Below are positions 1 to 64,000 of a stretch of DNA of 64,000 bases, piece after piece. The number at the start of each line of letters is the position of its first letter. Positions within the stretch are counted from its first letter, which is position 1. The notes beneath the pieces were generated by a model. The model did not search any database. It was given only the letters and a program-made list of their open reading frames with translations, and had not been told where the DNA came from. The stretch spans positions 1 through 64,000 of the forward strand of contig JAUIHW010000017.1 of NCBI GenBank assembly GCA_030431775.1, in the 5' to 3' direction. This DNA is from Gammaproteobacteria bacterium. GTDB lineage: Bacteria; Pseudomonadota; Gammaproteobacteria; Pseudomonadales; JAUIET01. The translations under genes were made by a program, and so were the position numbers.

Positions 1-771
1 GCTGTCCGTTGCCTGCACGGTACCGCTGAATAACTGCTTTCCGCCGCTGATGTCATTAATTCGCTGAATGGTTTCTGCGAGTGTCGTTGTGCGGTCGTTC
101 AGTGCGCGGCCGATTTCCAGCGCCAGCGTCAGGCTGTTGTCCACCAGCTTGCCGCGCAATTCTCCAGCCGTAAGCGCGTGGTCGGCAGCTGCAATATCAT
201 TACAGCTCACCATGGCGAAAGAACGGGCTATTTCCTCGGCACGCAAATCATCCGCGATGCCCTGACAAAGCAGAGTTTCCCCAAAACGACTGGCAATAGT
301 AAGCGGCGCCGGGTCCAGACCATGCAAGGCGTAAGTGGAATGGGTGATTTCAGGCACCGCCCGACCGGCGGCATCACCATCGACCAACACGCCGTCGAGC
401 ATGGCCGCGCAGTAGGCCGCCACGGCGGTGTTTTCTCCACCAAGTTCGCAGGCAACCGTGCCGGCAAAACGACCACCAACATGCTGTTGCAGCGCTTCCA
501 CGGCGCTGAGCACTGGCATCTGCTGTGATTGTGGCAGCCGGCGCTGGTGTTCAGCCACTGGCGTCGGTACCGTGCTACCGAGCGCATACGGAGTGCACAA
601 CAGCTCATCATCGCGCAGTTCGCTCAGTGGAGCGAGGCGAAAACGTTTTCCTTGTTTGTAGGCCAACTCAGCATAAGTCATTCCGGCAGAAAGCTCACCG
701 CCGCCGCCGGTGCCCAAGAACGTACAACCCAGCAACAATTGTTGGGCCTCGTTGAAACTCAGTTCTTTCAT
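1..771 (-). CDS. DUF917 family protein (partial, C-terminus off window)
   Basis: Read on the minus strand from ATG at 771, this frame stays open to the window edge (257 codons seen). The N-terminus carries the glycine-rich block LGTGGGGE near residues 19-26, followed by a fold typical of the DUF917 / S-methyl thiohydantoin desulfurase family, whose members often sit beside hydantoin or nucleobase transporters. The start codon overlaps the stop of the upstream permease by four bases (ATGA), so the two are almost surely translated together. The C-terminus is missing because the window ends. The substrate is unknown; a heterocycle such as a hydantoin is an inference from family and neighbour. 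Confidence 0.8.
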   Translation of the reverse strand, partial: MKELSFNEAQQLLLGCTFLGTGGGGELSAGMTYAELAYKQGKRFRLAPLSELRDDELLCTPYALGSTVPTPVAEHQRRLPQSQQMPVLSAVEALQQHVGGRFAGTVACELGGENTAVAAYCAAMLDGVLVDGDAAGRAVPEITHSTYALHGLDPAPLTIASRFGETLLCQGIADDLRAEEIARSFAMVSCNDIAAADHALTAGELRGKLVDNSLTLALEIGRALNDRTTTLAETIQRINDISGGKQLFSGTVQATDS

Positions 772-2021
772 TTATCTCGATTCAGTCGCATTAGTAATAG
801 GTAGGTGGTAAAGGCGATCAGAAACGACTCCAGCGCCTCCAGGTTAAACAATGTGATGCCGGCGTGTTGCGACAGCAATGCGCTGCCAATTCCGCTGGCC
901 CAGGCGATGATGGCAAGCCAATTCAATGGTGTGCCGCCAGGACTATCGTAGGCCCGCTGGCGTTGAACCAGGTAAAAGTCCGCCACATACACGCCGGCAA
1001 GCGGCGCGAATACCACGGCCAACGCAAATAGAAAATCGGTAAAACTCGTTAGCAGGTTCAGCGATGCGGCCAAAGTTCCGAATACACCAGCCACCAGCGT
1101 TACCCTCAGGGTACTGGTCCCAGGCAGGGCGGCACTGATTCCAAGCCCGGCACTGTACAGATTGACGACATTGGTCAGCCAGGCTGACACAAACACCAAG
1201 GCGAGTGCTGAACTGCCCATGCCGATTTGGCCCAACACCTTGATCACATCGGTACTGGCAACCAGGGTACCGGCGAAGGCCGCCACCACGTAAACGAAGC
1301 TGGACAAACACAGGTAGGGAATCACTGATGCGGAGATGACATCGCCCTGGCTGCGAGCAAACCGGGTAAAGTCCGGCATCAGTACAACGCCAACAATAAA
1401 ACTGCCAACCACAATGGACACACCGTCACCAAAGCTGAGTGAACCGGCCGATGGAGCAGTTGCCGTGGGACTCAAGCTCAGGCTCTGATAAGCCATATAC
1501 AGCACCACCAAGACCATCAATGGCACCAACCAGGCCGACAGCCCGGCCATCAATCGAATTCCGAACAGCGTGGTAGCCACCATCAGCAGGCCGGCGACAG
1601 ATTCGATGACAAGCGCATTGCAAGAGAGCTCGAACCACTTCAGCCCCAATTCAAGCAGAACGGCGGATAATAAGTCCATATTGACTCCATACCAGCCCAG
1701 CAGCGATAAAGCCACCAGCGCGCTGATCAGCCGTGCGCCCAGGTGGCCGAAGACAGAGTGCAAGGTAAGACAGGTGGTCAGCCGGTTGACTCGGCCCACC
1801 CAGCCGGTCACGACACCCAGCACGGTCAGTATTACGCCGCCCAGCGCAAACGCGGCCAGGCTAGTGGTAAAGCCCAGTCCGGCGCCAACTTCCAAACCGG
1901 TGATAATGCCGGGTACACCGAAGGCCAGCGCGCCGTTGACCAGGCCAATGCGCACACCACTGACATGAATGGATTCTGGCACTGGCCCGCTGGCATAGCC
2001 TTCTAAGATTTCTTCGTTCAT
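768..2021 (-). CDS. NCS1-family nucleobase/heterocycle:cation symporter (CodB-like)
   Basis: This 417-residue protein is hydrophobic throughout, with about 12 predicted membrane segments. It starts with an NCS1-type N-terminus (residues about 20-60, GLVNGALAFGVPGIITG). It resembles the cytosine permease CodB more than the longer allantoin or hydantoin permeases. It should sit in the inner membrane and import a nucleobase-like or heterocyclic compound with a cation. It is the first gene of a two-gene unit: its TGA overlaps the ATG of the DUF917 gene. The start at 2021 faces the divergent acyl-CoA synthetase gene with a 75-base gap. Specificity cannot be assigned from sequence. Confidence 0.85.
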   Translation of the reverse strand: MNEEILEGYASGPVPESIHVSGVRIGLVNGALAFGVPGIITGLEVGAGLGFTTSLAAFALGGVILTVLGVVTGWVGRVNRLTTCLTLHSVFGHLGARLISALVALSLLGWYGVNMDLLSAVLLELGLKWFELSCNALVIESVAGLLMVATTLFGIRLMAGLSAWLVPLMVLVVLYMAYQSLSLSPTATAPSAGSLSFGDGVSIVVGSFIVGVVLMPDFTRFARSQGDVISASVIPYLCLSSFVYVVAAFAGTLVASTDVIKVLGQIGMGSSALALVFVSAWLTNVVNLYSAGLGISAALPGTSTLRVTLVAGVFGTLAASLNLLTSFTDFLFALAVVFAPLAGVYVADFYLVQRQRAYDSPGGTPLNWLAIIAWASGIGSALLSQHAGITLFNLEALESFLIAFTTYLLLMRLNRDK

Positions 2022-2096
2022 ACTGCCTGCAGGCTGGTCGCGACCGGTGGTACGCAGTTTTTCTTATGGCTGTTGGCAGGGAGTATACAGCGCTCA

Positions 2097-3599
2097 ATGA
2101 TTTCCCGTTTACAGGATTTGCTTGTGCAGCAGGCAGAAAGCCGCAGCGACGCGCCGGCGCTTTGGTTTGATGGAGTCTGGAGCAGCTACGCGCTTTTGGC
2201 CAAGCGCAGCCGGCAGCTGGCACGACGGCTGGCTGCTCATGGCCAACCTGGCGACCGGGTGGCGGTTTTGGCCTGGAACTGCCCGGCCTATATCGAGCTG
2301 ATTTACGCGGCCGCGTCCAGCGGTCGCATACTGGTTTTGCTGAATGCCAGGCTGGCGCCTGCTGAGCTGGCCGACCAGCTGAATCGTGCCGGAGTAAGCT
2401 TGTTGTTTGCTGATCAAGACCTGCTGGCGCCTCTGCAGGAGTTAAGCCAACTGCCGCAGGCTGTTCGCGCAATCTCTCTTCAGCAGGACTACGAAGATTG
2501 GTTAGCCAACGGTGAGCAGGCAGAATTACCCGTGGTGAACTGTACAGATCCGGCCTGGATACTGTTCACCTCCGGAACAACCGGCCAGCCCAAAGGGGCC
2601 ACACTCAGCCACCATTCACTGTTGGCGGCGCTGGACTCGGCCAGCCACGCGCGCAAAGTGCGCCCGGACGACCGCTACCTGTACCCATTCCCCCTGTTTC
2701 ATGTGTCTGCACATAACGTTTTACTACAACACCGCTATGGAGCGGCAGTGGCACTGGTGCGCTCCTTTTCAGCCCCGTTGGTACTGCGCTTGTGTGAGGA
2801 GCTGGCAATCACCACCTTATCGCTGGCGCCGACCATGCTGGCCATGCTGTTGGAACACGACGCCTATTCGCCAGAGAAGCTGGCCAGTGTGCGGACCATC
2901 GGTTACGGCGCTTCGGCAATCCCGCTGCCGCTGTTGCAGCGCGCGCTGAAAGAAACCGCGGCTGGATTCAGCCAGGGTTATGGCATGACCGAGCTGTCCG
3001 GTACCGTAGCCTTTTTGCACCCTCAGGATCACCGCCGTGGCTTAGCTGAAAATCCACAATTATTGCGCTCGGTTGGTAAGCCAGTACCCACGGTTGAGCT
3101 GACTATCTGCGCTGCGGATGGCAGCGCTTGCGCGCCTAGTGAGGCCGGCGAGATCCGTGTCAAAGGCGAACAATGCATGCTCGGTTACTGGGGTGCTCCC
3201 GATGCTACGGCAGACGTGTTTCGTGATGGCTGGCTGCATACCGGTGACGTTGGCCGTCTGGATGATGAAGGTTACCTGTATATTGTTGACCGCCTGAAAG
3301 ACATGATTATCAGCGGTGGTGAAAACGTTGCCTCGCGCGAAGTAGAAGACATCGTTTTGCAACACCGTGCCGTCAGCGAATGCGCGGTAATCGGTCTGCC
3401 GCACCCAACCTGGGGGGAGGCTGTGTGCGCCTGCGTGGTGTTGTCAGACGAAACATCTGACGAAGATCTGGATCGGCATTGTCGAAACTATCTGGCCGCC
3501 TATAAAACTCCCAAGGCCTGGATAAGGCTCACAGAACTCCCAGTGAATGCAACTGGCAAGGTTAACAAGGCACAACTGCGTGGTGAGTTGACGCTGTAA
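2097..3599 (+). CDS. AMP-dependent acyl-CoA synthetase/ligase
   Basis: This 500-residue ANL-superfamily enzyme should activate a carboxylic acid through an acyl-AMP to its CoA thioester. The phosphate loop TSGTTGQPKG lies at residues 158-167. It is followed by GYGMTELSG (the A5 motif), TGDVGRLDDEGY (A7) and the C-terminal TGKVNK with the likely catalytic Lys488. The length matches FadD13-like or aryl-CoA ligases. An upstream in-frame TTG at 2073 exists, but ATG 2097 begins the conserved sequence and has GGGAG about 13 bases upstream. It is divergent from the permease unit and convergent with the flavin monooxygenase. The acid it uses is not known. Confidence 0.88.
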   Translation: MISRLQDLLVQQAESRSDAPALWFDGVWSSYALLAKRSRQLARRLAAHGQPGDRVAVLAWNCPAYIELIYAAASSGRILVLLNARLAPAELADQLNRAGVSLLFADQDLLAPLQELSQLPQAVRAISLQQDYEDWLANGEQAELPVVNCTDPAWILFTSGTTGQPKGATLSHHSLLAALDSASHARKVRPDDRYLYPFPLFHVSAHNVLLQHRYGAAVALVRSFSAPLVLRLCEELAITTLSLAPTMLAMLLEHDAYSPEKLASVRTIGYGASAIPLPLLQRALKETAAGFSQGYGMTELSGTVAFLHPQDHRRGLAENPQLLRSVGKPVPTVELTICAADGSACAPSEAGEIRVKGEQCMLGYWGAPDATADVFRDGWLHTGDVGRLDDEGYLYIVDRLKDMIISGGENVASREVEDIVLQHRAVSECAVIGLPHPTWGEAVCACVVLSDETSDEDLDRHCRNYLAAYKTPKAWIRLTELPVNATGKVNKAQLRGELTL

Positions 3600-3630
3600 A
3601 TACCTCCCTGTTGAAGACTTTCTTGCCAGG

Positions 3631-3670
3631 CAGCTCAGACAGCACGTCCCGGTGCTATTCCTCTGAGCTG
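3631..3670. terminator. Hairpin between convergent genes, possible bidirectional terminator
   Basis: A perfect 8-bp outer stem (CAGCTCAG at 3631-3638 with CTGAGCTG at 3663-3670) encloses a second 5-bp stem (AGCAC at 3641-3645 with GTGCT at 3652-3656). It lies in the 120-base gap between two convergent genes, where a shared terminator is expected. There is no long T run on either side, so intrinsic termination may be weak. Confidence 0.5.
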
Positions 3671-3719
3671 GTGAGCACTATAAAGCGGTGAGTCAAAATC
3701 TGGCGCTCTGTTATCCCGT

Positions 3720-4934
3720 TTAAAGGAACGTATCCTCGTTCTCCAAGCCCATCATTGTTCCTCCCAGATTCCGACCAAACTTGCCGATGTTATTCGCCAC
3801 GTGGGTGCGTCCGGCGTTAATGTCCAGCCAGGCTCGATTGAGCGGGTGGTCGCGGAATATACCTTGTGCACCGGAAAACTGGAACAGCTCGTTGATGCAG
3901 TCGCCGCAGCGCGTAGCGACCTGTGCCGCGTCAAAGCGCATTTTCAGACGATCATCAATGTCGAGCACTTCGCCATTGGCGGCGTGTTCGAGCATGATGT
4001 CAAAGTTGCGATACATGATGGTGATGCACTCGTCAATGGTGGCGCGGGTTTTGGCCACCGCAAATTGGGCGCCGGGGTCCATAGAGACTTTTTTTCCGTC
4101 ATTCAGGCCAACGCGCTCGCGGTTTATTTTTACGTACTCGTTGACCGCAGCCTGCAGTGCGCCAATAGACGAGGAGCAAACAGCGCGCACAAATATCTGT
4201 CCGAATGGAATGTGATACAGCGGGGCGGAGTTTTCCACATTGCCAGGGCTGTTGCAGTTGAAGCCGTCCAGGGCCCGATGCGTGCGATGTTCGGGCACGA
4301 ACTTTGAGTCAACCACTATGTCATGGCTGCCAGTACCTTCCAGGCCGCTAACGTCCCAATTGTCGACGATGTCATAGTCGCTGCGCGGCACCAGAAACGT
4401 ACGGTAGTCTGGTGCTTCGCCTTCTTTGGCTGGGGGCACCATACCGCCCAGGAATGCCCATTTACAATGTTTGCTACCGCTGGAAAACTGCCAGTGCCCT
4501 GACAATTGATAGCCGCCTTCAACCGGAGTCACTTTACCGACCGGCATATAGGATGAGGAGATGAGAGTGCTGTCATCCTCACCCCAGACGTCCTGCTGCG
4601 CCTGTTCGGGGTACAGCGCCAACTGCCAGTTATGAATGGCCACAACGCCCAACACCCAGGCCGTGGACATACAACCTTCAGCCAACTTGATCTGTACGTC
4701 AAAAAAATCTTTCGGTGCCATTTCCAGGCCGCCGTAGCGCTTCGGCTGCAAAATCTTGAAAAACCCGGCGGCCTGCATTTCCTGTATCGTCTCGTCCGGT
4801 AGTCGCTGCAAAGCGGCAGCTTCGCCAATGCGTTCACGCAGGCGGGGTACCATTTTCTCTGCAGCATCCAAAAGCTGCGCGCGTTTTTCGTGGTGTTGCA
4901 TTTCTGCTTCTGCAATTGAGTGAATCTGTGCCAT
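3720..4934 (-). CDS. Acyl-CoA-dehydrogenase-like flavin-dependent monooxygenase (HsaA-like)
   Basis: This 404-residue protein has the acyl-CoA dehydrogenase fold used by group D two-component flavin monooxygenases (HsaA, HpaB and DszC type). Features are an N-terminal helical domain (QAAGFFKILQPKRYGG near 50-70), a middle beta domain (WQFSSGSKHCKW) and a C-terminal DHPLNRAW segment. Such enzymes hydroxylate a phenol to a catechol using reduced flavin from a separate reductase. ATG 4934 has GAGGAG 8 bases upstream. It is the second gene after an extradiol dioxygenase, which would cleave the catechol product, as in the HsaA-HsaC step of steroid ring A/B degradation. No flavin reductase gene is seen nearby. 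True acyl-CoA dehydrogenase activity is less likely. Confidence 0.82.
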   Translation of the reverse strand: MAQIHSIAEAEMQHHEKRAQLLDAAEKMVPRLRERIGEAAALQRLPDETIQEMQAAGFFKILQPKRYGGLEMAPKDFFDVQIKLAEGCMSTAWVLGVVAIHNWQLALYPEQAQQDVWGEDDSTLISSSYMPVGKVTPVEGGYQLSGHWQFSSGSKHCKWAFLGGMVPPAKEGEAPDYRTFLVPRSDYDIVDNWDVSGLEGTGSHDIVVDSKFVPEHRTHRALDGFNCNSPGNVENSAPLYHIPFGQIFVRAVCSSSIGALQAAVNEYVKINRERVGLNDGKKVSMDPGAQFAVAKTRATIDECITIMYRNFDIMLEHAANGEVLDIDDRLKMRFDAAQVATRCGDCINELFQFSGAQGIFRDHPLNRAWLDINAGRTHVANNIGKFGRNLGGTMMGLENEDTFL

Positions 4935-4991
4935 GTGCTTGTCTCCTCGTAAATACCGTTCAGTTCGTGCCAGTTGTGTGTAGAGTTGTCG

Positions 4992-5903
4992 TCATTCGTT
5001 TTCACCCCAATGGTGGCCCCATAGGCTGGGTTTGGCGCTGCGAGTCGGGGTAAAGGTAGTCCAGTCCAGTTGTAAGCCGCCGTAACCGACTTCCAGCGCA
5101 AAGCCGGCGGGGGTCTGTACATAGGTTGATATCATGCGGTCGTTGGTGTGCCGCCCCAATGGGGTATCCACCTTAACGCCGTGGTGCTTGACCCGGTCCA
5201 TGAAATAGCCCAGCTCATCCACGTCTTCCACTTCAACCATCATGTGAACCAGGTTGCCGGGCATTGGCTCGGCTGACTGAAACAGGGCAACACTATGGTG
5301 GCGCGGGTTGTTGCAGTGCAAAAAATGCAGGCCCTGGCCGGGGTCCCCCGGTTCAGGGTTGAAATGGAAATGCATATAGTCTGTCTGGCCAAAGCCCAAT
5401 ACCTGGGTAAAAAAGGCGTGACTCGCCTCCAAATCCGGGGTGGCGACAGCAATATGACCGAGCCCCATGCTACCGAATTCCCCGGTGACGAAACGTTTCA
5501 CGCCCACCGGCGAGACCAGTGGCTCGTAATCCAGGTTGGCGTCGTAGCAGAGCTCCAGCTCGATACCGCCTGGCGCGGTCAGGGCTGCGAATGCGGCAAC
5601 ATGGCGTTTCGTGGCCGCCTCTTGAGCCCCAAGAGTAAAATTCATACCGGCCTGATCCAGCTCGGCAAGTGCCTGCTCAAAGCCGGGCTTGTCCGGCAGC
5701 TGCCAGCCACTGCGCACAAAGCGATCCTGTTCGCCTTTTTGAATCAAAAAGCGGTACGGGTACTCATCCATCTTCAGGTAAAGGTTTTGCGGGTCACCGC
5801 CGAAATCAGCTTCCATCATGCCAACCACCTGAGTGGCAAAATGCCGCCACTGATCAATATCAGTAGACTCGATGATCACATAAGCCAGGGCGCGAATATC
5901 CAT
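4992..5903 (-). CDS. Extradiol ring-cleavage dioxygenase, type I (HsaC/BphC-like)
   Basis: This is a 303-residue, two-domain vicinal oxygen chelate protein. The expected Fe(II) ligands are all visible in the C-terminal domain: His150 in GLGHIAVAT, His220 in NLVHMMVEV and Glu271 in FALEVGYGG. The acid-base histidine is in RHHSVAL (about 202-203). The protein should open a catechol ring next to its hydroxyl groups. The length and motif spacing fit HsaC, BphC or TesB. A TTG at 5909 is an alternative start, but ATG 5903 gives the usual N-terminus. It begins 8 bases after a small leader ORF and is followed by the flavin monooxygenase, forming an operon. The substrate could be a catecholic steroid intermediate or another bulky catechol. 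Confidence 0.88.
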   Translation of the reverse strand: MDIRALAYVIIESTDIDQWRHFATQVVGMMEADFGGDPQNLYLKMDEYPYRFLIQKGEQDRFVRSGWQLPDKPGFEQALAELDQAGMNFTLGAQEAATKRHVAAFAALTAPGGIELELCYDANLDYEPLVSPVGVKRFVTGEFGSMGLGHIAVATPDLEASHAFFTQVLGFGQTDYMHFHFNPEPGDPGQGLHFLHCNNPRHHSVALFQSAEPMPGNLVHMMVEVEDVDELGYFMDRVKHHGVKVDTPLGRHTNDRMISTYVQTPAGFALEVGYGGLQLDWTTFTPTRSAKPSLWGHHWGENE

Positions 5904-5911
5904 AGTCAATA

Positions 5912-5995
5912 TTACTCGATCGTTACGTGCTCTCTATGGCCCTTAAACTCCTGGTGCTTATCGGCTTTGCCATTGGGCGTCACGGCCACATTCAT
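5912..5995 (-). CDS. Small 27-codon ORF, possible leader peptide
   Basis: An ATG at 5995 is preceded by a strong Shine-Dalgarno GAGGAG six bases upstream, better than that of the dioxygenase gene that follows. It encodes 27 residues, rich in Lys, His and Glu in its second half (KADKHQEFKGHREH), and stops 8 bases before the dioxygenase start. No domain is recognised. It may be a translational coupler or leader peptide, a remnant of a gene, or a real microprotein. The evidence is the ribosome-binding site and position only. Confidence 0.45.
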   Translation of the reverse strand: MNVAVTPNGKADKHQEFKGHREHVTIE

Positions 5996-6037
5996 TGTCG
6001 GCTCCTCTGATTTGTGCTGGGATCCAGATGGGCTTAC

Positions 6038-6086
6038 AGAACTAATACTAGAAGCCGGCGCGGAATAGGCGCTTGATCTAGGTCAA
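6038..6086 (-). promoter_or_regulatory. FNR/CRP-type box and -10 element upstream of the dioxygenase operon
   Basis: The palindrome TTGATCTAGGTCAA at 6073-6086 matches the FNR/Anr consensus TTGAT-N4-ATCAA with one mismatch. On the minus strand a TAGTAT hexamer at 6050-6045 would place a start site near 6038. That puts the palindrome centre (6079.5) at -41.5, the exact position of a class II FNR/CRP activator site. Oxygen control of an oxygenase operon would make sense, but which CRP/FNR-family protein binds is inference. Confidence 0.5.
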
Positions 6087-6117
6087 AACGACACTTGCCT
6101 AAAAGATTGGCAATGAT

Positions 6118-6139
6118 AAACGGAGAACCAGGTCCGTTT
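6118..6139 (-). terminator. Hairpin at the end of the TonB receptor gene
   Basis: A perfect 7-bp stem (AAACGGA at 6118-6124 with TCCGTTT at 6133-6139) with an 8-base loop overlaps the receptor stop codon. On the minus strand it is followed by a short T-rich stretch. It is placed to end the receptor transcript before the dioxygenase promoter region. The T run is poor. Confidence 0.4.
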
Positions 6140-8504
6140 AGAAGGAATACTTAACGTCTATGCCCCATGTGAGAGGGTCGTCAATGCTGGTGTGTGCAGC
6201 ACCCAGAGTGTCTGCCACAAACCCTCCTGGATTGCTGGCGTATTCGTTATCCAACAGATTGTTGCCCCAGAGGGCCAATTCCCAGGAGCTATCACTGTTT
6301 TTCCACGCTATGCGGGCGCTTAACAGCTTCTTATTCTGCAAATACCAAGGGCCACGGAAGAAAATGGCGCCGGTCTCGGCGAATGTATCATTATTTTCAT
6401 CATACACATAGTCGACGTGGACCAGCAGATGCCCAACTGGAACCTCTGGCGACCAATCGACGCGGATTGTGTAGTCAGTGTCTGCGCGACTTGATTCAGT
6501 CACTCCACCCGCGGGCTCGCCAGCACTATCAAAATACGTTTCAAATACCGAATCAGTTTCCCTATACGTACCCATGGCGGTCAGGCGCAGCTGGTCCATT
6601 ATGCTGAAAGAGGCAATCAGTTCTATTCCAGTGGCCTCTTCGTCACCGCTGATAACTGTGGGTTGGGCGGTCGGGTCATCCGGACTTTCTTTGGTATCCA
6701 CCGAGCGTTGCCGGTTATCCAGCTCCTGGCGATATACGGAGCCCTCAATACGCAGCCGATTGTCAAAGAAGTCACCTTTCAAGCCCAGTTCAACATTTAG
6801 CATTTCTTCAGGCGCAAAAGGCCCTGAAATCAGTGGTGTGAAAACCTGGCCATCGAACCCGCCGGATTTGTAGCCGGTGGCAACCGACAGAAAGGCCATG
6901 GCGTTTTCAGTGAACTGCCAGTCGACGACTGCACGACCTGTTACCTTACTCCATGACTTGGACGCGGTATAGAGATCGAAATCGTTGCTGGGGTCATCGT
7001 CCAAAACACCAGGGTCGTAGGCGACTCGCAATGGCGCGAATGGCCAGTCAACATCGGTGGGAGGTGTTTGCCAGGTGTATTCCTTTTTATCGCGGCTATA
7101 GCGCAGGCCGGCGGCTATTCGCACGGTATCCGTCAGCTGATAAGTGGCATCGGCGAAAACACCAAAATTGGTGAAGTCCCCGGTATTGTCCATGGTTTCG
7201 GTTTGCAGGCGGCCAGCGAAACTGGGTGGCAGTAAGGCAACATCATTCGCGGCAGACAGGTTAAGGTAGAGATCTTCATTGGCAGGGAGTGCATCCCAGA
7301 TGTGGTCCGTGATGGGCAGGCCCACCTCAACGATGGAAACAAACTGCATCCAGGAATCGGCCGTTAAATGCAGATCAGTGCGTTGGAACAAATCCTCTTG
7401 GCTGTAATTGGCACCGAAAATGACGTCCCATTTGTCCTCAGTAAAATTGAAGCGGACTTCGTTATAGAAAATATCGGAATCTTCAATATTATTGGTGTCC
7501 AGATAACGCCGTGGGTCCGCAGTGCCATCTTCTTCCTGAAGATTGGTGGTTTCCCAGGTGCGGTAGCTAGTGATTGCAAAAACCGACCAGGAGTCATTGA
7601 ATTCGTGATCGAGCTTGATGGAATAGCCCTGCATTTCTCGGGTTTCTTCGGCGCCTTCGACATCGTGCGCGGTCTGCCCGGAGAATGGGTTTTCGTTTTG
7701 CATAAAGGCAAATTGGCCAACTCCGATTGCGATACGAGGTGATTCGTCGCGGTCTTCCATGTCGGCGCTGAATTGCAGGCGGGTGCGGTTGCTGACATCC
7801 CACAACGCCGAGAGTCTGGCAGTGAGCACACCTTCATCCCCGGGGTCTGGGCCTATGCCGACATTATCGACAATGCCATCTCGTTGCGAACTCAGAATGT
7901 TTCCACGAATGGCCAAGGTGTCGCTGACCGGTACATTCAGGGTTCCTTCAAAGCGCAGCAGATCGTAATTGCCAACCCTGAGCTTAAGCTCACCACCGAA
8001 CTCCTGAGTGGGCTTGTTAGGCACTATGTTGATCACGCCTGCGGTAGCATTGCGGCCGAACAGAGTGCCTTGCGGACCTTTCAATACCTCAATTCGTTCG
8101 ACATCACCAAACGGAACAGTGGTGGCGGCACGCGGCAAATACGCATCATCGTAAAATGTTGCCGTCGAGGGGTCTCCGCCACTGCTGATATTCGGACTGG
8201 ATACGCCTCGAATGGTTATTCCCGTTTGTGTGCTGGAACCATCGCCAATCTCCACACCCGGCATAAAATCATCCATGTCCTGGATGTCCAGCGCACCGAC
8301 ATTCACAATATCCTGCGCGGTAAAGGCATTGACCGTCACCGGTGTGGACATCAGGCTTTCCTCGCGGCGTTGGGCAGTCACGATGATCTCTTCTAACACC
8401 AAATTATAGCCGCCAGGATTGGTGTTTTGAGCCTGAGCTGGAAAACACACAGCCAGTGCTAACAGGGAGGGCAGCGAATAATGCAGAGGTTTATTGTTAT
8501 TCAT
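6138..8504 (-). CDS. TonB-dependent outer-membrane receptor
   Basis: This is a 788-residue receptor. A signal peptide (cleavage after AQA near residue 25) is followed by a TonB-box-like LEEIIVTAQRRE, a plug domain (ITIRGV, GDVERIEVLKGPQGTLFGRNATAGVINI) and a long beta-barrel ending in aromatic KYSF. It should import a large or scarce solute across the outer membrane with energy from TonB. The sequence resembles the broad proteobacterial iron complex and organic-substrate receptors, and the ligand is not evident. ATG 8504 lies inside the last codons of the upstream oxidoreductase gene (8-base overlap), which suggests coupled translation. An in-frame TTG at 8510 is a less likely start. Confidence 0.92.
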   Translation of the reverse strand: MNNNKPLHYSLPSLLALAVCFPAQAQNTNPGGYNLVLEEIIVTAQRREESLMSTPVTVNAFTAQDIVNVGALDIQDMDDFMPGVEIGDGSSTQTGITIRGVSSPNISSGGDPSTATFYDDAYLPRAATTVPFGDVERIEVLKGPQGTLFGRNATAGVINIVPNKPTQEFGGELKLRVGNYDLLRFEGTLNVPVSDTLAIRGNILSSQRDGIVDNVGIGPDPGDEGVLTARLSALWDVSNRTRLQFSADMEDRDESPRIAIGVGQFAFMQNENPFSGQTAHDVEGAEETREMQGYSIKLDHEFNDSWSVFAITSYRTWETTNLQEEDGTADPRRYLDTNNIEDSDIFYNEVRFNFTEDKWDVIFGANYSQEDLFQRTDLHLTADSWMQFVSIVEVGLPITDHIWDALPANEDLYLNLSAANDVALLPPSFAGRLQTETMDNTGDFTNFGVFADATYQLTDTVRIAAGLRYSRDKKEYTWQTPPTDVDWPFAPLRVAYDPGVLDDDPSNDFDLYTASKSWSKVTGRAVVDWQFTENAMAFLSVATGYKSGGFDGQVFTPLISGPFAPEEMLNVELGLKGDFFDNRLRIEGSVYRQELDNRQRSVDTKESPDDPTAQPTVISGDEEATGIELIASFSIMDQLRLTAMGTYRETDSVFETYFDSAGEPAGGVTESSRADTDYTIRVDWSPEVPVGHLLVHVDYVYDENNDTFAETGAIFFRGPWYLQNKKLLSARIAWKNSDSSWELALWGNNLLDNEYASNPGGFVADTLGAAHTSIDDPLTWGIDVKYSF

Positions 8505-10683
8505 TGGCAAGCCTTTCTATGCGAACCGGAATATTGCTCATGCGAGGCATCCCGGTGTATTTTTCATAATCATTTTCCACCGAGCTCAGTCGGCCGGTAT
8601 TCGAACCGAGCTCAGCGCAGCGTTCGTCCAGTTCCGGCACATTGCCCCAGCAATGGGTCATGGATACCGTGCCTGGGCGCAGATTGTAATCGATGTCAAC
8701 GATTGCTGGTATGCTGGCGTGCTCGCCGACCAGCTGAATTCGATCACCGGTGGATACTGCAAGCTTCTGGGCATCGTCTGGGTTCAGGTAGGCGGGGTTA
8801 TAGGGCTTACCGCGCAGCTGGCCTTCTATGTTGATGCCGGTGGAATTCAGCACGTTCATTTGTCGGCGACACAGCAGTTTCAAGGGGTATTGTTCATTGC
8901 TATCAGCGTCTGCCTCCCAATCGGCAAGATCGGCCATCATCTGGGTATTGCCAACGTCCAAACGGCCGGTCCATTGTGGGTCTTTATCAGCCACGAATAC
9001 GGTCGGGTCGGGGTAGGTGGCGCCACCCTTGTGCTTGCGCACTTCGCTGAGCGCAATGCGGCTGCCGTGCGTCAGGAGGTCCAGCAAGTGCTCGGAATCC
9101 GGTTTGTTCTGCATGTCGAGCTGATGGCCGGGTACCCGCACTACACCGCTGAAAGAGATTGGTTTCATGGTGAGTTGCAAGCCCATGCGTTGGGCCAGCC
9201 CGTAAAAGAATTCCCAGTCCTCGATTAGCTCAGAGCCCGGTGGGGCCTCGACAATTGCCGGCGTGTACTGCGCGTAGGCTTCGGTGGTGCCGAAACCGAC
9301 GGCATACTCGCTGAGATACTCCTGAGCGAGGGTGGTGCCCGGACATTCCAGGGGGTGCTTGACAGCAATCACATAGTCAGCACGTTGCGCGGTGGCTGAT
9401 TTAGCCACATCGATTTGCACGGATAGTTCCAGAGTATCAAAGGCTTGCTGGGTTTTCAGCTGGTCTGGCCAGGCCGAAAGGGGATTGCCGCCGTGACTTA
9501 TCAGAGCACGAACCTGGCCCTCTCCGGGGGTAATAATTTCATCGGCCAGCGCGGCAGTGGGCATCCCGGCGGCCGTATTGCTCAAGCCGCGCACCCGAAT
9601 GTTTTCTCCGAAGCCGTAGGCAAACTCCGGGTATGGCGGCAGTGCTTGCGCTTTGGCCAGCGTGGGCTGGCCCAATGATGCTGGTTCAAAGACCTTCTCG
9701 CCGGCGCGTTGCCAACGCCCACATAATGTGTTCATGCACAACACCAGGTACTCGAGCAGGGTCGTGTTGCCGGCCATATTCGGCCCGGTACCGGCCGTCA
9801 CAACGCCTTTGCTTGCAGTTGCAAATGTTCGTGCAGCGCCAATCAAATCGTCTGCTGCTACACCTGCTTGCTGTGCGACATCAGCGGGTGCGAAGCCTGT
9901 CACGGCCGCGCGCAAGGCGTCCAAGCCGTCAACATTCGCAGCGACAAAGCCCTGGTCGTACAGCTCCTCAGTAATGATAATATTCAGCATAGCGGCCAGC
10001 AGTGCTACATCATGGCCTGGCTTCACTTGCAAAAACAGTTTGGCGCGACGCGCTGTTTCTGACCGTCGTGGATCGATAACAATCAGCTTAAGGCCGCGCG
10101 TCAGCGCATCTGTCAGGTGGCGGCCAGGATTGGTATGCGGTACGCCACCAGACATTGCGATCAATGGATTGACACCAATCAGCAAAAGTACCTGTGCCTC
10201 GGAAAAATTGTTCGCAGGTGCCATCCATTTGCCATGGAATGCCTGCGCCACCATTTTTCCGGGTTGGTCTATCGTGTTTGAATTAAAGCCCATTCGTGAG
10301 CCAATGGCTTTCAACCAAGATGACAGCAGCGCTGAGTTGATTGCACTGGAGTTCGCGGCCATCGTTCCTGAATAGCTTGCCACACTGCGTGGCCCGTGTT
10401 CCGCAATCAGTGCCTGCAGCTTTGCTGCGATTTCATCCATGGCCTGCGCTACCGGAATATCCTGGTAGCTGCCGTCAGACCGACGTTTTTGCGAACACAA
10501 AAGGCGCTCAGGGCTGTTTCGCGTGGCGTGGAAGTTCTGCCCTTTTATGCAACAGAAGCCTTTGTACAGGGGATTGTCGGGGTCGCCCGACACCGTAACC
10601 GGTTTGCCATTGTCAACATCAACGATAACACCGCAGCCGGCATGACAGGCGCGACAAATTGTGTGGTGGCGAGTGATGCTCAT
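8497..10683 (-). CDS. Molybdopterin oxidoreductase (copy 1)
   Basis: This 728-residue protein of the DMSO reductase superfamily has an N-terminal [4Fe-4S] site Cys10-x2-Cys13-x3-Cys17 plus Cys45 in CIKG. Bis-MGD binding signatures follow (GVNPLIAMSGG, IDPRRSETA, GGNPLSAW) and a C-terminal beta-barrel domain with MTHCWGN. No Tat signal is present, so it should be cytoplasmic. The stretch aligned with the usual Mo-ligand Cys or Sec reads SNTIDQPGK, with neither residue. It overlaps the TonB receptor start and is divergent from an aldehyde dehydrogenase. A close paralogue is at 51417. It is probably a formate- or aldehyde-type redox enzyme, but the substrate is unknown. Confidence 0.85.
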   Translation of the reverse strand: MSITRHHTICRACHAGCGVIVDVDNGKPVTVSGDPDNPLYKGFCCIKGQNFHATRNSPERLLCSQKRRSDGSYQDIPVAQAMDEIAAKLQALIAEHGPRSVASYSGTMAANSSAINSALLSSWLKAIGSRMGFNSNTIDQPGKMVAQAFHGKWMAPANNFSEAQVLLLIGVNPLIAMSGGVPHTNPGRHLTDALTRGLKLIVIDPRRSETARRAKLFLQVKPGHDVALLAAMLNIIITEELYDQGFVAANVDGLDALRAAVTGFAPADVAQQAGVAADDLIGAARTFATASKGVVTAGTGPNMAGNTTLLEYLVLCMNTLCGRWQRAGEKVFEPASLGQPTLAKAQALPPYPEFAYGFGENIRVRGLSNTAAGMPTAALADEIITPGEGQVRALISHGGNPLSAWPDQLKTQQAFDTLELSVQIDVAKSATAQRADYVIAVKHPLECPGTTLAQEYLSEYAVGFGTTEAYAQYTPAIVEAPPGSELIEDWEFFYGLAQRMGLQLTMKPISFSGVVRVPGHQLDMQNKPDSEHLLDLLTHGSRIALSEVRKHKGGATYPDPTVFVADKDPQWTGRLDVGNTQMMADLADWEADADSNEQYPLKLLCRRQMNVLNSTGINIEGQLRGKPYNPAYLNPDDAQKLAVSTGDRIQLVGEHASIPAIVDIDYNLRPGTVSMTHCWGNVPELDERCAELGSNTGRLSSVENDYEKYTGMPRMSNIPVRIERLANE

Positions 10684-10817
10684 AATATGCTTTTGGGCGC
10701 GTGTCTTCGAATAGTAGCTGCTTGGTCGTCGCGAGGGGCTTACTTTTTAGTATGGTTGTGCATCGCGGCCGTTGACCTTCCGCTACAATACGCGCCTGAG
10801 CGGTGGTGGAAATTGAC

Positions 10818-12218
10818 ATGTCTGATTCGAGAGAACTGGTAAGAAACCTGGTGGCACGGGCGCGTAGCGCGCAAGAATGCGTCAGCCAGTATTCGCAGCA
10901 GCAAATTGACGAGGTGGTGACAGCTTCCGCGTGGGCGCTTATGAACCCGGTCAATAATGAACGCCTGGCGCGCCTGGCAGTAGAGGAGACCGGGCTTGGC
11001 AATGTTGACGACAAAATCATCAAGAATCACAGAAAGACTCTGGGCTTGTTGCGAGATTTGCGTGACGCAAAAACCGTTGGCGTGATTCGCGAGTTGGAAG
11101 ATTTGGGCATTACCGAGATTGCCCGCCCGGTGGGTGTAGTAGGCGTCATCGTGCCCTCCACTAATCCGATAGCCACTCCGATGAATAATATTCTGAATGC
11201 GCTTAAATGCCGCAATGCGATAATTCTCTCGCCGTCGCCCAAAGGTCAGCCGAGTTGTGCCCGTTTGCTTGAGCTGGTGCATGCTGAGCTGACCCGGGTT
11301 GGTGCGCCGGTGGACCTGGTACAACAGCTGCCGGCACCGGTGAACAAAGAGCTGAGCCAGGAGATGTTGCGCCAGGTCGATCTGGTGGTGGCGACCGGTT
11401 CGCAGAATAATGTCCGCTCGGCCTATACCAGCGGCACGCCAGCGTATGGCGTAGGGGCCGGTAATGTCACCGTAATTGTGGATGAGACCGCATCCGTAGG
11501 TGACGCTGCACAAAAGATTGCCGCTTCCAAAACGTTCGATAATGCAACCAGCTGCTCGTCAGAAAACAGTTTGGTAGTGGTGGATAGTGTGTACGATGCC
11601 ATGTTGTCTGCGCTCGAAGAGCAGGGTGGTGATCTGCTGATGTCATCTGAGAAAGCGTCTTTGCAGGCGGCGATGTGGCAGGAAAATCGCTTGAACCTGC
11701 AGCTGATTGCCAAGCCCTGTCGGAGGATTGCGGAACTGGCCGATCTACCACGCCCGGAAAGCCGCCAGGCTGCGTTTCTGATGGTCGAGGAAACGGAGGC
11801 CGGCCCGCAGGCGCCATTTTCCGGTGAGAAAATGGCTCTGGTGCTGAGCGTTTACCGGGCACGTGATTTCCAACACGCCAAACAGATTAGTCGGGAGATT
11901 CTAAACTTCCAGGGTGCCGGTCATTCCCTGGGCCTGCACAGTCGGCTTGATCAACGGGCGGTGGAGCTTGGCCATGAGCTTCCGGTGAGCCGGGTGATTG
12001 TCAATCAGGCGCATTGTTTTGCCACAGGTGGCAGTTTCGACAATGGCTTGCCGTTTTCCTTATCGATGGGCTGTGGTACCTGGGGTGGCAATGTGACTGA
12101 CGAAAACGTCCACTATAAACACTTCATGAATATCACCCGCGTGGCACGCACTATTACGCCACGCGAGCTGGATGCAGAGGCGTATTTTCTGGAGTATCGC
12201 CAGAAGTTCGGGCTTTAG
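10818..12218 (+). CDS. CoA-acylating aldehyde dehydrogenase (paralogue A)
   Basis: This 466-residue member of the PduP/EutE/SauS branch of the aldehyde dehydrogenase superfamily oxidises an aldehyde to an acyl-CoA with NAD(P). The cofactor-binding block VGVVGVIVPSTNP lies around 105-117, TSGTPAYGVGAGN about 204-216, and the catalytic cysteine is Cys246 in ATSCSSEN. The absence of a conserved general-base glutamate after NAD binding fits acylating enzymes. ATG 10818 is chosen over the upstream GTG 10803 because it matches the length of its paralogue. It is convergent with that paralogue (12-base gap) and divergent from the molybdopterin oxidoreductase. Sulfoacetaldehyde, succinate semialdehyde or acetaldehyde are possible substrates. 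Confidence 0.85.
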   Translation: MSDSRELVRNLVARARSAQECVSQYSQQQIDEVVTASAWALMNPVNNERLARLAVEETGLGNVDDKIIKNHRKTLGLLRDLRDAKTVGVIRELEDLGITEIARPVGVVGVIVPSTNPIATPMNNILNALKCRNAIILSPSPKGQPSCARLLELVHAELTRVGAPVDLVQQLPAPVNKELSQEMLRQVDLVVATGSQNNVRSAYTSGTPAYGVGAGNVTVIVDETASVGDAAQKIAASKTFDNATSCSSENSLVVVDSVYDAMLSALEEQGGDLLMSSEKASLQAAMWQENRLNLQLIAKPCRRIAELADLPRPESRQAAFLMVEETEAGPQAPFSGEKMALVLSVYRARDFQHAKQISREILNFQGAGHSLGLHSRLDQRAVELGHELPVSRVIVNQAHCFATGGSFDNGLPFSLSMGCGTWGGNVTDENVHYKHFMNITRVARTITPRELDAEAYFLEYRQKFGL

Positions 12219-12230
12219 TTGCCCTGGTTT

Positions 12231-13631
12231 CTAGAACTTATTCATTACGCCGGAAAACAGTTCTTCATCCGGCGGAAGTACTTTTGGCTCCGCCAGTGGT
12301 CTGGAAACCCAGGTTTCATTAATCAGGTCGCGCCAGGTAATATTATTGTTCGTTGCGTTTCCGCCCCACGAACCACAGCCCAATGAGAAAGTCTGACGCA
12401 GCCCATTCCACAGGTTGCCACTGTTGGATGGCGCTTGCGGCTGGTTAACCAGCACGCGGGACGTTTTTGTTTGCTCAGCAAAGCTCATGATATTGGCATC
12501 GTTGTTTGAGTAGATGCCGCAGGAATGCCCTTGTCCCTGATAGGCCTGAATTCGATTGGTGGTGTCGATGGCGTCCTGAATATCCTTAACTTTGTACAAG
12601 GCCATAATGGAAGACAGCTTCTCACCTGAAAACGGGTGATCGGGGCCTGCCCCGGTTTCCGGGACCATGATGAACTTTGCATCGGCAGGCAATTCGACGC
12701 CCGCCATACCGGCAATTTTGGCGATCGGCTGCGCGACAATCGCCGTGTTCAGCCGCCCGTCTTCCCACATGGTGGCCTGTAGTTTGGCTTTCTCATCGCT
12801 ATTAACCAGGTAACCACCTTCCGCTTGCAGTCGCTTGATAAACTCGTCATAGATAGACTCAAACACCAATACTGAATTGTCCGCTGAGCAGGAGGCGGCG
12901 AGGTCCAGGGTCTTGGAGAAGCGGATCTTTTCCGCGGCATCATCCAGGTCAGCGCTGTCGTCCACCGTTATGCAGGCATTGCCGACACCGACGCCCAATG
13001 CTGGTGTGCCGCTTGAGTAGGCGGCCGTTACCATGGCGCCTCCGCCAGTTGCCAAAATGCGGTCACACTGACGCATCAACTCATTGGTGGTCTCCAGAGA
13101 AGGTGTTTCAATGTACTGCACCAGATCGGCGGGCGCACCGCACAACTCGATGGCTTCACGCATATAGTCGCAAATGCGCTTGTTCGTCAGTTTGCCGCGT
13201 GGGTGCGGAGCAATAATGATGGCGTTTCGGCCCTTTACAGCGGAGATCGCTTTAATGACTGGTGTGGCTTCCGGGTTCGTCGAAGGTACAAGTGCGCCGA
13301 TAACACCCACCGGCTTCGCAATCTTCACAATATTGCGTTCAGGCAGCTCCTCGATAACACCAACGGATTTGTCGTCGATGATGTCAAACAGGGTGGCTCG
13401 TGTTTTCACGTGAATTTTCGCAAATTTGCCGTCGTAATTGCCCAGTTGAGTCTCGTCCACCGCCAACTGCGCAATCTCTTCAGAGCGGTCCTGCCGGGCG
13501 ATAGAATAGACCATGGCCTTAATGAGCTCGTTGACCTGATCCTGGCTGTAATTATTGATCTGAGCCTGTGCTGCTCGTGCTCGAGCCATTTTCTCGGCAA
13601 TAAAATCCTGGTCGTTTTTGTCCGCTGACAT
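12231..13631 (-). CDS. CoA-acylating aldehyde dehydrogenase (paralogue B)
   Basis: This protein is also 466 residues long, and its order of motifs matches paralogue A: VGVIGALVPSTNP, SSGTPALGVGVGN and catalytic Cys248 in AASCSADN. Sequence divergence is clear across the length, so this is an old duplication. It is closer to SauS-type sulfoacetaldehyde dehydrogenases by general impression, which remains to be tested by phylogeny. ATG 13631 has GGAG upstream at a normal distance, so the GTG at 13646 is rejected. It is divergent from an AraC regulator that may control it. No bacterial microcompartment shell genes are seen. Confidence 0.85.
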   Translation of the reverse strand: MSADKNDQDFIAEKMARARAAQAQINNYSQDQVNELIKAMVYSIARQDRSEEIAQLAVDETQLGNYDGKFAKIHVKTRATLFDIIDDKSVGVIEELPERNIVKIAKPVGVIGALVPSTNPEATPVIKAISAVKGRNAIIIAPHPRGKLTNKRICDYMREAIELCGAPADLVQYIETPSLETTNELMRQCDRILATGGGAMVTAAYSSGTPALGVGVGNACITVDDSADLDDAAEKIRFSKTLDLAASCSADNSVLVFESIYDEFIKRLQAEGGYLVNSDEKAKLQATMWEDGRLNTAIVAQPIAKIAGMAGVELPADAKFIMVPETGAGPDHPFSGEKLSSIMALYKVKDIQDAIDTTNRIQAYQGQGHSCGIYSNNDANIMSFAEQTKTSRVLVNQPQAPSNSGNLWNGLRQTFSLGCGSWGGNATNNNITWRDLINETWVSRPLAEPKVLPPDEELFSGVMNKF

Positions 13632-13736
13632 GATGTTGAGCTCCACGCAGTTTGCTGTTTATAACCGCGTATCGTAGCAGTCAGTCAGGGCGGCCCATAT
13701 TGACAAAGTTGTGAATATTATGGACTATCTTGCGGT

Positions 13737-14618
13737 ATGAGTACTCCTTCCAAATGGCCGCTCCCTGCTGCGGGAGAGCGCTTTCTTACACCGGCATTTA
13801 TGCGCAGCCAGCTGGCCGAACACCCTTTGACAAGGGAGTGTTATCCCACTGCCATGGGGTATTACCCAGTGGCCGCAGGGCACAAAATGCAGCGCAGCAC
13901 CCATGATGACAACCTGTTGCTGTATTGTGCCGTGGGGCAAGGCTATTTGGACACTCCAGGCTGGCGTGGCGCGGTCATGCCTGGGCAGCTAATCCTGTTG
14001 CCTAAGGGCTTGCGCCATGCCTACCAGGCGGATGAAGGCACCCCGTGGACACTTTACTGGGTGCATTTTCTGGGAGATCGAGCGGAACTGTTTCTCGAGC
14101 ACATCGGTTACGATGCCGGCAAGCCCATTGTTGAACTTGGTTTGTCGCCGGCTTTGATACGGGCGTTTAATAGTCTTATGGATGTGCGACGCACGGGCTA
14201 TTCTTCCCATGCATTCATTAATGGCGCCAATCAGTTGCGACATTTGTTGACGGAGATTGCGTTACAGCTGAATGCGCAGCGAGCGCTGCAACACAACGGC
14301 TTTGAGCTGGGGCGGGTACAGAAGCTGATGCAGGAGAGTCTCTACGGTAGCCTGAGTCTTGACGCATTGGCGCAATGCGCCAGCATGTCCAAGTATCATT
14401 TTTCGAAACGTTATAAAGAACTGACGGGATACTCGCCGATCCGGCATTTTCTAAATATGAAAATGGAACACGCCTGTTTATTACTGGACACCACGGACCT
14501 TGGAGTAGGCCGAATTGCGTTGCAGCTTGGCTATGATGACGCTTTGTATTTTTCGCGCTTGTTTCGCCGAACCATTGGTTTATCGCCCAGGGCGTATCGT
14601 GCCTCCATCAGGCGGTAG
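13737..14618 (+). CDS. AraC-family regulator with cupin sensor
   Basis: The N-terminal cupin-like domain of this 293-residue regulator (residues about 40-120, GYYPVAAGHKMQR, QLILLPKGLRHAY) probably binds a small ligand. Two helix-turn-helix motifs occupy about 195-290 (LSLDALAQCASMSKYHFSKRYKE and the second motif IALQLGYDDALYFSRLFRR, which ends with GLSPRAYR). It is divergent from paralogue B with a 105-base gap, so it likely controls that gene. No clear Shine-Dalgarno precedes the ATG. A TTGACA lies at 13700, but the matching -10 is poor, and translation may start close to the transcript start. Confidence 0.85.
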   Translation: MSTPSKWPLPAAGERFLTPAFMRSQLAEHPLTRECYPTAMGYYPVAAGHKMQRSTHDDNLLLYCAVGQGYLDTPGWRGAVMPGQLILLPKGLRHAYQADEGTPWTLYWVHFLGDRAELFLEHIGYDAGKPIVELGLSPALIRAFNSLMDVRRTGYSSHAFINGANQLRHLLTEIALQLNAQRALQHNGFELGRVQKLMQESLYGSLSLDALAQCASMSKYHFSKRYKELTGYSPIRHFLNMKMEHACLLLDTTDLGVGRIALQLGYDDALYFSRLFRRTIGLSPRAYRASIRR

Positions 14619-14649
14619 CTGCCAACAAAGCTCGGGCTTTCCGCGCGGC

Positions 14650-14655
14650 TATAAT
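14650..14655 (+). promoter_or_regulatory. -10 element upstream of the HDAC-like gene
   Basis: A consensus TATAAT lies at 14650-14655, with no recognisable -35 at 17 bases. It would start transcription near 14662, which excludes the ATG inside it (14654) as a usable start and supports the TTG start at 14693. Confidence 0.45.
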
Positions 14656-14692
14656 GGCGGCCTCGTTTAAGCTGATACAGGAGCTTTATCCC

Positions 14693-15613
14693 TTGACCAC
14701 GCTCTATTTGACCCATTCCGATTGTGGACGCCACATGATGAGTGCTTCGCATCCAGAATCCCCCCAGCGGCTGGCGGCTATCAATGCTGCTGTGAAAAAA
14801 GCGCCTTGGAGCGAAGGTGTTTGTTTTGAAGAAGCACCACTGCTTTCCCTTGCTGGCCTGGCCACAGCACACCCGCAGCATTACGTTGATTCGATTGTAG
14901 AGAAATCACCCGCCGAAGGTGTGGTGGCTTTAGACGGCGATACGCTGATGAACCCGCACAGTCTGACCGCGGCATGCAGGGCTGCGGGTGCGGCAATACA
15001 CGCAACGGACGAGATTTTGGCTGGAACGGTGAGCAATGCGTTCTGCGCGGTTCGCCCGCCAGGGCATCATGCCGAGTCGACCATTGCCATGGGTTTTTGT
15101 TTTTTCAACTCGATCGCACTCGCGGTGGAACGAGCATTGGCCGCTGGCCTTGAGCGGGTGGCCGTTCTGGATTTTGATGTGCACCACGGCAATGGCACAG
15201 TTGAGATTTTTCAGGACCGGCCCGAGGTACTGGTGTGTTCGAGTTTTCAGTATCCGTTTTATCCAGGTCGCTTTGATAAGGTAAATAAAGAGAATATTTG
15301 TCTTACGCCGCTGCCGGCCGGGACCGGCTCGGGCCAGTTTCGCCAGGCAATTGAGCGTGATTGGCAAGAGGCGCTGGGCCAACATCGACCGGATATGATC
15401 CTGGTTTCCGCGGGCTTTGACGCGCATCGCGATGATCCATTGGCGCAATTACAGCTCGACGACCTTGACTACCGCTGGTTGGGAGAGCAGTGCGCAAGCT
15501 GGGCACAGCGGTGGAGCGATGGCAGACTGATGGCCATATTGGAAGGCGGGTACAATCTTCCTGCGCTGGCTCGCTCCAGCGTACAGTTCATTTCTGCACT
15601 TGTTGAAGAGTAA
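14693..15613 (+). CDS. Histone deacetylase-family (acetylpolyamine/acuC-like) hydrolase
   Basis: A zinc deacetylase of 306 residues, it carries the family signatures RPPGHHAE, FDVHHGNGT and SAGFDAHRDDPLA, which give the catalytic histidines and metal ligands. Bacterial members remove acetyl groups from polyamines, acetoin-pathway proteins or other amides. TTG 14693 is chosen because AGGAG lies at 14679-14683, nine bases upstream, and because the ATG at 14654 sits in a -10 element. It is convergent (10-base gap) with an aminotransferase. A role in amide or polyamine catabolism is possible but unproven. Confidence 0.85.
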   Translation: MTTLYLTHSDCGRHMMSASHPESPQRLAAINAAVKKAPWSEGVCFEEAPLLSLAGLATAHPQHYVDSIVEKSPAEGVVALDGDTLMNPHSLTAACRAAGAAIHATDEILAGTVSNAFCAVRPPGHHAESTIAMGFCFFNSIALAVERALAAGLERVAVLDFDVHHGNGTVEIFQDRPEVLVCSSFQYPFYPGRFDKVNKENICLTPLPAGTGSGQFRQAIERDWQEALGQHRPDMILVSAGFDAHRDDPLAQLQLDDLDYRWLGEQCASWAQRWSDGRLMAILEGGYNLPALARSSVQFISALVEE

Positions 15614-15623
15614 TGGCAGGCTG

Positions 15624-16898
15624 CTAGATTTCTTCGACTGCAGTAGCAGCCTGTGCGAACGCATTAAACAGTTGTTGCATATCGGCTTCTGTCAGTGCCA
15701 GGCTTGGGTAAATCTTCCCTGGGGATTTAAACACACCCTGTTGACGCAATACGGCGTTGTAGTGTGCGGCTTTATGGCTGTCGGCATTCAGCACATCACG
15801 ATAGTTTTGCACGTCGGACTGGGTGAACACTACTTCAAACAAGGTTGGGTGCCCAACAATTTGGTGAGCAATACCCGACTGGTTGAGGTTTTTGCTGATG
15901 CTGCTCATCAAACGCTCGCCTAAGCTAAACAAGCGTGCGTACTCTCCGGGGCGGCGCAGAATCTCAAGAGTTTTTAGCCCCGCGGCGGCCGCCAGCGGAT
16001 TGCCGCTGAGTGTGCCGATCTGCATTAACCAGGCTTCGCTATCGACCTGCTTTTTGTCGAAATGACGCAGGATGTCCTCGCGACCTGCAATGGCTGCCAG
16101 CGGCAAGCCACCTCCAATGACTTTTCCCAATGTGCACAGGTCCGGTGTTACGCCGTAGAACGTCTGAGCTCCGCCATAGTCAAAGCGGTAGCCAGTGACT
16201 ACCTCGTCGAACACCAGCACACTGCCGTGTGTGCTGCACAATTCACGCAGACATTTCAAGAAACCGGATTGCGGAGGCACTATACGTTGTAAGGGTTCAA
16301 CGATTACCGCAGCGATTTCTGAGCCGAACTGATCGAACAGGCTTCGAGTATAGTCCGCGTCATTGAACGGAGCGATCAGCATATGATCGCGAACCGACGC
16401 GGGAATGCCGGCAGAATCCGGAATAGGCTGCGGAAAGTTCGCCTCAGTTGTCGGCATCAGACTCATCTGCGCCTCGGCCGACATGCCGTGGTAACCGCCC
16501 TCATATTTGAGTATTTTGTCACGCCCGGTTGCTGCACGTGCCAGGCGTATGGCGTACATGTCAGCCTCGCCACCGGTGGAAACGTAGCGCAGCTGCTCGG
16601 CGCACGGTACCGAGAGGCAGATCTCTTCGGCCAGTTCGATTGCACGCGCGTTATTGGCAAAAAAAGTCATGCCAAGCGCAAGTTGCTCCTGCACCGCTTC
16701 AAGCACTTCCGGGTGGCCATGCCCCAATAGCATGGGGCCGGAGCCGATCAGTAAATCGATGTATTCGCGACCGTCTTCGTCCCAGACGTGGGCACCGTCG
16801 CCGCGCTGAATGATTACCCCAGGGTCGAAGTTACCGAACCCTCCGGCCGGCAATACCTGGTGGGCGCGATGTATCCAATGCTGCTGGCTGAGTGCCAT
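15624..16898 (-). CDS. Class III aminotransferase (HemL-like fold)
   Basis: A 424-residue PLP enzyme of fold type I, it has the PLP lysine Lys259 in TLGKVIGGGLPL and the pyridine-N aspartate at FDEVVTGYR (Asp231). It resembles glutamate-1-semialdehyde aminomutase but sits in a catabolic operon, so it more likely transaminates an amino acid or amine. Its ATG shares one base with the stop of the Rieske oxygenase (TGATG), giving a tight operon rpiR-Rieske-aminotransferase. A housekeeping hemL role is not supported by context. Confidence 0.87.
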   Translation of the reverse strand: MALSQQHWIHRAHQVLPAGGFGNFDPGVIIQRGDGAHVWDEDGREYIDLLIGSGPMLLGHGHPEVLEAVQEQLALGMTFFANNARAIELAEEICLSVPCAEQLRYVSTGGEADMYAIRLARAATGRDKILKYEGGYHGMSAEAQMSLMPTTEANFPQPIPDSAGIPASVRDHMLIAPFNDADYTRSLFDQFGSEIAAVIVEPLQRIVPPQSGFLKCLRELCSTHGSVLVFDEVVTGYRFDYGGAQTFYGVTPDLCTLGKVIGGGLPLAAIAGREDILRHFDKKQVDSEAWLMQIGTLSGNPLAAAAGLKTLEILRRPGEYARLFSLGERLMSSISKNLNQSGIAHQIVGHPTLFEVVFTQSDVQNYRDVLNADSHKAAHYNAVLRQQGVFKSPGKIYPSLALTEADMQQLFNAFAQAATAVEEI

Positions 16899-18013
16899 CA
16901 GCTGAATTCACCCAGATCGGCGCGAACCCAATTGTGCAGGGCCGCAATAGAATGCTCAGACTCTATGCCCTGCTCCGGGTTGAGAACCAGAGGGCCGGGC
17001 CGGTAGCCGCGCGAGTTTAGCCCACGCTGCACGTTTTTTACCAGCTCGGCGTCTTCGGCAACCGTTGTTTGGCGGTCAAGAGTGATCACCCGGTTGATCA
17101 CTTCGTCTATCTGGCCGCTGTTGGAGTACCAGCCGCGATGTACTTCAGTGCGGTCAACAGCGAGCGGGCGCCAATGATAGGAATTTACTACGCCAGATGG
17201 GTATATCTGCAAGCTGAACGCCGGCCATAGGTAGAATGAACCATAGTCCGAACCTGAGGTGTCGTACCAGGCTTCCTGACTGGTTTGGGCTTTGGCAGCA
17301 TGGCGCAGGCAACGAACGGCTGTGCCATCAGATTGCACAAAAGGGTAAATGTTATAGCTGCCCGGGTCGATCACACCGGATGCAAATGTTGGGTGTACGT
17401 GCTTGCAGTGATAACACTCATTATAGTTTTCGACAGCCACCAGCCAATTGGCCTGCTTTTCAATGGCTACGGAATTAGCATGCTTGCGCTCAGCGATGTC
17501 CGGGCACAAAGCTAGAATATCTTCGGCAACGCCGGGGAAGGTGGTGGCAAGCGAGGCAGGCGCAGGGTTCATATTAATAAAAACGAAGCCGAACAGTGTG
17601 TCCAGCGCGACCTCAGTGAGGCAGATTCCACTGAGGTCCAGCCCCGCAAGTCCCTTGGTTCCGGGTGCGCCGCGCAGCTCCCCGGACAACTCGTATGTCC
17701 AGGCGTGGTAAGGGCAGACCACAACGCGCTTGTTTCCGCTGCCTTCCACCAGGGTGTGACCACGATGCTTGCAGACATTGTAAAAACAGCGCAGTTGGTT
17801 GTCTTTACCGCGAGCAATGAACAGGTCCTGGTCGAACAAGCTGAAAGCCCAGTAATCCCCTACCGCGGCGACCTGACTTTCGTGGCAAACGAATTGCCAG
17901 CTATTGAAGAAAACTTTCTCGCGCGCGGCCGCGAATATCTCAGTGCTTGTGTAGTAGCGCGCATCTAGTGTTGTCAGACCTGTGGGAAACTGGCCCTCTG
18001 TTGCTTGCTTCAT
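16898..18013 (-). CDS. Rieske non-heme iron oxygenase, quaternary-amine type
   Basis: This oxygenase is 371 residues long. The Rieske cluster is bound by Cys81-x-His83 and Cys100-x2-His103, and the mononuclear iron site includes His202 and His207 in ECYHCKHVHP. The style NxxECYHC matches Rieske oxygenases that demethylate quaternary amines (glycine betaine, stachydrine or carnitine). ATG 18013 overlaps the rpiR stop by four bases (ATGA); a longer upstream reading is rejected. No ferredoxin reductase gene is adjacent. Placed opposite a DAO-GcvT demethylase, it probably removes the first methyl group of an N-methylated compound, which is an inference. Confidence 0.85.
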   Translation of the reverse strand: MKQATEGQFPTGLTTLDARYYTSTEIFAAAREKVFFNSWQFVCHESQVAAVGDYWAFSLFDQDLFIARGKDNQLRCFYNVCKHRGHTLVEGSGNKRVVVCPYHAWTYELSGELRGAPGTKGLAGLDLSGICLTEVALDTLFGFVFINMNPAPASLATTFPGVAEDILALCPDIAERKHANSVAIEKQANWLVAVENYNECYHCKHVHPTFASGVIDPGSYNIYPFVQSDGTAVRCLRHAAKAQTSQEAWYDTSGSDYGSFYLWPAFSLQIYPSGVVNSYHWRPLAVDRTEVHRGWYSNSGQIDEVINRVITLDRQTTVAEDAELVKNVQRGLNSRGYRPGPLVLNPEQGIESEHSIAALHNWVRADLGEFS

Positions 18014-18921
18014 GCCGTTGCTCCGGCTAATAGTTGTTCTTCTTCGTACAAACCAATGTCCATCCGCCGTTGGTGGAATTCGTCGATTCTGTCCCGCACA
18101 GCGCTGGGTGCCTGGGCGACCAGAATCGCGATCAGACACTCCAGTAGCGCGGTTACCGCAGCGTTCGACGAAAAGAAGTGCGGCGTGTGGGTGGGGCAGA
18201 CCAGTGGAATGTCTGCTTCACGAGCCAGAGGCGAGGAGGCGCTGTCAGTAACGCCCACGATGGATACGCCCCGTTCGCGTGCAAAGCGCACAGCGGCCAT
18301 GGTATCGCTGCGGTAAGGCTGAAAGGTTAACGCCAGCAGCATGTCTGCCTCGTCAATGGCGTGCAGATCATCCAGGGGGTGTGAGGCCGGACCGGGAAGC
18401 AATTTAATGTGATCGAAGGCCATACGTGCTACATACCAGAATTGCTGCGCCAGACAATGTGCTGCGCCGGTGCCAAGAACATAAACCGAGTTGGAATTCT
18501 GGACCCATTCACACACCATGCTGAGCTGGTTGATGTCTTGTTTAGCCAGACCGCGCTGCAGGTTGTCGCTGGTCGCTTCAAACAGTTGGGCAACCAGAGT
18601 GGCAGCACCGCCTTCCGCCTGCAGATCATGCAACCAGTCACTGCGGGCCCCAAAGCTGGCGAACTCGTCACCCACGCGAAAATCGCGAAACCGTTCGCGC
18701 AATTCTTCGTAACCGCTGAACCCCAGCTCGCGCGCAAGGCGCACAAAAGCATTTGGGTGCACGTTGGCCCGAGCAGCCAGTTTGCGCATGGAGTAAAGGC
18801 TGACATCACGCGGGTGATCGACCAACAGGCGCGCCGCCACCTGCAGGGCCGGTGGAAACTGGTCGAAGTGCTCAGCCAGTGCGGTAAGAACCTCTGCTGC
18901 AGACTGCGGCGTGTTCGGCAT
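18010..18921 (-). CDS. RpiR-family transcriptional regulator
   Basis: A 303-residue regulator: the N-terminal helix-turn-helix domain covers about residues 1-80 (SMRKLAARANVHPNAFVRLAR) and a SIS sugar/phospho-sugar binding domain about 125-270 (VYVLGTGAAHCLAQQFW). The SIS domain likely senses a metabolite. It is first in the operon with the Rieske oxygenase and aminotransferase. It faces the DAO-GcvT gene across a 140-base region holding two matching palindromes, which are its likely operators. Confidence 0.88.
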   Translation of the reverse strand: MPNTPQSAAEVLTALAEHFDQFPPALQVAARLLVDHPRDVSLYSMRKLAARANVHPNAFVRLARELGFSGYEELRERFRDFRVGDEFASFGARSDWLHDLQAEGGAATLVAQLFEATSDNLQRGLAKQDINQLSMVCEWVQNSNSVYVLGTGAAHCLAQQFWYVARMAFDHIKLLPGPASHPLDDLHAIDEADMLLALTFQPYRSDTMAAVRFARERGVSIVGVTDSASSPLAREADIPLVCPTHTPHFFSSNAAVTALLECLIAILVAQAPSAVRDRIDEFHQRRMDIGLYEEEQLLAGATA

Positions 18922-18964
18922 GGATTGCCCTCGGCAGGAAGATCTGCCAGTGTGACTTGAATAT

Positions 18965-19006
18965 ATACAAATGTATCAAAATAACTATAGTTGATACGAA
19001 TGTATC
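18965..19006. promoter_or_regulatory. Paired inverted-repeat operators for the RpiR regulator
   Basis: Two copies of one palindrome lie in the divergent promoter region: ATAC-aaat-GTAT at 18965-18976 and GATAC-gaat-GTATC at 18993-19006. Both share the extended core ATAC[A/G]AATGTATC. Their centres are 29 bases apart, close to three helical turns, which fits cooperative binding of a regulator on one DNA face. Confidence 0.6.
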
Positions 19007-19019
19007 CATAGTGTAATCT
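18991..19019 (+). promoter_or_regulatory. Promoter of the DAO-GcvT gene
   Basis: TTGATA at 18991-18996 (5 of 6 to consensus), a 17-base spacer and TAATCT at 19014-19019 form a plausible sigma-70 promoter. The second palindrome lies across the -35 and spacer, so a bound RpiR protein would block polymerase. Confidence 0.45.
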
Positions 19020-19061
19020 TAGCTCTTGCGAGATGCAATACATTTTGTGCTGAGAAATAAC

Positions 19062-21485
19062 ATGCAAAGTACTGCGAGTGTGGTGATTATCGGTGGTGGG
19101 GTCATGGGGTGTTCCCTGGCTTACCACTTGTGCAAAGAGGGCTGGACGGATGTATTGCTGCTGGAAAAAGCGGAACTGACCTCTGGTTCCACATGGCACG
19201 CTGCAGGGCAGATCACCCATTCGGTATCGCATTATGGTCTGGCTAAGATGGCGGCTTATGGCACGGAGCTTTATCCGGCCCTGGAAGTGGAGACCGGACA
19301 GTCCACCAGCTGGCACGGCTGTGGCAGTTTGCGGGTCGCCTACGACGATGCCGAAGTGGACTGGCTGCACTACACTCTTTCGGTTGGCCTGGGCCTGGGG
19401 CATGAGATGGAGATAGTTGGTCCGGATCGTATTCGCGAGCTGCACCCTTACTATAATCTCGAAGGCATCAAGGCGGCTCTGCACACACCACATGATGGTC
19501 ACGTGGACCCGGCCGGAGTCAGCTTCGCGATGGCAGCTGGCGCGAAAAAGATGGGTGCCAAGATAATCCGCCGCAACCGAGTAACCGGTCTTACCCGGCA
19601 AAGAGACGACAGCTGGCTGGTGCATACCGAGCAGGGTGATTTTCATGCCGGCATAGTGGTCAACGCCGGCGGTACATATGCACGCCAGATCGGACTCTGG
19701 GCCGGGGTTGACCTGCCGATTGCCAACTTATTGCATCATTACCTCATTACCGACACCGTTCCGGAGTTTCAGCGGATTGATATCGAGTTACCGGTGATTC
19801 GCGATGACAAGCTCGTATCCGGCTACATTCGCATGGAGCAGAGGAGCGGCTTGATTGGTATCTATGAAAAGGCCAATGCCGCGACGGTTTGGGACGATGA
19901 GACCCCTTGGGAAGAAGAGAACACCTTGTTCAGCCCGGACTATGACCGCATCATGCCCTGGCTGGAAAATGCCATGGGCCGTATGCCTATATTCGCTGAA
20001 TTAGGTATCAAGCAGGTGATTCATGGCGCAATTACTCATCCTCCCGACGGCAATATGTTGCTGGGCCCAAGCGGGGTGCGCAATTTCTGGTGTTGTTGCG
20101 GCTCCCAGGTGGGGATTGCCTGGGGCCCGGGTGCCGGCAAGTACCTGGCTCAGTGGATGGTGCATGGTGCAGCCGACATTTCCATGGCGAGCTTCGACCC
20201 TCGTCGCTTCGGTGCCAATATAGACCGTGAGTACCGCCTTGAAAAAGCCAAGGAAGATTACCTGCTGCGTCACGAAATCCCGTTTCCAGCCCTTGACAGG
20301 CCCGCCTGCCGGCCGGGGCATTCCAAGCGTTCGCCCCTTTACCAGCTGTTGTTGAGTAAAGGGGCGGTCTACCAGGATGTGTATGGCTGGGAGCGGCCAT
20401 TCTGGTATGCACGTGGTGGCATTGAGCAGGCACATATACACAGCTTCCGTCGCTCGGCTCTGCATGCAGTGGTGAGGCATGAAGTGAACAGCCTGCGCGC
20501 TGCTGCGGGTATTGCTGATTTGACTGCCTTTGCCAAAGTCGATATCTGCGGCCCGGATGCAGAGCAATTCCTGGCTCGAGTGTGCTCCAACAGAGTTCCA
20601 CAGCATGTCGGTTCGACCGTGCTCAGTTATCTGGTAAACCCTAACGGTCGGCTGGAAGGGGAAATTACTCTACTGAAGCTGAATGAGCACCATTATTACG
20701 CCGTGTACGCTGCAGCAAAAGAGGCGGCTTTGCTGAACTGGCTGCACGAGCAACAGCAAGGGGAGCAGCTGGTCTTCAACAATCTGTCGGAAGACTACGG
20801 CGTGATCGCGATTGCAGGGCCAAAGTCGCGGGATATTTTGAGCCTATGCACCAATGCTGATTTGGACAACGCTAGCTTTCGCTGGTTGGCCGGGCGCATC
20901 ATACAGGTTGCCGGGGTCGAGGGCGTCCGAGCAATCCGCGTATCGTACACCGGGGAGCTGGGATGGGAATTGCACGTGCCCATGAGCGGCATGCTGCCCG
21001 TTTACCAGGCGGTGTGGGCAGCCGGTGAGCCTTTGGGCCTGGTGCCTGTAGGCTCAGCTGCACTGAATGCCACACGCATGGAAAAGGCTTATCTGTCGGG
21101 CCATGAAATCACTAACGAAGTTACCCTTGCGGAAGCCGGGTTGGAACGATTCTCACGCGGTGAGTCGTTCCAGGGCCGCAAGTACAGCCTGACACCGGCG
21201 CACCGCTGGAAACTCGGATTGCTGCAACTTGATGAGGGTGATGATAATGCCGATCCGTTGGGCTCGGAATCAGTCTGGCTGGGGAATACCTGTGTAGGCG
21301 CGATCACTTCAGGCGCGTTTGGTGTCGCGGTAAATGCATACTTGGCCTGGGCCTATTTGCGACCGGCGCTGGTGTCCGCCGGCCAGGAACTGGACGTAAT
21401 GGTTCTGGGTAATCGGCGGCGCGCCGTAGTGCTGGATCAGCCGCCCTGGGACCCGGATAATAGACGTCCACGGGCAGATGCCTGA
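19062..21485 (+). CDS. DAO-GcvT fusion flavoprotein (dimethylglycine/sarcosine dehydrogenase-like)
   Basis: A fusion of two domains in 807 residues: an N-terminal FAD domain (GGGVMG near 10-15, then LEKAELTSGSTWHAAGQI with the flavin-attachment-type histidine region) and a C-terminal GcvT aminomethyltransferase domain (about 430-800) that passes the methyl unit to tetrahydrofolate. The layout matches dimethylglycine and sarcosine dehydrogenases, which strip N-methyl groups. ATG 19062 is chosen; the upstream TTG 19026 would precede it by 12 codons and has no support. It is divergent from rpiR-Rieske-aminotransferase and followed by a CMD protein, completing a likely N-methyl amine pathway. It could also act on another secondary or tertiary amine. 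Confidence 0.87.
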   Translation: MQSTASVVIIGGGVMGCSLAYHLCKEGWTDVLLLEKAELTSGSTWHAAGQITHSVSHYGLAKMAAYGTELYPALEVETGQSTSWHGCGSLRVAYDDAEVDWLHYTLSVGLGLGHEMEIVGPDRIRELHPYYNLEGIKAALHTPHDGHVDPAGVSFAMAAGAKKMGAKIIRRNRVTGLTRQRDDSWLVHTEQGDFHAGIVVNAGGTYARQIGLWAGVDLPIANLLHHYLITDTVPEFQRIDIELPVIRDDKLVSGYIRMEQRSGLIGIYEKANAATVWDDETPWEEENTLFSPDYDRIMPWLENAMGRMPIFAELGIKQVIHGAITHPPDGNMLLGPSGVRNFWCCCGSQVGIAWGPGAGKYLAQWMVHGAADISMASFDPRRFGANIDREYRLEKAKEDYLLRHEIPFPALDRPACRPGHSKRSPLYQLLLSKGAVYQDVYGWERPFWYARGGIEQAHIHSFRRSALHAVVRHEVNSLRAAAGIADLTAFAKVDICGPDAEQFLARVCSNRVPQHVGSTVLSYLVNPNGRLEGEITLLKLNEHHYYAVYAAAKEAALLNWLHEQQQGEQLVFNNLSEDYGVIAIAGPKSRDILSLCTNADLDNASFRWLAGRIIQVAGVEGVRAIRVSYTGELGWELHVPMSGMLPVYQAVWAAGEPLGLVPVGSAALNATRMEKAYLSGHEITNEVTLAEAGLERFSRGESFQGRKYSLTPAHRWKLGLLQLDEGDDNADPLGSESVWLGNTCVGAITSGAFGVAVNAYLAWAYLRPALVSAGQELDVMVLGNRRRAVVLDQPPWDPDNRRPRADA

Positions 21486-21505
21486 TTACTGACTGGAGAT
21501 GCATC

Positions 21506-21901
21506 ATGGCAAAAGACTACTTCGAAACCGGCCTGGCAAAGCGTAAAGCTACTCTGGGGGCCAGCTATGTAGAGAAAAACTTGGCGGCGGCCGATGCCTT
21601 AACCCGGGAGTTCCAGGAAGCCATGACCGGCTGGTGCTGGGGTTTCGGCTGGGGTGACGAAACGCTCGACCCGAAAACCCGCAGCCTGATGAACCTCTCC
21701 ATGATAGGAGCTTTGGGTAAGATGCACGAGTGGGAGATTCACTGCCGCGGGGCCATCACCAATGGCTGCAGCTTCGAGGAAATCCGCGCCACAGTGCATG
21801 TGATCGGAATATACTGCGGAGTGCCCCAGGCACTGGAGTGCTTTCGAGTGGCCCGTAAAGTACTGCAAGAGCATGATATGATTCCGGCTGATTGCAGGTG
21901 A
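21506..21901 (+). CDS. Carboxymuconolactone decarboxylase-family protein (CMD/AhpD fold)
   Basis: A 131-residue all-helical protein of the CMD family. The conserved block Glu-x-x-x-His-x-x-Gly occurs as EWEIHCRGAITNG (about 77-89), preceding RATVHVIGIYCGVP. Members are decarboxylases of the beta-ketoadipate pathway or peroxidase-like stress proteins, and many in catabolic operons have other roles. It begins 20 bases after the DAO-GcvT stop with GGAGATG ahead of its ATG, so it belongs to the same operon. Confidence 0.85.
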   Translation: MAKDYFETGLAKRKATLGASYVEKNLAAADALTREFQEAMTGWCWGFGWGDETLDPKTRSLMNLSMIGALGKMHEWEIHCRGAITNGCSFEEIRATVHVIGIYCGVPQALECFRVARKVLQEHDMIPADCR

Positions 21902-22167
21902 GCATTGTCAGATGGCGCCGATTTTTTTCGTTGTCATGACCCTGCTTACGTCGTATTTGCCTGCGACACCTCCCGGCTGAATGAGGCGATGGCGGATGCA
22001 TGGACGCTTTTCGGGACGACGGTTACCTTAAAGCGCTTCCTTGGCTTACCTGGATAATCCGCTGCATGAAATACGGTGTGAGTTCGGTGTCGTGCCATTG
22101 ACAGTGCCGTAGAGGCTTGCCGGTCGCTTGGCATTTTGCCAGCGGTGGTTTTTCGCGATGCCCGTAC

Positions 22168-23124
22168 TTACCAGGCAAAAACCTCCCCAACCAATTCCTC
22201 GCTAGCCTGCCACAAGGCATCGGCCTTGTCCGTATCCAGGGCGTAGTCCATATAACCACCCCGTTTGCCCTCGATCGCGGGTTCGCCAATGTGACAATCT
22301 TCCAGGTAAAGGCCACCAAGTCCGTTCAGGCTAGGGCTGGTGGAGGCCCAGACGCTGGTCGCGGCACCCGCTTCCACGGTCTTAAAGCTCATCGGCTCGC
22401 CGCTATTGCGTTCCTGAAGAGTGGCGATGTCGCTGTGGTCCAGGTGGCGGCCGAGTTCGGTCAGGATGGCGCCCGGATGTACGGCGAAGCTGCGCACCCC
22501 GTGGCTTTGCAGGCGTTTGTCCAGACCCACCGTAAACTGCACATTGGCAGTTTTGGCCTGCCCGTAGGCTTCCCACTTATCGTAGGGGCGGTTGAGGTAA
22601 TTCAGGTCATTCAGTATCGGTTGGCCGAATTTGTGGCCTTCGGATGACAGGTTCACTACCCGTGCAGCAGCGGTTTTGATCAGTACCGGCGCTACCCGGT
22701 TAGTGAATAGGAAATGGCCGACGTGGTTGGTGCCAAATTGTAACTCGAAGCCGTCTGTTGTTCGGCTCAGCGGGCAGGCCATTACGCCGGCGTTATTGAT
22801 CAAAATGTCGATGGTTGGGTAGTTGGCAACTATGTTGTCCGCAGCGGCGCGCACGCTGCCAAGATCAGAAAGATCCAGCTGCAGCGGTGCCAGAAACTGT
22901 TCCTCCAGGCCTTCACGGGCCTCGCTGATGGCCGCTTCAAGCTTGTTCAGGTCACGGGCGGCAGGGATTACGGCAGCCCCTGCACTGGCCAGAGCACGGC
23001 AGGTTTCCACACCGAGGCCGGCCGATGCGCCGGTGACAATCGCGGTTTTACCGCTGAGGTTAATGCCCTCTAACACCTCGTTGGTTGTGCTGTTCGCGCC
23101 AAATGCTGTTTGCTTTTCAATCAT
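22168..23124 (-). CDS. Short-chain dehydrogenase/reductase
   Basis: This SDR has 318 residues, with the cofactor motif TGASAGLG at 31-38, NNAG near 92 and a YGQAK active-site motif near 175. The length and the C-terminal region resemble retinol-dehydrogenase or WW-domain-oxidoreductase type proteins. Its start overlaps the stop of the upstream zinc-type reductase by four bases (ATGA). It probably reduces or oxidises a carbonyl on a hydrophobic substrate, but no specific substrate is apparent. Confidence 0.85.
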   Translation of the reverse strand: MIEKQTAFGANSTTNEVLEGINLSGKTAIVTGASAGLGVETCRALASAGAAVIPAARDLNKLEAAISEAREGLEEQFLAPLQLDLSDLGSVRAAADNIVANYPTIDILINNAGVMACPLSRTTDGFELQFGTNHVGHFLFTNRVAPVLIKTAAARVVNLSSEGHKFGQPILNDLNYLNRPYDKWEAYGQAKTANVQFTVGLDKRLQSHGVRSFAVHPGAILTELGRHLDHSDIATLQERNSGEPMSFKTVEAGAATSVWASTSPSLNGLGGLYLEDCHIGEPAIEGKRGGYMDYALDTDKADALWQASEELVGEVFAW

Positions 23125-24209
23125 GGGATCAGTACCAGTTTGCCGGGGTAGATTTTTGCGTTAAAGTCCTGTTGCGCCTGGACGATGTCTGCCAACGGGT
23201 AGGTTTTGGACACTACCGGGCGAATGCTGTTGGTCTCAATCGCGCGTATCACGTTGTCGAACACCGAATCTTCCTGAAATGTGCTCCCTATCAGGCTGAG
23301 GTCTTTGAGGTACAGCGTGCGCAGATCCAGTTCGACGATCGGCCCGGCAATTGCGCCGGATGTGACGTAGCGACCACCGCGTCGTAACACTTGCAGTAGC
23401 TCGACCCAGGCTGGTCCGCCAACGACATCCACCACCACATCCACACTGTCTTCACCCAGTGCTTCTACAATCGAAACGTCGCGTTCCAGGATACGATCCG
23501 CTCCGAGGTCGCGGACGAAACCGGCCTTGCTTGCGGCCGTGACCGCGACAACTTTCGCACCACGGTACTTTGCCAGTTGCACGGCTGCGGAGCCGACGCC
23601 ACCCGATGCGCCGGTTACCAGTACATTTTCAGCAACTACCTGAGCCCGTTGAAGCATGCCTTCCGCAGTTGAGTATGCGCACGGGACTGAAGCCAGTTCT
23701 GCGTCGCTCCAATCGCAGTTAACGTGGAATGCTTCGCTGGCGATGATCTTCGCGTATTGCGCAAAGCCGCCATCAAATTCAGAGCCAAAGGTGGATGTCA
23801 TAAAAGGTTGATAACCATTATAAGCTCGGGACATTGTGCGTACGATTACGCGCTCACCCAGGCGTCGCGGGTCCACCCCAGGGCCGACGTTAACAATGTG
23901 GCCGCAAGCATCCGCTCCCTGAATGCGCGGAAACTGCAATGCGCTGCCGGACCAGGAACCGTCGTCGCCTGCGGCTTGTGCGAAGCCCTCTGCGCCTCCA
24001 CTCGCCGTCCCACTGGTAACCGACTTGGAATACCAGGCAGTGCGGGTATTAATGTCAGTATTATTGACGCCAGCTGCAGCAACTTTGATCAGTACCTCTC
24101 CGTCATCGGGAACGGGTACGGGGACGTCAGTATGAAATTCCAGCTTATCGTAACCACCGTGGCCGGTGAGCAGCACGGCGCTCATGGTTTCAGGTATCGC
24201 TTCTTGCAT
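23121..24209 (-). CDS. Medium-chain (quinone oxidoreductase-like) dehydrogenase
   Basis: This MDR protein runs to 362 residues. The N-terminal GroES-like domain (VLIKVAAAGVNNTDIN) is followed by a Rossmann domain with VTGASGGVGSAAVQLAKYRGAKV split by the motif GASGGVG. Zinc ligands of true alcohol dehydrogenases are not evident, so a quinone or enoyl reductase is likelier. ATG 24209 has GAGG upstream; the longer in-frame reading to 24317 lacks support. It is coupled to the SDR downstream and faces the crotonase gene. Confidence 0.82.
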   Translation of the reverse strand: MQEAIPETMSAVLLTGHGGYDKLEFHTDVPVPVPDDGEVLIKVAAAGVNNTDINTRTAWYSKSVTSGTASGGAEGFAQAAGDDGSWSGSALQFPRIQGADACGHIVNVGPGVDPRRLGERVIVRTMSRAYNGYQPFMTSTFGSEFDGGFAQYAKIIASEAFHVNCDWSDAELASVPCAYSTAEGMLQRAQVVAENVLVTGASGGVGSAAVQLAKYRGAKVVAVTAASKAGFVRDLGADRILERDVSIVEALGEDSVDVVVDVVGGPAWVELLQVLRRGGRYVTSGAIAGPIVELDLRTLYLKDLSLIGSTFQEDSVFDNVIRAIETNSIRPVVSKTYPLADIVQAQQDFNAKIYPGKLVLIP

Positions 24210-24358
24210 GTCGCCCCTCGGTATCGGTTGGCCAGGAATGACGCGCGCTATGGTAAGCTGCTCATCCGACCGGCAGTCTACTTGCGTGTAGATTGCTTGC
24301 GCAACAGCTAGGCACAAAGTAAAACCAAACTGACTGAGTACAAGGATTCAAAACTGTT

Positions 24359-25048
24359 ATGAACGACACTGTAAGCTACCAATTTTCTGAATCAGTTGCC
24401 GTCATCACGCTCGATGACGGCAAAGCGAATGCGCTGGACCTGGCAGTGATAGAAGCGATCAACAATGCTATCGATCGCGCTACCGCCGACGACGCAAGGG
24501 CCATTGTCATCAATGGTCGAGCGGGCAAGTTTTGCGCCGGTTTCAACCTGAAAGTAATGACCGAGAGCCAGGCTTCGGCGTTGGAAGTTCTGAATGCTGG
24601 CGGCGAGCTTGCCTTGCGTCTGTATGAACTGCCGGTGTCCTTGGTGCTTGGCGTGACCGGGCACGCTTTGGCTATGGGAGCGATACTGCTGTTCACCGCG
24701 GACTACCGCATTGGCGCACAGGGAGACTTCAAGATCGGTATGAATGAGGTCGCCATCGGGATGGCCTTGCCGGGCATGGCGCTGCAGTTAGCTGAAGATC
24801 GCCTGGGGCGGCAGTATTACCACAGGGCGGTATCCGGCGCAGAAGTATTCAGCCCCGACGGCGCAGTCGCGGCGGGTTTCCTGGACAGCGTTGTCGATGC
24901 CGACTCGGTTGTTGAGGCCGCGCAGGCCAAAGCACTGGAAATGGTCAACACGCTGAACCCGGACTCCCTCGCGGAAACCAAGCTGCGTGCGCGCTCATTA
25001 CGCGCGGCTGCGTTACGCCGGGTGCTCAGCGAAAGTCGCGGAATCTGA
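24359..25048 (+). CDS. Enoyl-CoA hydratase/isomerase (crotonase) family protein
   Basis: A 229-residue crotonase with the conserved oxyanion-hole segments ARAIVINGRAGKFCAGF and LGVTGHALAMGAI (each in family position). A glutamate in GMNEVAIGM matches a catalytic position. It is short for the family (usually 250-270), mainly at the C-terminus. It could hydrate an enoyl-CoA or isomerise a double bond in the acyl-CoA steps downstream of the BVMO. Confidence 0.87.
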   Translation: MNDTVSYQFSESVAVITLDDGKANALDLAVIEAINNAIDRATADDARAIVINGRAGKFCAGFNLKVMTESQASALEVLNAGGELALRLYELPVSLVLGVTGHALAMGAILLFTADYRIGAQGDFKIGMNEVAIGMALPGMALQLAEDRLGRQYYHRAVSGAEVFSPDGAVAAGFLDSVVDADSVVEAAQAKALEMVNTLNPDSLAETKLRARSLRAAALRRVLSESRGI

Positions 25049-25111
25049 GAAAATTCGCAGGGTACGCTGATTATTTGTCTCGTCCCTGCGGCATTTTTGA
25101 AGCCGGATCGG

Positions 25112-27049
25112 CTAAGCGCTTCTGAATTCGTCCATCGCCGGTTCCTTAGTCCAGCCCCAGAAGTCAATCAGCCGCCACGGTGATGTGGTGGTGACTTTGC
25201 CCGCTTTGTTCTTGTACCAGTTGTCCATAGCCGGGTGCGCCCACACCGTTCGCGCTGCCGCTTCTGAAAACTTTTCCCAGTAGGCGCGGCTGGCTTCCTC
25301 GGTGCATTCCAGCTCCTGCAGATTATTCTCCAACATGTGTTTCAGGCAGCCCAGAATATAGCGAACCTGACACTCGGAGTAGAATATCAGGCTGCCACCG
25401 TGGCCGAGATTGTTGCCAGGTCCATAAATGCAATACAGGTTAGGGAAATTGGGTGTGGTGATGCCCAGGTTAGTCACCGGGTCATCGCCCCACCACTCCT
25501 GCAGGCTAATACCCCCCTTGCCGCGGATGTCCATAGGCCAGAGAAATCGCGTGGCGTAGAAGCCGGTCGCGAACACGATGATGTCAAAGTCGTGTTCGTC
25601 GCCAGCGGAGTCGGTCAAGCCCTGCTCGGTGAGCTCAACCACGCTTTCGGTAACCAGTTCCACATTGGGCTTGCGCAGTGCGCCAATCCAGCTGCCATTA
25701 TCCTGTAATGTGCGTTTGCCCATCGGCGGGTAGTCAGGCAGCACTTTAGCCAGTAACTCTTTATCATCGCCGCATTGCGCGGTAATGTGCTCGGTGAACA
25801 TCTGCCGGGTAAATTCATTGGCCTCGCTGATGGAACGCCGAGGTTCTTTCCAGTCCGGGTCCTGAAACAACAGCGCGTGGGCCTGGTCGGCCATCATCCA
25901 GAAATGCAGAAAGCGGTACCAGCGTGCGTAGTAGGGCAGGTGTTTCAAGCACCAGACCTTGCCGTCTTCAACAGTAGCGTGATAGCGCTCATTGGAAAAC
26001 ATCCACGGCGGCGAGCGCTGAAAGACTTTAACCTTGCAGCCCTGGTCGGCAATGGCCGGTACAATTTGAAACGCGCTGGCGCCGGTGCCGACAATGGCGA
26101 TTTTTTTGCCCTCGAGGTCGATGCTGTGGTCCCAGTTGGCGGAGTGAAACCAGCGGCCCTGAAAACGTTCGTAGCCCTCTAACTCGGGGAGTTTGGGGCG
26201 ATTCAGCTGGCCGGCACCGCTGATGATAACGGCGTAGCTTTCCTGAACTTCGCGGCCGTCGGCTTGGCGCAGGCGTGCATCCCAGCACTGAGCCTGCTCA
26301 TTCCAGTGCGCGGCAAGCAGCTCGGTTTCGAACCGGATAGAGTCTTTGACATGGTATTTTTCCGCGACTCGGTCAAAGTAGGCGGCCAGCTCTGGCTGCG
26401 TGGAATAGTGCTCTGGCCAGTCGTGGTGTGGCTCAAAGGAATAGGAGTAGAAATGGTTGGCCACATCTACGCGAGCACCCGGGTAGTCATTTTCCCACCA
26501 GGTACCGCCGATGCCGTTGTTTTTCTCGATTATGCTGTGGGCGATACCGGCTTCCCGCAGGCGAATACCGCAGAGTACACCGGACTGCCCGGCGCCAACC
26601 ACAAGAACCTTGAAGTTGTTCAGCGTTTCGTCATCGGGGCGATCGTCCCAGTGAAAAGCGCGCCGGTCATCGCCATAAAGATTGGTTTCTTCAATAATCA
26701 GGTCAATGTATTCTTCTCCCACCTCGTCACCGACAATGAATTTCATCATCGCATGGACGGTTTCACGATCGGGTGGAGCGGGAAGTGTGCAACCGCGGTC
26801 GCGGTAGTCGGCAATCATTTTCAAAGCCTGCTCGCGAATGGCCGCCTGCTGCTCTGGTGGCATAAAGCCCTGGATTTCACCCATGAAGGCGGTATTGGGG
26901 CGGATATCGCCCTGTAACAGGCTGGCATCGCCACTCATATGTATCATTGACATCATTAGCGCCGGAACGCTGCAATGCTCAAGTGCAGCGCGGATCTCCG
27001 AATCGCTTTCTGTTATGTTTTCTTCACAGGGTTTGAGGTGTTGTGTCAT
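25112..27049 (-). CDS. Baeyer-Villiger monooxygenase, HAPMO-like (long N-terminal domain)
   Basis: This is a 645-residue FAD and NADPH monooxygenase. The first GxGxxG is at 152-157 (GAGQSG), the BVMO fingerprint FxGxxxHxxxW is at 296-306 (FQGRWFHSANW, followed by Asp307), and the NADPH Rossmann GTGASA follows near 322. The 145-residue extension before the FAD motif is seen in 4-hydroxyacetophenone monooxygenase-type BVMOs. It inserts one oxygen next to a ketone to give an ester or lactone. ATG 27049 is the preferred start; an in-frame codon at 27115 precedes it. It is divergent from an AraC regulator. Confidence 0.88.
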   Translation of the reverse strand: MTQHLKPCEENITESDSEIRAALEHCSVPALMMSMIHMSGDASLLQGDIRPNTAFMGEIQGFMPPEQQAAIREQALKMIADYRDRGCTLPAPPDRETVHAMMKFIVGDEVGEEYIDLIIEETNLYGDDRRAFHWDDRPDDETLNNFKVLVVGAGQSGVLCGIRLREAGIAHSIIEKNNGIGGTWWENDYPGARVDVANHFYSYSFEPHHDWPEHYSTQPELAAYFDRVAEKYHVKDSIRFETELLAAHWNEQAQCWDARLRQADGREVQESYAVIISGAGQLNRPKLPELEGYERFQGRWFHSANWDHSIDLEGKKIAIVGTGASAFQIVPAIADQGCKVKVFQRSPPWMFSNERYHATVEDGKVWCLKHLPYYARWYRFLHFWMMADQAHALLFQDPDWKEPRRSISEANEFTRQMFTEHITAQCGDDKELLAKVLPDYPPMGKRTLQDNGSWIGALRKPNVELVTESVVELTEQGLTDSAGDEHDFDIIVFATGFYATRFLWPMDIRGKGGISLQEWWGDDPVTNLGITTPNFPNLYCIYGPGNNLGHGGSLIFYSECQVRYILGCLKHMLENNLQELECTEEASRAYWEKFSEAAARTVWAHPAMDNWYKNKAGKVTTTSPWRLIDFWGWTKEPAMDEFRSA

Positions 27050-27152
27050 TACGTGGTCCGGCGGATTAAAACAGCAATGAACATAACAGTACACTTTGGA
27101 AATACAACAGGGCACGCGTTAAAATGGTGTCATAAACAGGCAGTTTCAACCG

Positions 27153-28181
27153 ATGACAAAAGCCCAAGTTGCTCAGGCTTATGTACACGCTAAAGTACTT
27201 CGTGGAATGCTGGATGTTGCGCAGGCCTGCAGGCTCAACCGGCGAGAACTACTGCAGGCTATTGAGCTTGATCCTCGAGTTCTGGACGCACCGGACAGTG
27301 CGGTGGCTATTGAGTTTTATTATGCACTAACAGCCGCAATCAGTAGCTACGAACGCGAGCCCGATATTGGCCTGTATATTGGCCGCCTCACCTATCTGGA
27401 AAATATTCATCTGAATATTTACATGGCCTCCGCCAGTGAAACTCTGCGTGACTGGCTGAACCTGATGCCCAGTGTGCGCCAGTTGTTTGGTGATATTGGT
27501 GAGGTTCGGGTACGCAGCGCTGCCGACAGCTTTGCGCTGGAGTGGCACCCAAACAAGCCAGCCGGTGAGGGTCGCTGCTTAACCAGTGACAGCCTGGCCA
27601 GTGCCACGGTGTTGCAAATGAACAGTTTTTGCCTGTTACCATTGCGTCCATTGCGGGTTGACCTGTGTTATTCGAAACCAGCGAGCCTACAGGGCTTGCA
27701 CCAGTTCCTCGGTGATAACCTGCATTTTGATCAGGGGCTTACTGCTGTGCATTACCCGCGGTCGGCTCTGGATTATCCACTGGCACGTGTGAATACCCGT
27801 ATTTACGACGGAGCAGCGGAAGAATTTGCCCGACTGTATGAACTCAACAGTACTGAGCCGGACAGTTTTCTGCTGGGTTTGCATGCGGCTATTCGAGCGC
27901 AGTTGCCACGGGGCGAGTGTTCCATTGAAAATATTGCCCGGTCATTGCATGTTTCTCGCAGAACACTGCAAAGACGCCTGCATGAACGTGATACCAACTT
28001 TCAACAGTTGTTGCAGGAAATCAAGGCCGGCCTAGCCCGCAAGTATTTGCGGGATGCCCGGCTCAGTATCATCCAGATCGCGTTGCTACTGGGCTATGCA
28101 GACCACTCCACGTTTTCTGCTGCGTTCAAAACTTGGGAAGGCATGACGCCCAGCGAATTTCGTAACCGCTCGACACCTTAA
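27153..28181 (+). CDS. AraC-family regulator, OruR-like (arabinose-binding-like domain)
   Basis: This 342-residue regulator has an N-terminal ligand domain about 20-210 of the type often annotated arabinose-binding domain-like, and a C-terminal AraC helix-turn-helix pair about 250-335 (SIENIARSLHVSRRTLQRRLHE, IALLLGYADHSTFSAAFK). It is divergent from the BVMO (104-base gap), so it likely controls that gene. Its stop overlaps the convergent amidohydrolase stop by four bases. Confidence 0.88.
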   Translation: MTKAQVAQAYVHAKVLRGMLDVAQACRLNRRELLQAIELDPRVLDAPDSAVAIEFYYALTAAISSYEREPDIGLYIGRLTYLENIHLNIYMASASETLRDWLNLMPSVRQLFGDIGEVRVRSAADSFALEWHPNKPAGEGRCLTSDSLASATVLQMNSFCLLPLRPLRVDLCYSKPASLQGLHQFLGDNLHFDQGLTAVHYPRSALDYPLARVNTRIYDGAAEEFARLYELNSTEPDSFLLGLHAAIRAQLPRGECSIENIARSLHVSRRTLQRRLHERDTNFQQLLQEIKAGLARKYLRDARLSIIQIALLLGYADHSTFSAAFKTWEGMTPSEFRNRSTP

Positions 28182-29404
28182 GTTGGTGCGCTGATGAAGT
28201 CGGCTTTCTTGGGGCCAATTCGCTCCGCGATTGGTAGCAGCCGGTCTCGATCCAGACCGTAAAAACTAACCGCGTTTTCGCCCAGCATCATGCCCACATC
28301 CTGCTCCGGAAAACCACCGAAGGCGCGCGTCATTTGCTCATGGCTATGAGGCCAGGAGCCTTCTGGGTGTGGGAAATCGCTGCCCCACATGATTTGCTCC
28401 AGGCCAAGTTCGTGGCGAATCTCGGCGTCTGCTCTGGCGGTACAGCTGGCGCCGATGGCTATGTTGCGGCGGAAATATTCTGACGGTGACATGGAAAGAT
28501 GGGCTGTGAAGTCGCCCATTTTTGCGGAGAATTGCTTGTCATGGTAATGATGGTCCATTAAACGCAGCCAGGGTGGAATCATCCATGCGGTACCCGCTTC
28601 GGTCAGTGCCACTTTCAGCTTGGGAAACTGCTCGAATACCCCGCCCCAGATCAGGAAAGTGGCCGGTCGAAACGTCCACCACGACACTTCCGAGACATAA
28701 GCACCCACCGCACCTGGGTTGTCGACATCGGCCGGAGTGTTAGGCCAGTCATTGCCGAAATACTGTTCCATCGGTGCTGCTCCAGAGTGGAAATGCGCGA
28801 TCAGGCCAAGGCTTTCACAAGCTTCCCAGAAAGGATGATAACGGCGGTGGTTATAGCCGGCGTGATGGCGGGTCATATTGGGCAGTACCACGCCTTTAAG
28901 GCCATTCTCCGCGGCCCAGCGGGCTTCAGCCACGGCCTGGTCGACATCCCAAACAATGGGTACGATGGCAAGGCCAATGTGGCGCTCGGGTGTAGCAGAT
29001 ACGAACTCAGCCAGCCATCGATTGTGTGCCCGGGCACCCGCCCATTGCAGTTCGGGCACGATCTCTTCACTGGTACCCAGGCTGATGCCAGCACCAAAAG
29101 GAGGCGTGTTCACCTCGGTAATTCCGTCAGGAAAAATCACCTCTGCAGCAATGCCATCGGCATCCAGCATCTGTAGGCGTTGCTCATGCACCCAGGCCCC
29201 TGTTAATACGTCCTCATTTCCCGCGCGCCATTGCTCATTGATCTCTTTGATCAGAAAAGACTCGGAAGCCTTACCCGCCATCTCAATCTCGATTGGCGCC
29301 GCCTGATCCAGAATCTCGCGATACTGCGGGTCGAGATAGGGGCGGTATTCTTTAATGGGCAGGCCGGCGTGGCAGTCAGAGGATACAACCAGAAATCGGT
29401 CCAT
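28178..29404 (-). CDS. Amidohydrolase-family (TIM-barrel, ACMSD-like) metal hydrolase
   Basis: A TIM-barrel protein of 408 residues of the amidohydrolase-2 type, it begins with VVSSDCHAG, a metal-site pattern in which this family uses aspartate or cysteine-histidine. It carries ALTEAGTAWMIP and the late block GSDFPHPEGSW. Relatives cleave C-C or C-N bonds, such as decarboxylation of hydroxy-aromatic acids. ATG 29404 is preferred over TTG 29428. It stands alone in orientation with the acyl-CoA dehydrogenase pair, 107 bases away. The bond cleaved is not known. Confidence 0.85.
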   Translation of the reverse strand: MDRFLVVSSDCHAGLPIKEYRPYLDPQYREILDQAAPIEIEMAGKASESFLIKEINEQWRAGNEDVLTGAWVHEQRLQMLDADGIAAEVIFPDGITEVNTPPFGAGISLGTSEEIVPELQWAGARAHNRWLAEFVSATPERHIGLAIVPIVWDVDQAVAEARWAAENGLKGVVLPNMTRHHAGYNHRRYHPFWEACESLGLIAHFHSGAAPMEQYFGNDWPNTPADVDNPGAVGAYVSEVSWWTFRPATFLIWGGVFEQFPKLKVALTEAGTAWMIPPWLRLMDHHYHDKQFSAKMGDFTAHLSMSPSEYFRRNIAIGASCTARADAEIRHELGLEQIMWGSDFPHPEGSWPHSHEQMTRAFGGFPEQDVGMMLGENAVSFYGLDRDRLLPIAERIGPKKADFISAPT

Positions 29405-29511
29405 GTGAGGTGCTCTAAAATATTGCAATTGGCAAGAGCATATAGGCCGCTTATGAAGCTGGTCAACGTCCGGGGATTACACGTCGGTCAGGCAGGGGAA
29501 CCGGGGGCAGG

Positions 29512-30669
29512 CTATGCCTCATGACGTGCGTCCAACAATAAAGCGGCCAGGCGCTTGCGGTGGTGCGCTGCATCGCCAAACATGGCCTGCGACCATTGAG
29601 CCCGCCGGATGGCCAGCTGCGCGTCGCATTCGTAGGTGAAGCCCATTGCTCCATGAAATTGCACGGCCCGGTCGGCGGCGTTTACCAGAGTGTCGCTGGC
29701 CAGTGCCTTGGCCATTCGGCAGGCTACTTCAGCGTCGTTATTTAAGCTTTGTTGATTGCACAGAGTGGCCGCGTGATACAGCAGGCTACGGCAATGATTC
29801 AGGTCATTGAGAATATCCACCACCGGGTGTTTCAGCGCCTGAAAGCTGCCAATCAAGCGGCCAAACTGCTTGCGTGTTTTCAGATACTCAACCGTGGTAT
29901 CGAGTGTGAATGCAGCCGAGCCGGTTGCTTCGGCTGCCGTAAACAGGGCACCCAGCAGGTGCAGCTCCTGGAGGACGCCAGCCAGCTCCGAATGCGAGAT
30001 GATTTGCGCGGTGGATACGTCGGTGCCGGTAAACTCTAAACTTGCGCTACGCTTGGTCTGGTCGATCAGTGTATCCGGTGCGAATTGCCCGTCATCAAGC
30101 TGGGATCGCTCCAGAATAACGAAGCGGGCCTCGCCATTATGCTGGGCGAGCACAAACAATAGCCGGGCCAGTGGTGCGTCCATTACCAGCGGTTTGCTGC
30201 CATGCAGTCGCCACTGATCATCAGCCTTTATGAGTTGGGTGACAATTTCCTCAGCGCCCCAATCATGGTTGTCCAGCAGCGCCAGACAGGCAGCTTCGCC
30301 GCTCGCCAGACGTGGCAAATAGCTCTTTTTTTGCTGTTTGCTGCCACAGCGAGTCAGCAGGTGGGCTGCTAATGCCGTGGAGGCCAATGGCGAGGACAGC
30401 ATGACTTTTCCACACGCTTCCAGCACTGGAACCAAGGAGCCTATTCCCAGGCCCGAGCCACCGAATTCCTCGGCAATGGATACGCCGGACCAGCCCAGTT
30501 CCACCATTTGTTGCCAGACCTCACCCGGGTATGGCTGCTCAGCCAGCAAACAGTCGCGCACGACGCCGCTACTGCGAATGTCTGCGCAGAACTGTTGGGC
30601 CGACTCCAGCAACATGGCTTGCTCGTCATTGAACTCAAGGCCAAGATTGTTCAAAAAGCTGTTGCTCAT
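29512..30669 (-). CDS. Acyl-CoA dehydrogenase (copy 1)
   Basis: This 385-residue protein of the acyl-CoA dehydrogenase fold ends in the C-terminal domain (LKTRKQFGRLIGSFQALKH), with AVQFHGAMGFTYECDAQL before the end. The usual glutamate base is not clear from sequence. Its start overlaps the stop of copy 2 (ATGA), so the two are translated together, possibly as a heteromeric pair as in steroid side-chain ChsE-type enzymes (alpha2beta2). Confidence 0.87.
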   Translation of the reverse strand: MSNSFLNNLGLEFNDEQAMLLESAQQFCADIRSSGVVRDCLLAEQPYPGEVWQQMVELGWSGVSIAEEFGGSGLGIGSLVPVLEACGKVMLSSPLASTALAAHLLTRCGSKQQKKSYLPRLASGEAACLALLDNHDWGAEEIVTQLIKADDQWRLHGSKPLVMDAPLARLLFVLAQHNGEARFVILERSQLDDGQFAPDTLIDQTKRSASLEFTGTDVSTAQIISHSELAGVLQELHLLGALFTAAEATGSAAFTLDTTVEYLKTRKQFGRLIGSFQALKHPVVDILNDLNHCRSLLYHAATLCNQQSLNNDAEVACRMAKALASDTLVNAADRAVQFHGAMGFTYECDAQLAIRRAQWSQAMFGDAAHHRKRLAALLLDARHEA

Positions 30670-31880
30670 GATTTGGGCAGTCCTAGAATGTGTTCGCCCA
30701 CGATATTGGCCTGAATCTGGCTCGTGCCGCCGCCGATGGTGACCGAAAAGTTATTCAGATAAGCGCGTTGCCAGAAGCCGCCCTCAATGGCCCGGGCGTC
30801 GCCGACATAGCGGCTGCCCGCATTGCCCTGCAAGGAGACGGCGTATTGGCGCATCCGGCGCGACCATTCTGAAGTTCGCAGTTTGTTCGACAGCGGCAGC
30901 GAGAACGGATAGTCAGTGCACAGCGCTGGAATGTCGGCGCGAGCGTCACTGAGCCTGATGGCTTTCTCTTCGATCATCAGCTGTACGAGTTGATCACGGC
31001 TGCTGGGGTCTTGTAAAACGGGCTGGCCATCGCGTTGCTGGTCAGCCGCCATAGCGAGCAGGTCCTGCGTGGAAATTGGGATAATGGCGATCCCGCCGGC
31101 GGCGCCGGCTTCGGCACCACGTTCGTACTGTAATGTACGCATTGCGATTTTCCAGCCCTGGCCTTCCTCGCCCATGCGGCAGGCGGCGGGTATCCTGGCA
31201 TCGGTGAAAAAGGTTTCGGTAAAGCCGTATTCTCCGGTGATCTTCTGAATTGGCCGGGTCTCGATTCCGGGAACCGTCATTGGCGCCAGAAAATAGGACA
31301 GGCCGTCGTAGCGGCGCTCTGCATTGGGGTCGGTACGCGCGAGCAGAATCATATACTTGGCGAAATTCCCCAGCGTTGTCCAGATTTTGGTGCCGTTGAC
31401 CAGGTAGTCGTCGCCATCGCGGACGGCGCGGGTCTGGGCGCTGCCCAGGTCGGAACCGTGGTCGGGTTCTGAGAAGCCCTGGCACCAGATGTCCTCGGCA
31501 CTGAGAATTCCTTTTAGGTAGCGGGCCTTTTCTTCCTCAGAACCGATGTCGATGATCAGTGGACCGGCCCAGCCCAAACCAATGGTATTGAAACAAATGG
31601 GCACCCGTGCCTTGCGCATTTCCGCGTCAGCAATGGTCTGATAAACAGCTGGGCGGCCACCACCGCCGTACTCGCGCGGCCAGGCCATACCAAGATAGCC
31701 AGCGGACCAAAGCTTGTATTGCCATTCCCGCAGAAAATCCAGAACCTGTTCGGAGCCGACTTCCATAAAGCTCTGTGGTAATAAAAACCCGGGATCCTCT
31801 GGCTTGTTGGCGGCCAGCCAGTCGGCGACCTCGCGGCGAAACTCCTGAAGTTCCCTGGTTTCTGTGTCAGCTGTCGTCAT
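30666..31880 (-). CDS. Acyl-CoA dehydrogenase (copy 2)
   Basis: A 404-residue acyl-CoA dehydrogenase with WCQGFSEPDHGSDLGSAQT (the substrate/FAD loop) and C-terminal INNFSVTIGGGTSQIQ-like ending. ATG 31880 has AGAGG about six bases upstream; the in-frame reading further upstream lacks a ribosome-binding site. It is first in the pair with copy 1. Tight pairs of unlike acyl-CoA dehydrogenases are typical of heteromeric enzymes for branched or ring-bearing acyl chains. The substrate is inferred to be an acyl-CoA from the BVMO region. Confidence 0.87.
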   Translation of the reverse strand: MTTADTETRELQEFRREVADWLAANKPEDPGFLLPQSFMEVGSEQVLDFLREWQYKLWSAGYLGMAWPREYGGGGRPAVYQTIADAEMRKARVPICFNTIGLGWAGPLIIDIGSEEEKARYLKGILSAEDIWCQGFSEPDHGSDLGSAQTRAVRDGDDYLVNGTKIWTTLGNFAKYMILLARTDPNAERRYDGLSYFLAPMTVPGIETRPIQKITGEYGFTETFFTDARIPAACRMGEEGQGWKIAMRTLQYERGAEAGAAGGIAIIPISTQDLLAMAADQQRDGQPVLQDPSSRDQLVQLMIEEKAIRLSDARADIPALCTDYPFSLPLSNKLRTSEWSRRMRQYAVSLQGNAGSRYVGDARAIEGGFWQRAYLNNFSVTIGGGTSQIQANIVGEHILGLPKS

Positions 31881-32046
31881 CATCCACCTCTTGGGCAGTG
31901 TATCGGGGTAAGCAGCCCGCAGGCTGCGGCAAGAATGCCATAAAACGCCTTTATGACGCCAAAATAGTCGGCTTTTGTGCCACTGCACTGGTCAGCCACC
32001 CAGCGAGGAATTACTCTTCAGGCTTGAATCGTGGAGAGTATCAACT

Positions 32047-33219
32047 GTGGCGCTGGATTTTGACGGTAGCTGTCTGCCCAACCCTTATCTGACCGAGCAA
32101 CATCATGAGTGGCGGGCCCAGCTGCGCCGGTTTATAGATCAGGAAATCATGCCCTATGCGGATGACTGGGACGAGGCCGGCAAAATGCCCGATGAACTGT
32201 GGCCAAAAGCCGGCTCCATGGGCCTGCTCGGCTTGGGGTATCCGGAACAGTATGGCGGGACACAGGAAGGAATTGATATCTGGCATTCGATCATTGTTAG
32301 CGAGGAATTCGCGCGTATTGGTGCCGGCGGAGTCAATGCGAGCCTGCTGGTGCATGGAATCGGCTTACCACCAATAGTCAATTTCGCGTCTGAGGCGATC
32401 AAGCAGCAGGTTGTACCGGCCGTGTTGGCCGGTGACAAACGCATATCCTTGTGTATTACTGAGCCCAGTGGCGGTTCAGACGTGGCGCAGCTGAAAACCA
32501 CGGCGCGGCGTGACGGAGACTACTTCGTCATCAATGGCTCGAAGACTTTTATTACCGGCGGCATGGGTGCTAACTGGTTCACCACAGCGGTACGCACTGG
32601 TGGTCAAGGTGCGGGCGGTGTGTCGGTTGTGTTGATTCCGGCCGACGCGCGGGGGGTCAGCCGCACCGAGCTGGATCGTAAGCAGGATTGGTGGGCTTCT
32701 GATACGGCAACGATCTACTTCGAAGACGTGCGCATTCCCGTGGGTAACCTGATCGGTAAGGAGAACCAGGGCTTCCTGGTCATCATGAATAATTTTAATG
32801 CCGAGCGCATGGCCATGTCCGCCTCCATGGAAGCCTACGCTCGAGTATGCCTGGAGGACGCGGTGTGCTGGGCACGTGACCGCCACACTTTTGGCAAACG
32901 TCTTGCTGACCATCAAGTAATCCGCCACAAGATTGCGGAAATGAAACAACGCATCAACGCTACCCAGGCATACTTGCAACACTGTGGACGTCAGGTTCAG
33001 CTCGAGCAGGCTGATCCCGGGGATATTGCTTTGCTCAAAGTGCAGTGCAGTGAAACCATGGAGTTTTGTGCGCGCGAAGCGATGCAGATCATCGGGGGTG
33101 CAAGTTATATGCGAGGCAGCCGCGTGGAACGCATATACCGGGAAGTTCGGGTCAATGCTATCGGCGGTGGTTCGGAAGAAATCATGCGCGACCTGGCGAC
33201 TCGACAAATGGGTTTGTAG
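32047..33219 (+). CDS. Acyl-CoA dehydrogenase (copy 3)
   Basis: This acyl-CoA dehydrogenase, 390 residues long, carries CITEPSGGSDVAQLKTTA and the C-terminal FGKRLADHQVIRHKIAEM and EAMQIIGGASYMRGSRVERIYR blocks. GTG 32047 is chosen because GGAGAG lies at 32033-32038, eight bases upstream; the long in-frame extension from 31975 would overlap the promoter of the divergent pair. It is the first gene of a run with the EthD and DUF1214-like genes. Confidence 0.87.
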   Translation: MALDFDGSCLPNPYLTEQHHEWRAQLRRFIDQEIMPYADDWDEAGKMPDELWPKAGSMGLLGLGYPEQYGGTQEGIDIWHSIIVSEEFARIGAGGVNASLLVHGIGLPPIVNFASEAIKQQVVPAVLAGDKRISLCITEPSGGSDVAQLKTTARRDGDYFVINGSKTFITGGMGANWFTTAVRTGGQGAGGVSVVLIPADARGVSRTELDRKQDWWASDTATIYFEDVRIPVGNLIGKENQGFLVIMNNFNAERMAMSASMEAYARVCLEDAVCWARDRHTFGKRLADHQVIRHKIAEMKQRINATQAYLQHCGRQVQLEQADPGDIALLKVQCSETMEFCAREAMQIIGGASYMRGSRVERIYREVRVNAIGGGSEEIMRDLATRQMGL

Positions 33220-33272
33220 AATGGCCTGGAATGATTGTGCCGGACCGGGCTGTGAAAGAGGTAATAACAATA

Positions 33273-33971
33273 ATGTTGAAGTTCATTTCCTTGATTCCGC
33301 GTCGGGCGGATGTCAGCCGAGAGTATTTCCGCGGGTATTATGAAAGCCGGCACGCGCCGCTGGCCCTGACTTTTTTCCGTGGCTTCCACAAATATCTGCG
33401 CAACCACGTGGCCATTGAAATTGCCGGAGCTGAACCGGCATTCGATGTGCTGTCTGAGTTCTGGTACGAGTCAGTGGGTGAGCTCATCAAAACCGGCAAA
33501 TTTCTTCAGTCTGATCAGGCGCCATTGATCCGCGCCGATGAGCAGCAGTTTATGAACCAGCCGGCACTGGAATCGCTGACGGTGGAGGAGGAAGTTTGCT
33601 TTGGCCCACCCCGCTGCTTTGAAGCACAGGTGAGCAAGTTGGTCGTTATGGCAAAACGGCTTGCGGGCATGGAGCTGGAGGATTTCCATGAAAAAATGCG
33701 CGGCGTTGCAGAACAATTACCGACGGCCTGGAATCTGCACCGGCTGAGCTACTTCACAGTGCGCCACGGCGACGCTGAGAGCAGTTGGGACGCCCTGCTA
33801 TTTGCCTGGCCCACAGGCGCGCCACAGGGCAGTGAGCTTGCACCCGCGGGTCTTGCTGATTGTTGCCAGACCTTCACTGTCTTGGCAGTGGACAGTTACG
33901 AGACCGACCTGGCCTCGGCATACCAGAATACACCGGCTGCAACAGGATCAACTGATGAACTCAGTGTTTAG
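33273..33971 (+). CDS. Tandem EthD-domain protein
   Basis: A 232-residue protein with two dimeric alpha-beta barrel halves: residues about 1-115 (LIPRRADVSREYFRGYYES and then HAPLAL) and about 120-232 (KLVVMAKRLAGMELEDFHEK), each like the EthD family. EthD proteins act in small-molecule catabolism but their chemistry is mostly unknown. ATG 33273 has AGAGG 11 bases upstream; the region before it belongs to the upstream gene. Its end overlaps the next gene by 17 bases. Confidence 0.78.
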   Translation: MLKFISLIPRRADVSREYFRGYYESRHAPLALTFFRGFHKYLRNHVAIEIAGAEPAFDVLSEFWYESVGELIKTGKFLQSDQAPLIRADEQQFMNQPALESLTVEEEVCFGPPRCFEAQVSKLVVMAKRLAGMELEDFHEKMRGVAEQLPTAWNLHRLSYFTVRHGDAESSWDALLFAWPTGAPQGSELAPAGLADCCQTFTVLAVDSYETDLASAYQNTPAATGSTDELSV

Positions 33972-35208
33972 TAGCAACCCGATTGATACACCCGAGCAGC
34001 GTGCGGTCGAGCAGCGCGCACTTGAACTGTTCGCACACCCGGACTTTCGTGCCGCTCAGCAGGCAGTCACCGAATTTTGGCTGAATGAGGTGAATCCGGG
34101 TGACGATGCACGAAGCTGTTTTGAGCGCGCCTTTGAAGAAGTCAGTTTTGGTGCGATCGTCTGGTCCTTAAACCAGGACCCGCTGAATCCGCAAGTAATC
34201 ACCATTTCGCGGGTGGCCCACGAGCTTGCGGGGCAACGCGTTCCCGGTTCGCGGTGGGGAATAGATAACCCGGACTCGGTGTATCGGGTCATTCCTATCA
34301 GTGGTGAACAGAAGTACCGAATCCATGGTCGGGTGGGGGAGCAGCGGCTGACCGAAAATTACTTTACGCTGTGGGATGAACACATGGGCACGGTGGATGT
34401 CCTGTCAGGTAAGGACCTGGTGTTGGACAACGATGGGCGTTTCACCATTACTGTGGACCACGAGCCTGCGGCAGGGCGCAGCAATCATATTCAATCCTCG
34501 AACGCCGCGCGCCAGTTCTATATTCGCGACGTATTGCAGGATTGGAGCCGGGAACAGATTAACGAACTGTCCATTGAACGCCTGGGCGAGCCCGCGATCG
34601 GTCTAGATCCTGAGGGTGATCTGCAAAGGGCCATCGATATGCTGTGGATGAATGCGCGTAATACCGCACGCTGGAACCGCCAGGCCACCGACAAACCGGC
34701 AAATGCTTTCGAGTTCAAGATAGACCGAGACGTGGACGGCGCATTGCGCAACCAGATCTACCTGTTAGGGGAGTTCAAACTGCAGCGCGGCCAGGCAATG
34801 ATCATCGACATCGATCTGGGTGGTGCCGAGTATTTTATTGCGCCCATCACTAATTTGTGGGGCACGACTAACGAGATTGTGAAGCAAACAGGCAGCCTCA
34901 ACCTGTCTCAGCTAGAGCGTATTTGTGAATCCCGTTTGCAACTGGTGTTGTCGGTGTCTGACCCGGGAGTGTATAACTGGCTCGATCCTGATGGTCTGCA
35001 CGAAGGCATACTGACCTTGCGCTGGGCCGAGTTTGCCAACGGTCGGCCAGAGGATACGCTCAGTGCCACGGCCAGACTGGTGGACTTGAAATCGCTGCAG
35101 CACGAACTGGCGCCGGAAACTGGCTGGGTGGATGCGACAGCGCGTGCGAGTCAATTGCAGCAACGCGCGGCCAGTTACGCCTGGCGCCTGCTGGAACGGG
35201 AGGTCTGA
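33955..35208 (+). CDS. DUF1214-like protein of unknown function
   Basis: A soluble 417-residue protein with no signal peptide and no known catalytic motif. The block DNPDSVYRVIPISGEQKYRIHG near residues 102-123, split by small gaps, resembles the start of DUF1214-type proteins, followed by acidic and aromatic-rich segments. ATG 33955 has AGGA eight bases upstream and overlaps the EthD gene by 17 bases, so the two are translated together. The call to DUF1214 is tentative and the function is unknown. Confidence 0.6.
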   Translation: MNSVFSSNPIDTPEQRAVEQRALELFAHPDFRAAQQAVTEFWLNEVNPGDDARSCFERAFEEVSFGAIVWSLNQDPLNPQVITISRVAHELAGQRVPGSRWGIDNPDSVYRVIPISGEQKYRIHGRVGEQRLTENYFTLWDEHMGTVDVLSGKDLVLDNDGRFTITVDHEPAAGRSNHIQSSNAARQFYIRDVLQDWSREQINELSIERLGEPAIGLDPEGDLQRAIDMLWMNARNTARWNRQATDKPANAFEFKIDRDVDGALRNQIYLLGEFKLQRGQAMIIDIDLGGAEYFIAPITNLWGTTNEIVKQTGSLNLSQLERICESRLQLVLSVSDPGVYNWLDPDGLHEGILTLRWAEFANGRPEDTLSATARLVDLKSLQHELAPETGWVDATARASQLQQRAASYAWRLLEREV

Positions 35209-35210
35209 CC

Positions 35211-36056
35211 GTGAGCACAACGGATAGCGCTGTTTGGCTGGTTACGGGATGCTCCACTGGGATCGGCAGGGAAATAGCCCTGGCTGCGCTGCGGCAAGGG
35301 TATAAAGTGGGGGTGTCTGCGCGGCGGCTGGATAGCGTTGCAGACATTGTGGCAGAGTTCCCTGAGTCCGCTATTGCATTGCAGCTGGACGTCACAGTGG
35401 AAGCGCAGCGTGCAACCGCGGTCAACAAAATGCTGGCGCAATTTGGACGGTTTGACGTGTTGGTCAATAACGCAGGATACGGTTATCTATCCTCGATTGA
35501 AGAAGGCGACGAACAGCAGATTCGAGCCATGTTCGAAACCAATTTTTTTGGATTGCTGGCGCTGACTCAGGCGGTTTTGCCGCACCTGCGCAGGCAACGC
35601 AGTGGGCACATCGTTAACATCTCCTCGCAGGCTGGCGTGATGGCGAATCCGGGCACCGGTTTTTACAGCAGCAGCAAATACGCTGTCGAGGGCCTTACCG
35701 AAGCACTGTACAAGGAGCTCGCGCCGCTGGGTATTAAGGTAACTGCCGTGCAGCCCGGGCCATTTCGTACTGATTGGGCTGGCCGGTCCATGCAACTGGG
35801 CGACAACAGCATTGCCGATTACGCTGAGCATGTTGGTAGCCGGGTATCCATGATCAGCCAGATCGACGGCCAGCAACCGGGTGATCCCGTGCGGGCGGCA
35901 AACGCTGTATTGCAATTGGTAGCGATGGAGCAACCACCGGCCAAACTGCTGCTGGGCAGTGTCGTGCTGGATTCCTATCGTGAGAAGCTGCAGGAGCTTG
36001 CCGAGTCCATAGACCGCTGGGAAGCGCTGACCCGCTCGGCGGACTATCCCCAGTAG
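35211..36056 (+). CDS. Short-chain dehydrogenase/reductase
   Basis: The cofactor motif TGCSTGIG lies at 12-19 of this 281-residue SDR, NNAGYGY near 91 and YSSSKYAV as the catalytic Tyr-x3-Lys. It has the extended loop of oxidoreductases that act on bulky alcohols or ketones. GTG 35211 has GGGAGG upstream and follows the DUF1214-like gene at once, so it belongs to the same operon. Confidence 0.88.
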   Translation: MSTTDSAVWLVTGCSTGIGREIALAALRQGYKVGVSARRLDSVADIVAEFPESAIALQLDVTVEAQRATAVNKMLAQFGRFDVLVNNAGYGYLSSIEEGDEQQIRAMFETNFFGLLALTQAVLPHLRRQRSGHIVNISSQAGVMANPGTGFYSSSKYAVEGLTEALYKELAPLGIKVTAVQPGPFRTDWAGRSMQLGDNSIADYAEHVGSRVSMISQIDGQQPGDPVRAANAVLQLVAMEQPPAKLLLGSVVLDSYREKLQELAESIDRWEALTRSADYPQ

Positions 36057-36079
36057 CGGGCACTCTGGCGTACGCCGGA

Positions 36080-37084
36080 TCAATCAGTCTCTGAAAACGC
36101 TTTGCGGCTAACTGAGTGAAAGCGTCGCCGGTACTCCTTAGGGGTGACCTGGACCAGCCGCATGAATACTCGTCGAAATGCACTCTCATCGCTGTAGCCC
36201 ACTCGATACACAATGCTTGAGAGAGGTAAGCTGGTGCTTTCCAGCAGAATTTTGCTTTTTTCGATGCGCATTTTTTGCGTGAGTGTCACAGGGCTTTCGC
36301 CGATGGCGTCGCGCATCCGCCGCAGCAGGGTTCGTTGACTGGTGCCAAGAGCAGATGCGATATCCTCAACGCAGAAATCGTCCTGGATATGTTGTTGAAT
36401 CCAGGCTTGAGCCGCCGTGATCAGCTCATCATCTGCGGCCATTCTGCCAAGAATGCAAAAGGGACTTTGCTGCTGACGTTGATTGTCGAGCAGCAGGAAT
36501 TTGGCCACCAGACGGGCATTATGGCGGCCTCCGTGGTGTTCGATCAGGTGCAGCAGCACGTCGTTATAGGCGCTGCCTGCACCGGCGGTAATGCAGTGTC
36601 GACTGTTAATCAGCATGGCTTCTGTGCGCCATTTGACTTCGGGAAACAAGTGCTTACAGGCATCCGCCAGGTACCAGGCTGTGGTGGCTTGCTGGCCGTT
36701 CAGCAAGCCGCACTGGGCGAGCACTGCGGCTCCCGCACAATGAGTCGCGATGAATTCACATCGGGAGGCGTTGTCGGCAAGCCAGGCAATAGCGCCTTGA
36801 TTGCGTTCCAGAAACGATTGGAGCTCTGCTGCATTGCCGGCCGGTGGCGCGGGCAGAAAAACCGTTGCATCGGCGGGAATTGAGCTTGCTGGAGCCGCCG
36901 GCAGTGGAAGACCGCTGCTGGTATGGGCGACTGAGTTGATGGCGTAAAGCCTGACCTCAAATAGCGCCTGCTGGTCCGGGTGCTGCCGGCTCAGTCGATT
37001 GGCAGCTGTGAAACAATCCAATGCCACCAGAGGGGCTGCATTGGCCACTCCATCCAAACAAAAAATGGCTATTGATTTGCTCAT
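36080..37084 (-). CDS. GlxA-type AraC regulator (DJ-1/PfpI domain plus HTH)
   Basis: An N-terminal DJ-1/PfpI domain (residues about 1-190) has the typical ATHCAGAAVLAQCGLLNG segment around the DJ-1 nucleophile position, here cysteine within HCAG. It is followed by an AraC helix-turn-helix pair about 225-320 (IASALGTSQRTLLRR, IVYRVGYSDESAFRRVF). Full length is 334 residues. It sits convergent with the SDR operon and near an alpha/beta hydrolase pair. Such regulators respond to small nitrogen or betaine-type ligands in other bacteria. The start at ATG 37084 lacks a strong ribosome-binding site. Confidence 0.87.
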   Translation of the reverse strand: MSKSIAIFCLDGVANAAPLVALDCFTAANRLSRQHPDQQALFEVRLYAINSVAHTSSGLPLPAAPASSIPADATVFLPAPPAGNAAELQSFLERNQGAIAWLADNASRCEFIATHCAGAAVLAQCGLLNGQQATTAWYLADACKHLFPEVKWRTEAMLINSRHCITAGAGSAYNDVLLHLIEHHGGRHNARLVAKFLLLDNQRQQQSPFCILGRMAADDELITAAQAWIQQHIQDDFCVEDIASALGTSQRTLLRRMRDAIGESPVTLTQKMRIEKSKILLESTSLPLSSIVYRVGYSDESAFRRVFMRLVQVTPKEYRRRFHSVSRKAFSETD

Positions 37085-37194
37085 TTGGCCATAATGACAG
37101 CTGGCGGGCAAAACGCGCCAGTGGGTTTAAGGTGGCATTTTGCCGCTTTGGCTGTTTTGGCTGCTCGCTTGCTGTTTTGGCCGCATTCTCAGGA

Positions 37195-38154
37195 CTACGA
37201 TGTGAACAAGTCGAGCATGCGTTCATCGATCCAGGTATGGAAGCGACTGTTTTTGAGGAATCCGCAATGCCCTCCGTGGCGGGTCAACTCGATCTGGAGA
37301 TTCGAAGAGGCTGAGGCTTTCTGCAGGTCCTGCACATCCACGACCGGGTCATCCTGACTGTGGATAATGTGAGTGGGAACGGCCAGGTTCGCGAGCATGT
37401 CTCCGCCTACTGAATAGGCTGCGAAATAGTCTTCCAGGCTTTCATACGGCGTGTGGCGGGGCACAAAAAAGGAGTTCAGATCGTTCAGAGTGCGGGCGGC
37501 TGTTAATTCCGCGCTGAAATCATGCTCCGGGTAGTGCCTGAGCTTGTTTTGTAAAGACCGTTTCCAGCGCTTGACGAAATACCAGTGATACACCCACAGT
37601 CCATCGGTAATTCGCTGCATTGTGGTGGCCGGGTCAATCACCGGGCAGACGGTAACGACGCGATCCAGCCGTGTTGTTGCAGAGTCATGCAGCGCAGCAA
37701 CCCGCAGCGCGAAATTGCCGCCCAGGGAATAACCCGCAAGATAACAGCGCGGATGGGGAAATTGTCGCTGAATCTCAGCGATCGCGTTAAGCACTTCCTG
37801 AATGCGCGCCGAATGAAACAGCTCCCGGTTCAGATGATGGCTTTCGCCATGGTCGCGCAGGTTGAGCCTGAAAACGCTGAAGCCCGCCTGATGCAAGCTG
37901 GCTGCAGCCGACAACAGGTAAGACGACGTTGCACACCCGAGCCAGCCATGCAGCAGCACAACCAGCTTCTGTGCTTGGGCGCCAGGGGTGTAGTAGCCTT
38001 GCAAGCGCACGTCGTCGCCGGCATCCAGAATGATCTCCCGGCTGTTATCCAGCAGCGTTCGCGCACGCTGCCGGGCCAGTATCCGCCGCGGGCCGGCGCT
38101 GGCGAGAATGGATTGAACATGTTCGTTGCGAAGCCAGGTTGGTGGGGCGAACAT
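37195..38154 (-). CDS. YheT-family alpha/beta hydrolase
   Basis: This 319-residue hydrolase has an oxyanion HGWLGC region, the nucleophile motif GYSLGGN with Ser143, and a late HGGHCGF with the catalytic histidine. Full-length agreement is with the YheT esterase family of gammaproteobacteria. Its start shares a base with the stop of the following hydrolase (TGATG), so the pair is co-translated. The natural ester is unknown. Confidence 0.85.
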   Translation of the reverse strand: MFAPPTWLRNEHVQSILASAGPRRILARQRARTLLDNSREIILDAGDDVRLQGYYTPGAQAQKLVVLLHGWLGCATSSYLLSAAASLHQAGFSVFRLNLRDHGESHHLNRELFHSARIQEVLNAIAEIQRQFPHPRCYLAGYSLGGNFALRVAALHDSATTRLDRVVTVCPVIDPATTMQRITDGLWVYHWYFVKRWKRSLQNKLRHYPEHDFSAELTAARTLNDLNSFFVPRHTPYESLEDYFAAYSVGGDMLANLAVPTHIIHSQDDPVVDVQDLQKASASSNLQIELTRHGGHCGFLKNSRFHTWIDERMLDLFTS

Positions 38155-38954
38155 CAGTGAGTCTTGACCAGCAAGCTCCCAAGTTTTCCTGGCTCGTAAT
38201 CCTGCCAGTTGTCTTCCGCCTGTTGCAAACGGTCCAACAGCAGCGAGTAGACCAGCGGACTAAAGGCCATACCGACATGGCTTACCGGTAAGTGCACGCT
38301 TTGTTGCTGTCTGCCCGCAGCCCCGACAGAAATCTGCCAGGCCACGATGCTATCCGTTTTGCTGTACACCGAGGTACAAGGTACTGGCAAAGGTTTTTGT
38401 ACCAGGGCCAGCCGCTCACGGTTTTCTTTGGCTTGAACGCTCATGTCGGAAACCATTTCATACAATCGCCAGGCGTTCGTGTATTTTGGGTGCCCGGCAA
38501 TGGGGCTGCCCAGAGTAATGACCTGGCGGATTTTTTCCGGCATTAGATGGGCGGCAAATCGGGCATACAGACCACCCAGGCTCCAGCCCACAAGGCTGAT
38601 AGGCCGCTGCCCCTGCTGTTGGTAAATCCCGTCAATCAGCTCGGCTAAGTCTTGCTGCAGATCGTCTGCCTGCGATGGACCAGTATTGACGCCGCGGCGC
38701 CAGCCAGAGCAATAGTAGCCGGCGTCGCGCAAGAAATGGCGCAGGGTTCGGGTTGTGCGATCTGAGGCAAACAGCCCCGGTAACACCAATACTGGATGGC
38801 CGTCGGCCTCGGCGGCTTGCTTCAGCAATAATTGCCGGCTTACCCCTAAGGCCAGCGCTTCGGCTGCGAAGCGACCGGCTTCAAACCCGGTCAACCACAG
38901 TGGTGGCGGCGCGTGCGGCTCACTTGATCGAAAATAGTGCACGGTCTTTAGCAT
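38154..38954 (-). CDS. Alpha/beta hydrolase (lipase-like)
   Basis: A second alpha/beta hydrolase, of 266 residues: the nucleophile motif is GWSLGG (Ser125) and a late histidine is in PVSHVGM. It has no signal peptide. It is upstream and coupled to the YheT-like gene. It resembles intracellular lipase or esterase proteins that act on large esters. A structural link between the two, such as one acting on the product of the other, is only inferred. Confidence 0.8.
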   Translation of the reverse strand: MLKTVHYFRSSEPHAPPPLWLTGFEAGRFAAEALALGVSRQLLLKQAAEADGHPVLVLPGLFASDRTTRTLRHFLRDAGYYCSGWRRGVNTGPSQADDLQQDLAELIDGIYQQQGQRPISLVGWSLGGLYARFAAHLMPEKIRQVITLGSPIAGHPKYTNAWRLYEMVSDMSVQAKENRERLALVQKPLPVPCTSVYSKTDSIVAWQISVGAAGRQQQSVHLPVSHVGMAFSPLVYSLLLDRLQQAEDNWQDYEPGKLGSLLVKTH

Positions 38955-39074
38955 GGGGCAAGCTTAGGAGGTATCCGGCCATTCGAACAGGTCATAACTG
39001 GCCACGGCGACGTGTTACAATGCGCTGCTTTTTCAGCAGGCCGTTATTTTTTTAGACAGAGAATTGGAGAAACA

Positions 39075-40259
39075 ATGATTAAACCGCATGGCTCTGAGCA
39101 ACTGAACCCCTTATACGTGTCCGACTCTGCAGCGCGGGCTGCGCTGGCAGAAGAGGCAGAAAAGCTGCCTTCGATGTTGCTGAATACCGCCGCGGCCGCC
39201 AATGCCGTGATGTTGGGGGCCGGTTATTTCAACCCCTTGGACGGCTTCATGAACCTTGCAAACGCAATGAGCACCGCGGAAAAAATGCAAACAGTAGATG
39301 GGCTGTTCTGGCCGGTACCCATCCTGAACCGCACCGACGATATAGAGGCGATCCAAGGTGCAGAGAGAATTGCCCTGCGTGACCCGAATGTTGAAGGGCA
39401 GCCGGTGCTGGCTGTTCAGACCGTCGTTGCCATTGAAGAGGTCAGCGATGAGCAACTCAACGCCATGACTGAGCAGGTGTTTGGCACTCTGGATCCTGAG
39501 CATCCGGGGGTTGCCACTTTTGGGGCCCGTGGGCAATACATTGTTTCAGGCCCGATTCAGGTGCTCAATTACAGTTATTTCCGCAATGAGTTTCCGGATA
39601 CTTTTCGAACAGCCGGTGAAATTCGCGATGAGATTGCACAGCGTGGCTGGGAAACCGTGGTGGCCTTCCAGACCCGCAACCCCATGCATCGAGCCCATGA
39701 AGAACTGTGCAAGATGGCCAAAGAGGCAGTCGATGCCGACGGCGTACTGATCCACATGCTGCTTGGCAAGCTCAAGCCGGGCGATATCCCGGCCGACGTG
39801 CGCGACGCCGCTATTCGAAAAATGGTGGAATTGTATTTTCCGGAAAATACCGTGATGGTCACGGGCTACGGCTTTGACATGTTGTACGCTGGCCCGCGCG
39901 AGGCGGTCCTGCATGCGGTGTTTCGGCAAAACTGTGGTTGCACGCACCTGATTGTTGGACGCGACCACGCCGGTGTCGGTGACTATTATGGCGCTTTTGA
40001 TGCCCAGACCATTTTCCACAATGAGGTGCCGGACGGCTCACTGGACATCGCGATTTTTGAGGCGGATCACACCGCCTATTCCAGGAAGCTGAATAAAGTG
40101 GTCATGATGCGAGATGCGCCGGACCATGATAAAGACGATTTCGTGCTGCTGTCGGGCACCAAGGTGCGCGAAATGCTTGCCGCCGGACAGGACCTGCCGC
40201 CGGAATTCGCTCGCCCTGAAGTGGCTAAAATTTTGATGGAACATTATCAAAACGCCTGA
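39075..40259 (+). CDS. sat: Sulfate adenylyltransferase (ATP sulfurylase, Sat)
   Basis: A homomeric ATP sulfurylase of 394 residues, it carries the ATP-binding motif QTRNPMHRAHE and late GRDHAGVGDYYG, and converts sulfate and ATP to APS in assimilation or sulfite oxidation. It is distinct from the CysD/CysN type used by Escherichia coli. GGAGA lies eight bases before ATG 39075; a longer upstream reading is rejected. No cys or reductive sulfur genes are adjacent in this window. Confidence 0.93.
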   Translation: MIKPHGSEQLNPLYVSDSAARAALAEEAEKLPSMLLNTAAAANAVMLGAGYFNPLDGFMNLANAMSTAEKMQTVDGLFWPVPILNRTDDIEAIQGAERIALRDPNVEGQPVLAVQTVVAIEEVSDEQLNAMTEQVFGTLDPEHPGVATFGARGQYIVSGPIQVLNYSYFRNEFPDTFRTAGEIRDEIAQRGWETVVAFQTRNPMHRAHEELCKMAKEAVDADGVLIHMLLGKLKPGDIPADVRDAAIRKMVELYFPENTVMVTGYGFDMLYAGPREAVLHAVFRQNCGCTHLIVGRDHAGVGDYYGAFDAQTIFHNEVPDGSLDIAIFEADHTAYSRKLNKVVMMRDAPDHDKDDFVLLSGTKVREMLAAGQDLPPEFARPEVAKILMEHYQNA

Positions 40260-40324
40260 GCGTGGTATGCTTGATCGGCTGGTGATGACAACACTGGCCA
40301 TTACAACAACAGTGGAGACAAGCC

Positions 40325-40810
40325 ATGGGATTGTTCGATTTCGTTAAAGAGGCCGGGGATACTTTTTTCGGCAAGGATGATGAAGAGGAAGCGGTTGCAA
40401 AAGAGCGGGTGGAAGTATCGCAAGAGCGGATTGAAGCGGTACGCGCCGAGCGTATTGCAAAACGAATTCAGGATTCTGGAATTGAAGTCAGCGGCTTGAA
40501 TGTCAGCGTTGCCGGCGACAAGGCTACCCTCACCGGTACCGTGGCCACGCAGGAAGACAGTGAAAAAGCGACGCTGTGCGCGGGTAATCAGTTTGGGGTT
40601 GCGTCCGTCGACTGTCAGCTTGAAGTGGATAGCCCGGAGCCGGAAGCCGTGTTCTATACGGTGCAATCAGGGGATTCACTCTCTAAAATCGCCAAGGAAC
40701 ACTATGGCGATGCAATGAAATATCCGGTGATTTTTGAGGCGAATAAGCCGATGTTGACCGACCCAGATAAAATTTATCCGGGTCAGGTATTGCGCATACC
40801 GGCCCAATAA
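40325..40810 (+). CDS. LysM/BON domain protein (Kbp-like)
   Basis: This 161-residue protein carries a BON domain (about 25-95, IQDSGIEVSGLNVSVAGDK) followed by a LysM domain (about 110-160, YTVQSGDSLSKIAKEHYGD). The layout matches potassium-binding Kbp (YgaU) of gammaproteobacteria, a cytoplasmic potassium sensor. The full BON-LysM arrangement supports orthology, but the symbol is left open. Confidence 0.88.
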   Translation: MGLFDFVKEAGDTFFGKDDEEEAVAKERVEVSQERIEAVRAERIAKRIQDSGIEVSGLNVSVAGDKATLTGTVATQEDSEKATLCAGNQFGVASVDCQLEVDSPEPEAVFYTVQSGDSLSKIAKEHYGDAMKYPVIFEANKPMLTDPDKIYPGQVLRIPAQ

Positions 40811-40841
40811 GCGCGCAGCAAGGCGGTGCTGTGCGCCGCCG

Positions 40842-41198
40842 TTAGCCACCCGCCAGTTTGACCTTGTGGCCGGCAGCTTCGAGCAGGTTTTTTATGGTTT
40901 GTCGCTGATCGCCCTGAATTTCGATCACGCCATCTTTAACCGAACCGCCGACACCGCATTTCTTTTTGAGCTGTTTGGCCAGCGCTTTCAACTCGTTTTC
41001 TGGCAGACCGAGCTCGCAGACCAGGGTCACTCCGGCCCCCTTGCGGCCTTTGGTTTCGCGCCGCAGGTAAACGTACTCACCCGTCGACGCCGCGCGTTTT
41101 TTTGCCTGTCCGCACTGGCATTGGGCTATTGCCCGTAAGCACTCCGGGCATAATTTGCCGTGGTCAGTAGAGAAAACGAGGCGGCTGTTCTTTCCCAT
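40842..41198 (-). CDS. yciH: YciH/SUI1-like translation initiation factor
   Basis: A compact protein of 118 residues with an N-terminal zinc-ribbon-like cysteine cluster (CPECLRAIAQCQC) and a C-terminal SUI1 fold (GVGGSVKDGVIEIQGDQRQ), as in bacterial YciH, a relative of eIF1. It acts on start-codon selection and stress translation. AGGTGA precedes ATG 41198. It converges with the LysM/BON gene. Confidence 0.88.
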   Translation of the reverse strand: MGKNSRLVFSTDHGKLCPECLRAIAQCQCGQAKKRAASTGEYVYLRRETKGRKGAGVTLVCELGLPENELKALAKQLKKKCGVGGSVKDGVIEIQGDQRQTIKNLLEAAGHKVKLAGG

Positions 41199-41465
41199 TT
41201 GAATCACCTGCGCTGGGATGGCATCTGGCGGGTTTTGCCAGGCATTCTAATGATACCAGTACGTTGTACCAGGGCTCCGCTTTGCGGCAAATTGCCGGAA
41301 AAACGGCTCTTGCAGAGAGCGGGCTTGCGGTAGACTCGGGTTAAGTGATGGGAATGCTCTCATCCAGGTTATGTTGTAAAGGAACTGACTCAGGGCTTGT
41401 TCCGAGCGTGCCAGTCGGCCATTGGTAGCGCTCGTCGCACGCCCTGCTTTGTTTCAGGCGGGTGA

Positions 41466-41723
41466 ATGATCGTGGACGCAGACACACAGCAAAAAATAGA
41501 GGCAAGGGTATTTCGTCGTTTGCTGGAGCATCTTGATGAACGCAAGGATGTTCAGAATATTGACATCATGAACCTGGCCGGCTTTTGTCGAAACTGCTTG
41601 GCCAAGTGGTATATGGATGCCGCGGAAGATGCCGATGAGCCGGTCGATTACGAACAGGCCAGAGAATTGATATACGGCATGCCATACAGCGAGTGGAAAA
41701 AGAAATATCAGACGCCGACGTAA
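41466..41723 (+). CDS. DUF1244 small conserved protein
   Basis: This small 85-residue acidic protein carries the conserved stretch NLAGFCRNCLAKWY, whose cysteine pair could bind metal or form a disulfide. The sequence agrees with the DUF1244 family over its whole length. Function is unknown. ATG 41466 is a clean start and the gene lies divergent from yciH across a 258-base gap that shows no other coding signal. Confidence 0.85.
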   Translation: MIVDADTQQKIEARVFRRLLEHLDERKDVQNIDIMNLAGFCRNCLAKWYMDAAEDADEPVDYEQARELIYGMPYSEWKKKYQTPT

Positions 41724-41732
41724 GGCCCGTGG

Positions 41733-42140
41733 CTACAATATCGGTCCATTGGGTAGGTAACGGTTCCGGGAATTCTTTTTAATCCACAAAACCTCATCTC
41801 TGGTTAAAGGCTCACCTCGCTGCTTCAGCAGCTTGTTCAGGGTTATCACCGGTGACAGCTCGCCGGCTTCCCAGCCAGAGAACGTCATTTCAGCAAGTAC
41901 CAGAAAGCGAACCAACTGACGGATGTCGGCTGAGCTGCAGTCGGCTACCGCCGCTACCCAGCTTTCCGGCGGGAGGCGCATAATAAGCGCCTGCTGGCTG
42001 CGCGTGGTTTCATCAATTTCCAGCTCAAGCCTGTTCAGGCCCTGGTCGCTGCCCAGAGCGATACACTGGCGCAGAAAGTCAGGATCAATATTGGCGTCCG
42101 TGGTCGTGGTGTCGGGTGGTTGCCAGGTTCCTACGCTCAT
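41733..42140 (-). CDS. Conserved hypothetical protein
   Basis: This 135-residue soluble protein lacks a signal peptide or known motif. A helical pattern with SWVAAVADCSSADIRQLVRFL and EMTFSGWEAGELSPV is visible. It converges with the DUF1244 gene and is divergent from dinB. Similarity to any described family was not recognised, and function is not proposed. Confidence 0.6.
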   Translation of the reverse strand: MSVGTWQPPDTTTTDANIDPDFLRQCIALGSDQGLNRLELEIDETTRSQQALIMRLPPESWVAAVADCSSADIRQLVRFLVLAEMTFSGWEAGELSPVITLNKLLKQRGEPLTRDEVLWIKKNSRNRYLPNGPIL

Positions 42141-42226
42141 ACAATAGCCGGTGTGATAGGGTGCGCAAAGTGTAGCGCCCGGTGAGTACAGCGTCCACCG
42201 GAGTGGCGAATAACAGGAGTTTCATT

Positions 42227-43300
42227 CTGAGAAAAATCGCGCACTGTGATTGCGATTGTTTTTACGCGTCGATTGAGGTTCGTGACAACCCTGCCTTGCG
42301 TGGCAAGCCGGTTGCTGTTGGTGGTAACGCCGAGCGGCGAGGGGTGCTGACCACCTGTAATTATGAGGCACGCCCATTTGGTGTGCACTCGGCAATGCCC
42401 ACAGCACAGGCTTTGCGCCTCTGCCCGGAGCTGATTGTATTGCCCGTCGATATGCCGAAATATCGTCAGGCCTCGACTGAAATTCGCAACATCATGCTCG
42501 ACTACAGTGACCAACTGGAGCCCTTATCACTGGACGAGGCTTATCTCGACCTCAGCGACTCCCCGCACTTCTCCGGCAGTGCAACCCGCATCGCCGAGCG
42601 TATTCGTCAGCGCGTTTATAAAGAAGTGGGGATTACGATCTCAGCAGGCGTTGCACCCAATAAGTTCCTGGCCAAGGTTGCCAGCGACTGGCAGAAGCCG
42701 GATGGTCTGACGGTTATTCGGCCCGAGCAAGTTGCCACTTTTGTTAAACAACTGCCGGTTAAGCGGATACCCGGGGTTGGCCCGGTAACAGCGGCAAAAT
42801 TGCAGCGCATGGGGGTGCAGGACTGTGCCGATTTACAACAGTGCAGTATGACGGAGTTGAGCCATAGTTTCGGCCGTTTTGGGGCGCGCCTTTATGAGCT
42901 CTGCCGTGGTCTGGATGACCGGCCGGTCAGCAGCAGTCGAGAACGGAAATCACTTAGCGTTGAGCACACTCTGAGCGAGGATTTGCCCGATCTGAGCGCC
43001 TGCGAAGCCTATTTACCGGCGCTCACGGAGGAGCTCGTTCAGCGCCTGGCACGGCAAAAAAGCTGGGCGCCTATCCACAAGCTGTTTGTAAAACTGCGCT
43101 TCAACGACTTCAGCCGAACCACCGCGGAGTGTCTTTCGGATTCGGTGGATAACGCAAAAGCCAGTGAATTGCTGCTGACCGCCTGGCAGCGTAAGTCCCG
43201 ACCGGTGCGCTTACTTGGGGTTGGCGTGCGTTTTCGTTCGCAAGAGCTGGAGCAGCTGGATTTGTTTGCCCATGGCAGCGGGTTGCACAGTGAATTGTGA
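42227..43300 (+). CDS. dinB: DNA polymerase IV (DinB)
   Basis: A Y-family DNA polymerase of 357 residues, it has the palm motif HCDCDCFYASIE (metal-binding Asp), the palm SLDEAYLDLS with the acidic pair and a C-terminal little-finger domain. It copies past damaged bases with low fidelity. The conserved N-terminus aligns with a CTG codon at 42227, with AGGAG at 42215-42219 seven bases upstream. A GTG at 42182 lies further upstream in-frame but without a good site. The CTG start is a proposal and could be replaced by the GTG. No SOS box was checked for exact consensus. Confidence 0.85.
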   Translation: MRKIAHCDCDCFYASIEVRDNPALRGKPVAVGGNAERRGVLTTCNYEARPFGVHSAMPTAQALRLCPELIVLPVDMPKYRQASTEIRNIMLDYSDQLEPLSLDEAYLDLSDSPHFSGSATRIAERIRQRVYKEVGITISAGVAPNKFLAKVASDWQKPDGLTVIRPEQVATFVKQLPVKRIPGVGPVTAAKLQRMGVQDCADLQQCSMTELSHSFGRFGARLYELCRGLDDRPVSSSRERKSLSVEHTLSEDLPDLSACEAYLPALTEELVQRLARQKSWAPIHKLFVKLRFNDFSRTTAECLSDSVDNAKASELLLTAWQRKSRPVRLLGVGVRFRSQELEQLDLFAHGSGLHSEL

Positions 43301-43470
43301 GAAATGTATGTTGTTGTAAACTGCATTGATATCTTCAATTGATTGGCATAGTCTCTCTGGCAACCTGGGGCCATGCTGAAGCTGATTATTGAAACATGCA
43401 TGGTTCTTGACCCATTCCGTGGACATGGCAGCGCCCAACCACGGTCAGAGACTGATCGCAGAGGCAGAGA

Positions 43471-44913
43471 ATGATTTTCCATATACGTCGACTATTTGTA
43501 CAACTTACCGCCATACCGATGCTGGCCGCGTTATTGCTGTCGGCGACTGTGCACGCTGCGGATCCGCAAATTGAATCCACGCTGCTGGACCCGGTGCTTA
43601 AGCGTTTGAATGCAGCTGCAACGGCGCGCATGAATATTATGGTGCCGGACAGCTATGAGCGGGCTGAGCGTTACTACCAGAGGGCCAAGGAGAAACTTGA
43701 AAAGGGCCGAACCCTGAAATCGGTGGAGGATGACTTGGCGGTTGCTGCCGAGGCGCTCACTCGTTTGGAAAGCAAGGCTGCACAGGCCGAATTAACCCTG
43801 GCCAAAGGTATGAAAGCCAGAGATGACGCTTTGCAGGTGAAGGGTAATCAGGTTGACCCTAAAAGCTGGGATCGGGCCGAATCCCGGTTTCGAAAAGCGG
43901 CCTCTGTGCTGGAAGATGGCAACATTAAATCGGCAGAATCGCGCTTGAAAGATGCCATCGAAATGTACCGTAGCATCGAACTGGCCGCGATTAAATCCAA
44001 TTATCTGGCTGGGACTGCCAAGATGATCGTCAGTGCGAAAGATGATGATGTTGACCGCTATGCTCCCCGCACGGTGGCGAAAGCAGAAGCGCTGATCACG
44101 CAAGCGTCCAATTCCTTGACGGAGGATCGCTACGATACCGATCGGCCGCGCAGCCTGGCTAGAGACGCCGAGTATGAAGCGCGCCACGCGCGCTATATTG
44201 CCGAACAGGCAAGTGCTGTATCAGGCCGTGATAAAACGGTGGAAGACGTACTGCTGGAATGGGAGCAGCCATTTCGGACAATCGCGGGTGAATTGAACAT
44301 TGTTCTCGATCAGTCCAAGGGGCCGGCTAAACCAACCGAGGACATTGTGACGGCGATCCGCTATTTGAAGGACGAAATTAGGGACCTTGGTGCCCAACTG
44401 GATGACAAGAACCAGCAGATCGTTCTGCTGCAGGGTAAAGCCGAAGAGCGCGCTGCGCTGGCTGAACAAATTAAAAAGCAGGAAGAGCGGCGGGCGCGCT
44501 TTGCCAAGGTAGAGCAGATGTTTGCACCGGCAGAAGCACGCGTCAGTCGGCAGGGCGACAACATCACATTGCGCCTTATCGGCCTGTCGTTTGATAGCGG
44601 CAAAGCGGTGATCAAACCGGAAGCATTCTCTCTATTGAGCAAAGTCCAGCAAGCGATGGCACAGTTTCCGAACAGCACAATCGACATTGAAGGGCATACC
44701 GACTCCTTCGGCGGTGATGACGCCAACCTGGTTTTGTCACAGGAACGTGCCGAAGCCGTGCGGGCCTACCTGCTCGCGAACATGGGTTCACTGAACCCGC
44801 TGACTGTCAAAGCCTATGGTTACGGTGAAGGTCGGCCCATCGCCAACAATGAAAGCCAGGAAGGCCGCGCACGTAACCGCCGAATTGACCTGGTCATTAA
44901 GCCGTCGCTTTAG
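43471..44913 (+). CDS. OmpA-family lipoprotein-like/peptidoglycan-associated protein with coiled coil
   Basis: A signal peptide (cleavage after about residue 29, TVHA-AD) starts this 480-residue protein. It is followed by long alpha-helical stretches (about 60-340) rich in Ala, Lys, Arg and Glu with repeats of the type EAxxRxxxAxxxL, and a C-terminal OmpA peptidoglycan-binding domain (about 355-480; IDIEGHTDSFG and RRIDLVI). It should sit in the periplasm and anchor the envelope. GAGGCAGAG precedes ATG 43471. Confidence 0.85.
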   Translation: MIFHIRRLFVQLTAIPMLAALLLSATVHAADPQIESTLLDPVLKRLNAAATARMNIMVPDSYERAERYYQRAKEKLEKGRTLKSVEDDLAVAAEALTRLESKAAQAELTLAKGMKARDDALQVKGNQVDPKSWDRAESRFRKAASVLEDGNIKSAESRLKDAIEMYRSIELAAIKSNYLAGTAKMIVSAKDDDVDRYAPRTVAKAEALITQASNSLTEDRYDTDRPRSLARDAEYEARHARYIAEQASAVSGRDKTVEDVLLEWEQPFRTIAGELNIVLDQSKGPAKPTEDIVTAIRYLKDEIRDLGAQLDDKNQQIVLLQGKAEERAALAEQIKKQEERRARFAKVEQMFAPAEARVSRQGDNITLRLIGLSFDSGKAVIKPEAFSLLSKVQQAMAQFPNSTIDIEGHTDSFGGDDANLVLSQERAEAVRAYLLANMGSLNPLTVKAYGYGEGRPIANNESQEGRARNRRIDLVIKPSL

Positions 44914-44916
44914 TGC

Positions 44917-45420
44917 TTACTGCACGTCATAGTCAATAGCCAGCACCACGTAATAACGGGGCTGCTGGCTGACCTCGACGCGTATTTCATCGCCCACCGA
45001 TTTTCCAATCAGTGCCCTGGCCAGCGGAGAGTCCATGCTCAGCTTGCCTGCGCGCAAGTCAAATTCATCCGGTCCGACAATTCGTAAACGTTGCTCGTTG
45101 CCGTCATCTGACTCCAGCGTGACCCAGGCTCCGAAGTAAATTCTGTTGCGATTTGAAGGCAAGTCTCGAACGACTTCCAACTCATCCAGGCGTTTGGATA
45201 AATAGCGTACCCGTCGATCAATTTCGGCGAGCCGACGCTTGCCATAGATATAGTCGCCGTTTTCTGAACGATCACCCTGTTTGGCCGCTTCAGAGACCGC
45301 TGCGGTCACCTTGGGGCGCTCAACTTTCCACAGTTGATGCAACTCCTGCCGCAGGGCGTGCTCGCCCTGGGGCGTGATATAGCGCGAGCCTCGAGGCATC
45401 GGTTTGCGGTAGCGTCCCAT
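44917..45420 (-). CDS. greB: Transcription elongation factor GreB
   Basis: Transcript-cleavage factor of 167 residues: an N-terminal coiled-coil with the acidic tip (GDRSENGDYIYGKRRLAEID) and a C-terminal FKBP-like domain (GKSVGDEIRVE). It restarts backtracked RNA polymerase. ATG 45420 is chosen over the longer in-frame reading because GreB proteins begin near MGRYRKP. It is convergent with the OmpA gene, only three bases apart. Confidence 0.92.
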   Translation of the reverse strand: MGRYRKPMPRGSRYITPQGEHALRQELHQLWKVERPKVTAAVSEAAKQGDRSENGDYIYGKRRLAEIDRRVRYLSKRLDELEVVRDLPSNRNRIYFGAWVTLESDDGNEQRLRIVGPDEFDLRAGKLSMDSPLARALIGKSVGDEIRVEVSQQPRYYVVLAIDYDVQ

Positions 45421-45482
45421 GCGGCTATTATAGCGGCTGGGTGGTTTGGCTCGGAGCGAAAGGCTTGCAAGCAGAAAAATTG

Positions 45483-46313
45483 ATGTCACGTATTGCTATT
45501 GCACTGATCTTACCGTTGTTTTTATTGGGGGCTGCTGGCGGTGATCTGCCATTGCGCGGTGAATTGATTCCGGGTGGCGTTTTGCTTGGCCAGCTAAAAC
45601 CCGGTGAATCGGTCTTTTATGATGGAGAGGAATTGCCGCTTGGCAGAGAGCGACACTTTGTCATTGGCCTGGATCGTGACCATGCCGGGCCGCTGAAACT
45701 GACCGTCGTCAACTCGGCGGGAGAGCACATTGCATATGAGCTCGCCATCGCTAAACGCGACTATCGTATTCAAAGAGTCGAAGGCATTGCCAAAAAAATC
45801 ATGAATCCTGCAGAGGATGACCTCAAGCGGATCCGCGAAGAGGCCAAACAGGTGCGTAAGGCCCGTGCGGGGCTCTCTTCTCGAGAGGATTTTCTGGAGC
45901 CATTTATATGGCCTATTGAAGGTCCTATTACAGGTGTGTATGGCAGCCAACGGGTTTATAATGGAGTGCCCGGTCGCCCGCATTACGGTGTCGATGTGGC
46001 CGCACCGGTGGGTGCGCCCGTGCGAGCACCAGCCGCCGGCAAGGTCGTATTGGCGCACAGCAATATGTTTTACTCCGGCGGGACGTTGATCCTCGATCAT
46101 GGCCACGGCCTAAGCTCCAGTTTTCTGCACCTCAGCAAAATTCATGTGAAGCCAGGCGATGAAGTGCAGGGTGGCGAGTTGATTGCCGAAGTGGGTGCGA
46201 CCGGTCGCGCGACCGGACCGCACCTGGACTGGCGTATGAACTGGCGTGGTCATCGCGTTGACCCACAACTGCTGGTTCCACCGATGCCCGCAGATGCGAC
46301 TGATAGATGGTGA
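45483..46313 (+). CDS. M23-family peptidase (secreted/envelope)
   Basis: This protein has 276 residues. A signal peptide (about 1-20) precedes a central region and a C-terminal M23 metallopeptidase domain with zinc ligands in HYGVD and HLDW, and HGHG near the active site. It should cleave cross-links or bind peptidoglycan in the envelope. It is divergent from greB. It ends in TGA overlapping the possible starts of the next gene. Confidence 0.86.
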
Positions 46314-46318
46314 ATAGC

Positions 46319-46507
46319 ATGATTGACAAGAAACTGCTGAGTATTTTGGTGTGTCCGGTTAGCAAAGCGCCGCTGCACTATGACAAGGAAAAACAGGAAT
46401 TGGTTTGTAAGGCCAGTGGTTTGGCCTATCCGATTCGTGATGGCATTCCGGTGATGCTGGAAGATGAAGCGCGCCCGCTGACAACGGACGAGAAACTGGC
46501 CAAGTAG
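46319..46507 (+). CDS. Trm112-family small protein (YcaR-like)
   Basis: A 62-residue protein of the Trm112 family, with [15 protein letters not shown] (zinc-ribbon-like core) and [14 protein letters not shown]. Such proteins partner methyltransferases or act in lipid A synthesis regions. ATG 46319 has GGTGA six bases upstream; ATG 46307, which overlaps the previous stop, is a less likely start. It is part of the same run as the peptidase and alaS. Confidence 0.85.
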
Positions 46508-46530
46508 AGTAGTAAAGGCGACTGACTGAC

Positions 46531-49134
46531 ATGATGACGAGTGCGGATATTCGCGAAGCGTTCCTGGCCTACTTTGAAAAACAGAGCCATCAGCGGGTGG
46601 CCTCAAGTTCCCTGGTGCCGGGCAACGACCCAACCCTGTTATTCACCAATGCTGGTATGGTTCAGTTCAAGGATGTGTTCCTGGGCACAGAAACGCGCGG
46701 CTATTCCCGAGCTGCAACCGCACAGCGCTGCGTTCGAGCCGGTGGCAAGCACAATGATCTGGAAAATGTAGGCTACACCGCGCGTCATCACACCTTCTTC
46801 GAAATGTTGGGCAACTTCAGTTTTGGCGACTACTTCAAACGTGAAGCCATACAGTTCGCCTGGCAGTTCCTGACCGAAGAGCTTGGTCTGCCCGCGGAAA
46901 AGCTTTGGGTGACGGTTTTTCATGAAGATCAGGAAGCCGAGGATATTTGGCTGAAGGACATTGGTGTGAATCCGGAGCGCTTTTCACGTCTGGGCGAAAA
47001 AGACAATTTTTGGTCAATGGGCGACACAGGTCCTTGCGGCCCCTGCAGCGAACTGTTTTATGACCACGGCCCTGACGTTGAAGGTGGCCCTCCGGGCAGT
47101 CCAGGTGAAGATGGTGATCGTTACATCGAGATCTGGAACTTGGTGTTCATGCAATTTAACCGAGCAGCTGACGGCAGTATGACGCCTTTGCCCAAACCTT
47201 CCGTCGATACCGGGATGGGGTTGGAGAGGATTGCCGCCGTTATGCAGGGCGTACACAGCAATTACGAGATCGATCTTTTTCGGCAGTTAATTGCGAATGC
47301 CGCTCGTCTGTGCTCGGTCGATGACGTTGATCATAACTCGCTGAAAGTAATTGCGGACCATATACGCTCGTGCAGCTTCCTGGTGCTTGACGGAGTGCTT
47401 CCGAGCAACGAAGGGCGGGGCTATGTGCTGCGGCGCATTATTCGTCGCGCGATCCGCCATGGCAACAAGCTGGGAGTCGTTGATCCGTTTTTCAATAAAT
47501 TGGTGGAGCCGCTCAGCAAGCTGATGGGTGAAGCCTATCCTGAATTGGTGGAACAGGCAGACCGAATACAGCGCGTCCTGCTGGGAGAAGAGCAGCAGTT
47601 TGCAAAAACTCTCGACCAGGGTATGCGCATTCTTGAACAGGACCTGGAATCCCTTCAGGGTACTACACTGTCCGGCGAAACCGCATTCAGGCTGTATGAC
47701 ACCTATGGCTTCCCGGTGGATTTGACCGCTGATGTTGCCCGCGAACGCGGCCTTTCAGTCGACCTGGAAGGCTTTGAGCAATGTATGGCCGAGCAGCGCA
47801 ATCGAGCTCGCGCCGCTGGCCAGTTTGCGGCGGATTACCAGACCGAGCTTGAAATCGAGGGCGCCACTGCATTTACCGGCTATGAAAAGGTGGAAGACCG
47901 TGTGCAGGTTGCTGAATTGCTATTGCAGGGTGAGCGGGTAGCAGGCTTGACGGCCGGTAGTCGGGCGACTGTTGTGCTGCAGTCGACGCCATTTTACGCG
48001 GAAAGCGGGGGCCAGGTAGGCGATATCGGCTACTTGCTTGCCGACGGTGTGGAGTTTCGGGTAGATGACACAGTAAAGTTGGCGGCGCATCATGCGCATC
48101 ATGGCGAACTGTTATCTGGCGAGCTCAAGTTGGGCGACCGCTTGCTGGCCAGGGTGGATCATACGAGACGCGATGCCACTGCACAGAATCACTCGGGTAC
48201 TCACTTGCTGCACGCCGCTCTGCGCAATGAATTGGGCTCGCACGTGCAGCAAAAAGGTTCCCTGGTTGATGCTCAGCGATTGCGTTTCGATTTCTCTCAT
48301 AACCAGCCGCTCAGTGAAGACGAGTTACGGCGCATTGAAGATGCGGTTAATGAGCAGATCAGGGCTAACAGTCCGGTTATTGTGGCAGAAATGTCGATGG
48401 AACAGGCGTTGCAGCGTGGAGCCATGGCACTGTTTGGCGAAAAGTATGGAGAAGAAGTCAGGGTATTGACCATGGGCGGGGATTATTCCGTGGAACTCTG
48501 CGGTGGCACGCATGTGCAGCGCACCGGTGATATCGGTTTGTTACGTATCGTTTCTGAAACCGGTATTTCCGCCGGGGTTCGCCGCATAGAAGCCGTCACT
48601 GGCGCGGCCGCATTTAACGCATTACGTGCTGCGCAGCGGGAGTTGAGTCACGTTGCGCAGTTGCTCAAAACCGACGTGGACAAGGTGCCTGATCGAATAC
48701 GCCAGCTCCTTGAAGAACAGAAGCGCCAGGCAAAGCAAATAGACAGTCTGCAGGCGAAGCTAGCAACCCAGTCTGGTGGTGACCTGCTCAGCCAGGCGGT
48801 GGACATTGGCGGAGTCAAGGTGCTGGCCACAGAGGTGCCAGGGGTGGATGCGAAAGCACTGCGCAGTACCCTGGACCAACTCAAATCCCGCCTTGGCAGT
48901 GGCGTTTTGTTTTTGGCAAGCCCCGCAGATGACAAGGTTGCCCTGATCAGCGGCGTTACCGCTGACTTGAGCGGGCAGTATTCTGCTGGAGATTTGATGC
49001 GTGCCGTAGCGCCCATCGTCAAGGGAAAAGGGGGCGGGCGTAACGATATGGCGCAGGGTTCGGGCAGCGAACCTTCCCAATTGAACCAGGCGCTGGCGGC
49101 GGTGTCTGATTGGGTGGCAGCGCAAAGTACCTGA
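46531..49134 (+). CDS. alaS: Alanyl-tRNA synthetase
   Basis: A class II synthetase of 867 residues, normal for bacteria, which charges tRNA-Ala. The catalytic domain starts with [14 protein letters not shown], the editing site motif HSGTHLL is near residue 554, and CGGTHV near 657 gives the zinc-binding cysteine. A C-Ala/DHHA1 tail follows. Two ATG codons lie in a row at 46531 and 46534, and either may be used. It starts the alaS-lysC-csrA-tRNA block of Gammaproteobacteria. Confidence 0.96.
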
Positions 49135-49156
49135 AAGCCTTAGCGCAGCAGGCTTT
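49134..49156 (+). terminator. Hairpin at the end of alaS
   Basis: AAAGCCT at 49134-49140 pairs with AGGCTTT at 49150-49156 (7 bp, 9-base loop), followed by AATTT. It begins in the alaS stop codon and is a likely terminator or attenuator before lysC. Confidence 0.5.
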
Positions 49157-49214
49157 AATTTGCAGCAGATTTAGTGTTTAATTGCGCGCTTTTTTAAAGA
49201 GCGAAGAGCCCAGC

Positions 49215-50438
49215 TTGGCATTGATAGTTCAAAAGTACGGCGGCACCTCGGTTGGCAGCGTTGAGCGAATCCAGGCCGTTGCTGCGCGTGTGCAACGCTG
49301 GCGCAATGACGGGCACGATGTTGTTGTAGTGGTGTCGGCAATGAGCGGAGAAACCAACCGCCTGATTGCGCTGGCCGAAGAAATCCAGCCTGAGCCAACC
49401 GCCAGGGAACTGGATGTTCTGCTGTCCACCGGTGAGCAGGTTACCACTGCATTGTTGAGCATGGCTCTACACAGCCTTGGTTGCTCGGCTGTGTCATTGA
49501 ATGGCGGCCAGGTGCGCGTGCTGACCGACACTGCTCACACCAAGGCGCGAATCAAAAGCATCGACAAAGAGAGAATTCAGTCTCATTTGCAGCAAGGCGC
49601 TGTGGTAGTGGTTGCCGGTTTCCAGGGCGTAGATCAGGACAACAATATCACGACTTTGGGGCGCGGCGGCTCTGACACAACTGCGGTTGCGCTGGCCGCT
49701 GCCCTGTCAGCGTCTGAGTGCCAAATTTATACAGATGTGGATGGCGTTTACACAACAGACCCGCGAGTCGTTGGCAATGCGCGGCGGCTGGACAAGATCA
49801 CCTTTGAAGAAATGCTGGAAATGTCCAGCCTGGGTTCCAAGGTTTTGCAAATCCGGGCGGTGGAATTTGCCGGTAAATACGCCGTTCCATTGCGGGTTCT
49901 GTCGAGTTTTGAAGAAGGCCCCGGTACCCTGATTACTCTGGAGGATGAGTCGACTGTGGAAGCACCAGTTATATCCGGAATAGCATTTAATCGCGATGAA
50001 GCCAAACTGACAGTGGTTGGTATACCTGATATTCCGGGAGTGGCGTATCGTATTCTCGGGCCGATCAGCGATGCAAACATTGAGGTGGATGTGATTGTGC
50101 AGAATGTTGCCGAAGACAACACCACCGACCTTACATTTACTGTGCATCGAAATGACATGGCGCGCGCTGCCGAGATTCTGCAAAACACGGCAGAGCAGTT
50201 AGGTGCGTCGGAAGTCAGAACAGATGACAAAATTGCCAAATTGTCCATTGTCGGTGTTGGCATGCGTTCGCATGCCGGTGTGGCAAGCAAGATGTTCGGT
50301 GCGTTGGCACAGGATAACGTTAATATTCAGTTAATCACGACATCGGAAATTAAGATATCGGTTGTTGTCGATGAGAAATTCCTGGAACTCGCTGTGCGTT
50401 CGCTACATGAGGCTTTTGAATTGGACCAGGCTGTCTAG
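49215..50438 (+). CDS. lysC: Aspartate kinase
   Basis: The 407-residue aspartokinase starts with ALIVQKYGGTSVGS, followed by FQGVDQDNNITTLGRGGSD and two ACT domains about 265-400 (VGIPDIPGVAYRILGPI) that bind lysine or threonine for feedback. It phosphorylates aspartate for lysine, threonine, methionine and diaminopimelate synthesis. TTG 49215 is chosen: it gives the usual N-terminus, and AGAG lies six bases upstream. The reading from 49182 adds an unlike tail. Confidence 0.95.
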   Translation: MALIVQKYGGTSVGSVERIQAVAARVQRWRNDGHDVVVVVSAMSGETNRLIALAEEIQPEPTARELDVLLSTGEQVTTALLSMALHSLGCSAVSLNGGQVRVLTDTAHTKARIKSIDKERIQSHLQQGAVVVVAGFQGVDQDNNITTLGRGGSDTTAVALAAALSASECQIYTDVDGVYTTDPRVVGNARRLDKITFEEMLEMSSLGSKVLQIRAVEFAGKYAVPLRVLSSFEEGPGTLITLEDESTVEAPVISGIAFNRDEAKLTVVGIPDIPGVAYRILGPISDANIEVDVIVQNVAEDNTTDLTFTVHRNDMARAAEILQNTAEQLGASEVRTDDKIAKLSIVGVGMRSHAGVASKMFGALAQDNVNIQLITTSEIKISVVVDEKFLELAVRSLHEAFELDQAV

Positions 50439-50543
50439 GGTTTTTGGCATAATTATGTCGAGTTTCCGATGAAAAGCTGAACAATTGTTGAGCATCACCA
50501 ATAAATTTATGCGAGAATACGCGCCTCAAATTGGAGAGACCTT

Positions 50544-50729
50544 ATGCTAATTCTAACCCGTCGAATTGGTGAGACTTTAATGGTGGGTGATGATGTCACC
50601 GTGACCGTTCTTGGTGTGAAAGGAAACCAAGTACGACTCGGTGTGAATGCTCCGAAAGAGGTCGCTGTTCATCGAGAAGAGATATACCAGCGCATTCAAA
50701 AAGAAAAACGCGAGGAGCCCAGTTCGTAG
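50544..50729 (+). CDS. csrA: Carbon storage regulator CsrA
   Basis: The 61-residue RNA-binding protein has the conserved [17 protein letters not shown] and [19 protein letters not shown]. It binds GGA motifs in mRNA leaders to control carbon metabolism, motility and biofilm. GGAGAG lies before the ATG. The position after lysC and before tRNA-Ser is conserved in Gammaproteobacteria. Confidence 0.97.
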
Positions 50730-50771
50730 TTAAGCTGCGGCATTTTCAGGAAGCAGAACAGGCTAATCTTG

Positions 50772-50780
50772 TGCTATTAT
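50772..50780 (+). promoter_or_regulatory. Extended -10 promoter of tRNA-Ser
   Basis: TGCTATTAT at 50772-50780 forms an extended -10 (TG-N-TATTAT) about 13 bases ahead of the tRNA 5' end. No good -35 is seen, which is normal for extended -10 promoters. Confidence 0.5.
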
Positions 50781-50793
50781 GCCGCCCGATTTT

Positions 50794-50885
50794 GGAGAGG
50801 TGGCCGAGTGGCTGAAGGCGCTCCCCTGCTAAGGGAGTATGGGCTTTAACTCCCATCGAGGGTTCGAATCCCTCCTTCTCCGCCA
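50794..50885 (+). tRNA. tRNA-Ser(GCU)
   Basis: A 92-base cloverleaf with encoded CCA. The acceptor stem pairs GGAGAGG with CTTCTCC (one G-U pair), the anticodon loop CTGCTAA gives anticodon GCU, a long variable arm is present as expected for serine, and the T arm holds GGTTCGAATCC. It follows csrA as in other Gammaproteobacteria. Confidence 0.97.
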
Positions 50886-50936
50886 AAACCAAAAAACCCC
50901 GCCAAAGCGGGGTTTTTTGGTTTTGGCGGAGAAGGA
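50873..50936 (+). repeat. Perfect 30-bp inverted repeat over the tRNA-Ser 3' end and terminator
   Basis: Arm 1 is 50873-50902, the loop is 50903-50906 and arm 2 is 50907-50936. All 30 bases pair. The inner part, with CCCCGC and GCGGGG and a T6 run, is a strong intrinsic terminator for the tRNA. The outer part is odd: arm 1 includes the tRNA 3' acceptor and CCA, so arm 2 holds an inverted copy of the tRNA end. Confidence 0.85.
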
Positions 50937-50961
50937 TGACCTGATGAAAACCCTGCGGTTC
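50906..50961 (+). repeat. Direct repeat copy A (56 bp)
   Basis: A 56-base unit starting in the terminator loop. It matches the unit at 51088-51143 with a single mismatch (A to C at one position). It contains arm 2 of the tRNA-Ser inverted repeat, then GATGACCTGATGA and a CCCTGCGGTTC tail. Confidence 0.85.
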
Positions 50962-50964
50962 GAC

Positions 50965-50986
50965 AAATCGGCAGGACTGCCGATTT
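50965..50986 (+). repeat. Hairpin between the two repeat copies
   Basis: AAATCGGCA at 50965-50973 and TGCCGATTT at 50978-50986 form a perfect 9-bp stem with the loop GGAC. It may stabilise a transcript or be part of the repeat module. There is no T run. The remaining 50987-51087 stretch holds no clear gene. Confidence 0.5.
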
Positions 50987-51087
50987 GGACGTGTGAGCAA
51001 CGCGAGCGCGCCCGCAGGGCGAGGGCCAAGGATGGCCCGAGTCAATCCCGCACGCATTGGCTTTAATTATGCCAAAGGCTTAAGACC

Positions 51088-51143
51088 AGCGGGGTTTTTT
51101 GGTTTTGGCGGAGAAGGATGACCTGATGACAACCCTGCGGTTC
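51088..51143 (+). repeat. Direct repeat copy B (56 bp)
   Basis: The second copy of the unit at 50906-50961 (55 of 56 identical), 182 bases downstream. It carries arm 2 without arm 1, so it cannot form the same terminator hairpin locally, yet it can still pair with the tRNA-Ser 3' end. Confidence 0.85.
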
Positions 51144-51166
51144 AATCAGCTACACAAAACTCAACA

Positions 51167-51195
51167 TTGACTTAAACCCCGCGCTAAAATATAGT
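51167..51195 (+). promoter_or_regulatory. Promoter of tRNA-Arg
   Basis: TTGACT at 51167-51172, a 17-base spacer and TATAGT at 51190-51195 make a strong sigma-70 promoter. A GC-rich discriminator (ACGCGGCC) follows, typical of stable RNA genes under stringent control. Confidence 0.7.
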
Positions 51196-51223
51196 ACGCG
51201 GCCTTCAAAGAACGCGCTTTCAA

Positions 51224-51301
51224 GCATCCGTAGCTCAGCTGGATTAGAGTATCGGTCTACGAAACCGAGGGTCGCAGGTTCGAATCCTGCCGGATGCGCC
51301 A
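51224..51301 (+). tRNA. tRNA-Arg(ACG)
   Basis: A 78-base cloverleaf with encoded CCA. The acceptor stem GCATCCG pairs with CGGATGC, the anticodon loop CTACGAA gives anticodon ACG (read as ICG after editing) and the T arm holds GGTTCGAATCC. The sequence is close to known gammaproteobacterial tRNA-Arg genes. Confidence 0.97.
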
Positions 51302-51307
51302 TCCATA

Positions 51308-51337
51308 AAAAAGCCGCCCCCTGGGGCGGTTCTTTTA
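51308..51337 (+). terminator. Intrinsic terminator of tRNA-Arg
   Basis: CCGCCCC at 51314-51320 pairs with GGGGCGG at 51323-51329 with a two-base loop (CT), followed by TTCTTTT. A-rich bases lie before the stem. It is a classic terminator placed just after the tRNA. Confidence 0.8.
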
Positions 51338-51416
51338 TTACCTCATCGACTATTTAACCGCTCAAAGATCCGGGGCACAATGTTCTGAAGACAATGCTGA
51401 CCGCGAGACTATAAAC

Positions 51417-53636
51417 GTGCTTGAAGAACGTCGCTCCCTGTGCCGTATATGCACAGCGCAATGCCCGATACTGGTAGGGGTGGATGAACAGGGCCGGCCG
51501 GTTACGGCACGCGGCGATAAGAGCAACCCGTCCTCGGAGGGCTTTTTCTGTGCCAAGGGCAAGCACTTTCCGGAGATGCACACCTATGGCGCGCGCTTTT
51601 TGGCGCCGCAGCGACGCAATAAAGCGGGTGAGTTCGAGAGAATCAGCCCACAAACCGCCATTACTGAGGTTGCGGCCAGGCTGAGCGATATCATGCAACG
51701 TCATGGACCTCGCTCGGTTGCGGTTTACTGCGGCACCTTGTTCTACCAGTTGCCGTCGACGGCCGCCTTCGCAACCGCCTGGATGGACGCGGCGGGCATC
51801 AAAATGCGCTTCAGCAGCGGTACCATCGACCAACCAGGCAAGCAGGTGGCAGCGGCGGCGCATGGCCACTGGTTGGGTGGCAGTTTCCCTTTTGATGAAT
51901 GTGACACCTGGATGCTGGTGGGTACGAATCCCCTGGTCTCCATATCCGGTGGTATTCCGCATGCTAACCCGGGCCGGCGTTTAAAGCGGGCCCTGGCACG
52001 CGGCATGGATTTGATTGTGATCGACCCGCGCCGCACCGAATCCGCTCGCCAGGCCCGGCTGCATTTGCAGCCTCGGCCCAGCACCGACCCGGCGGTATTG
52101 GCCGGAATTATTCGGGAAATCTTCGAAAGCGACTTGGTTGACCGGGAGTTTCTGGCCGGCCACGCTGCTGGGCTGGATGCACTGCGAGCGGCGGTTGAAC
52201 CGTTCACGCCGGCTGTTGTGAATGACATTGCCGATGTTCCGTCCGAGCAGCTGCGTGAGGCTGCCCACTTGTTTGCCGCACCACTTGACCCGGCCAGGCC
52301 TGGCGGGCGGCGGCGTAAAGGCGCCTGCACGGCCGGCACGGGCGCGAACATGTCGGGCTGGAGCAATATCAACGAGTACCTGGTCCTGTGCCTGAACACC
52401 ATTTGTGGCAAGTACCGCCAAGCCGGTGACCGGGTGAGCAACCCGGGGGTGCTGACGGTCAGGCGCGACTACAAAGGCCAGGCGATTCCACCCTACCCAA
52501 TTGACGGCTACGGCAAACCGCTGCGCGTGCGGGGCTTTTCTCCAGCGGTTTGTGGGCTGCCCACCTCCGCACTGGCCGATGAAATATTGCAGCCCGGAGA
52601 TGGTCAGATCAGAGCACTGATTACCATTGGCGGTAATCCGCTGATGGCTTGGCCGGATCAGCAAAAAACGCTTGCGGCACTTGAAAGCCTGGAATTGAAT
52701 GTAGTGTTCGAACCACGACGCACCGCAACGACAGAATTGGCCGACTACGTGCTGCCACCGAAACTACCACTGGAAACGCCGGGCACCAGTCTGTCCACTG
52801 AAAATCTGTCGGTGGTATCGCCAGCGCTGGGTTATACCGAACAGTACGGGCAGTACGTTCCGGCAATTGTCGAACCACCGGCCGGTGCCGATTTGGTGGA
52901 GGACTGGGAATACTTCTATGGCATCGCAAAAGCGATGGGGCTGGCATTGACTGTGCGCTCTGGTGTGTTTCCAATCATGGGAGCGCCACAGCCGTTCACA
53001 GAAGTTGATATGCAAACCAAGCCCAGCTCCGAGGCCGTGCTGGACATGTTGTGCAAGAATTCCTGGGTGCCTTTGCAACAATTGCGCGACCAGCCCGAAC
53101 AAGTCCTGTTTAGCGGCATAGAAGCGACTGTGTTGGACGCTGATCCGGACAACTCCGCCAGGCTCGATCTGGGTAACCCTGAAATGCTGGCCGAACTGGC
53201 GGAATTTGCCAGCGGTAAAGACTATCTGCGCAGCGCCTACCCCTTACAACTGATCAGCCGGCGATTACCGAACACTTTCAATTCTGTGGGCATGGACATC
53301 AGTGGCCTGCGTGAGCGTTATCCGGGCAACCCCTTGTTTATGCACCCCGAGGACATGCAGCTCAGTGGTCTTGGCAATGGCGAGGAAGTGTGTCTGGAGT
53401 CTGCGCACGGCAGCGTGCAGGCCATTATCCGGGCTGATAAAAGCCTGCGCAAAGGCTGTGTGGCATTAACCCATTGCTGGGGGGGAATGCCGCAGCACAG
53501 TAATGATTGCCGTACGGACGGCAGCGCCATCAGCCGGCTCATCAGTGTTGAGGAAGACTTTGCACGCTATTCCGGAATTCCGTTGATGAGTGGTATTCCG
53601 GTGCGTGTCACGACTGCAAGTGGAGAACCCGCATGA
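51417..53636 (+). CDS. Molybdopterin oxidoreductase (copy 2)
   Basis: A 739-residue paralogue of the 8497 gene: Cys9-x2-Cys12-x3-Cys16 and Cys45 bind the [4Fe-4S] cluster. GTNPLVSISGG, IDPRRTESARQ and GGNPLMAW belong to the bis-MGD domains, and late ALTHCWGG matches copy 1. The Mo-ligand region reads SGTIDQPGK, again without Cys or Sec. No Tat signal is present. GTG 51417 is the start. Its TGA overlaps the next gene's ATG (ATGA), so it is coupled to a DapB-like dehydrogenase. The substrate is unknown. Confidence 0.85.
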   Translation: MLEERRSLCRICTAQCPILVGVDEQGRPVTARGDKSNPSSEGFFCAKGKHFPEMHTYGARFLAPQRRNKAGEFERISPQTAITEVAARLSDIMQRHGPRSVAVYCGTLFYQLPSTAAFATAWMDAAGIKMRFSSGTIDQPGKQVAAAAHGHWLGGSFPFDECDTWMLVGTNPLVSISGGIPHANPGRRLKRALARGMDLIVIDPRRTESARQARLHLQPRPSTDPAVLAGIIREIFESDLVDREFLAGHAAGLDALRAAVEPFTPAVVNDIADVPSEQLREAAHLFAAPLDPARPGGRRRKGACTAGTGANMSGWSNINEYLVLCLNTICGKYRQAGDRVSNPGVLTVRRDYKGQAIPPYPIDGYGKPLRVRGFSPAVCGLPTSALADEILQPGDGQIRALITIGGNPLMAWPDQQKTLAALESLELNVVFEPRRTATTELADYVLPPKLPLETPGTSLSTENLSVVSPALGYTEQYGQYVPAIVEPPAGADLVEDWEYFYGIAKAMGLALTVRSGVFPIMGAPQPFTEVDMQTKPSSEAVLDMLCKNSWVPLQQLRDQPEQVLFSGIEATVLDADPDNSARLDLGNPEMLAELAEFASGKDYLRSAYPLQLISRRLPNTFNSVGMDISGLRERYPGNPLFMHPEDMQLSGLGNGEEVCLESAHGSVQAIIRADKSLRKGCVALTHCWGGMPQHSNDCRTDGSAISRLISVEEDFARYSGIPLMSGIPVRVTTASGEPA

Positions 53637-54682
53637 CGCTTAAAGTGATTCAATGGACTACCGGTAACGTTGGCCGGCAGACGGCGCTGGCCGTGTTGGC
53701 CAACCCAGGCCTTGAACTGGTGGGTTGCTACGCCTGGAGCAACAGCAAGTCCGGCAAGGATGTTGGTGAGCTACTGGGTATGGAGCCGATAGGGCTTGCT
53801 GCCAGCAACGATATTGATCAGCTGTTAGCGCTGCAGCCTGATTGCGTTTGTTACACCCCTTTGTGGGGGGATGTCGACGAACTCTGTCATATTCTGGAAG
53901 CGGGCGTTAACGTGGTCACCAGCGCACATTTCATCACTGGCAGTCGCGTCTATGGCGAGTCGAATCAGGGCCGCCTGCAGGAGGCCTGCCAGCGCGGCAA
54001 TGCCAGCCTGTTCGGTAGCGGCATGCACCCGGGCTTCTCCAATCTGATGGCATTGGCCACCACCGCCGCCTGCTCCCAAGTAGAGAAAATCACCATTTTG
54101 GAATCGCAGGACGCCTCAGGATACGCCTCGGCCGAGACTCAGCGCAGTGTTGGCTTTGATCACCCCATGGATGCTGACTACCTGCTCGAGCTGTCCCGCA
54201 AGGGCAGTGTGGTGTTTGCGGAAGGTATCGAGCTGATGGCCAGTGCTCTGCGGGTGGAGTTGGATGATATTCGTTTTGAGGCTCGTTACGCGGCCGCAAC
54301 AGCCGATAATGAGCTTGGCTTCATGACCATCCGCAAAGGGCATGTTGCCGGAATAGAAGGGCATTGGCTGGGACTTGTCGGCGAGCGAACTGTATTTGAC
54401 GTCGGCTACAAATGGAAAATGGGCCAGCATGTTGAACAACCCTGGCCCATTGATCATGCTTATCTGTTGGAAGTGCAGGGCATGCCGACCATGAAGCTAC
54501 GCATGGAAATCCATCCTCCCAAAGATTTTGTGGCCAACAGCCTGCAGGACTACATGCAACTCGGCATGGTGATTACCGGCTTGCCGGTCGTTAATGCAAT
54601 ACCAGCAGTGGTTGCAGCAACAGCGGGGATCAAAAATTATGCTGATCTGCCTATAACACCGGCGGCGGGTTTTGTTTTCTAA
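53633..54682 (+). CDS. DapB-like NAD(P)-dependent dehydrogenase
   Basis: An N-terminal Rossmann fold (WTTGNVGRQTALAVL, residues about 8-22) and a C-terminal domain (GMHPGFSNLMALATTAACS and GFMTIRKGHVAGIEGHW) make up this 349-residue protein, as in dihydrodipicolinate-reductase-like amine or diaminopentanoate dehydrogenases. It overlaps the molybdopterin enzyme by four bases, so the two likely serve one step or its follow-up. The substrate is not known; a role in lysine synthesis is unlikely because lysine genes are elsewhere. Confidence 0.82.
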   Translation: MTLKVIQWTTGNVGRQTALAVLANPGLELVGCYAWSNSKSGKDVGELLGMEPIGLAASNDIDQLLALQPDCVCYTPLWGDVDELCHILEAGVNVVTSAHFITGSRVYGESNQGRLQEACQRGNASLFGSGMHPGFSNLMALATTAACSQVEKITILESQDASGYASAETQRSVGFDHPMDADYLLELSRKGSVVFAEGIELMASALRVELDDIRFEARYAAATADNELGFMTIRKGHVAGIEGHWLGLVGERTVFDVGYKWKMGQHVEQPWPIDHAYLLEVQGMPTMKLRMEIHPPKDFVANSLQDYMQLGMVITGLPVVNAIPAVVAATAGIKNYADLPITPAAGFVF

Positions 54683-54706
54683 GGAATAAAAAACCGCTTG
54701 CAATAG

Positions 54707-55366
54707 CTACAAATAATATTCGAACACTTCCCGGCCATGCTCGGCTTCAAATTGATTGCTGACGGTGTTTGCTTGTGCTTCGCCGGGGCCAAGCCGGCAC
54801 TTTAGCAATTCCAGAACCAGTGAAGTGACTGGGGCTGTCTTTAGCTCGTCAATACGAGCCAGTTCCACCCAGCGCAAGTCCTCAAGTTCACCGTTACCGC
54901 GCAGGTGCCCATGTGCAAAGCTTGCGTCCACCAGGAAAAAGCGCGCGTCAAAGCGGCGCTTGCTGCCCGGCGGTGTGATTGCACGGGCGAAGTAGCTAAG
55001 CTGGTCAACGGCCGGCTCAAACCCGCCCCGATGAAAGCTTGTCCAGCCATCCACATCGGTCTGCGCGTTTGGTGTGCGATGGGCGATTCGTAAGCCGGTT
55101 TCTTCGAAAGTTTCCCGAATGGCTGTCAATGCCAGCGCCTGAGCGGTCGCTGAATCGACGCTGTTACCCAGTCGGGCCAGGTCAAGATCGGGCAGTTTAT
55201 GTCGCACTTGCAGCTGTCTATCGGCGGCGTCCAATCGACCGCCTGGGAACACATACACATGCGGCATAAACACATGATGGTGGCTGCGCAAACCCAATAA
55301 AATCTGGTTGCCACGGTGCACAATTAAGGTGGCCGCCGGATATGGCGTGGCCTCAGTTGCCCTCAA
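54707..55366 (-). CDS. Nudix hydrolase with inserted box (NUDT19-like)
   Basis: In this 219-residue protein the Nudix motif is split: PGGRLDAADR and, after about 30 extra residues, AIRETFEETGL, which holds the REUxEExG core. The insertion within the box matches the NUDT19 type, known for CoA and acyl-CoA diphosphatase action. TTG 55366 overlaps the stop of the upstream hydrolase (TTGA), so it is co-translated. Substrates may be CoA esters but this is not shown. Confidence 0.78.
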   Translation of the reverse strand: MRATEATPYPAATLIVHRGNQILLGLRSHHHVFMPHVYVFPGGRLDAADRQLQVRHKLPDLDLARLGNSVDSATAQALALTAIRETFEETGLRIAHRTPNAQTDVDGWTSFHRGGFEPAVDQLSYFARAITPPGSKRRFDARFFLVDASFAHGHLRGNGELEDLRWVELARIDELKTAPVTSLVLELLKCRLGPGEAQANTVSNQFEAEHGREVFEYYL

Positions 55367-56856
55367 AGTGCTTCGTCAGCCGGGATGGGCGACAAGCTGT
55401 GCAGGGCATGTACGCTGCCATCAGGGTTCAGTGTGACGTAGTGTGATCCACGCCGATAGATCGAGCCACATCGCTCGCGCCCAACCAGGCTTTCCATTCC
55501 GGACTCAATCAGCACGCAGCGTTTATTATCGCGGGCGCTCCAGCGGCCGCTATTGGTGCCAGAGTCATTGGCATTTTGCCAGTGGTTGATGAAACGACCA
55601 TCCGCGTACCAGTGGTTTACTGCGGTGCTGCCGGCCGAATCCTGTATGGCTGCGTCGTCGCGCACATCGGCGAAAGTGTTGAGAATCTGCTCGGTGTTAA
55701 GAGCCTGCTCATCCGCTGAGGGTGCGCTCTGGTCAATGCTGACGCTTACCTCCGGAATTTCATCGGCAAACACCGTTTTCAAAAACTCGCAGTTGGCATC
55801 AGCAATGTCCTTCTGGTCCGCAAAATGACATTGCAGAAAGCTGCTGACCGCCAGGGTATTAAGCTGGTGTTGGCGCAGTGGGTTCATGGCCGCGGGGATT
55901 GGGTTCATACGACACATGCGAGGTGCGTCGGCCTCTATTACGCCGTCTTCAGGAGAACCGATTTTGTGGTACCAGGTTTGGTCGGAAGAAAGATCGATAT
56001 TCTCCATCAACGCGTCGCAACCCAGAGAATCTGGATTAGAAAACCAGCGTAACCACTTGGCTTGGCTGCCAAAACCAGCATGTGACCCGTTTTCGATTGT
56101 GACCAGTACGGCGCCGGGTATTTTATTCTGTATGTTAGCCGCGTTGTCTGCGTAGGGCACCATTGCGTCAATTGGCGTGGCGACCATCATGAACGGGATT
56201 GAGCGCTCGGCAAAAAAGCGCCGCGTAAAGGTATAAGTTGGGCCGGCAATGGAAATCGCCGCAACAATACGTTGGTCCGCGCGGCGCGGATGGTAGGCGA
56301 CCAGCTCCGTAGTCATCCCGCCCAGTGATAGGCCGGCTGCAGCGATGCGCGTGGGGTCGATGCTGTTGTACAGAGCATCCTCCTGATCGGCGTTGCGTGC
56401 CAACAAGCTGTCGATTACAAAACGCACATCGTCGATTTGGTTGACCACATCAGCCGGGTTTGGCCCACCGGGAGCGTTGAAGTTGGTGAGCGGGTAGGTT
56501 GGCGCCGCAACGGTGTAGCCGAGGCTGGCCAGGTGCTTTCCAAGATAGTCTCCGCCACGTCCGGTCGACATGAATCCGTGGCTATAGATGAGCAGCGGGC
56601 CACCCTGTACACCATCGCCACGCCACAGGTCAACTGTGAAAGTTCGCTCATTAGCCCCTTCGTAATCGCCGTTTTTATCAATGCCACGGCTGCGGTCGGT
56701 GAGCAGCAGTTCTTCGTGTATGACCGCCAGGTCACCGGGCTTTAGTAGCTGATGGCTTTGTGAGTTTTGTTCCAAAGCGGGCGGCTGTTTGCCGAATGCC
56801 AGGTAGAGCCCGCCAAGTATCAACACGGCAACAATGAATAACAGTGCTCTTTTCAT
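55363..56856 (-). CDS. Alpha/beta hydrolase (lipase/dienelactone-like), membrane-anchored or exported
   Basis: This hydrolase has 497 residues. Residues about 1-22 form a hydrophobic signal anchor or peptide. The alpha/beta domain has HGFMSTG near 93-99, the nucleophile motif GLSLGG with Ser177, an Asp in ATPIDAMVP and a His in NGSHAGF. Cysteine pairs in the second half suggest disulfides outside the cytoplasm. The C-terminal part (about 380-497) has no match that I recognise. It acts upstream of the Nudix gene in one unit. The ester it cuts is unknown. Confidence 0.82.
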   Translation of the reverse strand: MKRALLFIVAVLILGGLYLAFGKQPPALEQNSQSHQLLKPGDLAVIHEELLLTDRSRGIDKNGDYEGANERTFTVDLWRGDGVQGGPLLIYSHGFMSTGRGGDYLGKHLASLGYTVAAPTYPLTNFNAPGGPNPADVVNQIDDVRFVIDSLLARNADQEDALYNSIDPTRIAAAGLSLGGMTTELVAYHPRRADQRIVAAISIAGPTYTFTRRFFAERSIPFMMVATPIDAMVPYADNAANIQNKIPGAVLVTIENGSHAGFGSQAKWLRWFSNPDSLGCDALMENIDLSSDQTWYHKIGSPEDGVIEADAPRMCRMNPIPAAMNPLRQHQLNTLAVSSFLQCHFADQKDIADANCEFLKTVFADEIPEVSVSIDQSAPSADEQALNTEQILNTFADVRDDAAIQDSAGSTAVNHWYADGRFINHWQNANDSGTNSGRWSARDNKRCVLIESGMESLVGRERCGSIYRRGSHYVTLNPDGSVHALHSLSPIPADEAL

Positions 56857-57010
56857 AGAAGCGTTCCCCGCAAAAGCCTCATTCTAGCCGGTTTGCCCGC
56901 TCAGCTGCTTACCGTAGGGCAATGTGAGGTGCGCCGGGATGGTTTGTGAATCTTTAGGTTAACGGTTTTGCACGTTTCTGATCTGGTGGAAGCAGCGCAA
57001 AGCGTTTATC

Positions 57011-57024
57011 TTGCCGACTGGCAA
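57011..57024. promoter_or_regulatory. Palindrome upstream of the dienoyl-CoA reductase-like gene
   Basis: TTGCC-gact-GGCAA at 57011-57024 is a perfect 14-base inverted repeat 25 bases ahead of the start of the flavoenzyme gene and after the divergent hydrolase promoter. It may be an operator. No regulator for it is known here. Confidence 0.35.
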
Positions 57025-57049
57025 AAAAACAAAAAATGGGGGCGCCGTA

Positions 57050-59179
57050 ATGGGTAGTGGAAAATACCAGCATTTACTGTCCAGTGGGCAGATAGCTGGC
57101 CTTAAGCTGAAAAACCGTTTCGTTTTAGCCGCTATGGGTTCACAGTTTGCCGAGGAAAACGGGCACTGTGCCGATCGACTTTGGGACTACTACGAGGCAC
57201 GGGCCAAAGGCGGAACCGGCTTATTGATTCTGGAAACAAGCTCTGTCGCCTACCCCGCGGCTTGCAGCATGCCGCGTATGGTGGCGTTTTCTTCGGAGGA
57301 GTATCTGCCTGGTTTGCAGGAATTAACGCGCCGGGTACATCGGCATGGCGCGAAAATAGCCGCGCAGCTTAATCACAGCGGCAAGGTTGCACAGGAAGAC
57401 GTCGTTGCAGGTCGACCGGTTTGGGTGCCATCGATTCCAAAACGCACCGGCAACGATATGTTTCGTGCGCTCACCAATGAGGAGATCGGCACGTTTATTA
57501 AAGCGGCAGGCCCTGACGGTAAAGGCCCTCGCTATCATCCGATGACTGTTGATGATATTGAGCAGCTCGTTCAGCAGTTTGTCAATGCGGCCCAGTTAGC
57601 GGTCAAGGCTGGTTTTGACGCCGTCGAGATTCACGCAGGACATGGTTATGTACTGTCGTCCTTCCTGTCTCCCTACGCGAATCAAAGAACCGATGAATAC
57701 GGCGGAAGTCTGGAAAACCGGGCTCGGCTGCTGACTGAAGTGCTCTCTGCAGTACGCCAGGCTGTTGGCGAGGAGTTTCCGATTCTGGTTCGTCTCGACG
57801 CCAAGGAGTTTCGCCTGGAAGAGGGCATTACCCCCGCCGCCGCCGTAAAAACTGCACAGCTGGCCGAGGCCGCTGGCGCTTCGGCCATCGACGTCAGTGC
57901 CTATGCGAAATCGGGTGTGGGCATTGCGTTCACTGAGGCGCCACTGGTGCATGCTGAAAACGGTTTTCTGGCCTTTGCTGAAAGTGTCAGGCAGGCTGTC
58001 TCGATTCCAGTGATCGCCGTAGGCCGCCTTGATCTTGAGCTGGCTGACCGGAAGATCGCCGCGAACCGAATTGACTTTGTTGCGCTTGGCCGTCCACTGC
58101 TGGCTGAGCCTGAACTGGTGAATAAGCTGGCCGCGGGACGGGAGAGGGATGTTCGGCCGTGCATTTACTGTTATGTCTGCGTGAGCAATATCTTTCTTAA
58201 CCAGCCTATGTGCTGTGCGGCCAACCCAGGTACCGGGCGCGAATCAACGCTGGGGAGTATCAGCAAGGTTGCATCAGCGCAGCGTATTGCCGTTGTTGGC
58301 GGTGGCCCGGCGGGTCTGGAGGCTGCCAGGGTGCTTGCAGAGCGTGGGCATGAAGTGGTTTTATGGGAGCGGGAAAAAGACCTGGGCGGCACTGCACGAA
58401 TTGCCGCGTTACCGTATAAACCCAACGGCGATATGGTGAACTATCTGACCGAAGCTGTACAGCAACTACCAATTGAGATTCGTCTTGGTGAGCAGGTCGA
58501 TGCCGATCGCTTGCTGCAGCACAAACCGGCCCACGTCGTGGTGGCCACTGGTGCCTTGCGTGCGGCACCAGATTTACCCGGCAATGACCTCGATCATGTC
58601 TTTGACAGTGACCGCCTGCGCGGCGTGCTGTTGGGGGGAGATTCCGAGTGCATGCGCGGCTTTCCCTGGCACAAGCGCCTGATGGTGTCGGCAGCGCGTC
58701 TCACAGGCATTACCCGGAATATTGACTGGTTGCGAACCTTAAGTCATGTGTGGATGCCGCTGGGCAAACGCATAGTCCTGGTCGGCGGAGGCCTGGTGGG
58801 TGTTGAGCTTGCCGAATACCTGGCTCACCGAGGCCGCCAGGTGACCGTGATTGAACCGGGAGAAAAATTTGGTATTGAGTTGAGTGTTGTTCGGCGCTGG
58901 CGAGTTCTGCATGACCTTGAATCCCTTGGTGTTCAGTTGATCAAGAGCGCGACCATCAATGAAATTACCCGGGCCGGCGTGCGCTGTGATGTCGACGGCG
59001 AAAGCCAAACAGTAGCCGCAGATCAGGTTATTATTGCCATGGGTGCGCAAGCTGACCTCAGACTGCAACAGGCACTTGTCGAGCGGGGGCTTGCAGCTTC
59101 GGCGGTGGGTGATTGCCAGAATGTCGGGTATATTGAAGGAGCGCTGAAGAGTGCCAGAGAACTGGCAGTACGATTGTAA
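57050..59179 (+). CDS. FMN/FAD/4Fe-4S oxidoreductase, 2,4-dienoyl-CoA reductase (FadH)-like
   Basis: Two flavin parts make up this 709-residue flavoenzyme: an N-terminal TIM-barrel FMN domain (1-370, with EIHAGHGY near 193-200 and YGGSLENR) and a C-terminal FAD/NADPH domain (GGGPAGLEAARVL). Between them lie Cys371, Cys374, Cys377 and Cys388/389, the 4Fe-4S ligand pattern. This is the layout of FadH and bile-acid or enoate reductases. ATG 57050 has a G-rich site upstream. The next gene is another TIM-barrel flavoenzyme 15 bases away, so it is an operon. Confidence 0.87.
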   Translation: MGSGKYQHLLSSGQIAGLKLKNRFVLAAMGSQFAEENGHCADRLWDYYEARAKGGTGLLILETSSVAYPAACSMPRMVAFSSEEYLPGLQELTRRVHRHGAKIAAQLNHSGKVAQEDVVAGRPVWVPSIPKRTGNDMFRALTNEEIGTFIKAAGPDGKGPRYHPMTVDDIEQLVQQFVNAAQLAVKAGFDAVEIHAGHGYVLSSFLSPYANQRTDEYGGSLENRARLLTEVLSAVRQAVGEEFPILVRLDAKEFRLEEGITPAAAVKTAQLAEAAGASAIDVSAYAKSGVGIAFTEAPLVHAENGFLAFAESVRQAVSIPVIAVGRLDLELADRKIAANRIDFVALGRPLLAEPELVNKLAAGRERDVRPCIYCYVCVSNIFLNQPMCCAANPGTGRESTLGSISKVASAQRIAVVGGGPAGLEAARVLAERGHEVVLWEREKDLGGTARIAALPYKPNGDMVNYLTEAVQQLPIEIRLGEQVDADRLLQHKPAHVVVATGALRAAPDLPGNDLDHVFDSDRLRGVLLGGDSECMRGFPWHKRLMVSAARLTGITRNIDWLRTLSHVWMPLGKRIVLVGGGLVGVELAEYLAHRGRQVTVIEPGEKFGIELSVVRRWRVLHDLESLGVQLIKSATINEITRAGVRCDVDGESQTVAADQVIIAMGAQADLRLQQALVERGLAASAVGDCQNVGYIEGALKSARELAVRL

Positions 59180-59194
59180 TTTGATAGAGGTTAT

Positions 59195-60250
59195 ATGACG
59201 GATTTATTCAGCCCAGCAAAACTGGGCACAATTGAATTGGCCAACCGGGTGCTGATGGCGCCGATGACTCGCAGCCGGGCCGCGGATGACGGTACTCCAA
59301 CCCCAATGATGCTCGATTATTATCGGCAGCGGGCCAGTGCCGGCTTGATCATTGCTGAAGGAACCTATCCGTCTGAGAACGGTAAGGGGTACTGCCGTAC
59401 CCCTGGCATCGTCAACCAGAAACAAATCGATGCTTGGGGCGATATTACCGAGGCGGTTCATCGTGAAGGGGGAAAAATTGTTCTGCAAATCATGCACTGC
59501 GGTCGTTGCTCTCACGCTGACAATAAGAGCCCGACGGCCGAAACGGTTGCGCCGTCGGCGATTGCTGCTGACGGTGAGGTGTACACCGAGCAGGGTATGA
59601 AGCCGTTTAGTATGCCCCGGGCATTACGCGGAGAGGAAATTGCCCAGGTCATAGAGGAGTACCGTCAGGCCACTGAAAATTCCTTTGCCGCCAATTTTGA
59701 TGGCGTGGAATTACATGGCACCAGTGGTTATTTGCCGGCCCAGTTTCTATCGCCTGGCAGTAATCAGAGAGAAGATGGCTATGGCGGCAGTCTGGAAAAC
59801 CGTATTCGTTTTGTCGATGAGGTTCTGCGGGCGATGAGTGGCGTGCAAGGCTCGGACAAAGTAGGTTTGAGAATTTGTCCGGGCTTTCCATTCAATGATG
59901 TGAAAGACCCCAATCCCCAGGAAACCTTCGAAGCATTGCTTGAGCGAATACAGCCCATGGGGCTGGCTTACCTGCATTTGATGCGAGCGAGTCCGCTTGA
60001 TGTGTACGCACTTGGGCATGAGTTCTTTAAAGGCCCTTTGGTGCTTAATGGGGGGTATGATCTTCGCAGTGCGAATAAGGCTATTCAGGAACGCGGTGCT
60101 ACGGCGGTGTCTTTTGCAACGTCCTATATCGCTAATCCTGATCTGGTGAATCGTCTGGCAAAAGAGCTGCCTCTGAACGATGTCAGAGAGGAGCTTCTGT
60201 ATACCAATACCGTGGAAGGCTACAGCGATTATCCCGTCTATGACGGCTGA
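59195..60250 (+). CDS. Old yellow enzyme-type ene-reductase with altered active site
   Basis: The OYE family TIM barrel is 351 residues long. In the family the substrate-binding pair is His-Asn or His-His; here the motif is HGTSGYL (His174, Ser177, Tyr179), so the second member is serine. The Trp in the usual QLWHVGR is replaced, giving QIMHCGRC. FMN-binding landmarks such as YGGSLENR are retained. It follows the FadH-like gene in one operon, perhaps acting on a related unsaturated substrate. Confidence 0.85.
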   Translation: MTDLFSPAKLGTIELANRVLMAPMTRSRAADDGTPTPMMLDYYRQRASAGLIIAEGTYPSENGKGYCRTPGIVNQKQIDAWGDITEAVHREGGKIVLQIMHCGRCSHADNKSPTAETVAPSAIAADGEVYTEQGMKPFSMPRALRGEEIAQVIEEYRQATENSFAANFDGVELHGTSGYLPAQFLSPGSNQREDGYGGSLENRIRFVDEVLRAMSGVQGSDKVGLRICPGFPFNDVKDPNPQETFEALLERIQPMGLAYLHLMRASPLDVYALGHEFFKGPLVLNGGYDLRSANKAIQERGATAVSFATSYIANPDLVNRLAKELPLNDVREELLYTNTVEGYSDYPVYDG

Positions 60251-60289
60251 AAGCTGTTCCGCGGTGCTGCAGTCTTGCTGTACTTGGGG

Positions 60290-61381
60290 CTATTTGGGTG
60301 TAAATGCGCTGGCGCTGTCGCTGTCACGATACGCTTTAGGCGTCATACCCATCCACTTACGGAATGATCTGACGAAAGAGCTTGTCTCGGCAAAGCCGAG
60401 CATTTCGCTGATATCGTGAATTTTTAGATTCTTGCGATGTAAATACTCGATTGCCAGTGTGCGCCGGCGTTCGTCCTTAATTCGTTGATAGCTGGTGTTT
60501 TCTTCGATCAGGCGCCGCCGTAATGTCGATGCTGACATATTCAATCGGGCCGCAATTTCATCAAAATGCGGAAGGTTCCCATTCGGCAATTGGCCGATAA
60601 TCGACTTTATCGCATCCGACGTTGTGGCAGGTGACTGCTCGTCCAGCCAGAAAGGGTACAGTACGAAACCAAGAAAGTGTTGTAGAGACTGGTTATCCTG
60701 CACGATGCGCTGTTGGAGCTCCGGCGCCGCCAATACCATTTCTGTGCGCGGCGCATCGAAAATTACCGGGCACTGAAAGGTTCTGCTTAATACGCGGGTG
60801 TATTTGTCGTTTATAGGGGAGCTGGCGATGTTCGCCGATTGGAGTTCAAGTGACCGACCGATCAGCCAGCCGCCTAAGGAACAGATAGCCCGCAAACCAG
60901 AGGAAAGCACCACCGGTTCGAAGTATTCCGATCGCGACCACGTCACTGGCGCAAAGCGACTTTGATATTGAGTGCAATCAAACTGATAGACCAGGCGCAC
61001 CAGGCCGCTACTTGGCTCTGTCGAAATGCCTAACTGATGGCCACCAAGCGGCCGGGTATAGGCCCAGAACTCCGCCGCCCGTTGCAGGGCTTCGCCTAAG
61101 GTATCGCTGGCTATCATGTTGAAGCACATCAGGCGAAAGGATGTGCCGCCCATTCCTGCGGCCCAGGGTACGGTGCCGCATGTTTGCTGCATGTATCTTG
61201 CACTGGCCAAATAAAGGTTGGAATAGTGAATTGCAGGTACCGTCTGCTTTGCTTGAAGCGCCCGCAGGGCCTTAAAATCCAAGCCAATTTCGGTGCACAA
61301 TTGCTTGGCGTCGGCCTGGATAGCTTCCAGATAGTCGAGCAGCTGTTGAAATTTGTAGGCTGGCAGAAAATAATCTTTCAC
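60290..61381 (-). CDS. AraC-family regulator, OruR-like
   Basis: This 363-residue regulator pairs an N-terminal ligand-sensing domain (about 20-230) with a C-terminal AraC pair (FDEIAARLNMSASTLRRRLIE, ISEMLGFAETSSFVRSFRK ending GMTPKAYR). It is the last gene in the minus-strand operon from the class II aldolase through the DAO gene, so it may be autoregulated with its catabolic partners. It converges with the ene-reductase gene. Confidence 0.88.
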   Translation of the reverse strand: MKDYFLPAYKFQQLLDYLEAIQADAKQLCTEIGLDFKALRALQAKQTVPAIHYSNLYLASARYMQQTCGTVPWAAGMGGTSFRLMCFNMIASDTLGEALQRAAEFWAYTRPLGGHQLGISTEPSSGLVRLVYQFDCTQYQSRFAPVTWSRSEYFEPVVLSSGLRAICSLGGWLIGRSLELQSANIASSPINDKYTRVLSRTFQCPVIFDAPRTEMVLAAPELQQRIVQDNQSLQHFLGFVLYPFWLDEQSPATTSDAIKSIIGQLPNGNLPHFDEIAARLNMSASTLRRRLIEENTSYQRIKDERRRTLAIEYLHRKNLKIHDISEMLGFAETSSFVRSFRKWMGMTPKAYRDSDSASAFTPK

Positions 61382-61401
61382 GCCTTATACTCACTTATCG
61401 C

Positions 61402-62823
61402 CTAGCAGGCAAAGCCAAGGCCGAGCTTATCAAGAAGCTTAAGCCAAAGACCCCGTCGGCCACCGTTTCTGTCGGCCCGCTGCAACTCGTACTGGGTGAA
61501 CTTTACGCCCAACCAACGAAGCGGCTCAGGTGCCCAGGGCAGTGCCTTGTGCGCAATAAACTTAAGTTGCAATGCTGAGCTTGGTTGGTAGCCGAGCAAT
61601 TCCAGTGCGATCCGGGCGCCGAATCTGGATGCGCACACACCGAGGCCGGTATAGCCGACGGTCCAGGCAACCCGGCCATCATAGGCGGTATCCGGAACCA
61701 TGCAAAAACGGGTGGAGCTACCAATAATGCCGCCCCAACGGTGAGTAAACTCAATCTCGCCTTCCAGCTGAGGGAAGAATTCAAAGAACTCCTTGGCCAG
61801 CCTTTCGTGACGGTCTTGAGCATCCATAAGTGAGTCGTGAGTGCCGCGATTGAAATAGTAACGGACATCGCCTCCGCCACCCCAGGTAATCCGGCCGTCC
61901 TGGGTAAGGCGAAAGTAGTGAAACATATTGACGTAGTCTTCCAGGGCGTGCCGCGAATTCTGGGTGCCCCAGGCAATCTGCTCGAATTGCGCGTCAGTCA
62001 ACGCTTGGGTGGCAATTTGATAATCCCAGATAGGAATAGTACTGCGGTTCACTTTCTTGATCGGCGACGTATAGCCATTGGTCGCGATCAGCACCTTGTC
62101 GCTGGTTACCACGCCGTTGGTGCAGCGGGTCCGCATACCGCCCCCGCTGACGGGCTCAGTGGCCAGCATTGCGGTTCCTTCGTAGATTCGCACATTGTAT
62201 TGTTCTTTGAGGACTGCTTTCAGCCCCCAGCACAGTCGTGCCGGGTCGAGTACGCCATCGTAGCCACCGCGATACCAGCAGGCTGCTTCCACCCTCGGTG
62301 AATTCACTTGCAGACGCGCGGCGTCGCGGTCATACCACACGGCGTCCTCACCAGCAGCCCTGGCTTCAAGGTATTCTTGATGCAAACGCTCAGCAGAATG
62401 GGCATTCATGGCAAGCGAGGTCATGCCGGTTTTTTCGTAGCGAGCGTCAATATTGTAGCGTTCAATTGTCGCCAGCAATTCGCGAATATTTTGCTCCGCC
62501 AGGGAAGCCAGCTGATCGGCTTCATCAGCAAAACGCAAGGCAATATTGGCTTCACCATGGGCGAGACTGGCATCGAGAAAGCCACCATTGCGGCCTGACG
62601 CACCGTCAGCAATAAAGCTCTTTTCTATTAGCACGATGTCGGCGTCGGCTTGCTGCTCCTTCAGCTGCAGTGCGGCCCACAAGCCAGTAAAGCCGCCGCC
62701 GACGATCAACAATTCGCACCGTTCATCCCCGTCCAGCGGTGGCTCCTGGGCTGGCCTAGCATCACAATCGTGCCATAGCGACATGAGTTTGGCATTCGCC
62801 AGAGCGCGCTGGTGGGCTTGCAT
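61402..62823 (-). CDS. FAD-dependent amine oxidoreductase (DAO family, gamma-glutamylputrescine oxidase-like)
   Basis: The 473-residue flavoprotein has a GGGFTG Rossmann near residues 41-46 and the FAD domain block DGASGRNGG. Its late VGYTGLGVCASRFGARIALELLG is split by the motif GYTGLG. The fold matches D-amino-acid and amine oxidases such as PuuB. It may oxidise an amine or amino acid made from the aldolase-SDR steps. It follows the SDR stop by six bases and precedes the AraC gene by 20. Confidence 0.85.
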   Translation of the reverse strand: MQAHQRALANAKLMSLWHDCDARPAQEPPLDGDERCELLIVGGGFTGLWAALQLKEQQADADIVLIEKSFIADGASGRNGGFLDASLAHGEANIALRFADEADQLASLAEQNIRELLATIERYNIDARYEKTGMTSLAMNAHSAERLHQEYLEARAAGEDAVWYDRDAARLQVNSPRVEAACWYRGGYDGVLDPARLCWGLKAVLKEQYNVRIYEGTAMLATEPVSGGGMRTRCTNGVVTSDKVLIATNGYTSPIKKVNRSTIPIWDYQIATQALTDAQFEQIAWGTQNSRHALEDYVNMFHYFRLTQDGRITWGGGGDVRYYFNRGTHDSLMDAQDRHERLAKEFFEFFPQLEGEIEFTHRWGGIIGSSTRFCMVPDTAYDGRVAWTVGYTGLGVCASRFGARIALELLGYQPSSALQLKFIAHKALPWAPEPLRWLGVKFTQYELQRADRNGGRRGLWLKLLDKLGLGFAC

Positions 62824-62828
62824 TGCTG

Positions 62829-63620
62829 TCAGGAGCCCTCCGGTGCCCAGTTGACGCCGTTGACATGCGCGCCGCCATCGACAAACAAGGTATTACCGTT
62901 GATGTAGCCGGCGTCATCCGTTGCCAGAAGCATAGCCGCACCGCCTATATCGGCCTCAGGGTCCCCCATACGGCCCGCGGGGTTCTGCTTTAACATTTCC
63001 TTGATCATTGCCGGTTCATTCTCTTCGAATCTTTTGTAGGCCTCGGTGGCGGCTGCCGGACAAATGATATTCGTAGTGATGCCATATTGCATCCATTCAA
63101 CAGCGGCGGTGCGAGAAAAAGCCCGGACCGCTTCCTTAGCGCTGTTGTAGTCCGAGGTCCACTTGTGAGCGTTTACACCGTTCAGTGAGCAGATGTTTAT
63201 GACGCGCCCAAATTGTTGCTGCTGCATGCTTGGGAACGCTTCTTTCATCAGGCTGACTACGGCAAGGTAGCCAGCCAGGGTGATCCGTTCGTAATGGTCC
63301 ATGCTTTGCAGTTCGATCGGTTTTGGTCCGCTGACGCCTGTAGGGTAGGCATTATTGACCAGAATATCGAGGCGACCATACTTCTCGACTGTACGCCTGA
63401 TCAGCTCGCTGCCGCTTGGCAGATCGAACAGGTCATAAGGCATGAACTCACCTTGCCCTCCCAATGCAGCCAGCGAAGCGGCGGTTTCCTGGCCGGCCTG
63501 GTTGTTGAAGTCGGCAACAATGATGGTGGCGCCTTCGCGGGCAAAGCGGCGGGCAATGCCCTTGCCAACCCCCATTGCAGCACCGGTAACAATTGCAACC
63601 TTGTTTCGCAGATTTCCCAT
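62829..63620 (-). CDS. Short-chain dehydrogenase/reductase
   Basis: This 263-residue classical SDR carries TGAAMGVG at 13-20, NNAYPTG near 90 and YNSAK as the catalytic Tyr-x3-Lys. Its end is VDGGAHVNGV as in many sugar or alcohol dehydrogenases. It lies between the class II aldolase and the DAO gene in one operon with 5- to 25-base gaps. Substrate is not known. Confidence 0.88.
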   Translation of the reverse strand: MGNLRNKVAIVTGAAMGVGKGIARRFAREGATIIVADFNNQAGQETAASLAALGGQGEFMPYDLFDLPSGSELIRRTVEKYGRLDILVNNAYPTGVSGPKPIELQSMDHYERITLAGYLAVVSLMKEAFPSMQQQQFGRVINICSLNGVNAHKWTSDYNSAKEAVRAFSRTAAVEWMQYGITTNIICPAAATEAYKRFEENEPAMIKEMLKQNPAGRMGDPEADIGGAAMLLATDDAGYINGNTLFVDGGAHVNGVNWAPEGS

Positions 63621-63643
63621 TGCTTACTCCTATGATTAGGTAA

Positions 63644-64000
63644 CTATTCGCTCAATACATCCGGATCGTTGCGAATTTCCCGGCGCGCCATGGCTTCCCA
63701 CAAAAACGGAAAGCCATTGTCGTCTGCACGGGACACATCGGGTATCGACGCGTCCGGCAGCAGCTTGCCGCCGCCGGCCAGTTCAACCTCATAGGCCCGA
63801 CGACTGCGCCATTCCAGGGTGCACACCCGCAAATGAGCTTGCCGGAGATGCTTGCCAACGACCAGGGAACCATGGTTCAACAGCAGGGCCCATTTGGCGT
63901 CGCCCAGAGCCTTTGCCGCCGCCAGGGTTCGGTCGTCATCGTCAAACGTTCCCTCGTATTCGTCAAATAAAGGCAGCTCACCGGCTACATAGGCGCTTGA
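63644..64000 (-). CDS. Class II aldolase/adducin family protein (partial)
   Basis: The frame is open to the window edge. About 118 residues of the C-terminus are present, with ALLLNHGSLVVGK and the later basic RAYEVELAGGGK. This is the zinc-dependent class II aldolase/adducin fold that acts on phosphorylated or hydroxy-keto sugars and aldehydes. The N-terminus with most zinc ligands is outside the window. It is first in the operon that runs through SDR, DAO and AraC. Confidence 0.8.
   Translation of the reverse strand, partial: SSAYVAGELPLFDEYEGTFDDDDRTLAAAKALGDAKWALLLNHGSLVVGKHLRQAHLRVCTLEWRSRRAYEVELAGGGKLLPDASIPDVSRADDNGFPFLWEAMARREIRNDPDVLSE

Follow-up and report, generated by a model that had tools for sequence, protein, structure and literature searches.

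Which compound might be catabolized by the genes flanking the divergent rpiR promoter in the window, that is, the whole 64,000-nucleotide stretch of gammaproteobacterial DNA analyzed here? Quaternary ammonium compounds constitute a large marine pool of carbon and nitrogen; to our knowledge, the genes are known for only a few betaine pathways. Once the substrate is identified, some ten gene families that are conserved together would gain a function in a single step, and it could be tested whether DddQ, whose gene lies inside such cassettes in roseobacters, is mainly a DMSP enzyme.

Layout of the window cassette

The cassette is organized into two divergent arms, as described in the initial annotation, and all of its genes are intact open reading frames that match domain profiles of the families named there. 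The minus strand encodes a GSA-like class III aminotransferase (AT3a, 15624..16898, PF00202), a predicted Rieske oxygenase of the quaternary-amine demethylase type (16898..18013, PF00355 and PF00848), and an RpiR-family regulator with a SIS domain (18010..18921, PF01418 and PF01380), whereas the plus strand encodes an 807-aa DAO-GcvT demethylase similar to dimethylglycine dehydrogenase (19062..21485, PF01266, PF16350, PF01571, and PF08669) and a PcaC-like CMD protein (21506..21901, PF02627). The cassette had previously been placed at 16898-21901; the genes in this range are real, however the range omits the aminotransferase that was named in the same claim. The likely start of the Rieske gene is the ATG at 18013, which gives a 4 bp overlap with rpiR; the mechanically called open reading frame is longer and extends to 18139. 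We also identified a cassette member beyond the earlier gene list, namely an MDR reductase of the zinc-dehydrogenase type (23121..24317, minus strand), which is separated from the DAO-GcvT gene by the CMD gene and an SDR gene and is 48-55% identical to the orthologous MDR proteins encoded next to DAO-GcvT or Rieske genes in other cassettes. Its open reading frame begins at TTG, and this start coordinate is tentative. Overall, the window likely contains a divergent cassette for betaine-type demethylation under the control of RpiR.

Conservation of the gene set and a candidate operator

The genomic neighborhoods of 58 related loci, whose Rieske genes belong to the same clade as that of the window, were compared with those of 28 outgroup Rieske loci. 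RpiR is encoded near 48 of the 58 clade genes and near none of the outgroup genes (Fisher p ~1e-14), which excludes a chance association. Likewise, DAO-GcvT is found near 47 of the clade loci vs. a single outgroup locus, CMD near 37 and the aminotransferase near 36 (neither near any of the 28 outgroup loci), and MDR in 31/58. The neighborhood survey proposed beforehand thus recovered a gene set that is conserved together over Alpha- and Gammaproteobacteria. Three loci carry an OYE-type flavoprotein instead of DAO-GcvT, a substitution that fits amine oxidation or demethylation as the respective step. GC content is even over the cassette region, leaving no signature of foreign DNA, and the patchy occurrence of the cassette suggests transfer or loss. 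Many marine bacteria and some from soil carry cassettes of this kind, which are frequent in roseobacters.

The sequence between rpiR and the DAO-GcvT gene (divergent promoter region, 18922..19061), which was read directly, contains two copies of a palindromic operator candidate on the minus strand, GATACATTTGTATA at 18964..18977 and GATACATTCGTATC at 18993..19006. The latter is a perfect palindrome and the sole perfect copy in the genome; both sites resemble GATACATTYGTATC, and they are paired within the divergent promoter. Sites of a similar type recur in the relatives in a looser form, with a weak match in about half of them. A third genomic match (C16) is located inside a FimV-like coding region and was therefore considered a chance occurrence. 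Predicted control of the cassette by RpiR via the candidate operator is supported by these sites.

The genes bordering the cassette include SauS-like dehydrogenases and a histone-deacetylase-like gene, which probably do not belong to it. A pathway for taurine betaine or N-methyltaurine, in which a flanking SauS-like dehydrogenase would take sulfoacetaldehyde, is consistent with the score of SauS1 above the curated cut-off (720 vs. 600) and with the joint presence of Xsc and a class III aminotransferase elsewhere in the genome; however, SauS1 occurs near 1 of the 58 cassettes and SauS2 near none, and the SauS2-AraC pair accompanies valine-type genes in genome G432. For these reasons the taurine-type reading was dropped as highly improbable. 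A conventional methylmalonate-semialdehyde dehydrogenase scoring above its cut-off is absent from the genome, so that SauS2 is probably that enzyme. Neither the histone-deacetylase-like gene nor the SDR gene shows conserved linkage among the 58 related loci.

Affiliation of the encoded enzymes

In quaternary-amine Rieske demethylases, a bridging Glu replaces the Asp of the aromatic ring-hydroxylating oxygenases. The window protein has this type of iron site, as initially annotated: residues N196, E199, H202, H207, and D321 are invariant in 24 relatives, and both CntA and Stc2 carry Glu at the position aligned with E199. CntA and Stc2 are also its closest solved structures by sequence (267 and 162 bits, respectively, vs. 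at most 123 bits for aromatic dioxygenases), and the structure model gives the same order, with Z-scores of 37.7 for CntA (the best), 34.0 for Stc2, and at most 32.8 for aromatic enzymes. By these scores the Rieske protein does not group with enzymes acting on aromatics. On the phylogenetic tree suggested in the initial annotation, the cassette proteins form a clade of their own, separate from GbcA, Stc2, and CntA. Neither of the two outcomes that the initial annotation named as refuting, kinship to aromatic-acting enzymes and a gene set that does not stay together, was obtained. Assignment of the predicted activity to the quaternary-amine demethylase class (CntA/Stc2/GbcA) is thus well supported by sequence and fold comparison.

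An aromatic or pyridinium substrate such as homarine, with the Rieske protein as a ring hydroxylase and CMD as a carboxymuconolactone decarboxylase, would agree with the public records, which label the Rieske protein an aromatic ring-hydroxylating dioxygenase, with the PcaC-like character of CMD, and with the location of the R. pomeroyi dddQ cluster near mgdABCD, which is reported to function in homarine catabolism (PMC13390433). Nevertheless, the Glu of the iron site and the kinship to CntA and Stc2 argue against ring hydroxylation, CMD scores 107.6 bits, below the PcaC cut-off (TIGR02425, 155.7), and the cassettes contain no recurring ring-cleavage gene or beta subunit; we consider this explanation highly improbable. 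CMD is 70-79% identical to the CMD proteins of other cassettes.

The similarity to CntA, crystallized with carnitine and gamma-butyrobetaine, raises the question of whether one of these two compounds, or a hydroxylated betaine related to them, is demethylated to 4-amino-3-hydroxybutyrate or GABA and then transaminated; an aminotransferase of class III could accept such an amine, and the BADH-like ALDH found in the cassettes of relatives would suit it too. However, the carnitine monooxygenase CntA, which shares the fold and the iron-site type, is ~32% identical in the structural alignment, differs in its neighboring genes, and pairs on the tree with L119 outside the cassette clade. The enolases and DMSP-lyase-family genes of the relatives would also be left unexplained, making a carnitine-type substrate unlikely. 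The stachydrine demethylase Stc2 is a Rieske demethylase too; however, it falls in a different clade, and the window cassette lacks an enolase and includes a class III aminotransferase along with DAO-GcvT. Cassettes elsewhere hold enolase-superfamily genes of the HpbD-like subgroup, a point of resemblance to the hydroxyproline/proline betaine pathways.

The DAO-GcvT protein has the full-length architecture of mammalian DMGDH (515 bits), comprising the DAO, central, and GCV_T/GCV_T_C domains with the TWHAAG (His-FAD) and SYTGELGWE (folate) motifs, a likeness drawn from sequence; the window gene differs by its bacterial operon setting. DMGDH being its closest relative and GbcA (NF058607) being the best NCBIfam match of the Rieske protein, a variant glycine betaine pathway can be envisaged, in which the Rieske enzyme replaces the glycine betaine monooxygenase GbcA, dimethylglycine is the substrate of DAO-GcvT, and the aminotransferase has an accessory role. 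We regard it as quite unlikely: although both are Rieske demethylases of the quaternary-amine class, the GbcA score is 146 bits vs. a cut-off of 670, the two proteins belong to different clades, one genome (G554) encodes a GbcA-like Rieske protein in addition to a cassette Rieske protein, and demethylation of glycine betaine offers no role for the aminotransferase present in 36 of the 58 related loci.

The cassette aminotransferase is 61-67% identical to those of roseobacter cassettes. It scores below the cut-off for the GSA-aminomutase subfamily (383 bits) and for HemL (358 bits vs. 527), and lacks the HemL segments VNSPVRAFK (with its Arg) and AGSG; a genuine hemL is located at C9 in the same genome, and the cassette protein was not assigned to HemL. 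Its structure model (pLDDT 65) was set aside, and a search of viral contigs returned only distant matches. The aminotransferase probably acts on the fully demethylated amine.

Proposed pathway and relation to dddQ loci

Several observations speak for a betaine substrate, as previously suggested: the classes to which the enzymes belong, a BCCT transporter within one related cassette, and a GbdR-like regulator encoded with EtfAB and a ferredoxin-type reductase beside another; a PotABCD-like ABC transporter adjoins a third. We have good confidence that the cassette catabolizes a small zwitterionic quaternary ammonium compound, probably a betaine other than glycine betaine. The Rieske oxygenase would take off the first N-methyl group as formaldehyde, DAO-GcvT would transfer the remaining methyl group(s) to tetrahydrofolate and pass electrons to ETF, the aminotransferase would convert the freed amine to an aldehyde for oxidation by a dehydrogenase, and MDR and CMD may act at later steps; RpiR would govern both arms through the paired sites in the divergent promoter. 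The order of steps, ETF as the acceptor, aldehyde oxidation, and RpiR binding are what we infer from the gene set.

The closest known system is the dddQ cluster of roseobacters (R. pomeroyi SPO1593-SPO1596 and Roseovarius nubinhibens ISM_14095; the content of the R. pomeroyi locus is pieced together from publications and other Ruegeria genomes), where an MDR gene is linked to dddQ (PMC3338564). In Ruegeria and Roseovarius cassettes, DddQ adjoins the same MDR, DAO-GcvT, RpiR, Rieske, and aminotransferase genes as are present in the window, and CMD completes the shared core. By contrast, the window contains no enolases, cassette ALDH, or obvious dedicated transporter, its open reading frames include no DddQ-like gene, and a search for DddQ on plasmids gave no match. 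Since cassettes elsewhere also hold enolases and DddQ, that of the window is a compact form of the roseobacter cassette surrounding dddQ.

DMSP-lyase-family genes of two folds occur among the related cassettes, and our leading, still tentative guess for the substrate is therefore a propiobetaine of the beta-alanine-betaine type or a 2-substituted analogue. A more specific proposal, which we regard as rather doubtful, is that the cassette encodes a previously undescribed route for a propiobetaine, either beta-alanine betaine or a chiral form substituted at position 2, e.g., the head group of the lipid DGTA, and that the roseobacter DddQ serves this route, with DMSP cleavage as a secondary activity. 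Although known as a DMSP lyase, DddQ has a low affinity for this compound (Km 22 mM; PMC5395565). DddQ-type "DMSP lyases" are encoded in 12 of the 58 related loci, a borderline enrichment over the outgroup loci (p = 0.053), and one of them is 97% identical to a crystallized DddQ.

Gene content and putative control region of the cassette

The window corresponds to contig C57 in a genome of 4.67 Mb and 121 contigs. The initial annotation described a divergent RpiR-controlled cassette for a quaternary or N-methyl amine, and both the observation and its interpretation hold up. One arm, on the minus strand, encodes a class III aminotransferase (15624-16898), a Rieske oxygenase (16898-18013), and RpiR (18010-18921), whose genes abut or overlap and thus probably form a single transcript. 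The second arm, on the plus strand, encodes a DAO-GcvT protein (19062-21485) and a CMD protein (21506-21901). All five ORFs are intact; however, the range originally assigned to the cassette, 16898-21901, omits the aminotransferase gene included in its description. New here are a separate Rieske clade, linkage statistics, an operator candidate, an MDR reductase as a further member (23121-24317, minus strand), and a tie to the dddQ gene neighborhood.

The 140-bp gap between rpiR and the DAO-GcvT gene contains two candidate operator sites 29 bp apart, GATACATTTGTATA (18964-18977) and GATACATTCGTATC (18993-19006). The latter is the sole perfect copy genome-wide, and a third operator-like site, with one mismatch, lies inside a FimV-like gene. 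The operator count by itself proves little, because the reversed pattern likewise has three matches genome-wide and 7 of 100 window shuffles give two matches at ≤2 mismatches; what matters is the placement of both candidate sites in this gap. The same gap in 37 other cassettes has a mean operator score of 9.9 out of 14, compared with 7.75 for random stretches of those loci, and is individually below 0.05 in 19 of them.

The Rieske oxygenase and its partner enzymes

A profile of six Rieske orthologs matched the carnitine monooxygenase CntA best (267 bits), followed by Stc2 (162 bits) and aromatic dioxygenases (≤123 bits). A model built from 24 clade members (pLDDT 85.6) aligned best with CntA (Z 37.7), then with Stc2 (34.0) and aromatic enzymes (≤32.8). 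Residues N196, E199, H202, H207, and D321 are invariant across the clade, and Glu199 is of the quaternary-amine type. Profile scores, model alignments, and Glu199 all rejected an aromatic enzyme, and an aromatic or pyridinium substrate is quite improbable. In a tree of 110 proteins, the 58 cassette Rieske proteins group in a single clade with support 94, separate from Stc2, CntA, and the 13 GbcA proteins; the window protein belongs to a four-member subclade (support 99). A carnitine-type substrate, suggested by the similarity to CntA and opposed by this separate branching, seems unlikely. Glycine betaine is somewhat less likely still: the Rieske protein scores 146 bits against a GbcA cut-off of 670, whereas, for the full-length DAO-GcvT protein, the nearest match is mammalian dimethylglycine dehydrogenase (515 bits, versus 250 for dimethylglycine oxidase). 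The genome contains 14 Rieske catalytic-domain matches, 13 of them over the cut-off, including four within ~25 kb on contig C106.

The aminotransferase is HemL-like and lacks the HemL segments VNSPVRAFK and AGSG; the true hemL is located elsewhere in the genome. Two aminotransferase subfamilies, 61-67% and ~37-41% identical to the window protein, substitute for one another in different cassettes; an EP(L/V)QR motif is common to both. The CMD proteins are 70-79% identical among cassettes and PcaC-like, with a score under the PcaC cut-off. In three loci (L099:6975-8936, L100:6978-8939, and L101:6165-8132), an OYE-type flavoprotein substitutes for DAO-GcvT, with further Rieske genes alongside; tertiary-amine demethylases of this class exist.

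Conservation and spread

Scanning genomes with the Rieske profile yielded 80 named loci, the close ones mostly from Rhodobacterales (Ruegeria, Roseovarius, Leisingera), as well as Mesorhizobium, Halomonas, and many MAGs. The cassette genes proved to be conserved together around the 58 clade Rieske genes and not around 28 outgroup genes: RpiR (48/58 versus 0/28), DAO-GcvT (47/58 versus 1/28), CMD (37/58 versus 0/28), aminotransferase (36/58 versus 0/28), and MDR (31/58 versus 2/28), all lower bounds since contig ends interrupt some loci. In roseobacters, one strand usually carries, in this order, aminotransferase, enolases, (DddQ), MDR, and DAO-GcvT; the opposite strand carries RpiR, Rieske, (GFA, c17, sulfotransferase-like), ALDH, and CMD. 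In L061 (12200-13765) and ~16 other loci, a protein resembling arylmalonate decarboxylase/Asp-Glu racemase and, after it, a Sulfotransfer_5 protein make up a conserved pair. The cassette also resides on annotated plasmids from Sulfitobacter, Mesorhizobium, Ruegeria, and Roseovarius (L201-L204), one of them typed conjugative. Its Rieske gene occurs in 9 of 398 genomes evenly sampled from the phylum and in none of the 75 other genomes of the relatives search, one of the same genus included.

Predicted substrate and flanking genes

We observed the gene identities and linkage and infer the step order and substrate. The Rieske enzyme would perform a first demethylation and DAO-GcvT a second, DMGDH-like one, passing the methyl onto folate; the primary amine would then be transaminated by the aminotransferase and the resulting aldehyde oxidized, with MDR and CMD acting later. 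Several partners point to a betaine: besides the OYE-type flavoprotein, a BCCT transporter lies between ALDH and CMD in a Rhodophyticola cassette, the aminotransferase on a Mesorhizobium plasmid is followed by EtfAB together with a reductase of the ferredoxin type and a GbdR-like regulator, and the one on a Roseovarius plasmid by a PotABCD-like ABC transporter. We tentatively propose a propiobetaine, a class taken to include the DGTA head group; such a substrate would be compatible with the aminotransferase as well as with the DMSP-lyase families, and a chiral one would explain the enolases. Other or unknown betaines take up the remaining probability.

DddQ-like cupins occur in 12 cassette loci, 11 alphaproteobacterial (e.g., L061:4193-5409, L070:4923-5597, and L081:4926-5564) and one from the window's own class, outside Rhodobacterales (L042:8118-8975, genome G295). 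Two Roseovarius albus proteins exceed the Pfam DMSP_lyase cut-off, a Ruegeria lacuscaerulensis protein scores 284 bits to crystallized DddQ, and the R. arenilitoris protein (L081) shares 97% identity with the crystallized protein. Beside MDR, one gammaproteobacterial cassette encodes an M24 protein resembling DddP (L099:16079-17311; 261 bits, cut-off 600). The DddQ enrichment alone is borderline relative to outgroup loci (p = 0.053) and suggestive only. DddQ binds DMSP weakly (Km 22 mM; PMC5395565), and the dddQ-linked R. nubinhibens MDR gene failed to relieve the acrylate sensitivity of an E. coli yhdH mutant (PMC3338564). Conversely, an R. pomeroyi dddQ mutant produces 97% less DMS (PMC5395565), indicating that DddQ acts on DMSP in vivo. 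In R. pomeroyi, dddQ (SPO1596; PMC5395565) and its linked MDR gene (SPO1593; PMC3338564) lie just past the trimethylamine gene island (SPO1548-1588; PMC13390433).

Among the flanking genes, SauS1 (10803-12218) matches the SauS equivalog (720 bits, cut-off 600) and is far from Xsc; SauS2 (12231-13646), a SauS-like acylating aldehyde dehydrogenase, forms a pair with a divergent AraC regulator (both within 12231-14618). Except for one SauS1-like case (L082), neither is linked to the cassette in other loci, and both probably lie outside it. Taurine betaine, which the SauS genes might recall, is the least probable substrate named here; the taurine genes with Xsc are on a different contig. On that contig (C89; L141:10991-17737), Xsc lies with a MocR-type regulator and with a class III aminotransferase judged Tpa-like from its position; together they constitute an ordinary taurine route. 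In genome G432, the SauS2 and AraC orthologs adjoin valine-type genes, namely those for acyl-CoA dehydrogenase and enoyl-CoA hydratase plus 3-hydroxyisobutyrate-type genes. The window's genome yielded no conventional methylmalonate-semialdehyde dehydrogenase above the cut-off; the G432 pairing suggests that SauS2 serves as this enzyme in MmsA's stead. SauS2 could also be a candidate for oxidizing the aldehyde formed by the aminotransferase. A SauS1 copy in G369 (75% identical) neighbors a membrane transporter gene and one encoding a D-aminoacylase-like protein. A histone-deacetylase-fold amidohydrolase (14654-15613) has no NCBIfam match and no conserved cassette link. Two related molybdopterin oxidoreductases are encoded at 8497-10683 and 51417-53636, the first typed by HMM and the second judged by eye from sequence.
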